Assembly: GCF_963576615.1 (NCBI RefSeq)
Contig: NC_088708.1
Coordinates: 57,523,196 to 57,587,195 of the forward strand
From: Watersipora subatra
Taxonomy: Eukaryota; Bryozoa; Gymnolaemata; Cheilostomatida; Watersiporidae
Direction of reading: 5' to 3'
DNA length: 64,000 bases
Shown here: piece after piece, positions 1-64,000 of the stretch
How the letters are laid out: each line of letters opens with the position of its first letter
Position numbering within the stretch: position 1 is the stretch's first letter
Made by a program: the position numbers and the translations under genes
Notes under the pieces: model-generated
The model's input: the letters and a program-made list of their open reading frames with translations, nothing else
Database searches by the model: none
Told to the model about the DNA's origin: nothing

Positions 1-334
1 GCATTACAATGACGATACAACAGACACGTAAGAACAATAGACATGGTTTTATTGAATGCGTGAAGTATATCTGTGAAAATATTTCGACGAATAAGGTTGC
101 ATGAAAGTGTACACAGAAACCATCTACCACAACTACGTCACATTTGAGCCGTTTTGGAAAGAGAATCCAAACTACGGCGGTCTCGTGTGGCTGCGATTAA
201 CTGTTCGCTTATTAGCTTTGAAGAGCTTGTAATCACATTTCCATATATTTTGCACGTACAACACAACAGAGTAAGACATGGTGAATCTTTTGATACCAAA
301 TAACTGTAATGTGAATTTTGTTGCAAGTCAACCT
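1..334 (+). mobile_element. TTAA-flanked MITE, family A, right part (cut by window edge)
   Basis: This matches the right 330 bp or so of the complete copies at 3987-4855 and 9373-10250. It ends in the same terminus (GCAAGTCAACCT), followed by TTAA at 335-338. It has no coding capacity. The left part lies outside the window. Confidence 0.8.
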
Positions 335-1170
335 TTAAGCAGAGTAGCGTCTGTACTAGTAAAGTACTAGTAAGGTGTTAACCGTACGTTTACAAGTAAT
401 GTCTGCTGGATCTGCTTTTGTTATTACTATTTACGATATTAAATATTACAATAAGTCAAGCACATTCATAAGAATGTGATGTTTGATTAGGCAACATGTC
501 TTAACTAATGAAAAAGCACTAGTTATTAATAATAATGTGTTTCCTTTTTTTATAAAGAAAACTCTCACATGAGTGGGTAACATAGAGGCTCTCCAAGTCT
601 CTTAGTGTATAACAAAATATTTACTGTAAAACCGTCATTTGAGCGCGAGCCATGGCGGTCTATTTTCCGACTCTTCCCCAATAGTAGTGTTGTATTAGAG
701 GTGGCGATCAATCGGAGGGAGGCGATCTGTTATTTGACTAGTGCTTCAGAATTTTACAAAGATAAATTTATCCTTTTGCAGACGAAGCGACATCTATGTC
801 ACCTATATGTTACAGGCAGAACAATATATATGTCACCGACGCCAGCATTTTTTGAAATGGTTTTTACATCTATGACGAATCATCCGACCATGTTAACCAA
901 GGAGCTACTTTGGGTAAATTATATTAGACAGAGTTATTACTTATTTCGATCCTTTTCAAAGTTCAAGAAAAACGAAAAACTATGGAGTTAAAAAATAGAC
1001 TTCGATACGCCATAACAATGCTGACTCCTGATGCTAGTATGTCGTACGCTGTTCCTGAAGAGCATTCTAATCATTCATCAAAACGCTTTAAAGTTTTCAG
1101 AATTTGAAGACATTGTGTTGGATTTACACCATATTGACTGCGAATCAAAGTGTAGCACTGATGATCGATC

Positions 1171-1258
1171 TTCATCAGTACTACACTTGATCAGTAGTAC
1201 TGATCAGTAGTACTTGATCAGTACTACTGATCAAGTAGTACTTGATCAGTAGTACTTC
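1171..1258. repeat. Palindrome cluster of TGATCAGTAGTAC units
   Basis: TGATCAGTAGTAC and its reverse complement GTACTACTGATCA alternate several times, so the segment can fold into several overlapping hairpins. It lies inside transposon copy D and is not present in that form in the other copies. Confidence 0.8.
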
Positions 1259-1485
1259 ATCAGACTTCATCACTAAAACCATGGCAACCAAAACAACTAC
1301 GAAATAATCGTTATTGATGTAATTTGGTCATTATTAATACCATCTTGTGGATAATTTTTTACTGATCCCTTTTTATCCTTGGTTCATGAAAAGCAAACAT
1401 AATGAATGTCAAAGTGGGGGTTTATTGGAGGTGGCATGCAATTAAAGAGCGACGCTCTAGTTTTCCACACTTTTTCTATGGTGCC

Positions 1486-1604
1486 GTTCTATTAGAAGTG
1501 GCGTTCTATTAGAGGTGGCGTTCTATTAGAGGTGGCGTTCTATTAGAGGTGGCGTTCTATTAGAGGTGGCGTTCTATTAGAGGTGGCGTTCTATTAGAGG
1601 TGGC
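1486..1604 (+). repeat. 17-bp tandem repeat, 7 units
   Basis: Seven head-to-tail copies of GTTCTATTAGAGGTGGC are present. The first differs by one base and the rest are identical. The same motif occurs once or twice just inside both ends of the related elements, so this is an expansion of a subterminal transposon motif. Confidence 0.9.
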
Positions 1605-1644
1605 GTTAAAATGAAAATGACGCTCGAATAGAGGTTTTACGGCA

Positions 1645-3982
1645 TACTAATTTTTAAACTACAGTGAAATACAATGCTTAATATAGCATATGGCTAACAA
1701 TTTTATGCTGAACAAGATGATTTCTAAAGTTTTCCACTATAGATTTCATCTCAATTTAATGCAAACTTTATGCACATACATCTGATTTTTTTCTCAATAT
1801 ATCCTTAACTGTTAAAAATGATATACCTTGCTCTGTATAAGAACTCTTAACTCTACAGGAGGTCCTTCCCCATTGCAAAATCGCTTAGGATGTCCAACGT
1901 TGTCCATTTCTTCATCAGCTGCTCTTTTCATGCCACCTCCTGATACAATAATAATTCGTGACTTTATAACTAGAGAACACTAACCTTCCAATTAGATGCA
2001 ATGTTAGATACAAACAGAAAGAGCCTACCCTTGCTGCCGGTTCAAACTCACCATACAAACTACAAAACGGAGCCTAATCAACTCGGAGGCAGGAGAGAAA
2101 TCCTAGTGGCAGCACTGTAGTAAACTCTGCTCATGATAAGTGCATCGATTTTACGAATGAAAATCAATAACAGCAGTGCACTAACCAGATAGATAGAGGT
2201 GGAGACGGCAGGAATTAATTATTGGCTGCTGACAATGCGTGTTGCAAGATAATGACATTGCAAATGATGTATAAAGGTTAGACAATTATCCTAATGGCTT
2301 ATCATCGTGTTAGCGACTAATGAGACGCAAACAGTGACCCGTGTATATAAATCAATAACTCTAGAAAAGGAGAGTAACACTTTACAACAACATCCAAAAT
2401 ACTATTTTTAATCATCTATATGGCAGCTGCACAAATTACAGTACTAGATATGTTATGCTCGCTAATAATGTTGTGAGTCTTCATTATTCAATCAGATCAA
2501 TACAAAACTAAACTTGGAAGTACAAAAATCCTTTCATGATCTGACTACGACATGTTGTATTAAAGGAGGGGTGACACGTTTTTGTTGAACCAATTACATG
2601 GTTGGCATCAAATTGTTTCAGCAGATAGCCTCAAATAATTCGGCAATGACCAAATTTGAAAATGATACACAAACTGTTTGCTTTATCTCTGTCTAGGTAA
2701 CAGCCAACTCATCTAGTTGGAGAGTGGCCGAACCAAATATGTTTACTCTAATACTTGTACTCATTACATTGATAGTAATATATCACTGCAACGCCACTGT
2801 TTTGATTGCAGTCTATTTGGCAAATCATCTAGATTAGTCGGGTGCTAGCAAAAACTGTAATATTTGCTTCAATTGTAAAGAATTTGGTTATCCAGTAAAA
2901 ACTCTGTCAATTGTTCTGCTGAAGAATGCCAGCCTAATGCATGCTGCTTTCCATTGATAATGTCATACTACTATTATATTAATAGTGTGATACTAATAAT
3001 ATTATACTGCTATTACAATTCAAAAGCCAGCCAAGTTTAATATTTGTTGAGTTTCATTCTATCTCGTTTTTCTTTAGTTTCATATACTTCTTATCTTATC
3101 TCAATATTACAAAAACAACACATGAAGAGTCACATTTTTAGTCACTGCTTCTGTGAAGAATTACGCACTCAGCAAATCAAATACCTAGTCGTCAGTCAAC
3201 AAAGGCAGACAGAAAACCAAAGGTGACAAATCTATAATTGGTATTGGCATAATTCAAAGCATGGAGGAGATATTACTATATAGTTGTTGAATTTGTTTCT
3301 CACACCTTTGAAGAATGCTCTCAGCCAATTACACCATAGTCTTGCTGATATGGGAGTGACTACAGCTGTAAGCTCCTGTTCTAGCTTCTTAATAACAATA
3401 TTGATTACCATGTAATGATACTAATGATTCCTATAAAATAATTGAAGCAATAAATCCAGCAACAAGAGTGGTCTTCGAAGGTTTTCAACAAAAGGTAATA
3501 GTTGCTGGGTATTGTTCATCTGCTGAATTACACACTTCTACCTTTCAGCATATACGCTGTAATATATACTATTCAATACTATACATATATTCTGTTGATA
3601 TGATATAATACATACTATTAAATCAATATTTTAAGACATTTTGAAACATTTTAAAACCATTAAAATTACATATTCTATTTTACAACTGCTATTTGAAACA
3701 ACATTAGTGAGGAGGGTTTGTCTACAGGAGCCGCCAAGCCAATATCAATATCATGGAGAATGAAGGTAGCCTGACGTTACTTGCTACAAAGCGATGGAAA
3801 TCTGAGTCCAAAACAATAATGATGTTTCTACCTATTACTTCAGATTAATTAGCACTGAATAAATATTTAACTTGTGTCATATAGCATTCAGTATGGCCAT
3901 TATATGCTGTGAAGTCAGTAACGACTAGTGCTTTAAATAATCAAATGTTCATAGATTTGGGTAATTTCTAAGTAGAGGAAGC
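1645..3982. other. Intergenic, nothing recognised
   Basis: AT-rich DNA with short TA-rich low-complexity runs (about 2960-3010 and 3560-3660). The open frames are short and show no family resemblance or splice structure. Confidence 0.5.
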
Positions 3983-3986
3983 TTAG

Positions 3987-4855
3987 AGGTTTACTTGCAA
4001 CAAAATTCACATTACAGTTATTTGGTATCAAAAGATTCACCATGTCTTACTCTGTTGTTTTGTAGGTGCCAAATATGTGGAAATGTGATTACAAGCTCTT
4101 AAAACCTCAAAAATGAAAAGCCGCCGTAGATTGGAATCAGTTTATTTCTCTGATGTTGTCATTACATTCGGTTATTGTTATGTCACGTGATGTTCTCACG
4201 TGAATTGAAAGGCCAATAATAGGCTCAATATAAAACTTCTCGTAGCACTAGTTTATGACAAACACTTTGGGTTTTACCGAAAACCCGTATCAAACATAGA
4301 TGCTCACTACTTCTACTTTACAGTTTTGTTTCGGCTTGGTCTAATCGTAATCAGATCATGTGACCCAATACTTCGCAAATATTTTCTGCAGCAATTTTCG
4401 ATTATCACAGGTGACCAACAGGCTCGTCATGATTATCAGACAATGATATGTACTCCTTAAAGCTAAAGTTACAAAATCAAACAAATTTTTATGGTAGGTT
4501 ATAAGATATCAGGGCAGAAAAAGACAGCATTACAATAAAATAGACGCGTAAGAACAATACACATGGTTTTATTGAATGTGTGAAGTATAGTTGTGAAAAT
4601 ATTTCAACGAATGAGGTTGCGTAAAAGTGTAAACAGAAGCCATCTTGTACAACTACGTCCTATTTGAGCCGTTTTGGAAAGAGATTCTAATCTACGGGGG
4701 TTTTGTGATGACGGCGATTAACTGTTCATTTTTGAGCTTTTAGGAGTTTGTAATCACATTTCCACATATTTTGCGCCTACAACACAGCAGAGTAAGACAT
4801 AGTGAATCCGTTGATATCAAATAACTGTAATGTGAATTTTGTTGCAAGTCAACCT
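3987..4855. mobile_element. TTAA-flanked MITE, family A, full copy
   Basis: This 869-bp element has terminal inverted repeats of more than 120 bp (AGGTTKACTTGCAAC at the left, its complement at the right). It is flanked by TTAG on the left (3983-3986, one change from TTAA) and TTAA on the right (4856-4859). The interior is non-coding. TTAA target duplication is typical of piggyBac and Kolobok transposons, and which of these mobilised it cannot be told without a transposase-bearing relative. Confidence 0.85.
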
Positions 4856-4859
4856 TTAA

Positions 4860-5334
4860 ATACGTTAATTTGGATTTGTCTCCCTTAGCCTGACTTTTTG
4901 CATCGTGATATCTTCAAAACGTTATATATAAACATATCATCACAGCTGACTATGGAAAAGCTCTGTTAAGAAAAAAATAAAAAGGAGGGCTGTTTTTATA
5001 TTTTTAGATAAGAAAAAATGGAAAACTCTAGCACTTTTGTTCGCACGATGTCAAAATATATTTCATACGAAAACTAGGAAAAAAACTGATCATATCTGAG
5101 TGTTGCTGATCCTTGAAATGCTGCAATAACAACAGAACAAGGTGTATTGATAGCATAACTTACTACAACAAATCTGAATTCTTTCACGAAATGCAGTAAA
5201 GATATCTGGTTCAACAAAAAACTTTTTTAGACTTTAAGAAGCATTAGCAGTTTGTCACATTAAATAATCATAAAACATGGTAACATTATAAATAAGATAG
5301 CACGCAAAAATCAGATATGCAAAACATGATGTGG
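4860..5334. other. Intergenic, nothing recognised
   Basis: AT-rich sequence between two transposons with no plausible exon or RNA gene. Confidence 0.5.
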
Positions 5335-5342
5335 CTGTCGAC

Positions 5343-6432
5343 CAGGGTTGGAAAAAACCATGGATTTTATGAAAAAAACAGGTTTTTTCGGTTTAAACCG
5401 GTTTTTATGGTTCAAATCGGTTTTTATGGTTTTAATAATTTTACCAAAGTTTTTGCAATTTTAAGTCTAATTAACATCACTTAATATAACTGCATGATTG
5501 AGTATTGAACATACATATGTAGAATCATCTGTTAAAGATGGTACTGTGGGCGTTGTTATGGGAAAAAAGAGAGAAAACATATGGAAATTTCAGAATGAGT
5601 CTTAAATCAAACATGATTGATAAAATACAGAGCAGAAATCTTATCACACCAAGTGAATATTTTACATACAGCTCTATGTATAAGTGGGAACTTTAATCCC
5701 AGTGATTAGTCGTGTGGTAGTGTAGAGCAGAGCAATAATGCGGATGCATTGCTAGCGTTTGCAGCAGTGGCAGATGACTCAACTTCTATCACGTGAATAT
5801 TAGCATCACTGCCTAAATTGGTGTTTTCAGCTTGACATTTTGCTACGTGAGCTTTAAGCCTATCTGCGTGACCTCGCATTACGACAGCACACCTATTACG
5901 TTTTGCCTTAAAACCCTTCCCTTTCAAAACTTTTCAAAACACAACAAACTTGATAAACTGAATTGTAACAATCCAACTACTTTGGCTTGTGCCCAATAAA
6001 TGAAATATTAGTTTGCAAACTTAAAGCTTTTGTCCAAAAGGATCTTATTGTTTTAATTTCTAATTATAAGTAATCCTTTTCTCACTGGCCAGACTTGAGA
6101 AAGTATTCATTCATTATTAGAAACGATGATTGGATTAGTATATTTCATATGGTTTTTATATTTCATCAGTAAAGAGATCATCATATCACTTGATAAAACC
6201 AATTGAAAATGAAATTCACAAATTCATTGTTGTGCTAGGATTTTATGTAGTTTCAACTTGAGCGCTGCCGTCAATTTACTACTGTGTCCTAAATAAACTT
6301 CCACAGCTGATAATTACATATAATTGCATTTCTACTGCATATGTACCACTAGGAGCTTAAAATATTATGTTTTTCACAAAAACTAATGAAAAAACCGGTT
6401 TTTTCGGGTTGGTTTAAACCAAGCCAACCCTG
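5343..6432 (-). mobile_element. hAT transposon remnant with 8-bp target duplication
   Basis: The element starts CAGGGTTGG and ends CCAACCCTG. Both ends are flanked by a perfect 8-bp duplication CTGTCGAC (5335-5342 and 6433-6440), the hallmark of hAT transposons. Just inside each end are repeated pieces of AAACCGGTTT-type sequence. It is about 1.1 kb, far shorter than an autonomous hAT, and retains only a relic of the BED zinc finger. Confidence 0.9.
5706..5927 (-). pseudogene. BED zinc-finger relic of a hAT transposase
   Basis: This 73-codon frame inside the hAT element contains VMRGHADRLKAHVAKC. That is the second half of the BED finger found at the N-terminus of many hAT transposases, with the metal-binding H and final C kept. 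The first Cys pair is incomplete and no catalytic RNase-H-like region follows. It is a fragment of the former transposase and not a host gene. Confidence 0.65.
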
Positions 6433-6440
6433 CTGTCGAC

Positions 6441-6763
6441 ACACACATACACCAAATTGTATATGAATAATTTTATGAGTGCATTGTTGTGAACTAACAC
6501 AATGCTGTGTTTTGTAACTATTTTTTAAAACATACATAAATTTCATTGAAGGAAATATTACTATAGAAACTATAGTGCAAATATCAGTGTTATGCTGGAC
6601 CAGCATAGCTATGTATTGCTTACCATTTCCATACTGTTGGTTGTAGCCTTCGTCTCCCATAATTAGTTAACTTTCTAAAAGAGAAAACAATCGCTCCAAA
6701 TTAATTGCAACTGGATAATTCTGCAGGCCACTAAGTCCAAAGTAAAATTAACCAAGTGAGATA
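6441..6763. other. Intergenic, nothing recognised
   Basis: Short AT-rich spacer between two transposons with no supported feature. Confidence 0.5.
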
Positions 6764-6765
6764 TA

Positions 6766-8095
6766 CTGTAGAACCTTTATTTGATTGCCATGTTGCTCTA
6801 TTTTTCAACCTTTCTATGGAGACAGTCAAATAGAGGTGTCGTTCAAATAGAGGCTGACGTAGTATTTTTTAAATGGCTCGTCAGAATTTTGAAGTTTAAC
6901 ATTACCCTTTTATGGGTGAAGTCAATGTCGCATATATTTTTCACTCTTCTTCTGGCCGAGCGACGTTAAACCTTTTAGATGCAACAAACCTGCTAACTCA
7001 ACTCCAACTTGTCTTAGATCTCTAAATAAATATGCAATGGGAAGCTGAGAAATATATCTACCAGCTGATACCTATAGCTTGCAATTAACTTGCGATGATA
7101 TTATAGCCTGCATCCTGCTGTGAAATTTGTTGGAGCTTTCAATTTTTATTTCATTCTAAATTTGAAGGCATACTTTTACCTTATAACTACTTATATTTAA
7201 CAATGTTGCATAAAAGCTCATTGCACTCATTGATATCTTAGCTACAGTTTGCAGCCAAAATTGGCTTAATAGATGTGTTATGAGCGACTATCTATTGTAA
7301 GCCGAATTAAGACAACTGTAAGGATACTATCAAATAATATGCTATAAATCTGCAATTTATGTCATATACTAATAATCTATCAAATGCTACAAATATATAG
7401 TCAAGAACAAGTGACATAAACAAACCATACTTATAATACATCCAGAAACAAGAGGTAATTATTTTGAAAGAAAAATATTTGCATAGGTTGCTCGGCAATT
7501 TGTGTTCTGATTGTTGCTTTCGACAGAGCGAACATCTTTTTGCTGTTGAATACCTTCTACAATGCCTTCTGACCTCAACTCTTCTGCACTGCTGAATTAG
7601 TCGATATTAACGGCGAAAGTTTTTTTTAGAAAACAAAACCTTTACGCATTGCATCCAAATAAGGATCAACTTTTAGCCTAAAGTTCGTCATTCGTATACC
7701 ATCATAAATGTAAAACGTTTTTCACATACGTCGAAGTATCAAGACCTGATATTATTAGCCTGATATTTATTCATTATTTCTATGCCATTGCTTCCGAAGT
7801 TTTAAAGAAAAATCCATACGCTTTGGAGTTAAAAAACAGACTTTGATACGAACAAAAACAATGTATGAATTAATTGTTATTGATGTAACCGAGTTGTTAT
7901 TACTACGATTTTGTGGACACTTTTCTACTGATAATTTTCTGCTATGGGTCGGTAAAGACCAAAAAATGTCAAAGTGGCAGTCAACTGAGGTGACTTTTGA
8001 TTAAAGGGTGGCACTCTATTTTTAAACTCTTCTCCTATAGAGGTGGCGTTCAAATAAAGGTGGCGTTCAATTGGAGGTTTTACGGTAGTTGGCTC
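6766..8095. mobile_element. pogo/Tigger-like non-autonomous element (copy A)
   Basis: The ends are TACTGTAGAACC at the left and GGTTTTACGGTA at the right, with TA at both borders (6764-6765 and 8096-8097). Both ends are followed inward by GTTCAAATAGAGGTGGC-like motifs. The interior, non-coding, aligns by eye with 56811-58243 over most of its length. It is about 1.33 kb and has no transposase frame. Confidence 0.75.
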
Positions 8096-8097
8096 AA

Positions 8098-9368
8098 AAC
8101 TTAAGCTCTGACTATTCTTCTTGCTGACTGTATGCTGCTTTTGTTCAATCACAATTCTGACAAAAAGGTGAACATTCAGTCTATACAGAAATTACTCATA
8201 AGATGCAAAAGTCTGAAATAAAATTCACTGATTTAAGAAAATCGGAGCCAGTGCTCATGAGTAGAGGTGGATGATTTAACAGGACCTACAATGAGGAAGC
8301 TTAATAGTAAAATTCTGTTACATTGGAGCAAAGCCATTAATTCCAATGAGTTTATCTAAAGTTGATTACTTGGAAGGATCCTGTAACTCGGATGTGGTAA
8401 TCATTTTATCAGAATGTCAGTTTTTGTAGCGCAGCAAGTATGTGCTTATATTACATCAGTTGTTTTATTAAAACTAAACTGAAACTAAGCGAGGTAGATT
8501 GCACCGGACGAGTCTGAGACAGAATTAGCATGGCTAGAATGTGGATAAGGCATATTTCACATCTACATCTGTACAGCATTTATCATGAAGTATGTAACAC
8601 TAGCAAGGTAATTCACGACAATGGAAAATGGTGGTAGGCTTATTGGAATTGCTTAGTGAATAATTTACAACATTACTCAAGTTCTCACAAGCAAGTGATT
8701 TCATTATTAAACTCTGATATATATCACACTTAGAGACTCGCAAACTTTATTGATGAAAACTGAAGGTTTCATTAAGTAAATAAATGTGTTAGTAATGGTG
8801 TCAGAGTATACCAGAACAGAAAAAAATATGGGAATTGTATTGAGGTAATAGTAAATTCTCCCATGATCGGTTGGTAAAAGGACAGTAGTCAATACAGAGC
8901 TAGTGACGAAACCTTGCTTTGTTGCTTCTTTTACTATTAAAATTGACTTACTTAAATAAATCCTAATATTCACATTCTGAAAACTGATTGCTAATGAAAT
9001 TCAATAATTGAGCAGAAATGTCAGACATAAAGGAAGGCGAAACAAGCTCATCACAACTCTCACCATCAACTGACCTTCTACTGAAAACTTAAAAGCAAAA
9101 ATTGTTATCCCAACAACCAAGAGACAACAATCCCAACAACCCAACAGACAGAATGCCCTAAAGGACATCATAAAAAACTAAAAGGTCCTTCTGTAAAGAA
9201 GCAATAGTTTCAGACAAAAATATACGCAGGAATGCCCTAAAGAAAAAACACAAATTTGGAGAACCCTCAAAACAATTCGACTCAATTAAACTGTTCTATA
9301 GTCCTCAGCATAGTCCTCTCCATATTTTTGAACCAGCAGCCTTTAAAGTGAAAGTCCTTGTGATAAAT
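8098..9368. other. Intergenic, nothing recognised
   Basis: AT-rich DNA. The longest open frame (about 88 codons, minus strand, 8707-8973) has no recognisable domain and no matching splice partners. Confidence 0.5.
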
Positions 9369-9372
9369 TTAA

Positions 9373-10250
9373 AGGTTGACTTGCAACAAAATTCACATTA
9401 CAGTTATTTGGTATCAAAAGATTCACCAAGTCTTACTCTGAGGTGTTGTAGGTGTCAAATATGCGGAAATGTGATTACAAGCTCTTAAAAGCTTAAAAAC
9501 GAAAAGCCGCCATAGATTGGAATCCGTTTACTTCTCATACGTAGTCATTACATTTGGTTATTGTCTTGTCACATGATGCTCTCACGTGAATTGAAAGGCC
9601 AATAAAAAGCTCAATATAAAATTTATTGTAGCACTAGTTTATGACAAACACTTCGGGTTTTACCGAAGACCCCGTATCAAATATAGATGCTCGCTACTTT
9701 ACAGTTTTGTTTCGGCTTGATTTAATCGTCAAGTTGTAATCTGATCATGTGACCCAATACTTCGCAAATAATTTCTGCAGCACTTTTCGATTATCACAGG
9801 TGACCAACAGGCTCGTCATGATTATCAGACAACGATATGTACTCCTTCAAGGTAAGGTTGAAAAATTAAATGAATTTTCATGGTAAGTTATAAGATATCA
9901 GTGCTAAAAGTGACAGCATTACAATGACGGTAAAACAGACGCGTAAGAACAATAGACATGGTTTTATTGAATGCGTGAAGTATATTTGTGAAAATATTTC
10001 GACGAATGAGATTGCATGAAAGTGTAAACAGAAACCATCTTGTAACAACTACGTCCCATTTGAGCCGTTTTGGAAAGAGAATCCAAACTACGACGGTCTC
10101 GTGTGGCTGCGATTAACTGTTCGTTTTTTAGCTTTTAAGAGCTTGTAATCACATTCCCACAAATTTTGCACCTACAACACAACAGAGTAAGACATGGTGA
10201 ATCTTTTGATACCAAATAACTGTAATGCGAATTTTGTTGCAAGTCAACCT
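9373..10250. mobile_element. TTAA-flanked MITE, family A, full copy
   Basis: This 878-bp copy has long terminal inverted repeats (AGGTTGACTTGC and its complement). TTAA lies at the left border (9369-9372) and TTCA, one change away, at the right (10251-10254). The interior is close to the copy at 3987-4855 and is non-coding. Confidence 0.88.
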
Positions 10251-10254
10251 TTCA

Positions 10255-11101
10255 CTAAAAATGGGCCATCGATTTTTTAGTATGAGCATTCTTTGCACTT
10301 CTTTAGCAGAGGGCTCATATAAGCGTTGTAAAGCTCTGTGAGATGAAACCATAATTGCTGTCTGACACCTCATCATTTGAATGTGAAATTACACTAGATT
10401 TCCTGAACTATAACAGAATGTCAAAATTTGAACATGAGCACCGTAACATGGATATCACACACCTGGAATCGTGATAATTGCCAACAATTCATCTATGCAA
10501 AAGTGATATATCGAAACCAATTGGTACAGCACAATCCTTTTTCTCTGATTGTACTGAATGTTACAACCTGATTATTTAAGTGAGAATATTTCCATCAATA
10601 ATGACTATTTTAAAGAACAACATATGGATGGTGTATTAAATCATAGTTACCAGTGGCAGTAAGCCAATTATATGTTCAAAATGTGTTATTTTAGAATTTG
10701 TTGCACAATTGCAGCTATTGAAGAACTACAATAGTATAAATAGTCTTGAAATAGATTAACAGTTAACTATTTTATGGACTATGGGCAGAAAGTTAGCTAT
10801 CATGAAACAAAAATTATAACTTGTGTAGGTTCACCCGGAAATTAAGTTTAACCGAACTAGCTTGTATGATCAAAGCAATTGCAGCTGCTGAAAGATCAAC
10901 AATCGAGAGACCAAAACAAGGAACTCCATGGATTTTTTGGTCTGATAGAATGAATGATGACATGATTTAGTCATAGTTTTTTCAGCTACAGTAGTGCATA
11001 GTGTATGGCTCATAGACACCGTAAAAATAGGTTTTGTATAGCATAGGCCTATATATGAATTATCTTCTTAAAAGTATGTCATTCATGTTTCATATTCATC
11101 A
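10255..11101. other. Intergenic, nothing recognised
   Basis: AT-rich sequence between two MITEs with no supported gene or RNA. Confidence 0.5.
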
Positions 11102-11105
11102 TTAA

Positions 11106-12048
11106 AGCACATCAATTACATAATTTTTTCATCATATATTTCAATACATCAGAGTATTGGCTTTCGAATGAGCCATTGTTTGACATGGTGAGACAGACAT
11201 TGGTTGGTGTTTATAAGATTTCCCTAGAGCTCTACCGCAGAAATGTTTATTGGTATAGACTCGAAAATTGTGACGTCACAATTTTCATATGCAGTGTTGT
11301 GTGCTCTTACCGCTTATTTTATTGCTTACCGCTTATATTTATCAACTACGATAATTACACTAGTGGCAGGCGAAGGTAGGACAACTCCAGAGAACCAATC
11401 AAGATGACAAATGAATCGGTGTCATTAGCTTTCCATGTACAGATTATTTCTATGATAAATAACTCAGATTCCAAGCACAACACTATGTTTTCCCGATGAC
11501 ATTATGCACTAACCCTCTCTTTTTATTGTGACATTAAGGGTCACGACTGAGACTAATTAATTTCAAGCATTGCGTGATCTCGCGAATGTGCGATTGACAT
11601 ATAGTCCTAGAGCCACACACTCGCAGGTCACAATTTAATCGATGTGATTTCATTACCATTATCAATGACAGTATATTTATTGAAGCACAATTAATTAACC
11701 CAGAACATGTGTTTGTATTGGTCGGGTGTCAGCACGATCCCAGTGCATTGTTGATTATCTAGAATCCTAGTTTATTATTAGCGCTCTCTGGGTTTAACAG
11801 TACCGATTGTCACAGAAAAGCACAGCCTTATTGGCAGCGAAAGGGATCGACTACCTAAGGCTAAATAATAATTTGTGACATCACATTGTGAGAACCGCAA
11901 CCAAGTGTTTTTCTATTGCAGGACATACTTTTGACACCCTGTTTTTCATAGTTGTAATATTCTTTGTGTATTGAATATAGGCTCATTCTAAAGCCAAGAC
12001 TATGATGTATTGAACTATATAACAAAAAAATTATGTAATGTATGTGCT
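11106..12048. mobile_element. TTAA-flanked MITE, family B
   Basis: This 943-bp element has terminal inverted repeats of about 70 bp (AGCACATNAATTACATAA and complement), flanked on both sides by TTAA (11102-11105 and 12049-12052). It is closely similar to the copy at 20943-21882 and unrelated to family A except for the TTAA target and a first base pair AG. It is non-coding. Confidence 0.88.
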
Positions 12049-12052
12049 TTAA

Positions 12053-13175
12053 CACTTAGCTAATAATAAGTTCCAAAAAGCTCGTGTCATATTTTCCTTC
12101 AGGCTTAGATATGTTTGTATTACGACCATGTCTACTTCTATTTGGTCTTCAATTTATACTATTCGAGTTTTCTATTTGTTCTATATTTTCTCTTGAACTT
12201 CCCAGAATGGCCCCAGACCGAAACAGTAAAATAAAAAATTTACTTTCGCTCAAATAACTGATGATTTTTTAAGGAAACATCAAATTATTTATTGCCAGAC
12301 CTATTCATAAATAAAATATGTAAAATTCGATTCGACTGTTGTGAATACTACGGAGAACTAAGTTTTCCTAGTTTTATTGGTCGCTGCTTTTGTCAAGCTA
12401 GTGATCGACCAGAATTGATAACAGAGCTATTTTAACTTTCTATCGCCAACTTTCTTAAAAATCGATGGTGTATTAGTTAACGCGTGCTACTGATTAGCAA
12501 CCTAATAAATATTCTCATATACATAACCACTAAAATCTTATCTGCAGAGCCAGACATGGAAAAACGCAAATCATGTTAACGCAAACCCTTACGGCGTGTA
12601 TCGGCAACCGAAGACCTTGAGCATAATACTGTACTTGTAGCGCCGTTACACACGCTTAATGTAGCAATGATATGAAGCTGGCATAAAATTTCAGTCTTCT
12701 ATTTTATATGTGACATCCAAACTAAATCAAGAGAGCTTCCTTAATGAATAAATTATGTACTAACATTGGAGCATTAGATATGTATGGAATCTGCAATAAG
12801 TGGTACAAGTTTTCTTCACGCTCTGATATCGCACTTACTAAAAACAGATCTTCATTCTTGAAAATTTGGTAAATGTTTTAGTTTGCCTTTATATTGTTAA
12901 TTTTATTTTGTTTATTTATTGTTAAATAATAGTGTTCAAATTATTTAAAAAAAATATATTTGTGATACATCTAATAATTTTTCCATTTGGAACTAACCAT
13001 TGACGTCTAAAGAACGTTTTTGTAAATTGATAAACTAAAATGTATTTAGATATCGTAGGTTGCCCAGAGACCAAGTATCAAAGCTGTCATTTAGATAAGA
13101 ACGGCCGCTAACAACATCTTCGAGGAACAGCATTTTAGTTCTAGTCATTAAAATAGTTTTTATTATTTTGTGAAA
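12053..13175 (+). promoter_or_regulatory. Upstream region of TEPP, with a possible RFX half-site
   Basis: No other gene is seen here, so this AT-rich stretch should contain the TEPP promoter and 5' leader. GTTGCC at 13059-13064, followed by an imperfect second arm (AGAGACC), resembles an X-box half-site for RFX factors, which drive many ciliary genes. The match is partial and no TATA box or transcription start can be assigned. Confidence 0.3.
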
Positions 13176-16100
13176 ATGACGACTATAGGCGTTCCAACAT
13201 ACAAACACGACAACCCAAAAGACATGCATATGCCGTCTTACTCTTATCCCACTCCAGCAGGTAGAAGAGTTCAGTTAGTTTCCGTAAAGGAAGGAATATT
13301 TCATCCGAGACTTCCAACCCTACGCCAACTGGAGAGACACAAAGTGCTTCACAAGCTTTCAAATGAACATTGCCGATCATCACTTCCAAGAGAAGCTGTA
13401 TGCAAAGAAAAAGATTCTTCAGCAGAACAATTTAGTACGTTTTTTACTGGTAGACGAACATACACAAATTTATTTATTGAATGAGAGGTCTTAAAAGCTG
13501 TCATATTATTTGTTATACATTTTTATATATTGCAGATTGTTGCGCTTTAAAACTTTGCAACAATTAAAAATTAAAATTGCAAATTATTCAATTTTCTGGT
13601 GTATTTCAGTTGACTTCAAGAGAGCTTCGACTGTTGACCCGTCTGCTCTGAGAACACGTGGTGTGGTAAGCGCAAACAAACTATCTTCAAAAATTATTAG
13701 ATAAATATTAATTGTCGTTTTATGCTGGCTAGCTATGCTTTGATTAATCCAAAACACATTACTTTTACATTTTTATATCTTTAAAACCTGGTAAGTTCCT
13801 TTACGCAAGTTTATGGTTGTAGAATCACTAGGTGTGAAACTTTCCTACAACAAAAAGCATACTGTATATTACTTACTAAGCACATTCTCACTTATAGATG
13901 CTACCCAACATAAACATAGTGCCCCAAGTTAAAAATTGGAAAAATTAATTCATGCCATAAACACTGAAGCTATCTTAAAATTTTTACAAGCTACACAGAT
14001 TAGTCACCGACTACCATGATTGTTCACATGAACGATTCAATGTTTGATCAGAGGACATGTTTTAGAGGAAATGTTGAATTATTCTTAACTGTAACTAGAA
14101 ACTTAAAATTAAACGACAACGCTGGTGCTGTATAGGGTCTCATAAAAATAATATTCTCTAATCTTTGAAGGATATTCCCACATTTATTGTTGTTCAATGA
14201 CTGCAACACTTGGTGTCGAGGTTGCAGTTACACTGAGCTTTGTATATACTAGATATGACCTTTTGTGTTATCTTATTTTGCGTATAGCATAAATTGATAA
14301 TAAACAAAAAAGTTTTATATTCGAATATTACTACAGGTTTATTCATCTAATGTAAAATGTATGTTGATAGGATCATCGACTAATGGATGACTGCTAATGT
14401 TTATGGTTGTTGTTTTTCATTTTTGTACATGGAGTAGGTGTTAGAGCAAGCATTTGATACAGTAACATAACATATGTTACTCAACAATCTAACTCTCTCA
14501 TCAATTCAAAAATAGACTGCCAAGGCTATTGCCTCTTTTGCTGGGTGAACATTTTCAATTGAGTTTAAGTAAGCATATACTATTTTATTAATTGCTAAAA
14601 ATATTGTTATAAGCAAATGATTGTGAGCAAGTTTATTATTATAAACCTGCAAAAGTTGCTAATTCTTACAGCTTTTATACTTTTAATAAAACTATTTTAC
14701 CGGAATAACCTTTGCAAAGTACTGGCAAACATTTTGATTGTCAAAGATTATGTGTATTGCTATTTATATTTTTTCATAATACTATTTTAATATGTATAAT
14801 TGTGTGAATGCAAGGAATAAAAAGCACATGGTTAGGTTAGCTACCATAAAGCCAGTTACTCATAAAATAAAATGAATAAAGTAAAACTTACTGGCTTGGA
14901 AACCTGGACTGCATGAGCATTGGTAGTTATCTGAACATTTTTATTGGCCGGACAAACTGCTAAATCTTAGTTCTTCTTGTAATTCTTTTTTTAGTCTTTA
15001 TAATTTCTCTTTATTTATAATTTAATTTATTTTTATGTAATTTATAATTTCTCTTATTAAATATTTAAGTAAAACATGTTGTTTTGTAGAATGATTTTGA
15101 TGAAAGCCAGGTTGATCCGAGATATCAGTACACGCCTCTGGAACTAAAGTAAGTATGTTTGTGAGTTGAATGATATATAATAATATGTTATCACAATAAT
15201 ATAAGTTATCTGCATTGGCCGGTGAAATACAGTTAAGATCACATCAAATCGGAAATAATGCTTAAGATGGTTTCGTCTACTTTTAACCGCCACAAGTTGT
15301 ATTTATAACATATAGTTCTCATATCTTAACGCTAATCTGGTGGAGTAGAGCAAGGCTGTAAATTTTGTATTCAACAACAAGCTGTGAAGATGTAAAATGA
15401 TGAATATAATTATATTATATGTAATATATATTACATATTTATATTCATCAAATGGTAAATGTCATTAGTTCAGGAATACTAAAAATGAATACTTGTCAAA
15501 GCAACTAAATCAGGGTGAACCAGCTTCAGACAATCAATATTCAAGTCAGCCAAAAACTAGCCAGATGGCACTAATCACTCAATACTAGTATAATCCTACT
15601 TCGGAATAGCCTGAGTTTCTTTTGCAGAAAGACGAGGGAAGATTGGTCAAACTTCCTTAACAGATGTCCAGAAAGGTTCAACATAAAACTGACTGAACAC
15701 CCTGATACAGCTAGTAGGTATTTTAGTGTTGAGTGGGTGTTACTCGCTTTTTTTCATGCCAAGTGTCAGAACAGTTTTGATCTTTATTCACATGTAAGCA
15801 TCAGAGCCATGTAAGCATCAGAGCCAATGTTTTGTTACTCTTGCAATTACATATTTAATAGATCTGTTACTATTGCAGATACGCCATACACAGGCTATGC
15901 CATGAGATACCTCAAACCAGAAATAACAGCGAAGTGGAAATATACACTGAAGCAGGAACCGAACATTGATCCACGGGGACAGAGGCCAACTCCTGCTAAC
16001 ATATTGTAAGATTTAGACTAACAAATGTAAAATTTGTTGAAATAAATCAACAAAGATAATTGTTGCATGAATAAAATGTGTACAAAAGCTGGTAGCCGGC

Positions 16101-17214
16101 ATTGTGCAGTAACAATAAAAGGACTACCAATTTGAATACAAGAGTACAAGAGACTGGAGTAGAAATAACAAGAAATAAATCTATTAAATTCTCTATATAG
16201 TTTATGTGTGTGAAGGAGGTAGTCGTGGTTCAGTGGTTAGTGCGCTGGCATACAATCAGTAGGTTCGAAGTACATGTAGTGGTTCGAATCACAGAAGGAC
16301 CATTGGTGGTGTTAGGAGGGGCATTCAGTCACGATCGCTCCTCTGTAAAATCCGCCTTATGCGATGGTGACCCCAAATGGACATAGTTGAAAGAAGAGAG
16401 AGGCATTCTATGCGCTCGAGTCCACACAAAAAAACTGTCATTAATTTAATGGTCTTGATAGATAGAACTATCATTACTTTTTATTGCACCCGATTCATCT
16501 GGCCAATTTGCACTGCTTAGTCTCACCATCATTGATTAAGTTATTAAAAGTTAGATAAAAGCTGCACAACGTCTTGATCTTTAATGTACAGGCTGTCGCA
16601 ACTAGTAATCGATTCTCTTCAAATAAAATTCTAGAACCGTAGAAATGACTAGATGTATATTAATAATACATACTGTGCATCTAGACATGACTGTTGCTGT
16701 CACAACTAGTAATCAATTCTCTTCAAAGAAGATTCTAGAATTATAGAAATGACTAGATGAATATTGATAATAGACCTTTAGAACTATGATGTATATTGTC
16801 CATATCGCAAGTATTGCAAAGTTACCGGTGACCATAGTGTTGATGAAAGAGATGAAAATGGTAACTTTGAAATTTTGTTTTGACTGTTAGATTATCAAAT
16901 TGGGAGGGCGCATTTTATGCCAATTTAAAAGCTAAAAGATGGTGTTAGCAACACTAACATATCCAGGTGCTTGTGATTAAGGTCCAAAGTGTACAAGAGA
17001 GGTGAAAGGTAATGAAATGTAACATCTTATGTAACTCTAACATGTGAAAAAGCTGTCAGAAGGTTGGTTGCTTATACTACTATCATGCCAGCTACTTTAT
17101 CATAATCACATATGTTGTAGGAACCGCCACCGAAACGTCTATACCCGAAGCAGCACTAGTGTTTCAACTGATCCGTACAAGCCACCATATGCGAATCACA
17201 CATACCACATGTGA
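13176..17214 (+). CDS. TEPP: TEPP / sperm microtubule inner protein 8
   Basis: The CDS joins 13176-13434, 13610-13665, 15090-15148, 15628-15713, 15879-16005 and 17121-17214, giving about 226 residues in one continuous frame. The family product (testis, prostate and placenta-expressed protein, also SPMIP8) lies inside the doublet microtubules of sperm flagella. Resemblance is clearest in exon 1 (HPRLPTLRQLERH then LSNEHC), exon 4 (REDWSNF) and exon 5 (GYAMRYLKPEITAKWKY, ending QRPTPANIL). Vertebrate members are about 200 residues, so this looks complete. The start is the ATG at 13176. An in-frame GTG two codons upstream is ignored. Exon 1 has a second usable donor at 13450 in the same phase, which would add five residues. 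AATAAA at 17788 is a possible poly(A) signal. The gene runs tail to tail with HSF1. Confidence 0.88.
16221..16440 (+). mobile_element. tRNA-derived SINE in TEPP intron 5
   Basis: An A-box-like stretch (TGGTTCAGTGGTTAGTGCGC) is followed about 50 bp later by a B box (GGTTCGAATC at 16281-16290). That is the internal RNA polymerase III promoter of tRNA-headed SINEs. The following, relatively GC-rich body is the SINE tail. A second GGTTCGAA at 16262 shows a small internal duplication. It is not a functional tRNA because the arms do not fold into a cloverleaf. Confidence 0.6.
16592..16790 (+). repeat. Two-copy tandem duplication, about 104 bp, TEPP intron 5
   Basis: The segments beginning GCTGTCGCAACTAGTAATC (16592) and GCTGTCACAACTAGTAATC (16696) are diverged tandem copies. 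Each runs through CTCTTCAAA and AATGACTAGATG. Confidence 0.75.
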
Positions 17215-18411
17215 CTTACCTAGACTAGTTACATTATGCACTTTCGTCAAAGTAGATAACTAAGTAAAAAGAATATACTCAACGAAGTTGTTGACGCTTT
17301 ACTGTTGTTTGAATGGTTTGCTAGCCCGTTGGCATATAAGATTTCACACTTTCAATAATTGCTCAAGATTTTGATATAATTTTAGTTTTGTTTGCAATAC
17401 TTTAGTAGAATTGACATAGTAATGAGCTCTGACTGATATTTGCTCATTTCCCACATTAACCTCTTTTCAAAAACCAATTGCTCACAAATACCATCTACAT
17501 GTAGATGATATTTTTCTATGCTTTTATAGAGTCAATATATATGTTGCAGTCAGTGTTAAATATGTCAGCACTCTAGATGCCAGAAACTGTAACGATTAAA
17601 AATCAATTAATTTGCCACAAAGGTAACTATTACAATGATGTAAGCAAATGTCATCAGGGAGCAATCGTAACAAATATTGGGCTTTCATTAATACAATTGA
17701 AATCATATCAATGCAGTATCCTGGATGTTTCAATGCCAGTGAATCCAGTTACAAGGCAGTTTGATGAGCAGTGAATATCACCTCATTAATAAATCATGTT
17801 TATTGGTGCCCAAAGCATCTTCACAGTTATATGTCGTTGAGTAAAACGGTTGCTCCTTGACAGCCAGTTTCAATTCAATTTCAATCAGCAGTTTTTCATC
17901 TAGTTCATACAAATACCTGAGAGCCTAGCTGAGATGCATTGGTGTAGAATAGAACAGAGCTGCTGAATTAACTGATAACCATCTATTATCAGCATTCGAG
18001 AACAAAAGAAAAACAGGAGTAGCGTGGTAACCATTTGCTTTGGTGGTTTTATTACCTCCTGTGAAAAAGAATTAATAAGGCATTCAACAAACTGTACAAA
18101 ATATTTTACATTGCCATATAAATAGGAAATAGAATCTAAATGAAACGGCTCCCATTAAAAATGCTACAGTTAGTAGTTTGATCATAGACGAGTGTGAGAT
18201 ATAATGGAAAAGAATTAACTTGATGCACAAAAGAGGATAACAACAATGAGCGCATGAATGAAGAAGAAGCTAAAGGTTTACATCAACATGTATCCCCAAC
18301 ACACAAGGTATTACAGCGATAACATACAATGGCCATTTATGTTCGAAGTAACTCCCAAATATTTAGTTCACCCAACACATATATAAAATAGCATGACCCC
18401 AACTAAGTTTC
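17215..18411. other. Convergent TEPP-HSF1 3' region
   Basis: There is no further coding sequence between the two stop codons. The stretch should hold both 3' UTRs. Candidate poly(A) signals are AATAAA at 17788-17793 on the plus strand and TTTATT (its complement) near 18046 for HSF1. Confidence 0.45.
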
Positions 18412-21400
18412 TTAGTCAAGGTCATGACTTGAAACAACTGTACTATTTCGGGGTTCTTCTTCGGCATCATTGTTCAATGGGTACATAAGATCATCAAGAG
18501 CAGACAACTCCTCTCCTATATTAAAGTACAAATAAATGTGAGTGGCTTGAAAAAAGTTAAAGATACAAAAGAACAAATTACCAAAAGACAATGAATACAA
18601 TTAATAATACTTACTATAACCAGTATGATAATATTAACAATTACTAGTATTTGAACAGTGACTATTATTGGGATGCTGTTTAGGAGCTAAGAAATTTTTC
18701 TACAAGCTATATGAAATAAAGACATACTACAGTTTCATCAGAACTATAGATAGCAGTACTATTAGCTATTCTCAGATGGTTAAAAGAAAAAGTAAGTATT
18801 TTTTTTCACCACTTATTTGATCAGTATGAAAAGGATGCCTTAGCATGCAATAGAGACAAACCAAGCTAAAAGAAGACTAGAAGGATATGAGTGTTAATCG
18901 CTAGGAAATACAGTAGAGGCTACTATAACGTATAACTGCTATAACATAAACCTACTATAACGTATACCTCTTATAACGTATGCCTACTATAATGTATACT
19001 TCCTACAATGTATACCTCCTATAACATATACCTCCTATAGCCAATGATATAAACCCTCCACAGGGATAGGCGACGGCTATCCTATGGATGGGGTTTAATG
19101 ATCGAGCTCTGTTGGAATTGTGCTAGCCTGGGGTTCGAGGCTAGCACAGTTCTCGCGGGGCGGTCACGCTGCCTTGTTAAGTTTTGGAAAACACAACTCG
19201 CTGTTATTGTGTCATTAGCTCATTCAGTCATTAGACCCCTGTGGTTCACAATAGCAAATCTTGAATTTCTAAAATTTAGGAGTAATACCTAACCAAAAAA
19301 ATGGATCCATGGAAAATAAAACATTTCAAATTACCTATTTTTATCAGTTTTGAGACTGGTAGGGACCGTAATATATGCTTAAAGTTGAATATAATTTACC
19401 CGAAATCACCCGAACAACATCCTTTTTTCCCTAGTTTTTGATTAATATTTTGCCACCCCCTAATATAAAATGACAAAGTCTTTCATCGTTGTCACACTGT
19501 TTGATCTGGCCAATAAGATGGGACAGCAGGCAAGGCTGTGCAGTGTAGTTTTCATACTCAATATCTAAATATAAAACCTAATTTGGGTGATTTCACAATG
19601 GCGACTATTAATATCACGAATGCTTGTGAATGGCAACTGACTGATCATAACGGTGACAATATTGGGCAACTATATTTTTTTGACAACAAAATGAAACCAA
19701 CAGATCAGTAAAATAACCACAATTGTTCATGATATTTGTAAATTTACAAGGGGCTTTATTCAGCACATTTCTTTGTTCTGATGCTATGTTCGGGTTTATC
19801 CCACCAGAGCTCGATCATTAAACCCCGCCCATATGATAGCCGTCACCTATCCTTGTGGGGGTTTATATCATTGCTATACCGTATACCTCTTATAACGTAT
19901 ACTCCTTATAACGTATACCTACTATAACGTAAACCAACTATAACGTATACATCCTATAACGTATACTTCCTACAACGTAAATTCCAGATAGTGTAAAGAA
20001 TTTATAGTAAGTTTTTGCTTCGTACTACGTAAACAATTTTATATAACGTAAAGTGTCAAATCAGGCGAGTCCTCAAATTCGATTAGAATGTTAACCTATC
20101 TCGCCCCACTTGCAAGAGAAAAAACTACATGCGTATAGCGTTATATATATACATGTATATATATATTATATACACAATTTCCATGACATTCTAGTTCGTT
20201 GTGATAAATTGTCAGATGTGTCGACAAAACATAGAATAGGTAGCTGCAATTTTTCATAAATACTTAGAGGCGATCGATTGGTGCATGTGTTACAGAGCCG
20301 GTCTACCAATCTGAATGTCACGAGTTGGAGTATCATCGAAAGTTATCTTTTATTCTAAACCCTGGATACAGATAGACAACAAACAGGTAGTACCACTCAT
20401 TTTATAGTAAAAATATTTTTTGTTTTTGCTTTACTGTAGGGTATAGAATATCTGTTATTAGTTTTACTTTGCAGAATAGACTTTGCTGTTTATAACAATA
20501 AGCAAATCGTTGTCAATAAACATCGAAGATGTGCGCTCCCTAAATACTGATTGTAAAATTACTGCAATCATGGTCTATAAAACCACCAAAATCGATCAGA
20601 AAAAGGAGAAAAGTTGTCGATGCAAACCGAGGCATCGACCACTTTTCTTGATACAAGCTGTCGATACTGCAGCTATGGTACAGCCCACAAATTCAAAAGT
20701 TAAGTCTAGTTTGTCTTTTTTGTACGGCCAAAGGGGTGAGTTTGCAAAAATCTTGGAAAGGATTAGGCAATTTTCATGTATTTTACTGTTCATATAACGT
20801 AAAATGCCTATAGCGTATGTGTTGCCGTAGAAGCTCATACTCTATCAGTATCATAAATTTATAAAGAGATTCTTTTAGTTAGCTGTTCAATAAAATGAGT
20901 GGTAGTTTCATCAACTCCAATTTAATTCAAACAACTTCTTAAAGTACATGAATTACATAATTTTTTTATTATATATTTCAATACATCAGAGTCTTGCCTT
21001 TCAAATGAGCCATCGTTTGACATGGTGAGACAGATATTGGTTAGTGTTTATAGGATTTCCCCAGAGCTCTACCGCAGAAATGTTCAATGGTATAGTCTCG
21101 AAAATTGTGACGTCACAATTTTCATATGCGGTGTTGTATGCTCTTACCGCTTATTTTATTGCTTACCGCTTATATTTATCAACTACGATATTGACATTAG
21201 TGGCGGGCGAAGGTAGGACAACTCCAGAGAACCAATGAAGATGACAAAGGAATCAGTGTCATTAGCTCTCCATGCACAGATTATTTCTATGATAAATAAC
21301 TCAGATTCCAAGCACCATACTATGTTTTCCGAGGATATTATACACTAGCCCTCTATTTTGATTGTGATGTTGAGGGCCACAACTGAGACTAATTAATTTC

Positions 21401-24400
21401 AAGCATTCCGTGATATCGCGAAAGTGAGATTGACATATAGTCTTAGGGCCACGCAACCGCAGGTCACAATTTAATTGATGTGATTTCATTACCTTTATCA
21501 ACGACAGTATATTTATTGAACCATAATTAATTAACCCAGAACATGTGTTTGTATTGGTCGGGTGTCAGCACGATCCCCGTGCATTGTTGATCATCTAGAA
21601 TCCTAGTTTATTATTAGCGCTTTCTGGGTTTAACAGTACCGATTGTAACAGAAAAGCGCAACCTCAATGGCAGCAAAAGGGATCGACTACCTAAAGCTAA
21701 ATAATAATTGTGACATCACATTGTGGGAACCACAACAAAGTGTTTTTTATCGCAGCACATACTTTTGACACCATGTTTTTCATAGTTCTATTATTCTTTG
21801 TGTATTGAACATAGGCTCTTTCGAAAGTCGAGACTCTGATGTATTGAACTACATAATAAAAAGATTATGTAATTTATGTGCTTTAAAGAATAACAATAGG
21901 TGTCTAGATAAAGAAAAGACCCTACTAACCTCTCTACTAGCACGCATCAATACTAAACTGGCTCATAGAAGTTGCCATGGAAACTACAGCGCATATTTAC
22001 ATGTACCTTGTGAAGCATTGGCAAGCTCATTCATGAGACCTTCAAAGTCATTAGGCTCATTCTGGTAACCTGACATTGGCTGTGATCCAGTGATTGGCTG
22101 AATAAGGTCAGCAATACCCGCCTACAATGAATAGCCAGTTTCATGCACTTTTGGTATACATATCAAATTTGACGACTGCTTACAGTGGCAACATTTTTTC
22201 AACTACTAAATATATAACAAACAGCCACAGCCAATAGCCACTCACTGATGTTAAAGTCGAGTAGTAATTTTTTTCAATGACTAATTTTAGAATACTTAAC
22301 AATGTATTTACACGGAGACAGCTGTAGTAGTCAATTTCAGCATTTTTAAATGTATTTCAGATAATGGAATAGAAGTAAGAAAAGACCTACAATGATAGTA
22401 ATAGCTAGCCAATGGTTTTAAAGGTCTTTAGGCACATTTCAACATGGACCATTTTTTAACCAAAAGTCTTATAACAACTATAAAGTAATCTATTTGATCA
22501 TCGATAAAGGGGTACCATAAGACATACCAATGATGAGATGGTGAAATATAGAATACAACCTTATCATAAAATTGTTAGACATAAAATAATACATAAAAAT
22601 CTACCAATTTTTCATAAAATACCCAGAGCAAAAGTCCGAGTTGGGGTCAGCTTCAAGGCATGCAAGCAACATAATGCCTATCAATCAGATTTTAGTTCTG
22701 TTTTTAATGAAAACTTAAAGTACTAGACAGTAAAATTAGTACCTACTAACAAACACAAAGAAATCTACTCACATCATTTAGATTTTGCTGCATTTGTGTC
22801 GGAGTGTCAAAGTTTCCGTCAAACAACTAAAAAAAGAATTTATTTTTTATAGGGCACTTTGAAAACCAAATTAACTTTTATACATCAAAGAACACATGTT
22901 AGTGCATTGTAGACTATTACAGTAGAAAGGTGAATTGGCAGTATTAAATATTGAATGAAAAATATGTAAGATCTATGTAGAAGTGAAGGAATAACAAGTT
23001 AAACATGTTAACACGCAGCCAACTAATACCACATTTTATTGTATTTCTCGCACAAATTCTCAGATATCGAACCAGACAGCTAGTGAGCTGAAGTTCTTGC
23101 ATCTCAACTAAAACAACCAACATTTGCAAGCAGCAACCACTCAAGCCCTAACTTAGCAAGGGCAACCTATGCCTACCAATTATTTAAGGCCAAATTGTCA
23201 CACTAGTCTGTTAATGGTGTTCTGAGTGACTATTGAAACAAGTTTTGGTGAAGAAATTAAACGAATATTAATAATAAGTTAGCCAATCAAATATGAGCTT
23301 CGGCTCCACCTGGCAAAACTAAATTAAAGAATAGATAAAGCATAATATTATTATGCTTTATTAGTTATCTTGAGGTGTTGACTGATGTTCTAAAAAAAGA
23401 ATCAAGGAGATTGACCCATTAGAAGCTGAGATATAGCCAGCCAAACACAGGTCTACCTAATAAAGAATCAGAGGAAAACCCTTCGAAAATCCCAAAAACT
23501 GTGACGTACGAAATTGACCTAATGTTCATGTGCCGGAGTTGCGCACCCTTACCGCCGTTACGTATAATGATTGTTTTGGCTACGAGATGTGAAACGCTTC
23601 TTGCGATAGTAAATAATTTACAGACTAGCTCTGGTTTCTCAGGAAAATCAAGCAAACATTGTGTGGTAAAGGCATTTGCCCACAACCTCTCGCCATGATT
23701 TTTCAAAACAGAAGAGCAGATTTTGACTATTGTGCTTCAAAGTTTAACTCGATCTCCACGGATATGCTCCGAAGATCCTCTGTTCAACGAACGGCACGTG
23801 TATAGTCTATATGCGACATCCGCGATTGCAGTTCGTTTAGAATAAGAAATGGGAATGTGAATTTTTGTTCATTCATCATTTTTTTACTGTGTATCTACTG
23901 CAGCATTCAGTTGATTTTCATGATTATCGTCACTATTAACAGACTGTAAGTTCACTACAGCCATAATCTTAAAAATAATAACTTGACCGTGCTGCTTTCG
24001 CTGTAAGAAAAGAAAACGATAACTTTTGATTTGATTTTTCTATTGATCTATTATCTTATCTATGATTATTTTTTATGATTAATATAATAATCATAATGCA
24101 TATTATACAAAATAATAATATAAATGCGTATAGAATAAATGATGTAACTAATATAATTTGTAGAAAATTCCATGTGATAACCGAGATTGATGATTGATTT
24201 AATTGATTCCATTTATTAGCTATAGTTAAAAAAATCTGAACAACGCTAAAGATGAGTCTGAATAGGGAAGCTAAGTAGGAGAACGACAAAACTGAGCTGA
24301 ACTAGCAAGAGAGCGAAATGTTGCAAAATAATAGATGCGTGTAATTATTTTATGCTAAAACTAATCTACACGTCAGAGAGACTGGTTCGGAATTCTCAGA

Positions 24401-27400
24401 GCAATGATTGTTAGGCCCAATTTGATTGTTCTATACTTCCAGGGATTAAACCAATTAAAATGCCGGATTGTTATAGGAGAGCGCATTAGTTGGCTTAATT
24501 GACCAATGGCACACAAGTCGATTTCATACGTCATATATTGATGATTACTAAAACACTTGTTTTTTGGTAGACCTGTGTTTGGCTGGCTATATCTCAGCTT
24601 CTGGTTGGTCAATCTCCTTGATTCTTTTTTTAGAACATCAGTCAACACCTCAAGATAAATAATAAAGCATAATAATACTATGCTTTCTCTATTCTTTAAG
24701 CATGTCTCAAATTATTCAGTGGCAAGTGTTTACTCTGGGTGCTTCTTCTAACCGACATTTCTAACAATAAATGATCGATGATAACGACTTTTCGGATGAT
24801 TTCGGATTCCCTTTGCATAAGTTGGTGAGGAAGACATGACCAACTATTAAAAAAATATTTATCACAGAATGAGATGAGTGATAAACAAACATTTATTCAG
24901 TCCTATGCATATCCATGAACATGGAGTTATCTTCTCCACACCACTTTCAGTGATGTATGACTGATATGGTAATTACTCAACCGACGACCTGTGAATCAAT
25001 CCAATAAAACATTCTTAGTATACTCTTTGAACATGTTTGTAGCCTAAAACATTAAAATATTAGCTTAGATCAACTTTTAATGATTCGTTGCCATGCATAT
25101 GTTTATTCAATGACAACGACTGTAACTCAACTTCGTAGTTGTATAATAACTAAAAATAATAAAAATAAAATAACTAACTAGCTGCATAATTTCGTATAAC
25201 TAAAAATGCAGCAAAAGCTAACCCTTACTTTACAAAAATGTGAAGACAACCCAACTAAAAACTGAATGCCTTATGTGCACCCTCTAAGAGTAAGAGATCC
25301 GAAAGGGCCTTTACACGCATGTACCTGGTCTCTATTGAACAGCTACCAACGGAGTACATTATTTCATATGCATGATGATATTATTATTTTACTATTAATA
25401 TGATCAAAGCCTAATAATGGTTGTTAGTAAGCCATCGATAATAGGCTTCTCGCTAACTTTGCTAATTCTCCATATATTTATCGACAGACAACATACATGT
25501 ACATGTACTTTAAAACATGTAGATCGTAACACTGCTATAGCTTGTTTTGAATAAAGTGTTGCAGTAAAGGTGATGAAACCTCCATAGACACAGATAGTCC
25601 GATGAATGCCTGACATTTGCGCAATGTATTACATAGATGACAATTATATGCAAAGCAATTAAAAAAAGGATTGAATTGGGTGAGTGACTGTCCTGTTTAA
25701 AGCTAAAATTGATATTGATTGAATATATACTGTGTCAATTCTAACGGCAAGCAAATTCAGAACAAGACGAAAATTTTTTGAATCTGTGAACAAGGAGGTA
25801 TAATATTGTAGAAGGTAGACACCTTAACAAAGTAAATTATCCGTTCCGAGAAAGTTTATGTTATAGGGGTTTGATGTCTATGAAGCTTAAATCATGTGCA
25901 AATTGCCTAATCCTTTCCAAGATCTTTACAAACTTACTCCTTTGGCATTTGAAAAAAATAATTAAATATGCCATAAAACTTAATTTGAGCACCATAGTAC
26001 TCTATTTTTCAACTCTTTCCCTATCGTGGCATTTTAGTAGAGGTGACATTCAAATAGAGGGTGGTGCTATATTTTTCGACTAACTCACCAAAATTTTAGA
26101 AAGATAAGTTTAACCTTTTTGCGGGCAAACGATGATAATGTCGCTTATATATTTCACACACTCTTTTGGGAGGAGCAACATTGATGCAGCATTTATGTTG
26201 AACCGTTTTCCATATACATTGAAGTATCCGACTGAGTTGAACAAGGAACTACTTTAGTAGAGCAATTTAGCAGAGAACAGTTATTAATTATTTTGATGGC
26301 GTCGCTTTCAAGATTTTAAATAAAAATGGTTACGCTTTGGTGTTACGCTTTGAAAACGGACTTTCATGTGCCATAACATTGGCTGTAATTATGTCGTATG
26401 GTGTTCCCAAAAAGTATTTACATTCATCGCTCATCGAAACGCTGTAAAGTCTTCAGGTCAGATAGTAAACCACCTTATGGATAAATCCAAAGTCAATAGA
26501 TCACATTTAGACCTTAGTGATTTCGAATCAGAGAGTAATTTTGATGATTGTCACAATTGATCTTCTCAAATACACCTTCACTAAAACAGCGGCAACCACT
26601 ACAGTAATAACGGAAGAATGAATTGTTATTGATGTAACCCATCATAATTATTAGTACCATTTTATGGACACTTTTCTACTGATCACTTGCTATTATGAGT
26701 TTGTAAAAATCAAAGAATGCCAAAGTAGCAATCAAAAAAGTGTTCAATTAAAAGATAGCGCTATATTTTTCAAGCATTTTCATATACGCAGTGGTGTTCT
26801 ATTACAGGTGGTGTTCAAATGAAGGTGGCATTCAAATAAAGGTTTCAAGGTAATTTCTTAATTTAGTTACTATACAGCAACTGTGGTATTATTGGTTTGT
26901 ATCGACAACTTTCTCCTTTGTTTTGTCATCACTCACGCTTGGTTTAAAGTCCATGATTACGGTAATTTTACGTTTAGTTAGGGGAATGCACATCTTTAAT
27001 ATCAATTTAAACAGATTTGCGTACACTTTTTTTCTTCACAGCAAAGTCTATGCTGCAAAGAAAAAATATTGTCCATGTCTAAAATAAAGTGAAACAAAAA
27101 TATATCTTTACCATAATAAGAGCGGCCTCTGTCTGTCCGCTTGTCCAAAGCGGGCAGACAGAGGCCGCAGAGGACAAAGTTAGGGTTAGAGGTTGGAATA
27201 AAACATTATTTTTCTCTCTAAAGTGCGGCATAATAAGAACAATACTTTTAAGGCTAACTATGGGAAGCCTGTAAGTCAAATCAAATTTGAGAACCTACTA
27301 TGACTTGACGCTTTACGTAATATGAAATTTGTTATGGAATACAATGCATAAACTTCACATAAATTCTTCAGTAGAATTCAAGCACAAGCAGGTTTACGTT

Positions 27401-30400
27401 ATAAGCGCGTCTACTGTGTAGGAGTGATATCTGCAACTAGCAAAAAGAACACCTTTTAAATGCTTAAAATGGGATAGTAAAATTTTCAGTAGCCAATAAA
27501 ATAATACATCATATGAAGAAAAAAATCGAAATAAAAAAGAAATGATCACTATTATCTACTTTATGCACCTCATCTCTATTGAGAAGTAGTTACCTTGTTT
27601 GTAGCCAGTATGATAAAGGAGAATGCATATAAGAAATGAGTGACAAAAATTAACTCTTGCAAACATGCTGGAATAACCAAGTATAACACTCCTTTTTCGT
27701 CCCAATTTTCAACATCAAAAGTTTAGGGAACGTTATATGTTGCAAAGATCAATTTGCAAATCGAACTTTTGTGTAAGAAGAAATAAAATGGCGTAATTAA
27801 TTTTATTGGTATTTCATCAATCAGTATCTTATGAAAAGGTCTTTAAAAGTGCACAAATCTAAGAGTATAAGCAGTCGAAAGATCTACTAACGTACTATAT
27901 TTTTCAGGCTATAAGATGCACCGGATTATAAGACGCAGCATATATGTATTATATTTATATCTATAATATATTTATATTATATATTTATATATAATATATT
28001 TATATATATTATATTTATATTATAGGGGGCGGTAAGTGAACATAGGTAAGTTGTGTTATTATTCTATTATTGTTTATTCAACTAATTAACAATATCTCTC
28101 AACGATGTTCAGTTGCAGGCTAATAAAAGAATACGAAACCATTGTTCATTCTTGTATTTTTTGTGCGAGCGCACACACACGCTCAAAAAATCAGTAAAAT
28201 CACTTTTTTTCTAAATTCATATTCTTTAACCTTCATCTCTAGTGTCTCACGATTTCCAACTCCCTCAGAGCCAATCTTGCTGACTACCGCTGTCATCGTC
28301 CTGTTCAGTAAAAACTTGATCGACACAGAAGAACGATACCTTAGCCCAGCCATGATCCATTGGCAAATAATGGCCGAACTCACCAGATGCTCCACATATA
28401 ATCACAGGACCTGAGGGAGCGTTACACTCGGTATGTCAAAAAAGACCAGTTTTCCGATTTGAAAGTGGGGAGTATTATACTTGAGTAAGCATTATACATA
28501 CATATACATGATGGGTGAATACAAGTAAATATGAATCCTATGAATGACAGCGTTTTAATAACCTAACAAATTATATTATGCTGTTTTAAACATACACGGG
28601 CTATATAACAAATTAGTTTAACACAACCACGACATAAGAAGAATCTTGTTACCATGTCAGAGGCTTGAAAAAGAAAGAGCAAGTGATGAGAGTTGAAAGC
28701 AAACGAACTAGCCAGTATTCGTGCTCAACAAACCAGATGAAGTTTTACTTACTTTTTCAAGGTCTTCATTCGGAAGATCAAGGGCATCGCTGTGTGCAAA
28801 TAAATCTTTTAAAATATCAATATTTGACTGCACGTCCTGCAGATTGTCACTGAATTGAGTTTTAAATGTTCTGGGGTTAGGCGATGATGCCGTTTTATCC
28901 GGTATAGTAATTACTACGTTATTAATGTTATCATCAGGCCCCATTAGTGTAACTGTACTGGGTATGATCTGCTGGTCTTCCTCCTGAAAACCAACAAAGA
29001 TGCAAACAATCTAATTATATTGATTTAATTTTTCAATTAATATTTCTAACCAAATTAAACAGTTTCAAGGTCTTAAATTACAATCAGATGTTACATGACA
29101 CTCATGGCAGTCGGATAAAACCAGTTACTAAGGGGAATGCATGACATACTCAAGACATTCAGCTTAGTAGGTAACATGCAACTGCTATGTAAAATCTGCA
29201 GTAATAGGCTGCACTATAAATTGCTGAATAATTGTACGCATAGTTATTCTCTGTGCTTTATCAGCTCACCTGATGACCTCCCATTATACTTTGAGACAGT
29301 CACGGCACTAGCCTCTACGATAGTAACAGCCATGCCCATCCGAAGCCAGAAGCAAAGGTTAGGATAAAATATTGCTTCTGACAAAATTCAAAATCCTGAT
29401 ATTCAGCTTACCAGATTACACTCTTAACACCGAGACTATTTCAGAATAGTAATGCGCATACTTATTCTCTGTGCTTTACTGGCATGCTTGACGATCTCTC
29501 ACGGCACACCTAACTGCCATGGGAACTAGTTGGTACTAGTTTAAGCAGTATATACTACTTACCTATCGTTATCGTAGTTTGAGATCAGGAAGATGTGGAC
29601 AGATTGATTATTATAGCAGCGACATGACAGGATCAATTCTTTAAATAATAAGGCAAGCTGTCTAGTACATAGTCAGTAAAGTAGTAGTAAAGTAGTGAAT
29701 GTAATGCAAAAACAAGAAAGCCTGAAATTGGTGATGGTAAAAATGATAGGGGAGACAACTAAAAATAGAATATAATAAATAACAAATAAGAACAGAACCA
29801 TAAATAAGCTATGTTAATGTGAAGTTCAACTAGTAAGAGTTAGACTAACTCTGTATCTCCACTGCTACCTACACACCATTAATTTCTCACGTCACCAAAC
29901 CAATGCCTCAATTTGCCTGCCTTCAATAGCAAATGAAAATGCAATAAAAACCTCTTGATAGGTTATCACTGCTTAGTCTCTTGCAAGCAATTTAGTGTTT
30001 GCATTCACCTTGCATTTATAATAACTAGTAATAAACGTTAAGTATTTAAGTTCTGGAACAAGTTAAACGAAATACAATGTATTCTAGAAAGAATGTCAGA
30101 TCAGACACGATTGTTTTGTTATAAAAAACAAACTTCGGAGTAAATTAACTCTGCGTGTTGAAGTTTGACTGTACGTTATATTCACATATTAACATACTGA
30201 ACACTTGATGGAATAAAATTAAATTTTCCTAATTAGTTTGTCATCATTTGAAAGATTGAAAAAGAGCGGGACTGAAAGAATTATATGCAATAACTATTAC
30301 CTAACACAGAATGCTACATACTTTACAGGAACTACTTTAGTAAAGCATATTAGCAGAGTACAGTTATTAATTATTTTGATGGCATAGCTTACAAGGTTTT

Positions 30401-33400
30401 AAAAGAAAATGGCTACGCTTTGGTGTTAGAACACGGACTTTGATACGCCATATCACTGGCTGCAATTACGTTGTATGGTGTTTCTGAGAAGTATTTCCAT
30501 TCATCGCTCATCAAAACGCTTTAAAGTCTACAGGTCAGTTTGTAAACCACAGTATGGACTAATCCGAAGTCAATAGATCAGATTTAATTTTTTCGAGTCA
30601 GAGTGTAATTCTGATGATTGTGACAATCGATCTTCTCAAGTACACCTGAGAAGGTGTGCTATCTATTATTAATGCCAAAATTTGATGTTATTGAAGATTA
30701 CGAGGTGATCGTCTGGTTGTGCAGTCGAGTGGCAACCTATCAAGGCTCCAACATACACTTAGATCTATCTGCTGCTGCAGAGTAACTAAAATGAGTAAAA
30801 CTTACTGAAGGTGTTGCATCATCAGTGATGTCACGAATTGTCATAGCATTGTTAGCCGATGTTTCATAACCAGTGTTTGATAGCTCATCCTCCTGCACAT
30901 AGACATATGGTTACCATACATGGCACAAAAATATAAAAATGAATACATGACAAAAATAGGTGCAAAATAACAAAGCAATAAGGGACAAAAATTAATACAA
31001 CAATATGTATATATTCAGTTCTTGGCGTAACGAAAACATCTGAACTATCGTTATTGATATACTCGATACTCTCTGACGGTACCGGAAATCAAAATATTGG
31101 TATTCAAAGCTTACAACACTTGGGAAGGTATGTCAAAAGGACTAGCTGATAACCAATGTGATGCAAGGATGTTTGATAGATGCAACAATACCTAATCCGA
31201 TATAGTCATAACGCTGAGCAAACTAGTCACCTATTACCGATGAACTTCCACAAACTATTAGTAAATTTTATCAGAAAGTATCGGTATTTTTTATCATTTG
31301 GATTTGTTTTTTATGTTTGAGGTGATCTGACTGCCAGGATGTTTCAAGATTAAAATCGATAAAACTTGATCACGATTAAAACGCTGAGAAGAAAACTACG
31401 TGAAAATAGCTTTTTTTGCTTAAAATAGCTCAAAAACAAATACTTCGTTTTTGAGCTTTTAAGGGCTTGTAATCACATTTCCACATATTTGGCACCTACA
31501 ACACAACAGAGTAAGCCATGGTGAATCTTTTGATACTAAATAACTGTAATGTGAATTTTGTTGCAAGTCAACCTTTAAGGGTTAAGTCAACATTAGCACA
31601 ATTTGTTAAACAAAGTCCAATTAAGTATATGCCAAAGTAGCATTTTTTGATTTAAAATGGCTTAAGATATTTCTTTTAAATATTTAGACGCAATTTAAAT
31701 ATCTGCATTAACAACATTACCGAGTAAAGTCCATGACAAGTACCTGTAACATGCTGTTATCACCCGAACTAGACAGCGTAGCACCTTTGGGTATCTTAGC
31801 GCTAGGACCAACAGGCAACATGGGAAGTTTACGCTTTCCTCCACCCCTGCACTTGCCGGCAACAGCCGTTATGAAGTGTAACAACTGCAAAACAATTCAT
31901 ACCTCAATAAGCAGCAAAGCAGAATCTTCTTGAGAGTCAGACTGGGGTGCATACTGACCACAATAATGAGTGCATTAAAGAGTTGAGTTGCAAAATATTT
32001 TAGATTTGAGAATATTTTATGTAAAAACATTGCTATAGTTATTCGTTACAATAGATAACGTATAACATTAACTCAGTATTGTTCCATTAAACACAACACA
32101 GAAGCACACATTAAACATACATTTTTGTCCCTTCTCACAACACAGAAGCTAAATATCCCATTCAGCTTCTGTGTTGTGAGAAGGAACTTTTAATACAATT
32201 AAACATTTTTATAATTGGTGGCTGTATTCGTTAAAACGCGCTATTTTTGTTTCAGAGAAGTATGGTTGAATGCACTACCAATTATCATTTGCACCTCTGT
32301 TTACGTATAGTCTCGAACCCAACAATTTTCTGACAATGTACAATCATTAAACTTTAACAAGTGCTTTTGGTGGAAAAGAAACGATGCACCAAAAACATTG
32401 GGAGAAATCATATTACAGACAACTGTTTAAAACGCACTGGTTAATGACAACGTCAACTTGAATCTAAATGGCAGAGAGGCAGAGTACCTTGTTGATGACA
32501 AGCTGCTGTTGAGTGTGTTGGTACCTCAGTTTAGCCACATCCTGCCATAACCTGCTGTTTTCTTTCTTTATCACGTTCAGCTGTTGGCTGTAGCTGTCTT
32601 GAGCATCCTTGAGATCACGAATTTCAACTAGTACATCTGGTACAATGGCTGGTTGTAATGAACCATATTCGGTAAGCTTGTCTTTGAGAGCTGCACCCTA
32701 TTGAGGTAAATCAGCATTTGAGATGAATGGTACTTTGGACCACACATACAAATATCATAAACACACCCAATGCCTGTTGCGAGGTTGGCTCGGCTAATTT
32801 TGTTTCATGCACCAGTTTCACAGCTTTGAAGAATGCTATTAACTATGAAGAAAATATCACCAAAACATCCTAATGCTACAGACAAGTCTTTGGAGCTTAT
32901 CTGACGTTTAGTAAAAGCTATAAGGGTTCATTCAAGCAAACCACTACTTGCGCTAGGATGTCATTGAATGTAGCAAAACTACAGGATTGGTAGTCTTCCT
33001 AGCACAGCCTTCCATGAAATGGTAAGAATAGACTAATGTTGGATACAATAATTTAGATTCTTTATACAGTCAAACTTCGCCATACAAAACCAATCTGCTA
33101 CGATATTTCCTTTCTATGTCAAAACTTTGGTATGTTGTAGTAAATAATCCTACCAGAATGTGTTGCCTTTTGATTCATTGAGCCCCACAAACAATGACAA
33201 ATACTTCAAGAAATTAACTACCTATAGTATCAAAACAAATGCATTGTGTAAAACTATGTTGAAAACTAAATGTAAAAGCGTAAGTTGCATATAAAAATAA
33301 AATAAAGATACATTTTTATGTTATTTTGGCTGAGAGAAATGTGAATGGAAGTGCTGGTTCGGTGGTAGAGTGATTGATAGAAATACTCCAGCTTATGCTA

Positions 33401-35365
33401 GATATAGTTTAAATTAAATCCATTGAGTTAATTTATATTCAATGTTTATTATTTTTACATTTTATTCCTAAGCTTTTTAAGGTCGACCAGCTTTTTACTC
33501 TTACTTATAAACCTGGGTTAAGAAAATTTGGAAGCCATTATAAGTCTAGATTTGGCTGTGGAAAAAAATTTAAAAATAGAAATGATGATTTTTGTATACT
33601 ACTATCATCGTTTCAGCAGTTTCAAAAAAAAAAATTTTCTTAGTCATATCTTGCCGATTACAAAACTTGCTTAGCATGTAGTAAGTAACTAGCCTTTCTT
33701 GGTTGCTACATAAAATAACGAGTGATTCGGTTGTCAAAAAGGAATGGCTTGATATTGGTGAATAACCCTAAAACCAATTGTAGCAGAAGACATGCTGGTG
33801 GTAGATTTTTCACTCCATGATGCAATTGTCAAGAGACCAATGAGTTTATAAAATAACTTAGAACACTAACAAAACTGTTCAATAAAAATAACAATATATC
33901 TGAGCAAACTAAATTGGTAACAATAAATTGTAAATAAAAACAAAAACTATCAATTTTTTAAAGAAGTTTATAGAAAGCAAGCCAACCGCGAATGCGGTCA
34001 AACAACTTTTAATCTACAGCGATACCTGTTTCTTAAAATACATTTGACAATGCTACTGTATTATTTTAATCTGTACTCACAGCCTTGTCAGCTTTCACAT
34101 TCTAAAAACAAAAACACTGGAATAAATTTGACAAGATACTTGAGGAAGTCTTATTATATCCATCGCTTATTCTATCACCACTAGTTCATGCAACGCATAT
34201 GTTATCAGTGAAGACATTGATAAATGAATAAAAAAGACTCATCCTTAAAATAAAATAACCAAAAACCCTTCACAACTCAAATAAAAATTATCATCCTGCA
34301 ACTCTGTTTACCTTTCGTTTTATATGTTCCATAAGAGCAGGGTTGTCTCGTACAAAGTATGGATTGTGGAATTCCATGTCATCTCGTGTAAGAAGCCCAC
34401 CTTGGTCTATGTTAGTAATTTTCTTAAAGCCATCTATGAGAAGTCAAAGGAAATTATGATAGTAATAACCAAACATTTATGAAAATGATGCAACACATGT
34501 TATATAGAAAACATGAAAGTGAACAGATATCCTGCGAGCAAGCTTACAAAATTTTTAACCTCCAAATCAAACAACAGGCTCTATAAAAGCATGACGATTT
34601 TAAAGCTAGCATTCAAGTTATTTGGTCTATTGATGAAAAATTAAAATACATGTACTTGAAGTGTTATACACACTAAAATTGTGTAACTACACTATGTGAT
34701 TCAGTATCACTCTAAAAAAATTAAAGATATTACTTACACATGTTCAACTGTCTGATAAAACTAGCTAAGTTGTTGTGCTTGAAATACTGTGGCAGGACCT
34801 CCTTTGCAAACCTCGTCTGATCAAATATAATGAAACTGTCACCATCCTGTAGAATTACAAAATAAAAACACGTAACACTTGGAAAGACTACTAATCACAA
34901 TGCTTAACACAAGCAACAACTGTTCCAGATTTAGATAGGCCCTATTAACCTAGAGGCGAAATAAGCTAGCAAATTAGTATTGCAGCGATAAAAAAAAAAA
35001 CAAATCTTTCACGACTTGTACTGACAGACTACTGGTATACTAATTCCAATAGCAACATGTTAAAATGACCGATACCTTAAACAGAACAAAATGAAACTAT
35101 TTCGTTAATTAGTCATCTTGCACTACGACTCACGTACATTGTTGTTGAGATTCCAGCAGATTAAATCATTGTTTGTAGGGTCATCCAGTAGATTTCTCAC
35201 TTTCAAAAGAAACGCAGGTATTACATTGGTTTGTGATGGATTTGTTGAAGGAAGCTGTAATTTTATCGGTGGGTTCATCTTGACAAAAACTTCGTCTGTG
35301 ATTTTGCGTTTTCTTAAATGCTCGCCAAGGGACTGTATTGGAAATTTGACGACGGGATTACTCAT
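18412..35365 (-). CDS. HSF1: Heat shock transcription factor 1
   Basis: The minus-strand CDS joins 35138-35365, 34738-34846, 34312-34433, 34081-34101, 32488-32697, 31744-31884, 30806-30892, 28753-28983, 22773-22826, 22007-22121 and 18412-18515. All phases agree, giving about 473 residues (human HSF1 has 529). It is the nuclear trimeric activator that binds heat shock elements. The DNA-binding domain spans about 46-152 (IPAFL, then [31 protein letters not shown] and FVRDNP). The HR-A/B coiled coil spans about 165-245 (VINK spliced to LLHFITAV). HR-C lies near 350-390. The tail is acidic and ends SSHDLD. Exon 1 gives a long leader before the DNA-binding domain, and Met30 is an alternative start. 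The 21-nt exon 4 is the least certain. HSF1 is preferred over other HSFs because BOP1 is its divergent neighbour. Confidence 0.93.
18911..20829. mobile_element. pogo/Tigger-like element with TATAACGTA iterons (HSF1 last intron)
   Basis: The left end reads TACAGTAGAGGCTAC (TA at 18909-18910) and runs into many 16-17 bp units of CTATAACGTATACCTC type (about 18920-19040 and 19874-20060). The right border near 20829 is inferred from a TTACGTTATA-rich inverted match and is uncertain. The interior is non-coding and includes a 17-bp-arm hairpin at 20608-20649. The iteron array is interrupted by another MITE. Confidence 0.5.
19042..19873. mobile_element. MITE nested in the iteron array
   Basis: The terminal inverted repeats are about 65 bp (CAATGATATAAACCC at the left, its complement ending GTTTATATCATTG at the right). 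The element splits the TATAACGTA array. The flanks CTATAGC (19035-19041) and CTATACC (19874-19880) differ at one of seven bases and may be the target duplication. It is 832 bp and non-coding, and its superfamily is not assigned. Confidence 0.75.
20943..21882. mobile_element. TTAA-flanked MITE, family B (HSF1 last intron)
   Basis: This 940-bp copy of the element at 11106-12048 keeps the same terminal inverted repeats and TTAA at both borders (20939-20942 and 21883-21886). The high similarity between the two copies suggests fairly recent spread. Confidence 0.88.
23328..24695. mobile_element. TTAA-flanked MITE, family C (HSF1 intron)
   Basis: This 1368-bp element has terminal inverted repeats of roughly 200 bp, starting AGAATAGANAAAGCATA and containing a shared GAGGTGTTGACTGATG block. 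TTAA lies at both borders (23324-23327 and 24696-24699). The interior has short open frames on both strands without family resemblance. Confidence 0.88.
24700..25966. other. HSF1 intron sequence, little recognised
   Basis: AT-rich. The only structure seen is at about 25888-25935, which is the inverted counterpart of 20722-20770 in the TATAACGTA element (shared TTGCCTAATCCTTTCCAAGA), so a fragment of that family sits here in the opposite orientation. Confidence 0.5.
25967..26851. mobile_element. pogo/Tigger-like element, shortened (copy C)
   Basis: The left end (TGCCATAAAACTTAATTTGAG) and right end (AAAGGTTTCAAGGTA) are diverged versions of the TACYGTARAACC termini. The interior matches copy D and fragment E and includes the CTATTTTTCAAC and subterminal AGAGGTGACATTCAAATAG motifs. 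It is about 885 bp, so it is internally deleted relative to copies A and B. An acidic frame ([12 protein letters not shown]) near 26500 may be a relic of a transposase. Confidence 0.65.
27122..27168. repeat. GC-rich hairpin in HSF1 intron
   Basis: The arms 27122-27142 and 27148-27168 are 21 bp and complementary at all but one position, with a 5-base loop. The arms contain GCGGCCTCTGTCTG. The GC content stands out sharply from the AT-rich flanks. Confidence 0.85.
27893..28025. repeat. MITE end fragment plus ATATTTATAT microsatellite
   Basis: 27893-27943 resembles the terminus of the 40015-40443 family (TTTTTCAGGCTATAAGATGC, with GGATTATAAGACGC). It runs into an imperfect ATATTTATAT-rich microsatellite. 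The other end of the element is not seen. Confidence 0.45.
29137..30324. other. HSF1 intron sequence, partial internal duplication
   Basis: 29225-29290 and 29445-29500 share a short diverged block (CGCATASTTATTCTCTGTGC). Nothing else is recognised in this part of the intron. Confidence 0.4.
30325..30660 (+). mobile_element. Internal fragment of the pogo/Tigger-like family (fragment E)
   Basis: It aligns with 26245-26580 of copy C over about 330 bp (AGGAACTACTTTAGTA, TTATTAATTATTTTGATGGC). It has neither terminus, so it is a broken remnant in the HSF1 intron. Confidence 0.7.
31440..31574 (+). mobile_element. TTAA-flanked MITE family A, solo terminus
   Basis: Only the last 135 bp or so of family A is present, ending GCAAGTCAACCT with TTAA at 31575-31578. 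The short inverted match just before it (GCTCAAAAAC and GTTTTTGAGC) marks where the two arms may have been joined. Confidence 0.75.
32130..32184. repeat. Perfect 21-bp hairpin in HSF1 intron
   Basis: The arms 32130-32150 and 32164-32184 are perfectly complementary (CCTTCTCACAACACAGAAGC on the left) around a 13-base loop. It lies in the 603-bp intron between exons encoding the two halves of HR-A/B. Size and shape resemble a short miRNA-like foldback, but there is no extended basal stem. A partial direct repeat of one arm (ACACAACACAGAAGC) lies at about 32093. Confidence 0.85.
32698..34080. other. HSF1 intron, nothing recognised
   Basis: AT-rich intronic DNA. A short A-box-like stretch (TGGTTCGGTGGTAGAGTG near 33355) lacks a B box, so it is not called. 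Confidence 0.45.
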
Positions 35366-35696
35366 GTTTGTTTTGTATAGTAGAGACGTTTTTGGAGCTG
35401 TGAACGAAAAGACAATTCTAAATATTGCCGATAAACCAGCGTTAAAAATTAATATTTTACTAGAGTTGTCTTTTACTGCTACACAACCTGGTATGCGATT
35501 AAACTATTAGTTTGGAAAAACAGAACAAAAATGTCGTACGCATGCGTATATACGATAAGTAGCTTACGAGCTTTGTAACTAGCTATTTTATATTTATCGG
35601 GCCGTGTACGGTACTTTATGACGAAAGAGTGCCTGAGATTTTGGATTTAAAGTCGAAATTGCTGTCAATTTCTATAGAGCTCAAGCTATAACAGAA
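35366..35696. promoter_or_regulatory. Bidirectional HSF1-BOP1 promoter region
   Basis: Only 331 bp separate the HSF1 and BOP1 start codons, and the genes are divergent, so this stretch must contain both promoters and both 5' leaders. It holds a 12-bp palindrome TACGCATGCGTA at 35537-35548, close to the NRF1 consensus TGCGCATGCGCA. No canonical TATA box or clear inverted GAA heat shock element array was found by eye. In mammals the same two genes share a short bidirectional promoter. Confidence 0.8.
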
Positions 35697-38600
35697 ATGG
35701 CAGCCTCCAAGCGCAAGCGTGATGCAGTCACTCAGGTTTTGAAACAAAACACCTTTGATCATAAATCAAATGGCATAGCTGGACCAAAACAATTGGATTC
35801 AAACGAAAAACTTGTAAGATATGCTTCTAGCAAGTAGTAGTTTTAAAATTCGAATATCTTTCAATGGCTATTAAGTCTCAATGTATTTTATAAAACTTGG
35901 GTGCTCCATATCTATATTTCTAGTCTGTCCCATTACCATTTTCTCAACAGCAGCGAGTTGTCAAAATAGTTTCTAAGAGAGTTTGAAAAGATTTTCTTTA
36001 CTGTTGACAATTTGGTCTGTGATGCCGAGTTACAGCACTGATCAAAATTACCGTAATCTATGTTTGTAAACTTGTAATAGCGCTGCATCAAGTGTATCTC
36101 TGAGACAATGGAAACTCTAAATCCCTATGTGTAAGTGGAGTGCTTCAGGAGGAAATAGTATGCTACAGCGTTATTACATTCTTACAGCGTATAGCTTTTT
36201 AGTGATTATGCAGTTTCTGGTAGAACTCTCACAAAGTATTAATTATGGCAAAATATATCTCATTGGAATTGGAGACTGCTGGAGTTCTAAGTGGTCTCTT
36301 AATGTTTTGAGAATGTGACATGAGTTAGGTTGACCCTTAAATACTTGAAAAAATGCAAATGCTTCCATCATTAGACAGTGGTAAGTGCATTGTATTATGT
36401 ATTTGTATTCAAAATTTCGAAACGATTCACTCGTAATATGGGTGGCCCTGAGAAGGTTAATTGGATTTATTTTGCTGGAAGTAGTGCTAGCACTTGATGG
36501 GTCCACCCTTTGTCTTTGATCACGAGGTTGCACCTTTTTTGGCCGTGCTCCTAAATGAGCTTCTGCAGCTATTTTCTCGTTGCACTGTATTGCCATGTTT
36601 GGAATATTCCTTTGCTCAATGCAGTTTTTTATTTGTTTGTCAACAATTAGTTCACTGAACTGTTGCCAAAGATCTTTGACTAATTTTCTTTGTCTGGATT
36701 TTGAGCTGGCCAGTTGAAACATTCAACTCAATCACTTTTGTACCAGTCTTTCACCAAATGTGACAAATGGCATGCTGCATTATCATCCTGAAATAGCCCA
36801 AATTGGTCATCATTGGTCAAGGGGTCAGGTCTGCGGTGCTCCTTACCATTTTATTTTCTAGCATATTCACCTACTTTCCTGCATTCATCATTCTCAAAAA
36901 GGTTTCCAGGGTTAAAACAACTTATACATAGCCCAACCTCGGCTATGTTATACACCCTATAATATATCCGAGGTTAGGCGTTTCATTGTTCATCCGGTGA
37001 CACTGCACAAAAAACTTTTCTCCTGAGCCACTGCGGATATGGAGCTTGCCAGAGTAGTTCTCTCGTGAATGTTGGTACATATTAGAACAACACTTTATTT
37101 TATTTCTGGTTACTCAAAAAGCGTGTGGTATTTTGTCTTGTTCATTCACTTTAGTTTGTGGTCGTCTTCAATAGCAGTTTCCTGCAAGCTCGAAGTTCAT
37201 TTTTAACAGTTCTATTCTAGGGTGCAAGGGTGTAACTTTAAATATAGTTTAGACATGAAACCAAACATACACAAGTATAATAAGAACTGTTAGTTTGACT
37301 CATGTCAAAACATCAGCTCATTAAAACACCAGTCATTTCGCTTGTGTTTCTTAACAATGCTAGTAATTTTATTGGAATAAAACAGCTAATTTAGAAACTA
37401 AACTACTTCAGATTTGTAATTTTCTGGTTCTTTGTGTTTTACATGCAGTAGTTTTGGGCAATGAAACCTTGCCAAAAACATTTACACTAATTTCAATTAT
37501 GCAATATCTGGTATTGTCAGCTGCTACTGTTTGCTTAAAATCTCATCAACAATATACAAACCATAGGTTTGTTGTGAGGTATTTGAAGTTCGTTTGAGCA
37601 GAGGTAGAATAATTTTTGCTAAACTATCCAACAACTGGGTAGGTATCACTTGATAATATCTGTTGTTACAAATCTAAATCATACCCTATTTAGTCAGAAT
37701 TAAATCTTTCAAAAACTGCAAGAGTATTATGTTACTTGAGTCATTTATGTTACTACAGTGGTCCTTCGTCATACGATTTCAATTCGTCGGGTCGGTGTTG
37801 GCATCATAAGGCGAAAATGTTGTATAGAGTGGTATAGAAACTCATAGTAATTATCTAATGTAAACACCCCTTTGGTAAAAACATCAAAATTTTTTATACG
37901 TACTGTACATATTAAAAATTAGTAGCGATATAGTATGTTAACCACAATAACTATAGTTACCTACAATAACTTTAATGTATTTAATTTAGTGAACCTTATG
38001 ATCTGCAATAAAATGTAACCTTACAATGTACTATATGCAGTACGTACAGTAGAGAGTTCTTACCTCTAAGACAAATGTATAACATAAGCTTTGAATATAA
38101 CTTAAATGAATTTAGGTTACTAAACACACTAAAGCTAATTTTTAGTATGTATTTTACTGAACAAAATTTTAATTTGGTCGTTCGAAAATTTATCGCCTAT
38201 CCGTTTCTGGTTTCGCTTTGACTATAACTTATAAGGAATAACGCTGAACTGAGGGAGAGCAAGCATCGCATCTTTTTCAGGCGTTGTGGAAGGGATTTTG
38301 GCGAATAGCATATCGGCATCTTCATTATTTCGGCATATTCAGCACACCGACTGTCAAATTTGAATTTCGAGATAAATTTTTATTGATATCACATGGCGAA
38401 AAAATGTTGTATAACGAGGGTAAAAAAAAAAACATCGAGTTCTACGGTGCAAGGCGAAAAAATCGTATAACATTGTCATCGTAATGCGAGGGAGCAGTGT
38501 ACAGTACATTTTATTTGATGATGTTAAAATTTCAGATTGCATTAATAAAATAACTTGCGGTGTACAGTTTGTAATCTTGCATCAATGGTTAGGTTTAAAC

Positions 38601-41600
38601 TTTAACATCTTATACTGTGTTGCCTAGGACCTTGAGCCGCTACTGTTTGTGGATGAGGGACCAGATGATGAGGATACCTGCAGCCAGTCGGCAGAAGATT
38701 CATCAGATTATTCGGGTCTCTCAGATGATGAAGATACTGATTCAGATGATCTAGAAACTGGCAGTGAATTCTCGGACAACTTGGCTTATCAAGTACGGTC
38801 TTTTTATTACAATTCTGGCTAATCTTACAGTGCCTAACATGGTTTTCATATTAAGTTAAAAAGTGGCCTGATTGTCTGTTTGTAGGGTCCGGATAGGAAT
38901 GGATTGTCTCCTAAGGAGGTTACTAGAGCAAACGAGTACGAGTATGATTCCTCTGATGAAGAGGTATCACAAAAGTTCCTTGTAGTAACTTAAATTTCTC
39001 TTAAGCATTGTAGTTGCTTGTTTGATAAGTGTTGCTAGTATATATGAGTCCAATAACTTTTTTAGGACACCAGAAATACTGTTGGAAATGTTCCCATGGA
39101 GTGGTACAAGGAATACCCTCATATCGGATATGATCTAGCTGGACGGAAGATCCTCAAACCTGAGACAGGAGATGAACTTGACCATCTTATCGCTCAATCA
39201 GAGAATCCAGATTACTGGTATATATGTCGTTCCACAGCTCCGCCCTATATTTTGTCTTTGAGTCTGGGCATGCCTAAAAACAGCCGTAATCATAGAAAAT
39301 TCTTTAATCATGCCATTCCTTCACTGATATTGGTCTAGATTAACTAGAGCCCATTTGTTAGTGTTAGCTGTTAGCTCTCAGTTGACGATTATTAATAGTC
39401 ATTATACATCAGAAAGACATGTTTTTGACTATTAAAATTAGCTTTTCATGTTTTAATAGTTTCTTGTTTTATGCCAATAGTTTGTTCAAAACTTGTAAAT
39501 TAATTTAGGAAAGCAGCTTTGTGTGACTTGAAATTCACATTGAAGTTTCTGTAGTGGCCACACAGGTAACGGAGTGCAACTGTAGCTAAAACATTGTTTC
39601 AGGCAGCTATATGTACGTGTATTTAGTTTATTAAAAAACTTCTTTTCCAATATTGCGTATTTACTTCATTGTGAAATTGTATAAGCCAGTTTGGAATGTG
39701 TTGGTGATTGCGGTAGTTCATATTCTATACTTCTTTTCAGTTCTGCAGCTTAATATTTAGTAGATGGTCTATCACTGACTGCCTTAAAATTATACAGTAA
39801 ATAACAAATTAACATCTAAAATTGCCATGACAATATTTAACAAAGTATGTAGTCATTGTAGTCATGATGTACTTCCTAATAATTGATTGTTGGATATTTT
39901 ATTAAACCTCGTTGTGTTGTATATAGTAATTCAGGGTTACTTTACTGGCAAGTTCCATTCTATTTTAAATGTGGGTGAACTGCGAGTTTGGGGCTAGGTT
40001 TTTGAGCTCACTTACCATACTTTTCGGACTATTAGCCGCTACTTTTTTCTGATGATTTGAACCATGCGGCTTATACAAGGGTGCGGCTATTCTGTGGCTT
40101 TTTCTTTGGCCACTAGGGCGCATTATCCAGAATCTCCGGTTAGTGCGCCTTTAGCGGTGAAAGAAAATACGAAACAATGCCTAGCGATACTGTTCCATTA
40201 GGCGCTAGGATAAAAAGCATCGGTTAATATGAAACAGCGCCGTTAGGCACTGTTCCGTTTTAAACAGCAAAGTTGTTGCGACGTTAAAAAGCTTGAGTTG
40301 CTTTTTAACTCAAAGCTTTAAACTGTCTTGAGTTCTGCGGCCTATACAAAGGTGCGGCCTATGTATTGTTTTATTATGGCTTTTTGGAAAATAAAGCAGA
40401 TGCGGCTTATATAGGGGTGCGGTTTATAGTCCGACAAGTACGGTATTTGTTTTAGACTAGTTTGCTGGTTTTAATTTGTTTCAGTTACTCCATGTGGCGG
40501 CTGATGTAAACATTTTTCTAATAGCTGTATTGTTACTTGAATGATGACTGGTAACTTTAGTTTTTAGTATTAAACTAGAATTCCAGGTAGGTGAGTGAAA
40601 GTAGTTGTATTATGTCTATACTGGAAAGTTAAATAATGTTCTAGGAGAACAGTCAAGGATCCACAGACTGGACAGAATATAGTGCTGTCAAAAGAAGATT
40701 GCGCAGTAATACAACGATTGAAAAGCGGCAAGTATGCAGATGGTGATGTTGATCCATTCAATTTCGATTGGATTGGCACCTTTGAGGATGAAATAGAAAT
40801 TCACCCTTTAAGCAACCGTCCAGAGCATAAGAGAAGCTTCATTCCTTCAAAGTGGGAGAGGCTGAAGGTAGGAATGGGCATGGTTTCTTGTTTTATCAGC
40901 AATTTTGGTAACTACGGCAGCAAAATAATTTTGTTGCAGTACTCGTATATTATTTTAATGCTAAACATCATTTAAAGCAAGTAGTTAGCTGTGCAAGGGG
41001 TTGATTTGTTTATGTCATGTTGATGGGCATAACTGATGACTTGATGACAAAAATCGACAAGCCAGTCACTTGAACATCGTGATATTTTGTGAAAGCTATA
41101 GCTGTTGTATTAATCTGTAAATAGTATTTCAGTCTGACAATTTGTTTTAAGCTTTAGACGTAGGTATATCCGTAGTCACCATTGTTATAGTTAGATGAAA
41201 AATTTAATCTATATGTTCTTATCATTTCTAATGATTAATTGCTCATTTTTTAGCTTTTAAGAGCTTGTAATCACATTTTCACATATTTTGCACCTTCAAC
41301 ACAGCAGAGTAAGACATGGTGAACCTTTTGATACCAAATAACTGTAATGTGAATTTTGTTGCAAGTCAATCTTTAAAGGTTTTTTATTATTTTTAGAGTA
41401 TAAGATATAATTATATAATAGTTATAGTAATGATAAAGCTGCAACAAATATGATTAAGCTTAAATAACATTAGAGAAAAAATAATGAGTATTGATCATGT
41501 TATTGTGAGATTGTACTAACGAAATGTTTTGGGTATATTCTGCATGCTCGAGATCTTCTGTAAAACAGTACTGACCTATGTTAGAGAGAGCAGGGCAAAA

Positions 41601-44600
41601 GGGTGACTCAGTTATGTGATGAAACTCTACCCATGCTATATCTTTTGTATAAACAACAAAAGCGTTTTTTGGGCTTAACATTTTTGAAAAACTGCATCTC
41701 AGCCTCGAGGGCATCTACAATGTTTACCGCTCATATAAAATGCCTAGAAGTTTTTTCCAGGCAGCAATATTAACACAAATTGCCTTCATTCAGTTCACAT
41801 GCTAATTGTTTGACGAGTTCTGAATTGCACTTACCTTCTGGATTACTAATTATATAATCATCAGTATCTATGGAAAAGTTAAAACGTTGAAAAGCTATAT
41901 ATATTTTTACTTACATGGCTATGACTTACGCTTGTTTACTTACATGGCTATGAGTTACGCTTGTTTACTTACATGGCTATGACTTACGCGTGTTTACTTA
42001 CACAGCTTGAATGTGATGTACCGTTGGTCTAAAAACATATGGTTATCAGAAACTTCATCTGCTGCCAAAACAAATAATTTTGCTGTTTGTTCGCAACATT
42101 CTGTAAAATATTTAGCATTCTCTACAATTGTTTTTCTGCTTCAAGTTTTCCGTCTAACACTTCTTTCAGGGCACCACCAACTGGCCCTTTGCCGTGTGAG
42201 GTGGCAAAGAAGTTCCATTCCAAATGGATTAGGTTGCGGCCCTCTTTAGATCAGCCCAAATTAGAGAATGAGTAGCAAATTTAAATTTGGCTGCAGATCC
42301 GTCAGAGAAGATTTTGATAGATGTGATCTGAGCATTTTCAAGCTTATGTAAAAAATATTTTCTCCAAAAAAGGATGAACAGCGTATTTATTATGAATTAG
42401 ACAATCACTGATTATGCAAATACTTTTCATGCCAGATGCAATCCATGTTCTGCAGATGTTGTCTGCCCATGTTGAAAGCAGAAATGACCAGCAGACTTTC
42501 CACCTAACAATACTCTGTTTCAAGCACTTGTTGCAAGTTTTTTGCATGAGTAAAATGGATTAAATTTTAAACCATACACAGAATTGGAGTCGCAAGTCTG
42601 GGTAAGACATTTGTAAGGTAGCAGCCGGTTTTATCTACCAAATATGCTTGCTAATTTCCGACATTGGCTTAAATTTACAAAATAATGAGTCATTTGTACA
42701 CGAGAACATCATCGCACTACTAATTATCTTTAAATGTGAAGTTCACTCCAATTAATCCTATAATTATGTAAGTTGAGAGTTGTAACAATGATGATAGTGT
42801 AACAGCGGTGATGCAAATTACTGAAACAGTACTCAAACTAATAATTCAAGTGTAGCAGTGTTTATGCATTCATGGGCAGCAAAGCCGCTGTGGAATCCAT
42901 TACAATTAGACTTATGGAAATATGGTAATATTCCCATAAGACATAAGTATTATATGGGAATGAGTGTTAATGGGAATATGTATACCGTGTACAAGTGTCT
43001 CTATCTTGCCATTATTGCAATGAATTTTTTTGCCCAAATACACCAACTTTAGCAAACTATTAAAACATACTAGAGGAGAACGATCCCCCATTATTTTTAT
43101 TTTAGGGTTTGATGTGCATACTTCGTAAAAAAAGCATTTTTTAATGAAATTCCTGTTAAAATTTTGTAGAAACTTCCATTCATTTATGGATATACCCACA
43201 TCAACTATAGATGCCCGTCCTAGTCTCAATATACTTTTTTCCATTTGTTTAGTTGTACTATTATTTTGCATACTGCTTTGCAATCATATTTACCATTTTG
43301 TGTGTAAATTCATAAGATTTTTCTAAAACATGTTATCTGTGGAGGTCTTAAGCAAAATACGGTTAACATCAGAATAAAGCTTTTGAAGGGCTAAGCCAAA
43401 AACATCTCTCAAAATACTTTCGTAATTCAAGCATCACAATTTTCATTTAATCTGACAATTTTCATTTAATGTGGTAATTTTAACTTAATGTGGTAATTTT
43501 CACTTAATGTGGTAATTTTCATTTAATGTGGTAATTTTCATATAATGTGGTAATTTTCATTTAATCTGACAATTTTCATTTAATGTGGTAATCTTCATTT
43601 AATGTGGTAATCTTCATTTAATCTGACAATTTTCATTTAATGTGGTATTTTTCATTTAATGTGATGAATTGCTCAAACTCCTAGTTCTATTTTACCGATC
43701 ACAAGGGCTCAACTTGGTTTGTAAAGTTCCAAAGTGAGGTAAAAGCTCATGTTCTGTTAGCTTCGAAATTTGCAAGCACTGGTGACCATCATGCTTGTTT
43801 GATTTTTAATTGTGCATTTTCTCTTAACACCTCGAATATTTAAATGAAGAAGTTCTTCATTTTTATTCCTTGCGCTTTTTATTGTTGTTCTTCATCACCT
43901 GTTGATGCCATGCAGTGTATGTCTCTGGTGACGGTTCATATCCATTTTGTTTGCGGAATAACTAAAACGCAATACCGTATGTTTGACTCTACCCACAGCA
44001 TCCCCAGCATTTTTTTTTAGGTTGTTATAGACATACTGCACTCTGTTCACGTGTCCTAAACACAAACCGAGTACGTCATAGTTTTAGTTCATGACTCTGT
44101 GAGGATTGAGTGTATTTCAGGTTGGTAAAATGGTGCACGCCATGAAGATGGGTTGGATGAAGACCCCGAGTCAGAAGAAGAAGGAGCTGGAAGAGAAGTC
44201 TAAAGAGGAGCTACCATGCTATGACCTTTGGAGCAATGAGGATCTGGTAATTCATGTTACTAATGGTCGATGTGTTTAATTCCTTTATTTTACAAGTAGC
44301 AATGAGTTTATCTGTTTATTATAATGCATCCGGTTCCTTCAGCAGATTTGGTCGCCCAACAACCTGCTCACATCCCCAACTTTTTCACTTCCTCAACTTT
44401 TTCACATACCCAACCAGTTCGCATCTTCATATTTGTCACATTACTGACCTTGTCACATCTCCAAACTTTTAAATGTACATAATGCCCTTAGATTTCAAGA
44501 TATTTCAAGTTTTAACATTTCAAATCATCTGTGTTTTTTATATAATGTACTTCAAGCGGTTTGTCGCCCAGCTGCGGAGTTGAATTTAATTTGGATGGGT

Positions 44601-47600
44601 TGTTAACTCTTTTCTTTCACAGAATGATAGATCCAGACTGAAGATGCACATTCCAGCACCAAAGACAGTGCTCCCAGGGCACGCCGAGTCTTATAACCCA
44701 CCTTCTGAGTACTTGCTTACTGAGGATGAGCTCAAAAAGTGGAAAAATACTGAAAAAGAAGACAGAAGACAAAACTTTGTACCGAAGAAGTATTCATCAA
44801 TGCGGGCCATACCTGGTTACAGCAAATTCATCAATGAACGATTTGAACGATGCCTTGATCTCTACTTGTGTCCGCGCCAGCAGAAGATGAGGGTAACTAA
44901 GTCTTGTTGGAGTTGTGTAACTAAAATTAATAATACAATTTGAATTCATGTTTTTGAAGTGCTCCAGAGCCAGAACAATTTTTTCTTAAGCTCATAGGCC
45001 TTAGGAGTGATCTATTTTTTTCTCTTGGGTGTAAGTTACAAAAATCAGTGATGAAAGAAGGGTGCACAGTTGTGTGATCTTACTTTTTTATTTGTCAATT
45101 TCATATCGCAATTATTACATCTCTACAATTTCTTACTTTTTAAGATGAAAGAATCACATGCAAGTAAATGATCTCTCAATTTGTGGTTGAAGCTCATGAC
45201 ATCTTCTGGGGAAATAACTGTTTTTTTAAAACAACTGCTACCATCAATACCTATATTTGATTTTAAATTCTACGCCTTAATCAAAGCTACATATGACCAG
45301 TAGTAACACTATTCGATCTGTACTTTGTAAGGCAACAAGTTATACTTTCTTTATATTCTCAGATGAATGTCAACCCTGAGGATCTTATACCTAAACTACC
45401 CCAGCCCAAGGACCTTCAGCCTTTCCCTACTACTGAAGCCATAGTAGGTTTTTGTTGTTAACAAAGTGGCTCATCTCTCTGATGTTTTGTGCTAAACGAA
45501 TTTTATTGAAATATTTTAGTTAAGATTAAAAATATTTTCATGTTTACCTTAAATATCTTTACATAGATGTAGGTTGTATAAAGTCTTGCTTTGCACGTAT
45601 TTACTGCTTTTCATGTTTTGTGGCTATGAGTGCTGAACACATTTTTGTAGGTTTACACTGGCCATAAAGATATAGTGAGCACGATATCAGTGGATCCTTC
45701 TGGCCAATGGATAATATCAGGTATGAGACTTGGAACTGCTTTTGCTTGTTGGTAACTACAGTTGTCTGTTGATAATTCATCATTTCTTAATGTAGTTGCA
45801 TTTGTCTGTTGGTATTTCATTGACTGTTGATGGTATTTGTTGGTAGTTCATCAGTTCTGAATGGTATCTGTTGGTATTCATCAGTTCTGAATGGTATCTG
45901 TTGGTATTTATCAGTTCTGAATGGTATCTGTTAGTATTCATCAGTTCTTGAAAGTATTTGTTGGTATTCGTCAGTTCTGGATAGTAGCTGTTGGTAGCTC
46001 ATATATTGTTGATGTAAATACAGGTGTCTGTTGTCAGCTTAGCACTTCTTAGGCTGATCCAGTTTAGTAGTTTGGATGATTAAAATTATTAGCTACATTG
46101 TTCTATAATATTTATATTGAAAATTTTTACAAGAAACATTTATATGTACATATATCAAGAAGTGTTAGGTTTTTAATTTTAGTTGTTTAAACTGAATAAG
46201 CCAAAGTTATGGCTAGTTTGCTAAGTTGGTTCAATTCATATGTAATGTTTCGTTTTGGTGATTGTTGAGCATGTCATTACTTTCAGGCTCAGATGACAAG
46301 ACTGTCAAATATTGGGAATTGCAAACTGGCAGATGCATGAAAACACTAAGATTTGAAGAGAAAGTCAAGTCTGTCACATGGTGTCCCAACTCGGGGATCT
46401 CTCTAGCTCTTGTAGCCAGGTATTATCGACCTAATTGTTTTAGCCATGCTCGCTAGCCACCTATCGTTGCATGTCTAATGACACTGTATGCGTACTCTCT
46501 AAGTGTTTGTCTAAAAACATGTATAGTCTCTGCATTTGCGGTAAATAGTCTTTTGGATATCTAGTTTGATTTTGCCTGGAACGTTGTGTACTTGTGTTAT
46601 CCTAGTTCTACTACAGCTTTGTTTGTGTTCGGAGATGGGGCTCTTCAGTTTATCAAAAATTGGACAGTCTTTAATCTTATTGTAGTGGCTCATCAGTGTT
46701 TGTTCTGAACCCGGGTCTTGGTGATAAGCTAGTTGTTTCGAAAACTGATGAAATGTTGGCAGCTGTAGAAGATGAGTTAGAGAAGCAAGGAAGTAAGTAA
46801 GAACATTCCATAGATTCTGTAACCTTTCACATTCTTATGTTGAACGTTATGGGATTGTTGAGTGAGACAGCTTCTGGTTTGTCTGACAAAAGCTCACACA
46901 CCTGAAGCTTTGTTTGATAAAAATTATACACAAGTTGTTAGGCCATATTCTTCTAAGAATGTCATTTCATGCTTTTGTTGTTTGCTTTATTTTGTATAGG
47001 AGTCAGTTTTATGAAGCGTGAAGACTTCAAATCTACTCTATTAGTTATTGTACTAATATTGTTTCATACTCAATGTTAAAATGCAACTGCTAGGCCATCA
47101 GTTGTTCATTGTATCTGGTCCTTAAGCTGCATGCACAGTGCTAATACTTTTAATTGGTTATTATAAGGTTAGTCTTGCTTTTGAACTTGTTGTAATTAAC
47201 TTATGGTATGTGTACTACTGCTCAGGTTCAGTCTCTGATTGGAATAAATATGAGATGGAGAGTAGCGAATATACCGATAACTGCAGACGGTTGCGGATTT
47301 CTCACTCCAAGGTACTGCAGCAATCACTAGACTGAGTCACTAGCATCCTATGTAGCCACAGTTCAGAGTGTAAGCGCTAGTAGGTTGCACAAGGTTATCC
47401 CAGATTCGCTATGTGTGATCCTATTGAAGCTACAGTTCTAGTGGTTTGCTCATCTCGGGCCAAGAAATATTTAATTGAATAATCTATGATACAGGCTGTT
47501 GAATAATCTATGATACAGGCTGTTGATAATCTATGATACAGGCTGTTGATAATCTATGATACAGGCTGTTGATAATCTATGATACAGGCTGTTGATAATC

Positions 47601-49633
47601 TATGATACAGGCTGTTGATAATCTATGATACAGGCTGTTGATAATCTATGATACAGGCTGTTGATAATCTATGATACAGGCTGTTGATAATCTATGATAC
47701 AGGCTGTTGATAATCTATGATACAGGCTGTTGATAATCTATGATACAGGCGATGTTTCTTTATCAATAACTTTTCAGAACTGCTGATAAATAGCAGTGAA
47801 TAAGAGTTCACCATTATGTTAGGTTAAAATCTAATTTGAACTTTGTAAGAAAAATGATGTGGACACCCTCAAAGACACTGAATTACATCGATGTTGTTTT
47901 AGGTATGCTTATTAATGCCTCAATTCTCGCGTGCCATACGCTGATTATTGAGTAATGCACTTGTTCAATGAACTGAACAAGGGAAATGAATCGGTTTATT
48001 TTGAGCTCTGAAAAACAGTTCCCATAGTTTCTCGTAATCAATTTGACATAGGAAAAATAGATTTGACATGAGTGAATATGCCTATGAGCTCGGTCTCAGA
48101 ATGCATTAAACTCATATTTCTGTGAGTATTACTGTACTCACTCTTGGTTCAAATGTACTTGAACATCTTTTATGTTCATTAGTTTCATACGTAATGCTAG
48201 CACATTGTGTGGGTGGTGACTCTAGTACACATTGTGTAGGTGGTGACTCAAGTGACATGGCACACCAAGGGAGACTATTTTGCTGTCACTTTAAAGGACG
48301 CCGGTAATCAGTCAGTTATAATACATCAGATAAGCAAGCGAAGGTCGCAGTGTCCATTCAGCAAGCCTAAAGGCCTTGTCCAGTGTACACTCTTTCATCC
48401 GACCAAGCCATTCCTCTTTGTCGCTGTGAGTATTATATCTGGTTTATGTATGGCTGATGTTTGGTTGTGAGCGATTATCTACCTTGACTGATCAATTTCA
48501 TGCAGACACAAAGATACATCAGAGTTTACAACCTTCTCAAGCAAGTGTTGACCAGGAAGTTACAAGCTAATTGCAAGTGGATATCTAGCATGGCTATACA
48601 CCCAGCAGGTATCAACATTATAAATCTCATTTTTACTATTACCAGTGATTAGTTTCTGTAGGCAGCCTTTTTTTTCTTATTTGCAAATTTTAAGGCTATA
48701 TTTGGCAATTTTAGTTGCCAGTGCAATTGATTTTTTAGTCTGCTCACCTGTCTATGACATCATCTCTCTGAAATTATAGGAGTTATTTATGCAATAAATA
48801 TTGCAAAAGTTTATCGTTAGTTTTTGTTAGCTTCATTCCTGTAAGACATACTTTCATACTAATCTATGTATTATTTTTATATTTTCAGGGGATAATGTGA
48901 TCACTGGCAGCTATGATTGCAGACTGCACTGGTTTGACATGGATTTATCCACGAAACCTTACCAAACGCTCAAGTATGTTGCTGAGTATTTGCCCTTTTT
49001 CGTCAGAAAGTCCATTCCAGGCACAAGTTGGCTGTCTCTGCTTATAATCTTAGCCCAACCCTAGTCTCTCAGGAATTATTATCTTTCTAGTCGTTATTCG
49101 TCAGCTATTCAAACTTTGTATGTGATAATTACACTTATTTCTAGGCAACAGAAAAAGGCTATCAGATCAGTAGCCTTTCACAAAAAGTACCCTCTATTTG
49201 CATCGGTGTCAGATGATGGTAGTATTATCATCTCTCACGGAATGGTTTACAAGTGAGTTTTACATCTACATGTATGTATTTTCAAATTTAAATGGTTGCA
49301 AGTGAGTTTTACATCTGTATTTTCAAATTGAAATGGTTACAAGTGAGTTAGTTTTACATTTCCTTTTTACGCATTTTCAAATGCATGAACTTCAAATTGT
49401 CTAATGAGTATGTACTGTTCCATCTTTCAACAGTTTGTTTGGTTACTGAAGCTAATATATATGTATGGGTGTTTTTTAGTGATTTGATGCAGAATCCACT
49501 CATTGTACCCGTGAAGATACTGCGTGGGCACAAGACCGTGGACAGTCTCAGTGTTATTGACTGTACATTTCATCCGACACAGCCCTGGATTCTGACCAGT
49601 GGTGCTGATAGTACTATCAGACTGTATTCTTGA
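35697..49633 (+). CDS. BOP1: Ribosome biogenesis protein BOP1
   Basis: The CDS joins 35697-35813, 38628-38792, 38886-38963, 39066-39217, 40645-40867, 44121-44246, 44623-44892, 45363-45443, 45651-45720, 46287-46419, 46686-46792, 47226-47311, 48240-48425, 48506-48608, 48889-48973, 49145-49252 and 49480-49633. This gives 747 residues, with every phase consistent (human BOP1 has 746). BOP1 acts in the nucleolus in the PES1-BOP1-WDR12 complex needed for 28S/5.8S rRNA processing and 60S assembly. Residues 1-10 are basic, and 45-120 are acidic and serine-rich. The BOP1NT region spans about 130-400 ([53 protein letters not shown]). WD40 repeats fill about 405-747 and end [16 protein letters not shown]. 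Introns 1, 4 and 5 hold transposons, and several others hold minisatellites. AATAAA lies 104 bp after the stop. Confidence 0.97.
36470..36910 (-). pseudogene. Tc1-like transposase remnant in BOP1 intron 1
   Basis: The minus-strand translation contains FQDDNAACH and, after one stop codon, FNWPAQNPD. These are the second catalytic-Asp motif and the WPAQSPDLNPIE region of Tc1 transposases. The third acidic motif is lost after a further stop and frame change. A possible outer end with TACAGCACTG lies at 36031. Only the C-terminal catalytic part is recognisable and it is non-functional. Confidence 0.7.
37756..38499. mobile_element. TA-flanked MITE (pogo/Tigger-like) in BOP1 intron 1
   Basis: The element begins CAGTGGTCCTTCGTCATACG after TA (37754-37755). 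It ends in an imperfect complement, CGTAATGCGAGGGAGCAGTG, before TA (38500-38501). It is about 744 bp and non-coding. CAGTGGTCC-type ends with TA target duplication fit the pogo/Tigger group. Confidence 0.75.
40015..40443. mobile_element. TA-flanked MITE in BOP1 intron 4
   Basis: The ends CCATACTTTTCGGACTAT and ATAGTCCGACAAGTACGG are inverted repeats bordered by TA (40013-40014 and 40444-40445). Internally, GCGGCTTATA and GTGCGGC motifs repeat near both ends. It is 429 bp and non-coding, and is noticeably richer in GC than its surroundings. Confidence 0.78.
41236..41372 (+). mobile_element. TTAA-flanked MITE family A, solo terminus (BOP1 intron 5)
   Basis: Only the terminal 137 bp or so of family A is present, ending in GCAAGTCAATCT with TTAA at 41373-41376. 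It breaks off at nearly the same internal point as the copy at 31440-31574. Confidence 0.75.
41910..42008 (+). repeat. 29-bp tandem repeat, 3 units and a part (BOP1 intron 5)
   Basis: Three copies of a 29-bp unit beginning CTTACATGGCTATGACTTAC differ at one base each. A broken fourth unit follows. Confidence 0.9.
42009..43436. other. BOP1 intron 5, nothing recognised
   Basis: AT-rich intron with short accidental open frames. A loose C/D-box-like arrangement near 42784 was examined and not called. Confidence 0.4.
43437..43664 (+). repeat. 19-bp minisatellite, 12 units (BOP1 intron 5)
   Basis: Twelve units of the form TAATTTTCATTTAATGTGG are present. Units 1, 7 and 10 end in CTGA instead of GTGG, so two unit types are interleaved. 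Confidence 0.88.
45810..46005 (+). repeat. 30-bp degenerate tandem repeat (BOP1 intron 9)
   Basis: About six units built on TGGTATCTGTTGGTATTCAT then CAGTTCTGAA are present. Divergence rises toward both ends. Confidence 0.8.
47476..47749 (+). repeat. 23-bp minisatellite, 12 near-identical units (BOP1 intron 12)
   Basis: Twelve copies of a unit containing ATAATCTATGATACAGGC and TGTTG are present. All are 23 bp except the first spacing of 24 bp. The near identity suggests recent expansion and probable length variation between individuals. Confidence 0.93.
48201..48254 (+). repeat. 27-bp duplication across the BOP1 exon 13 acceptor
   Basis: Two adjacent copies of CACATTGTGTRGGTGGTGAC are present. 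The second carries GTGTAG and is the acceptor used (exon starts 48240). The first has GTGTGG at that point, so its acceptor AG is absent. Confidence 0.85.
49240..49352 (+). repeat. Triplicated 5' splice-site segment after BOP1 exon 16
   Basis: AATGGTTTACAAGTGAGTT, the last bases of exon 16 plus its donor, recurs in slightly changed form at 49291 and 49332. Three CAAGTGAGTT donors therefore stand in a row. Use of the second or third would bring an in-frame TGA immediately after the first donor, so the first donor is the coding one. Confidence 0.88.
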
Positions 49634-49952
49634 AGACCTGATCGGTGGTGCTTTTAGTTCCTGCAATTTTTTCAATTTGGACCTCAATATATTTGTATAA
49701 CCTGTTAATCAGAATATGTATTCTTTGTGGTACATAAATAAAATATATACAGTATAATTCTATATTCTTCTAATGTATTTCAGCTAAATGGAGTATGCCC
49801 AACTTGGCATTTGCTGACTAGAATATTACACATTAAAGATGAAATAAATTCATGAAAATGGAATTGACATTTGTTGAGGAACTATCACGCAGCAACTTTT
49901 ATAATACAACCCTAGACTAAAAGAAACACTATACAAAAAATCAACAACCCTG
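49634..49952. terminator. BOP1-SYS1 convergent 3' region with BOP1 poly(A) signal
   Basis: Only 319 bp separate the two stop codons. AATAAA at 49737-49742 is a good BOP1 poly(A) signal. No clean AATAAA complement is seen for SYS1 before it, so the SYS1 transcript may extend into the BOP1 3' UTR. Confidence 0.7.
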
Positions 49953-50787
49953 CTATAAATCTACTTTGCCAGATGTGCCCAGTGGTATTTCTTTCATTTC
50001 TGTCCGCATGCATAGAAATTCACCCAATACCGTCATTATAACTATCACCACTATACTAGTTATCCACCAGGAGACGGAGCTTGGCATTCTGGAGTTATAT
50101 ATGCAGCATACAATGAAGTGTATTAGATGGACTGTCACTGTGAAATCCAGACAATGTTTCGTCCTTTTGACTATATACCATAGACTGATGCCTCTGCAAT
50201 AAAGACGTCAGTGATGTAAATTGTTCTACATTCACATGGTGGCAACATAAAAAGTGAAAACTAATATCGCATGTGTTAACATGAGAAAAAATTACACCTA
50301 TAGAGTATTGCACTATTTTCAACAGTTCATGAAAAATTTGGACTTACCCAGTGATGGCATTAAGCATATATGCGCAGAGCACGCCTATCCCATTCTTTAA
50401 TTGAAAGCTCTACAATTTGTATAATAACAATAGTAGTTGATATTGATATATAGTTTAAAAATTCTATTACATTAATATACAAAGTAAACTGGTTTCATTA
50501 AACAGTATTAAGGTTGCAAAACATTAGCATAATCAAGATAACCAGCCAAATAATTAATTTCGACCAATTATTTCATGCACGACACACATATAGGTGTAAA
50601 CAGTACTTACATCAAAATTATATATCTGTCCCAAGCTCAACTGTGTTTCTATTTGTTCTGTCATTACTACAAGATCTAAGAGGACTATCCAGATGCCGAG
50701 AGAAAGATAATATGAAGCCTGGACACATAGGATTTGAGAGATTATTAGTGAAGGATCCCAAACAGAGCTTCTAAATGATCCGGACAT
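49953..50787 (-). CDS. SYS1: Protein SYS1 homolog (Golgi membrane)
   Basis: The minus-strand CDS joins 50611-50787, 50348-50409 and 49953-50193, giving 159 residues (human SYS1 has 156). SYS1 is a four-pass Golgi membrane protein that recruits the small GTPase ARFRP1 (yeast Arl3) and thereby controls trans-Golgi tethering. The family signature is strong in order: SFRSSVWDPSLIISQIL at the N-terminus, LNAIT in exon 2, VKRTKHCLDFTVTVH in exon 3, then YNSRMPSSVSWW, a final hydrophobic segment and GEFLCMRTEMKEIPLG near the C-terminus. Splice phases are 0 and 2 and agree throughout. At the third exon two AGs are close together, and the upstream one keeps the frame. The gene is compact and tail to tail with BOP1. 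Confidence 0.95.
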
Positions 50788-52745
50788 ATTTCATGAAAAG
50801 TATCCCTCATAAGCACATTCTAAAAATAAATTGTTTGGATGTTATTCTCACCCAAATAAGCATGAAAATATAAACAAGAAGAAACTGCATTGTGCCTAAA
50901 TATAGCTGACAATAATGATGATCATAGCTTTTTAATTGTGTTCATCAGTTAGTATAGAAGTAAATCCTTTGTAACAAAAGCATATTGGCATATTTTTGTT
51001 ACTAGCTGTAACAAAGAATTATGTATGAAGAAATAGTTAAGGCATAGCAATAATTGATGTTTAAACAAATTTTTAATGATTAAATTAAATCGAAACGTCA
51101 TTCTGTTTTTATCATACTCTTGAGATAATTTACATACTGCATAGCTATTAATAATATTGTGTAATCATCACCAATTAATGTAGATTTGTACTGTGAAATG
51201 CAAAATAATTAATACACTCCAATTTAAAAACATTTCTCGTTGACCATTTATTAGCAAAAGCTTATGATAAGTAAACTTAATAATTTTTGAACAAAGTGTC
51301 ATTGGCTAATTAACAAGCTCAAAATATTATATTATCATACAGGTAAGTTCAAAAACAAAGCAGTTTCGTTAAGCTGTTTCAAAACACTTATGTGTAGTTC
51401 GCATAGTAGCTGTTAATTAACTTTTGAAAACAAATTTTCTTAAGACAGTTCATTTTGTAAAAGTTCGAAAATGAATGTTTTTAAAGTTGTGTTCATCACA
51501 GTACAGTCTATATTCTCATAATTTGTTTAAACCGTATTCACATGAAACCTAAATATATTATTTCAATCAGTTTAGCTTTTATTTGTTATTATTATCTACT
51601 CTAAGAAGTTTGTTCATCACACCAGTTTTTGCCAAAAACAGTGAACGAAAATCTAATCTTGGACCACGAAGATCACCCACAAACTGATATTCAAATATAT
51701 ATTACAAGTTAGCTACATTGATGCACGATACTTATTACAAACTCGCTAAACATTTCAATTAGCAAGACACACTGTTTATTATGATCTAGTGATTCCTAAG
51801 GAAGAAGAGCAAAAGTAACATTGATAGACCTACTCTACTATACATCAGCCACATCAAAAACAATAATTAAATCCTCAAAATAGAAGCGCCATAACTTACA
51901 CACAACACCGTTCAATACATTCGTTTCGTAAAAACAAATATTTGTACAATAAACCCGTGATATCAACAAAAAATTCCAACGCACAACTATGAGTCACACT
52001 TATTTCAATAGCTCGTTGTGCGAAAATGTTGGAATTTGGTCGAGTACAACTCACCGAGATTTATTACCGGAAACTAGATTTCCAACATATCGTATATTCT
52101 TTTTGCTGAGTAATGTCCATACGAATAACGACTAAAGCTCGAACAGTCTCTTTACTTTAAAGAACGTTAGCTATGCAAGCGACTCGATGCTGTTCTGTTC
52201 GTTTAGTTCTGCTGCGTAGTGCAGGATATGTTAACCATGGGAATTTAAACGAAAATATAGCATTGAGTGGTATAGAAAATTTTAGTTTTTTGCTTATACA
52301 TTGCAGAATAATGCTTATACATTGCAGAATAATTGAGCACAATTTTTGGGCATTTCAAACTAATGACTCAAAGTTTTTCGAGTCGCATGATAGTCATCTG
52401 CTATCTAAAATCACTTAAGTCGACAGAACTTGTGCACTAGTGTTAAGTGAAGTCCACTTTTTAAAATTTCGATTTGAAATTACTTATGCGTTTTAAATTT
52501 TATGCTACCTTCATCACGAAATTTTTAACGCACTTTTTATAGTCACGTTTTTACTTCGAATATTACTTGACTTTTATTGAAAACATTTGAACTAAATCTA
52601 GATATGTACATGATGGCCCTTTTTTCCTCGGGGATCGAGGTCTTAGGGTTCGATTGACCAAGACCAAGACCAAGATAAAAGCGCCTTTTACCGGTTACAA
52701 TAATGTATAATATAGATATATGTATATATAAATATATGCATCAAA
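50788..52745. other. Intergenic upstream of SYS1
   Basis: AT-rich DNA that should contain the SYS1 promoter near 50790-51000. An 81-codon plus-strand frame at 52173-52418 begins with a basic, leader-like stretch (MQATRCCSVRLVLLR) but has no follow-on exon or family match. 52296-52333 has a 21-bp tandem duplication. No gene is called. Confidence 0.45.
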
Positions 52746-53190
52746 CACACCCTATACGATGCACCATCACACTCTAAACAACTTGCTTATACAGCCTTGT
52801 GTCGTTTTGTGCTGAAATATGCTTGTACAGTATGGGATCCAAGTGACAGACAGACAGTACATAACTTGGAAATGGTTCAAAACCGAGCAACACGATTCAT
52901 AGCCAATCTTGAAGGTAGAGATAGTGTCAGCAACACCCGTGAAAAGCTAGGTTTACAATTGCTTGAATCCAGAAAAAAAAATCATAGAGTAGCTTTACTG
53001 ATAAAGATTAAATCACATGATGAAAGTAAGCATAATGTGCTAGCTTCTGCTTATGATGAGCTTACTACTGACAGAAATGATACTGCCATAATCACACGTG
53101 CTGCTGCCCGAGGTAAACCAACATCAATATATGCCGTGACTCTTTCATAACAGTTTCTTACCCAAAACCGCTAGAGACTTGAGACTTAAA
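52746..53190 (+). mobile_element. LINE reverse-transcriptase C-terminal fragment
   Basis: The frame contains AYTALCRFVLKYACTVWDP followed by LEMVQNRATRFI and REKLGLQLLESRK. This is the conserved tail just after the reverse-transcriptase domain of CR1/Jockey-group non-LTR retrotransposons. The usual SFFPRTIRDWNSLP-like end survives only as a broken piece (FLTQN) after the stop at 53148. Everything upstream of the tail is missing, as expected of a 5'-truncated LINE insertion that has since decayed. Confidence 0.8.
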
Positions 53191-53429
53191 TCTCAGACTG
53201 AAACATACTCAGCCTAATGCTGGAATCTAGGTGAACTAGAGTATTAACCAAGTTTTTACTTCTGAGGCGCTTTCTCAAGGCCCCTGGAGCTAATTACAAG
53301 TGTACTTTTACTATCGAGTAAGTATAGTTTATCAATGGTAGTCACGATGAGCTTTGTTAAAATAGACCAATCACATGTTCAAACCCTGTAGAAGTAGATA
53401 GGGTGTTGGTTCAAAATTATAATATTTTC

Positions 53430-53930
53430 ATGGGATAAGTGATGAGTTTTGGCTAGTCGTAAAAGTTGTGCTTGAAACCGATCATTGAGTTAGCCTCATC
53501 TGCACGAACTATTGGCTTATTCAACTTACCCCCATTTATATGCTAAGTTGCGTGGGCCAATAGGGCAGGTTGGCTTACTTAACATTTTTTGGTTTAACTA
53601 GAAGATAAGCAAATTCATTAATTGGCTTATCCGACCTACCCCATTTGTTACCCCATTGGCTTATCTGACATCCCCATTTGTGGGCTAAGTTAAGTCGGCT
53701 AATAGGGCAGGTTGGGTCAATGTAGAAGGTATTCAGAAAAGTTGTTTTATAATGCAATAAATTTTTTCAACTAGGCCTGCTGCATCTTTTGAATTTACAT
53801 TTAAATATTAAATGTAAATTTAAATATTAAATGTAAGTTTAATATCTGCATGGGATAATTAATGAATTTTGGCTAGTCATAAAATTATGTCCTTGAAACC
53901 AGTCATTGAGTTAGCCTCATCTGCACAAAC
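53430..53930 (+). repeat. Diverged 80-bp direct repeats bracketing a repeat-rich 340-bp segment
   Basis: 53430-53509 and 53850-53930 are about 85% alike by eye (ATGGGATAA, TTTTGGCTAGTC, GTCATTGAGTTAGCCTCATC). Between them a second pair, GGGCAGGTTGGCTTAC and GGGCAGGTTGGGTC with their upstream flanks, is also duplicated. No coding sequence is present. Confidence 0.75.
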
Positions 53931-54200
53931 CAAACATTACATTTTTCAAGTTATTCTGTTTGACTAAAAGTAGGATTAATAACTATGTCTAGGTCATGTT
54001 GGTACCTTTTGGCACTAGCATAGCTAGGAACATGCATGTGTCAACTTACAACCTATTAATCACAGCAGATGTTTTTTGCTTTCATTGGGCTTTTTCACAA
54101 CTGGCCACTTTTTAAATGATACAAATTCTAGATTGATTCTCATGCCTATAATGTTTAAAATCACCTGTTTTGTTGTTTATGTACAACCTTTGTATCGGTA

Positions 54201-54480
54201 TCAAATTCTCTTAACAACCTCTATTTGTCTTACTAGTTTCAGCCATGCCCAATGTCTTACTACCATTACACTCATATTGAATGTAGAAGTATTAAAACAT
54301 ATGTTTGAATCAAGCTTTTACGCAATATAATATTGTATAATATAATATTTATACCAAACTCAAACTAAAGTCGCAAGCATTCTTCAAAGTTTTTCTCTCT
54401 ACTTAAGGAATTTTGTAACACTTCTTCCATCATTAAAGTTGGTTATAGAAATATCAATAGTTATCACTCTAGAACAAAAA
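54201..54480 (+). repeat. Dispersed repeat, copy 1
   Basis: It is similar to 56361-56620 in the same orientation (ATTCTCTTAACRACCTCTAT, CATGCCCAATGTC, CTCTACTTA). It is diverged and non-coding, and no termini were found. Confidence 0.6.
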
Positions 54481-55472
54481 TCAAGTAGTTTTTGGTCAGT
54501 GTAGGATTGTTTTGCTTAGTATATATATTTTTGGAAGTTTTGAGACTGTCGGGAAATATGCGGCCTTTTTTCCTCAATTGTAAAAGCATTGTTTGTTGTC
54601 TGTTTCAGTCTAGTAGTGTTCATATGCATAGCTTGTTATTGTGACTAGTTCAGCTAGATCTTTTTATTGCTACATAGTTACTTTATATCGCTGCTTTATC
54701 AATAGCATACATATATAATAATGTACGCTAGTTATAACTCTGCTATCTGTAATATTAAATTTTCAGAACATTTTTTGTGAAATTTGGCCGTAATTTCAAA
54801 GGTTTTTGCGCCCTTAATTTCATGCATTCTGACTAAAATGTGCTAATAACATTAGTTTCAATTTGCTTTTTTGATTTATGGTTTTAAGCAGTTTTTCATC
54901 CTTAGCAAAAATTGTGTACATTCATTGTTGATGCTCCTTTTTGCTATTTAAATTTTCCCGCAATAAGTGCAATTGACCTTAGTTCACCTTATGGCAACAT
55001 TATTTATTATAAAAGTATATTCTAAAATATGCATTTAACTTTATAATCAAAATATAATTGTTTACTTTGTAGTCTCTTCTCAAGGAAAAAGATCAACCTA
55101 TTTTAATTGAGAATTGTGATCAGAAATTACACTAGCAACAAGTAGGAACTACAAATATACTCAGGTAGGTTATTGGCATAAAGAGTGGCATTAGAATTTC
55201 AGAAATATTGCAAATGTATACTCATTCTCAGTGATTAAGACACTGTTCTTTGCAAATCTTACAGCATAAAAATCTGAATTCAATTCACCATTATTACAAA
55301 ATATATACTGTTATCTTTGTTACTAAGTACATAGTCGCAGATTCTTGTTCAGTTGGTCTATTTAAGCATACTACAAATATCTCATAAAATATATAGTTCT
55401 GTGAGAAAAACACATAATGCTGCTGAGATTCTCAAAATTCTATGTTTAGCATGGAAAAAAAATTTTTCTTGC

Positions 55473-58400
55473 TCAAAGGACAACTTTGTTGTTAGTGCTG
55501 TAATCTTGTGGCCAGATGTCTAGAAGGTATTTTACTGTTTCAATATGTAATCTCATGCTGCCAGCTTCGCCTTCGCCGTGTTCTCCATCTTGGTGTAGCA
55601 CAAAGATTGGTCCAAAGCAGACAGCTAAGTTGGATGTTGTCATCTTGTTTTCCGCTTGCTGTAAAGCCACGCGCTTGAGATGATTGAAGAGGAATACCAC
55701 AGTTCCCTGTGTAAAATACAACATGCATGTATATGTTTTGGCTGGTCACATTATGTAGTGGTATCTTACAATACAGACAAGTTTTGTGACAAAAGAAGGA
55801 CATGTGACAATTGATTTTCTGTAGTTACTACTATCCACTCAAGTTTTTTAACTTTTTGCAGAAATGCTAAGCAATTTTTAACTGTTTATTTTTATCCTTA
55901 GTTGTTTACTTGAGATGGCTCGCACTCAATGCCTAACACCTGCCATGTAAGTTGTGTGGAAACCCACTACTCATCCATATTGACCATAACTGCTCAGCAG
56001 CCATTCTACTTTACAGTTTTCGCTTTCAACCTTACTCTGGTCGCTTAGAGACACCATGCTTACTATAAAACAATATTTAACAAACCCTATTACCTATTAT
56101 ATAGTACCCTATTATAAAGGCTATTTTCTCAGTTTAAAAAAATAGTGAAGTTTCAAATGTTCACCACACTTCATTTTCTGGTAGCTGTTTGAAAGATTTC
56201 ATTTTGTAATATTTCTGATACGTGTAGGCTTTAGAATAGTAGCCAAGGCTGTATGTGCCAAGCTGATGTTCAATTTTAGTTTTATTGTTCCTCTGTTAAA
56301 TCTCTTAATGTTATAATTACTTGCTTTTTAGTTAATGCACAAATTTTTCATGTGTATCTAAATTCTCTTAACGACCTCTATGTGTCATACTGGCTTCTAC
56401 CATGCCCAATGTCCTGCTACTTCTCGACCAATCAGAGTGTAGAAACCTTTAGAATATTCATCAAAATCTAATATTTATGGCAACTCGATGATCTATTGAT
56501 CCAACTGAATGATATGTCAAAATCATGTCTTTGAAGTTGTCTTCTCTACTTATGGAATCGAGCAACACTCTTTTCATCATTGAAAACGGTGACAGAATTG
56601 TCGACATTCATTCTATCCACTACTGTTACCACACAGTCTCATGATATATTTCATCACAATTATTGTAAAACCCTCTAGCTATAATTTGCAAATAGTTTTT
56701 GTAACTCTGAGAATCAATTTTTGTAAAGAGATACTATCGTTACAAAAAGTTTTTAGATATAATGCTACCAGATTCTTTTTCTCCAGGTTGTCACTGGATT
56801 AACCGTAAAATCTTTATAGGAATGCCATGACGTTCTATTTTTCAACCCTTCCTTGGAGTGGCGCTTTATTAGAGGTGACATTCAAATAAATGGTGGCGTT
56901 GTATTTTTCAAACACCTCGTCAGAATGCTGAGAAGATGAATTCAACCTTTTCACGGGCAAATCGAATGTCGCTTATATTTTGTACTCTCCTTCGGGCGGT
57001 GCAACATTAATCCTTTTGAATGCAAGAAATTTGCTAACTTATCTCCAACTTGTGGACCTTTAAACGAATACATGCGAGGAAGCTGATACATATCTCTATC
57101 TGTTGATATCTATTGCTTACAATTAACCTATGATGATCTTATAGCCTGCGTTGCATTTTGTTGGAGTTTTAAAGTTTTCTATTTCATTTTAAATTTGAAG
57201 GCATGTTTTCATTTTATAACTACATATATTTAACAATGTTGCATAAAAGCTTATTGCACTCATCGATACGTTCGCTACAGTTTGCAGCCAAAACTGGCTT
57301 TTTATGTGCAATAGAGAACAGGAGTTACGGGCGTCGATCTATTGTAAGCTGAGTTTAGATTATGGCAATCATGCTTTTAAATAATATGCTATAAATCTGC
57401 AAATTTTATAAGTTTTATAATAATAATAATTTATTAAATGCTACAAATATATATCCAAGAACAAGTGACATAAACAAACCATAATTATAATTCATGCAGC
57501 ACCAAAAATTTTAAAACAAAAAATATTAGCATCGTTTGATCAGCCAGTTGCGCTCTGATTGTTTTTTCTGTTTGAAACTATTTCATGTTCTTCTGACTGT
57601 TCAATGCCTTTCACAACATTTTTTGACCTCAACCCATCTTCTGCACAGCTGAGCTAGTCGATATTAGCATCCAAACAATTTTTTGCAGAGCAAAACTTTT
57701 ACGCTATGCCATTTAGAATAGGAACTTCTAGCGCGAATAAAGAGAAACCGGGTGTAATCAAAATAGCCTCAAAATGTTAGCCACATGATACGTAGTAGCA
57801 CATTTTTCATTGCAAAGGCAAAAACTTTTTCCCACATACATCGAAGTATCAAGACCGTGTTAAACAAGGAACTGCTATTAGCCTGATACAGTTACTAAAT
57901 ATTTTTGTGGTGTTGCAATTAATTTTAACGAAAAAACCTAGTCTTGGAGATGGAAAATGGACTTTGAAACAAACAGAAACAACGAACGAGTTAATTGCAA
58001 TTGATGTGATCCACTCATTATTAGTACGGTTTGGTAGGCACTTTTCCAGTGATCACTTGCTATTATGAGTTCGTTCGTAAAGATTAAGAATTTCAAATAG
58101 TATTGGTCAAATAGAAGCGGCGTTCAAATAGAAATGGTGTTGAATTAAATGGGTGGCGCTTTATTTTTTAACCCTTCCATAGTGGCGTTCAAATAGAGGT
58201 GACGTTTAATTAAAGGTGGCGTTCAAATAGAGGTTTTACGGTACTTACATTAAGCATGACTTAATGCTTAATGCATGTCTGTAATGGACCTTTCTCTTAC
58301 ATTCCATACCTACCTGTTGCCAAGGGTAGAGTTTTGCGACAAACTCATTCACAACTTCGAGGCTGTCTGAATCAGCATCCTGAGTCGTATCTTTAGTTAA

Positions 58401-61017
58401 AGCTTGCTTGGCAGCATCATAGGCCTGTTTTGATAACAGTGGTTCTGGCAGTTCTCTCAAGTAGTCCTTGAGCAGCCCTATAAACATGTTGGCCAGGTCA
58501 CAGCACAATTATGGGTAAGTTACATTATTACCAATTGATTAACTTTAAAATATCTATGAGCTTGGATTCATGCTCTCCTTATATATTTACATATAAAGAG
58601 AATATTAATCCAAGCTGTAAATATAAGTATTTTTACAGTATTCACAATATTAAATGTATTTATTGATAATATATATTCACAGGAAATATTAAATCCAAAC
58701 TACAAAAATATCTCCTGTAAAAAACTTATTTACAAGAATTCTTGGTACCAAAAGCATTGCACTTATCGGAGTACGGAAACATTTGTAGATGTATTATGTG
58801 TTGGACTTTTACAGCTGTGTACAGCTAGTATTAGAAGTTAAGTTAAATAAGATTATTGATTGTAAAATAACTAACGTACATACTGAGCGTTAACAACCAA
58901 TTTGGAATAAACTTTCTTTTAGTGATTCAGCTTCTTTCATTGTCACACAGCTCTTAATTATCACATCTCCTATATAACCTCAATATATGTCTACTTCATG
59001 AATAAATCAATTGCTATTTGTCTACATGTACCTATTAACAGTCCAACTTGTTTCTGATGGACTGAGTAGATCTTGTTTTCAGCACATGTTAACACATGAC
59101 TAGAAAGTCAACAAGAAACGTGTTATTCAAGCAATTGGAACACAGCAGCTGTAGTCTTCTTTTGGTACACTCTACCCACATGTTACATTCTCTTATATGA
59201 CAGTATTGATTATACCTGCTTACTATGACTAGTATACAGTGGGGAATAAATACCATGAGTACACAATTATTTTTTAAATTGGCATTGTGGGATCAATTAC
59301 TCACTGCATGCGTATAATAGATCTCTTCACTAGTAGCAAGCTGTTTTCTAGTAGCTAGTTGTAAGCATAAAGGGGGAAAGCGTTCCGATATTATATTTTC
59401 TATCACGCACAGGACCAATAAAGGCCAGAAATATTTTGTTCAATTGAGCATTGTAATTGTTTTAGACACGCTTGCAAAATTACTATTTTCATGTAGACCA
59501 CTCTGGGTACCCCAAACACCAGATCTCAGGCGATCCACTAAAGTGATAAAATCTCAGATAGAGTGCCCGGATGACTAAGAGGATTGTCCATGCATCCATA
59601 CAATTAGTTATAAGACTGTTTGCATCTTAAATGCTGTGGGTTGTGGGTCAGCACACTTTAAACCAATTTTACTATGCTAATAAATGACTCGGCAGCGTTG
59701 CTATTTCTAAAATTTGTTGCACGACCTGCAAACACAAATCCTCATAACTTTATTAAATTGGTTAATGATTTGTGCTTAATCTGACAGTATAATTTGAAGT
59801 TACCCTGGGTGTTGATCAAATATTGGAGGAATATTAAATTTATTGTTAGATGAGTAGATTCTCGGTACGAGATTAACTTTTTTTGTCGTTACATGTGAAT
59901 TTTTTTACACCCTGTATGCTGTATAGAATAAAAATAAAACGAGCTTGTTTTTAAAGGTCAGCTGACTGCGTATAATAACCACTTTTTTTTTAATGACCAT
60001 TTGTTTTTGTTGTCTGTTGAAGTCACTTGCAATCTACATTTAGACTTAGTTTACCTGTAATAGCGTGAATCTCTGGTACATTAACTGGTGACAGGTCAAT
60101 CAGATACGGATGTCGTTCAAACTCTTGTCGTAGCTGTTGTTTTTTTTTCGCAGAACCACAGAGACGGTAGATTCCTGTTACATCCATCCCTCTATTTTCT
60201 ACTTCTGAAACACACCTACTGACAAGCATCGGTATGCTAGTTTCTGTAGCTGCCCCTCTAGCCAAAACCTCTTTTAATGAGCGTCCAAATAAGTAGGATT
60301 TTGAGCTGTTATCTGGTTGAGCTTTACAGTAGCTGACTTCTATGTATAGGATGCCTCTTGGTTCGAGTTTTAAGGCACATTTATGGCTTTGTGGTCCTTC
60401 AGCTGATCTATTGAGAATATTTGTAAGCCGAACTGTTCCTGTAAAGCATAGACGATGTCGAATATTTGGGTCCCAGTGGTAAATCATGCAGACCAGGCTC
60501 ACCACGCCATTGGTCACCACCATGTCAAATGTCTCGTCCCAATCAAAGTTTATGGCTCCTGTTCTGATAACAGTTTTGGCTTGTTTTACATTATCTAGTT
60601 GTATCGTACAGTATAGGTCTCTAAGGCTGGTGCGAGATGACTTCAACCCGTGCCCGCAAAAGATCTTGAGTTTCATGCTGCCTTCTTGCATGCCTTCGGT
60701 GTTGGTTGTTCTGTCGTACTCCGGACGATAAAGTACAAAGTCTTCAGTCTTTAGTTTCATCGGCGTTCGAATAAGCAAAGGCAGGTCTCGAAGATATGAA
60801 TAGGCTGAGATGGCACTACTGTGTCCACCGCTAGATATACCAGAACTCTGTGGTTCAGATGTGTACGGTGGAAGTAGAGGAAGTGTTGACTGCTGAAGCA
60901 TCGCATCCACATTGTATGCTGACTCCATATTGTGTATGGCATCATTGAGAAGCTGCTCTTGTCGAAACAGCTCACCCTTGTAACCATCTAGCTCATTGCC
61001 GTCTCTTGTTGTTTGAT
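55473..61017 (-). CDS. SYDE: SYDE/SYD-1 family C2-RhoGAP protein, C-terminal part
   Basis: The visible minus-strand exons are 60055-61017, 58314-58477 and 55473-55706 (stop 55473-55475), with matching phases and 453 codons including the stop. The family organises presynaptic assembly and contains a C2 domain followed by a RhoGAP domain. Counting from the first visible residue, a linker includes DFVLYRPEYD. The C2 domain follows at about 115-230 (MKLKIFCGHGL to ILYIEVSYC). The RhoGAP starts near 245 with GIYRLCG (arginine finger kept), ITG spliced to LLKDYLRELPEPLL, and TTSNLAVCFGP with the conserved Asn. The first visible exon starts after a good acceptor (ATTGTAG), so the N-terminus lies upstream, outside the window or in an unrecognised exon. 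SYDE1 versus SYDE2 cannot be decided, since invertebrates usually have one gene. Confidence 0.9.
56361..56620 (+). repeat. Dispersed repeat, copy 2 (SYDE intron)
   Basis: This is the diverged counterpart of 54201-54480. It sits in the intron before the last SYDE exon, directly upstream of the pogo-like element. Confidence 0.6.
56811..58243. mobile_element. pogo/Tigger-like non-autonomous element (copy B) in SYDE intron
   Basis: The left end is ACCGTAAAATCTTTATAGG and the right end is GAGGTTTTACGGTA. The interior is parallel to copy A (6766-8095) and includes GAAGGCATGTTTTCATTTTATAACTAC-like blocks. Several GGCGTTCAAATAGAGGT motifs stand inside the right end. It is 1.43 kb, has no coding frame, and ends 65 bp from a SYDE splice donor. 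Confidence 0.75.
58478..60054. other. SYDE intron, one imperfect hairpin
   Basis: 58558-58617 forms an imperfect inverted repeat (AGCTTGGATT with AATCCAAGCT, plus CTCT with AGAG nearer the loop). Nothing else is recognised. Confidence 0.5.
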
Positions 61018-63375
61018 CTACAATGACACAGCAAAGTGAAGCCAAAATAAGGCAACACAGAAAACTTTAATTCTAACGATAAATTAATGTGATCCACAAA
61101 CATAAAGTGCCTCCTAAATGCACTAGACCTCAATGGACAGATAACAAAGAAATGATCAAATGATAAATGTTTTGGGATTTGGCTTCTGCTCTCATTACAA
61201 GACAAACTAAGAAAAAGCTGTTTGCCTTAAAAGCAGAATTGAATAACAAACTAAGCAGATTATCTATCATCTTTACATGCGTACTTTAACAGACATACAC
61301 TTTGTTACTATATTTTATTATGTTAAGGAACTTACTTGCATTGCTACATGTGTATTCATCGCTCGCCATTATGTTAGCAAGAAAACATTATTATATTACC
61401 ATATCTTGTACAAAAATCAATTTTTAATCGTTGCAATATTTATTGTGAGCTTTACACCAATAATTGTTTAGGATTTCATGAACGATTATGTGTACTTTGA
61501 TTTGCATTCTTATAGCATCGTTACATCTAAGGTAAGTTTTTGTACTTAAACGAAAATGTTTGTAGAAAATCAATGTGACATTCATGCTACTGATCAGTTA
61601 GCCACAAGAATGAGGGCTAATTTTACATAATAGCTTTGCAAGAATAAATTAAATACAAGAGGAGGACATTGAACTCAGCTAGACAGATCGATTTATTATA
61701 AAAGTGGTACATTATTAAAGTATTAACGCCTGTCGTCGCTGTGTACGCAAGCCATAAATTATTGCTGCTAGGACGGATGTTACCAGACATAGTTGTTACA
61801 CCTGAACTATCACGGCAGCCCAGCCATTGATTGTAAGTAATAAGATGCGCTTTAACTGTGTCAATACTATGTGTCATTAACACCATGGCTCATTTCCTTC
61901 CTTTTATCTTTTTTGCAAACCTCTGCTTGTCAACTGTGTAAATAAACCAGCGTAAATAAACAATATTTGCTAAACAAGACAGCTCTGCGAACTTTGCTTG
62001 TGTATGTGATTAGAAAGAAGTTGGCTGCTTGTTTAAATATGTCTTTTAAAAAGATGCTAAACTTTTATCAACCATTTTGTATTAGAATTAAACAAATAAA
62101 AAAGTTATAATTTCATGACCTCAAACTTTCGATGAAGGATATGCAGCAGTGAAATTTTACTTTTCAAGTACCTTTTTAGAGCTGAATTTGCTTCATAGTA
62201 GAATATTTATATTTTTAAGATGATCGGAATGTGCAAATAAAATTGCATAGGCGTCAGTTTCTTTTTTATTGTGTTGAAGTCGGGCATTAATGTCCACATT
62301 GCACGTACACCAAAACTGAAGTGCATACAGCTATTATCCATCTACAGAGGTTTTCTAATTGGCCATAAACTTTATTAGTTGGATTTACATGTGTTGATAT
62401 AATTCTTTTTGCATATGTAAAACATGTAGCACAATTTGTTTTCTTGTTAAAAATGAGCCTGCTTATCATGATTTTCGTCATCACAAAGCGTACATTTTTT
62501 GTCTTCATATTCGTTAGCTGATATAAATTGAGAATTTTTGTAAAATATATAGCGAGTCTCTCCAACAGCAGATGCAGCATACCGGAAGCCGTGGTGAAAT
62601 TAATAACAAAAAAGAAAGCAGCAATGATTACAGTTTGCTCGCTGTCTCAAATGTCATTCGGCGCCACTCCTTCTATAATTGCTCTATAAATATTATATCG
62701 CTATAACGACTTAGTAATGCCAAGTTTAGATAGCAATCAGTAGCGAGGGCAAGACACTATAGCTAAGTAGCCAATCAATAAAAGCACATCGGAGCAGCAA
62801 TAATTAAATTGTGAGGTGAAGATAGCCGAGTGATGCACATCCTGTGTAAATGAAAGGTAGAACTTGACTATCAAACGAATACATGTAACTAGCCATAATG
62901 GAAGAAGTGGCCAATCAATTAGACCGGTACCTGATAATCTTATAGTCTGGGCAGCAAGACTCTGCGTTGTTGCACAAGTTAATGTGTTGCAGGTTTAGAT
63001 ATAAATATTGCTGCATGTAACTCAAAGCTTCCATTTTGTGAGCAATAATTAAAGATTCTCACGCGATTCCATTGACCCTGTTCGCTTGGTTTAACAAGCT
63101 TGGCATTTGAAATTATTGAGAAATATAACACAGTTATAAAAGGAAGCAAACTAAATTGTATTTTGTTAGACTGTGAGGCTGGGAATAGTTGAAGGCAGTT
63201 AATAATGTTAATAGTCTGTGTGTATCATATGTAAAGAATGTCTGTATGACTGCTCTGTAGAAAAGTTAGTCAGGACTGACTAATCAGTGCGACTGCTGCA
63301 AATATTTAATAAGCTAAACCGATCGACCACCATGGTCTGGAATAAATATTAGATGAATTTTAATGTGAATGAATT
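61018..63375. other. Intron or upstream region of SYDE, nothing recognised
   Basis: AT-rich. No further exon with C2, PDZ or linker resemblance could be seen on the minus strand. The open frames present are short and unsupported. Confidence 0.45.
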
Positions 63376-63379
63376 TTAA

Positions 63380-63894
63380 CTCTTTCGCTACCGTATTAAA
63401 TTTTTACTGACTGATTATTTTGCCCAAATTAATGCAAACAGATTTTTTTTTAATTTTTAGTTTAGTCTTTAAGCAATATCTCAAGAATCAAAACAGATAT
63501 CGTTTTACTGTAAAATGCATCTTATTCAGAAAAAAATTCTCGACAAGATAAGTATAAAATTAGTAGTGAATCCCACTCTCGCAAAAATTTCTGACGCTTT
63601 CTTTGCGTTGAATGAACGCGGTGTGTCTCTTATTGCCATGACGATAACGATCTGGTTTACCCGTTTTGAAAAATAATTACAAAGGAAATTGTTGAGTCAA
63701 AATATTTTCTATTAGTTGCACCTGATTGCCAACAAAGTTGTTTCATTGGAGACAAAATTTGATTGGTTTAGCTAATGTGTGGGCTTTGTCATGAAAATAA
63801 AAGTGAAATGCTATTGATAAGCCGATACATCGGCTTATGGTCTGTACTTATATTACCGCCAAAGCCGATACATCAGCTTACAGTAGCGAAAGAG
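63380..63894. mobile_element. TTAA-flanked MITE, family D
   Basis: This 515-bp element starts CTCTTTCGCTACCGTA, ends TACAGTAGCGAAAGAG, and has TTAA at both borders (63376-63379 and 63895-63898). Internal GCCGATACATCGGC motifs lie near the right end. TTAACYCTTTCG-like ends are close to those of piggyBac-group elements. It is non-coding. Confidence 0.85.
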
Positions 63895-64000
63895 TTAATA
63901 CAGCTGACTAGCGGCAGTTCAAATCACATGTCGGCTGCCAGTTTTATAGACATCCTGTTTCAGGTGTCTGGCCCAATGCTTCAACGTGTTATGCTCATCT

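What the first reader, a model, noticed from the sequence alone, without database searches (positions are those of the whole stretch)
35138..35813. Conserved head-to-head HSF1-BOP1 gene pair
HSF1 (minus) and BOP1 (plus) start 331 bp apart. The same divergent pair with a very short shared promoter is known in human and mouse. Finding it in an apparently invertebrate genome implies the arrangement is ancient and maintained, linking heat-shock control to ribosome biogenesis. The sequence shows the arrangement directly, while its maintenance by selection is inference.
Basis: partly seen in the sequence, partly recalled or inferred. Interest (0 to 1): 0.75.

Follow-up and report, generated by a model that had tools for sequence, protein, structure and literature searches.

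The report
Ancient HSF–BOP1 divergent gene pair
In a moss animal (bryozoan) the heat-shock master regulator gene and a ribosome-assembly gene start back to back about 330 letters apart, as they do in mammals, so this pairing is probably very old, but nothing here shows that it ties heat shock to ribosome making.

Summary
HSF (minus, ATG 35365) and BOP1 (plus, ATG 35697) are divergent, 331 bp between start codons. The genome matches Watersipora subatra, a cheilostome bryozoan (total span, three chromosome lengths, Hox set). BOP1 is unmistakable and the only copy detected. The HSF is the only canonical one detected, best called pro-orthologue of vertebrate HSF1/2/4. Mouse has the same pair on one CpG-island promoter, so common ancestry before the protostome–deuterostome split is far likelier than chance.

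No DGAT1- or MROH1-type hit (the human outer neighbours) lies near it, so the pair was kept while its surroundings changed. The gap is CpG-rich for this genome and unique, with an NRF1-like palindrome near its middle. This fits a shared housekeeping promoter. No heat-shock element was found in the gap, and a human tumour study saw no special HSF1–BOP1 co-expression.

Caveats: transcription starts are unmapped; BOP1 exon 1 rests on splice logic, not homology; motif absences in 331 bp are weak evidence; no other animal genome could be searched. Of five other conserved human divergent pairs tried, HSPE1/HSP60 is still divergent here, so this is a new example of a known kind.

The parts
35138..35365 (-). 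HSF exon 1 (start codon, N-terminal tail, first part of the DNA-binding domain)
   Evidence: weak phmmer match to human HSF1 DBD on its own (E 0.0062), GT donor
34738..34846 (-). HSF exon 2 (DBD, recognition helix region)
   Evidence: PF00447 hit G000:C1:57557931-57558044
34312..34433 (-). HSF exon 3 (DBD C-terminal part)
   Evidence: joined DBD matches human HSF1 at E 6.7e-36
34081..34101 (-). HSF putative 21-bp micro-exon
   Evidence: splice sites and phase only
32488..32697 (-). HSF exon with HR-A coiled-coil-like region
   Evidence: exon model; HR-A assignment by eye against recalled HSF1
31744..31884 (-). HSF exon with HR-B-like and KRKLP segment
   Evidence: exon model; assignment by eye against recalled HSF1
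30806..30892 (-). HSF exon, regulatory region
   Evidence: splice sites and frame
28753..28983 (-). HSF exon with HR-C-like segment; 3' end of gene not resolved
   Evidence: exon model; assignment by eye against recalled HSF1
35366..35696 (.). 331-bp interval between the two start codons: candidate shared bidirectional promoter; 15 CpG, CpG o/e 1.57
   Evidence: no CCAAT, TATAWAWR or HSE match (absences expected by chance in so short a stretch); unique in the genome as part of 35139-35813
35537..35548 (.). palindrome TACGCATGCGTA, NRF1-like (2 mismatches to the recalled NRF1 consensus), centre about 11 bp from the middle of the interval
   Evidence: shuffle P 0.018, uncorrected for 13 motif patterns
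35694..35704 (+). GAAATGGCAGC over the BOP1 start codon, weakly YY1-like (found only with a consensus chosen after reading the sequence)
   Evidence: only exact match in the window; 4 with up to 1 mismatch, 2.91 expected; stricter YY1 consensus with 1 mismatch: none
35697..35813 (+). BOP1 exon 1 (inferred), 39 codons
   Evidence: best donor score of 56 candidates
38628..49633 (+). BOP1 exons 2-17 with their introns (BOP1NT and WD40 domains)

Best explanation
This is an orthologous HSF-BOP1 head-to-head pair inherited from the common ancestor of protostomes and deuterostomes. The two genes are most likely driven from one compact, CpG-rich bidirectional promoter: a single open region with two back-to-back core promoters. 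It has persisted because a break in the 331 bp would damage the promoter of at least one important gene. Shown: the two genes, their orientation and spacing, the uniqueness of the interval, its CpG excess, a single detected BOP1, and no hit of the human outer-neighbour families nearby. Inferred: common ancestry, a shared promoter, and constraint through promoter sharing rather than heat-shock co-regulation.
For: Gene identity. BOP1: 4 of 4 BOP1NT exon hits lie at this locus. HSF: of 3 PF00447 hits, 1 is here and 2 lie in one distinct two-domain open frame on C1 at 17.38 Mb. Same pair in mouse on a CpG-island bidirectional promoter (PMC1449890, passages); cited as HSF-1/Bop1 with CCAAT sites (PMC2670823, passages); bop1 neighbours conserved human to zebrafish (PMC9409556, passages; HSF1 is not named in its text, figure not seen). 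Species: 783,720,542 bases, C1/C4/C10 of 79,350,317/67,125,504/61,084,640 against W. subatra 783.70 Mb and chromosomes 1/4/10 of 79.35/67.13/61.08 Mb; Hox set as in cheilostomes. Cheilostomes show almost no microsynteny with the phylactolaemate, nemertean and mollusc genomes compared (PMC13326412, section 11 part 1). None of 11 MBOAT hits (DGAT1 family) and none of 3 Maestro hits (MROH family) is near the window. CpG o/e 1.57, above 98.9% of 6,367 same-size windows.
Against: No 5' ends of transcripts. BOP1 exon 1 has no useful homology support. CpG peaks as high or higher occur elsewhere: at 500-bp scale 38.0-38.1 kb (BOP1 intron 1) and 19.8 kb exceed 35.2 kb. The NRF1-like site has 2 mismatches and would not survive correction for 13 patterns; the YY1-like site is post hoc. 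The CCAAT box reported for the mammalian pair is absent here. The synteny study used blocks of at least 4 genes, so it does not say how often single pairs survive. The genome searches are exon by exon and score only the best candidates, so a missed DGAT1 or MROH1 is possible. No intermediate taxa were examined; only 12 human divergent pairs are fully conserved in fly and 9 in worm (PMC2670823 Table 2).
Confidence: 0.63

Rival explanations
1. The pair is held together because stress control and ribosome assembly are co-regulated: HSF or a stress pathway acts on the shared promoter so that HSF and BOP1 rise and fall together or in opposition.
For: Both genes act in proteostasis; a link between failed ribosome assembly and Hsf1 activation in yeast is recalled, not looked up. 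Conserved metazoan divergent pairs tend to be functionally related (PMC2871058, passages).
Against: No 3-unit HSE within one mismatch and no GAANNTTC or TTCNNGAA in the interval (weak, since few were expected). HSF1 and BOP1 are not specially co-expressed in tumours (PMC5740759, passages).
Confidence: 0.12
2. Passive survival: two neighbours that by chance have not yet been separated, with no constraint.
For: Some ancient neighbours survive in any genome, and short intervals offer a small target for breaks. HSPE1 and HSP60 are also still divergent here. The reported lack of microsynteny refers to blocks of 4 or more genes.
Against: The human outer neighbours were not found nearby, and the interval is only 331 bp in a 784-Mb genome.
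Confidence: 0.18
3. Convergence: the two genes came together separately in vertebrates and bryozoans.
For: Not excluded without intermediate taxa.
Against: About 3e-5 for a named neighbour in a named orientation; about 0.04 expected genome-wide over the 1,427 human divergent pairs of PMC2670823 Table 2 (my arithmetic).
Confidence: 0.03
4. Exon 1 is wrongly assigned to BOP1: the real BOP1 start lies elsewhere and the spacing is larger. (This can be true together with an ancient pair.)
For: Exon 1 has no useful homology; a CpG peak as high lies at about 38,000, just before exon 2.
Against: Best donor score of 56 candidates, G at -3 and +4 of the ATG, KRKR N-terminus; the second-best donor belongs to a 42-nt candidate; CpG peak at the interval.
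Confidence: 0.12

Closest known systems
Mouse Hsf1-Bop1 CpG-island bidirectional promoter (PMC1449890; Zhang 1998, cited in PMC2670823, not read)
   Same: Same two genes, same divergent orientation, short CpG-enriched gap
   Different: Bryozoan gap is AT-rich (34% GC) and lacks the CCAAT box cited for the mammalian pair; the neighbours I could name differ (SYDE-like RhoGAP beyond BOP1, SPMIP8-like open frame on the HSF side; 8 of 85 flanking frames scanned)
HSPD1/HSPE1, an ancient divergent pair of functionally linked genes (PMC2871058)
   Same: Divergent, old, and still divergent in this genome (HSPE1 minus, HSP60 plus, about 18 kb between recognised exons)
   Different: Partners there work in one machine; HSF and BOP1 have no shared biochemical task known to me
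COL4A1/COL4A2 divergent pair
   Same: Collagen IV exons on C10 run away from each other on the two strands
   Different: Paralogous genes; adjacency not resolved here (146 kb between innermost exons seen, about 140 kb of it not read); further C4-domain hits lie on C4

Membership tests
BOP1/Erb1 | BOP1NT domain followed by WD40 propeller | tested here: met
   PF08145 2.6e-103, PF00400 1.1e-34; human BOP1 4.9e-249
BOP1/Erb1 | single-copy orthologue | tested here: met
   4 of 4 BOP1NT hits in the genome are exons of this gene (search scores best candidates only)
Canonical animal HSF | complete HSF-type DNA-binding domain | tested here: met
   PF00447 positions 1-100 of 100; 62 of 103 aligned residues identical to human HSF1
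Canonical animal HSF | HR-A/B trimerisation zipper and HR-C | tested here: inconclusive
   exons modelled; regions assigned by eye against recalled HSF1
HSF1 specifically | orthologue of HSF1 rather than of HSF2 or HSF4 | tested here: inconclusive
   best bits: human HSF1 127.5, Drosophila HSF 122.5, human HSF4 115.4, HSF2 108.4; no tree; a single invertebrate HSF is expected to be co-orthologous to HSF1/2/4 (general knowledge)
Bidirectional promoter pair | divergent neighbours with transcription starts under 1 kb apart | tested here: inconclusive
   start codons 331 bp apart; transcription starts unknown
Bidirectional promoter pair | CpG-enriched | tested here: met
   CpG o/e 1.57, 98.9th percentile; but 34% GC, so not an island by the mammalian GC criterion, and other peaks in the window are as high
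Bidirectional promoter pair | TATA-less | tested here: inconclusive
   no TATAWAWR, but only 0.41 expected by shuffling
Bidirectional promoter pair | drives transcription both ways | not testable with these tools
   needs 5' end mapping or reporters
Ancient conserved pair | present in intermediate lineages | not testable with these tools
   no other animal genome held; a viral-contig scan with part of BOP1 gave nothing

The most novel reading that the evidence does not exclude
HSF-BOP1 is one of few gene pairs locked together across bilaterians, even in lineages whose gene order is otherwise scrambled, because the shared promoter couples stress-response capacity to ribosome assembly output.
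Probability: 0.12. Interest if true: 0.7.

Novelty: new member of a known kind. Interest (0 to 1): 0.42.

Why it matters
If the pair is ancestral, the mammalian HSF1/BOP1 promoter is not a mammalian quirk but a unit older than the protostome–deuterostome split. It would mark HSF1 as the vertebrate HSF copy that stayed at the ancestral locus. Survival in a bryozoan, a group reported to have strongly rearranged gene order, makes it a good test of whether shared promoters protect gene neighbours from being split. It also warns that changes near the HSF start may hit BOP1 as well.

Tried and rejected
Heat-shock elements: a 3-unit HSE with up to 1 mismatch gave 16 hits in the window against 21.05 expected, none in the interval, the nearest at 33963 and 36856; 2-unit forms none in the interval. 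Of 13 motif patterns in the interval, 2 gave a hit, both the same palindrome, and one of these two patterns was chosen after the fact; most of the others were expected less than 0.5 times, so their absence says little. A YY1 reading was weakened: the site matches only a consensus I chose after seeing it, the stricter one gives no hit. Extended synteny with human was tested through MBOAT (DGAT1) and Maestro (MROH1) families; none of 11 MBOAT hits and none of 3 Maestro hits is near the window. Flanking genes: 8 of 85 open frames of 65 codons or more were scanned with Pfam, so unnamed genes may remain. Comparison pairs: five of the ten conserved human bidirectional pairs of PMC2871058 were tried. 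HSPE1/HSPD1 divergent; collagen IV divergent, adjacency open; IMMP1L not found by motif within about 19.6 kb 5' of the first ELP4 exon seen (one lone LGDN match judged chance); PPAT not found by motif within about 29.6 kb 5' of the first PAICS exon seen (two lone matches judged chance); the RGP1 profile gave no hit anywhere, which the tool says does not show absence. Motif scans are weak, so the two misses are not proof of loss. The HSP60 exon gave no Pfam family at 1e-3 but matched solved HSP60s at 3.2e-13. Mitochondrial COX1, wanted for the genetic code, gave no hit. Viral contigs held no BOP1 relative. Print: 9 paper searches were made. One search listed all 40 papers with both HSF1 and BOP1; by title none concerns an invertebrate genome, and I looked into 2 of the 40. 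One search was too broad to be useful. Irimia 2012 and two Lewin 2025 papers are not held, and no supplementary table was read, so absence from print is not shown.
Full report
Observation. On the minus strand an HSF starts with an ATG at 35365; its first exon ends at 35138. On the plus strand a BOP1 gene starts with an ATG at 35697; its first exon ends at 35813. There are 331 bp between the start codons. BOP1 was modelled in 17 exons with GT/AG borders, giving 747 aa and ending at 49633. Its best solved relative is human BOP1 (E 4.9e-249) and it carries BOP1NT and WD40 domains. The HSF was modelled in 8 exons with the 3' end open. Its DNA-binding domain is complete and has 62 of 103 aligned residues identical to human HSF1 and 62 of 102 to Drosophila HSF.

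Which HSF. Best bit scores against solved domains were human HSF1 127.5, Drosophila HSF 122.5, human HSF4 115.4, human HSF2 108.4. No tree was made. A genome search for the HSF domain gave three hits: one is this gene, the other two are the two halves of a single 420-codon open frame at C1:17.38 Mb with two divergent HSF domains. That search goes exon by exon and scores only the best candidates. So this is the only canonical HSF detected, and by general knowledge of the family a single invertebrate HSF is co-orthologous to vertebrate HSF1, HSF2 and HSF4. All four BOP1NT hits in the genome belong to this BOP1.

Weak point of the gene models. Homology of BOP1 to human begins at residue 57 and to yeast at residue 33; exon 1 is residues 1-39. 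Exon 2's frame is closed by a TAG at its acceptor and contains no methionine, so an upstream exon is required. Among 56 ATG-to-GT, phase-0 candidates in the 3.26 kb upstream (12 printed), the modelled exon has the best donor score and is 117 nt long; the second-best donor belongs to a 42-nt candidate. About 0.24 candidates of at least that length and donor score would be expected in a shuffled region. The donor matrix was trained on 22 donors of the two genes, the two first exons left out. This is good but indirect support.

Species. The genome has 783,720,542 bases in 239 contigs. Its Hox set read from the best hits is Post2-like, Lox5 with the KLTGP peptide, a Dfd-like gene and a pb-like gene on C1, a second Dfd-like gene on C4, and a Cdx-like gene on C8 (names given by eye). 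KLTGP marks lophotrochozoan and platyhelminth Lox5 (PMC5431905, passages). The set and its split match cheilostome bryozoans (PMC10675955, abstract and passages). The Watersipora subatra assembly is 783.70 Mb in 240 scaffolds with chromosomes 1, 4 and 10 of 79.35, 67.13 and 61.08 Mb (PMC12902671, passages); contigs C1, C4 and C10 here are 79,350,317, 67,125,504 and 61,084,640 bases. The window therefore lies on chromosome 1 of W. subatra, by inference from these matches.

Homology of the pair. In mouse, Bop1 and Hsf1 share a CpG-island bidirectional promoter (PMC1449890, passages), and HSF-1/Bop1 is cited as a pair with CCAAT sites (PMC2670823, passages). The neighbours of bop1 are said to be conserved from human to zebrafish (PMC9409556, passages; HSF1 is not named in the text and the figure was not seen). 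Among 16,835 genes, a named neighbour in a named orientation has a chance of about 3e-5; over 1,427 human divergent pairs about 0.04 such coincidences would be expected (my arithmetic). Common ancestry is the far better reading. It is not proof without intermediate taxa, and no other animal genome could be searched here.

Pair versus block. In human, MROH1 and BOP1 lie on one side of HSF1 and DGAT1 on the other (PMC5740759, passages). Here none of 11 MBOAT-family hits and none of 3 Maestro-family hits is near the window; a missed exon is possible. The neighbours I could name, from 8 of 85 flanking open frames scanned, are a SYDE-like RhoGAP on the minus strand at 55476-61066 and an SPMIP8-like open frame at 13152-13481. 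Cheilostomes show almost no microsynteny with a phylactolaemate bryozoan, a nemertean and a mollusc (PMC13326412, section 11 part 1), but that study counted blocks of at least 4 genes and so does not speak of single pairs. The pair has outlived its surroundings, which favours constraint acting on the pair. This stays an inference.

The interval. The 331 bp has 34% GC and CpG o/e 1.57 (15 CpG), above 98.9% of 6,367 windows of the same size; the window as a whole is 0.64. At 500-bp scale, peaks near 38,000 (BOP1 intron 1) and 19,800 are higher than the one at 35,200. Thirteen motif patterns were tried. CCAAT, GGGCGG, CCGGAAR, MGGAAG, TGACGTCA (1 mismatch), CACGTG, TATAWAWR, YYCTTTYY, the stricter YY1 form and the half-HSE pairs gave nothing, but most were expected less than 0.5 times. 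A palindrome TACGCATGCGTA at 35537-35548 lies about 11 bp from the middle; it has two mismatches to the recalled NRF1 consensus and a shuffle P of 0.018, uncorrected; a shorter core gave P below 1 in 500, but that core was chosen after the fact. NRF1 and YY1 motifs are among those enriched in bidirectional promoters (PMC10887517, passages). The YY1-like match over the BOP1 ATG depends on a consensus chosen after the fact. The 675 bp from 35139 to 35813 occur once in the genome.

How it most likely works. One open promoter region with two back-to-back start sites feeds two broadly used genes. Breaking or inserting into it harms at least one of them, so rearrangements there are removed. Nothing points to heat-shock control of BOP1: no HSE in the interval, the nearest 1-mismatch ones more than 1 kb away in introns, and in tumours BOP1, though adjacent, is not better correlated with HSF1 than more distant genes (PMC5740759, passages).

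Context. Few human divergent pairs are fully conserved in fly (12) or worm (9) (PMC2670823, section 6, Table 2). I tried five pairs of a published list of the ten most conserved human bidirectional pairs (PMC2871058, passages). HSPE1 and HSP60 are still divergent, about 18 kb between recognised exons, with frames in between that look like retrotransposon pieces. Collagen IV genes are still divergent, adjacency open. The partners of ELP4 and PAICS were not seen in about 19.6 and 29.6 kb by motif scan, and RGP1 was not found. So the HSF–BOP1 pair is a good new example of a known kind rather than a lone oddity.

Verdict. Observation confirmed; ancient arrangement probable; heat-shock to ribosome link unsupported. 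Interest 0.42.

Noticed in passing
L002:1186-2445 (G000 C1:17378828-17379535): A single 420-codon open frame with two divergent HSF-type DNA-binding domains in a row (PF00447, two stretches); a distinct intronless-looking HSF-like gene.
   Followed up: partly
L033 (G000 C1:7477887-7478051): A divergent homeodomain lying between the Dfd-like and pb-like Hox genes, where Hox3 would sit; Hox3 is reported lost in bryozoans (PMC10675955, passages). Its best solved matches are DUX4 proteins, then a mix of other homeodomains, so it is either an intruder or a much-changed gene.
   Followed up: partly
window 37900-38600, 19700-20400, 51700-52600, 23700-24200, 27700-28200: Other CpG o/e peaks about as high as or higher than the promoter's, the first inside BOP1 intron 1; nature unknown.
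   Followed up: no
window 55476-61066 minus: SYDE-like RhoGAP with C2 domain, pointing towards BOP1's 3' end.
   Followed up: partly
window 13152-13481 plus: Open frame matching sperm microtubule inner protein 8 (PF22574, 1.2e-13).
   Followed up: no
window 31903-31953 minus: An exon-like, splice-bounded 51-bp open stretch between the HR-A-like and HR-B-like exons of HSF; possibly an alternative exon (seen).
   Followed up: no
L048-L049 (G000 C1:28022500-28042300): Frames that look like retrotransposon pieces between HSPE1 and HSP60 (by eye).
   Followed up: no
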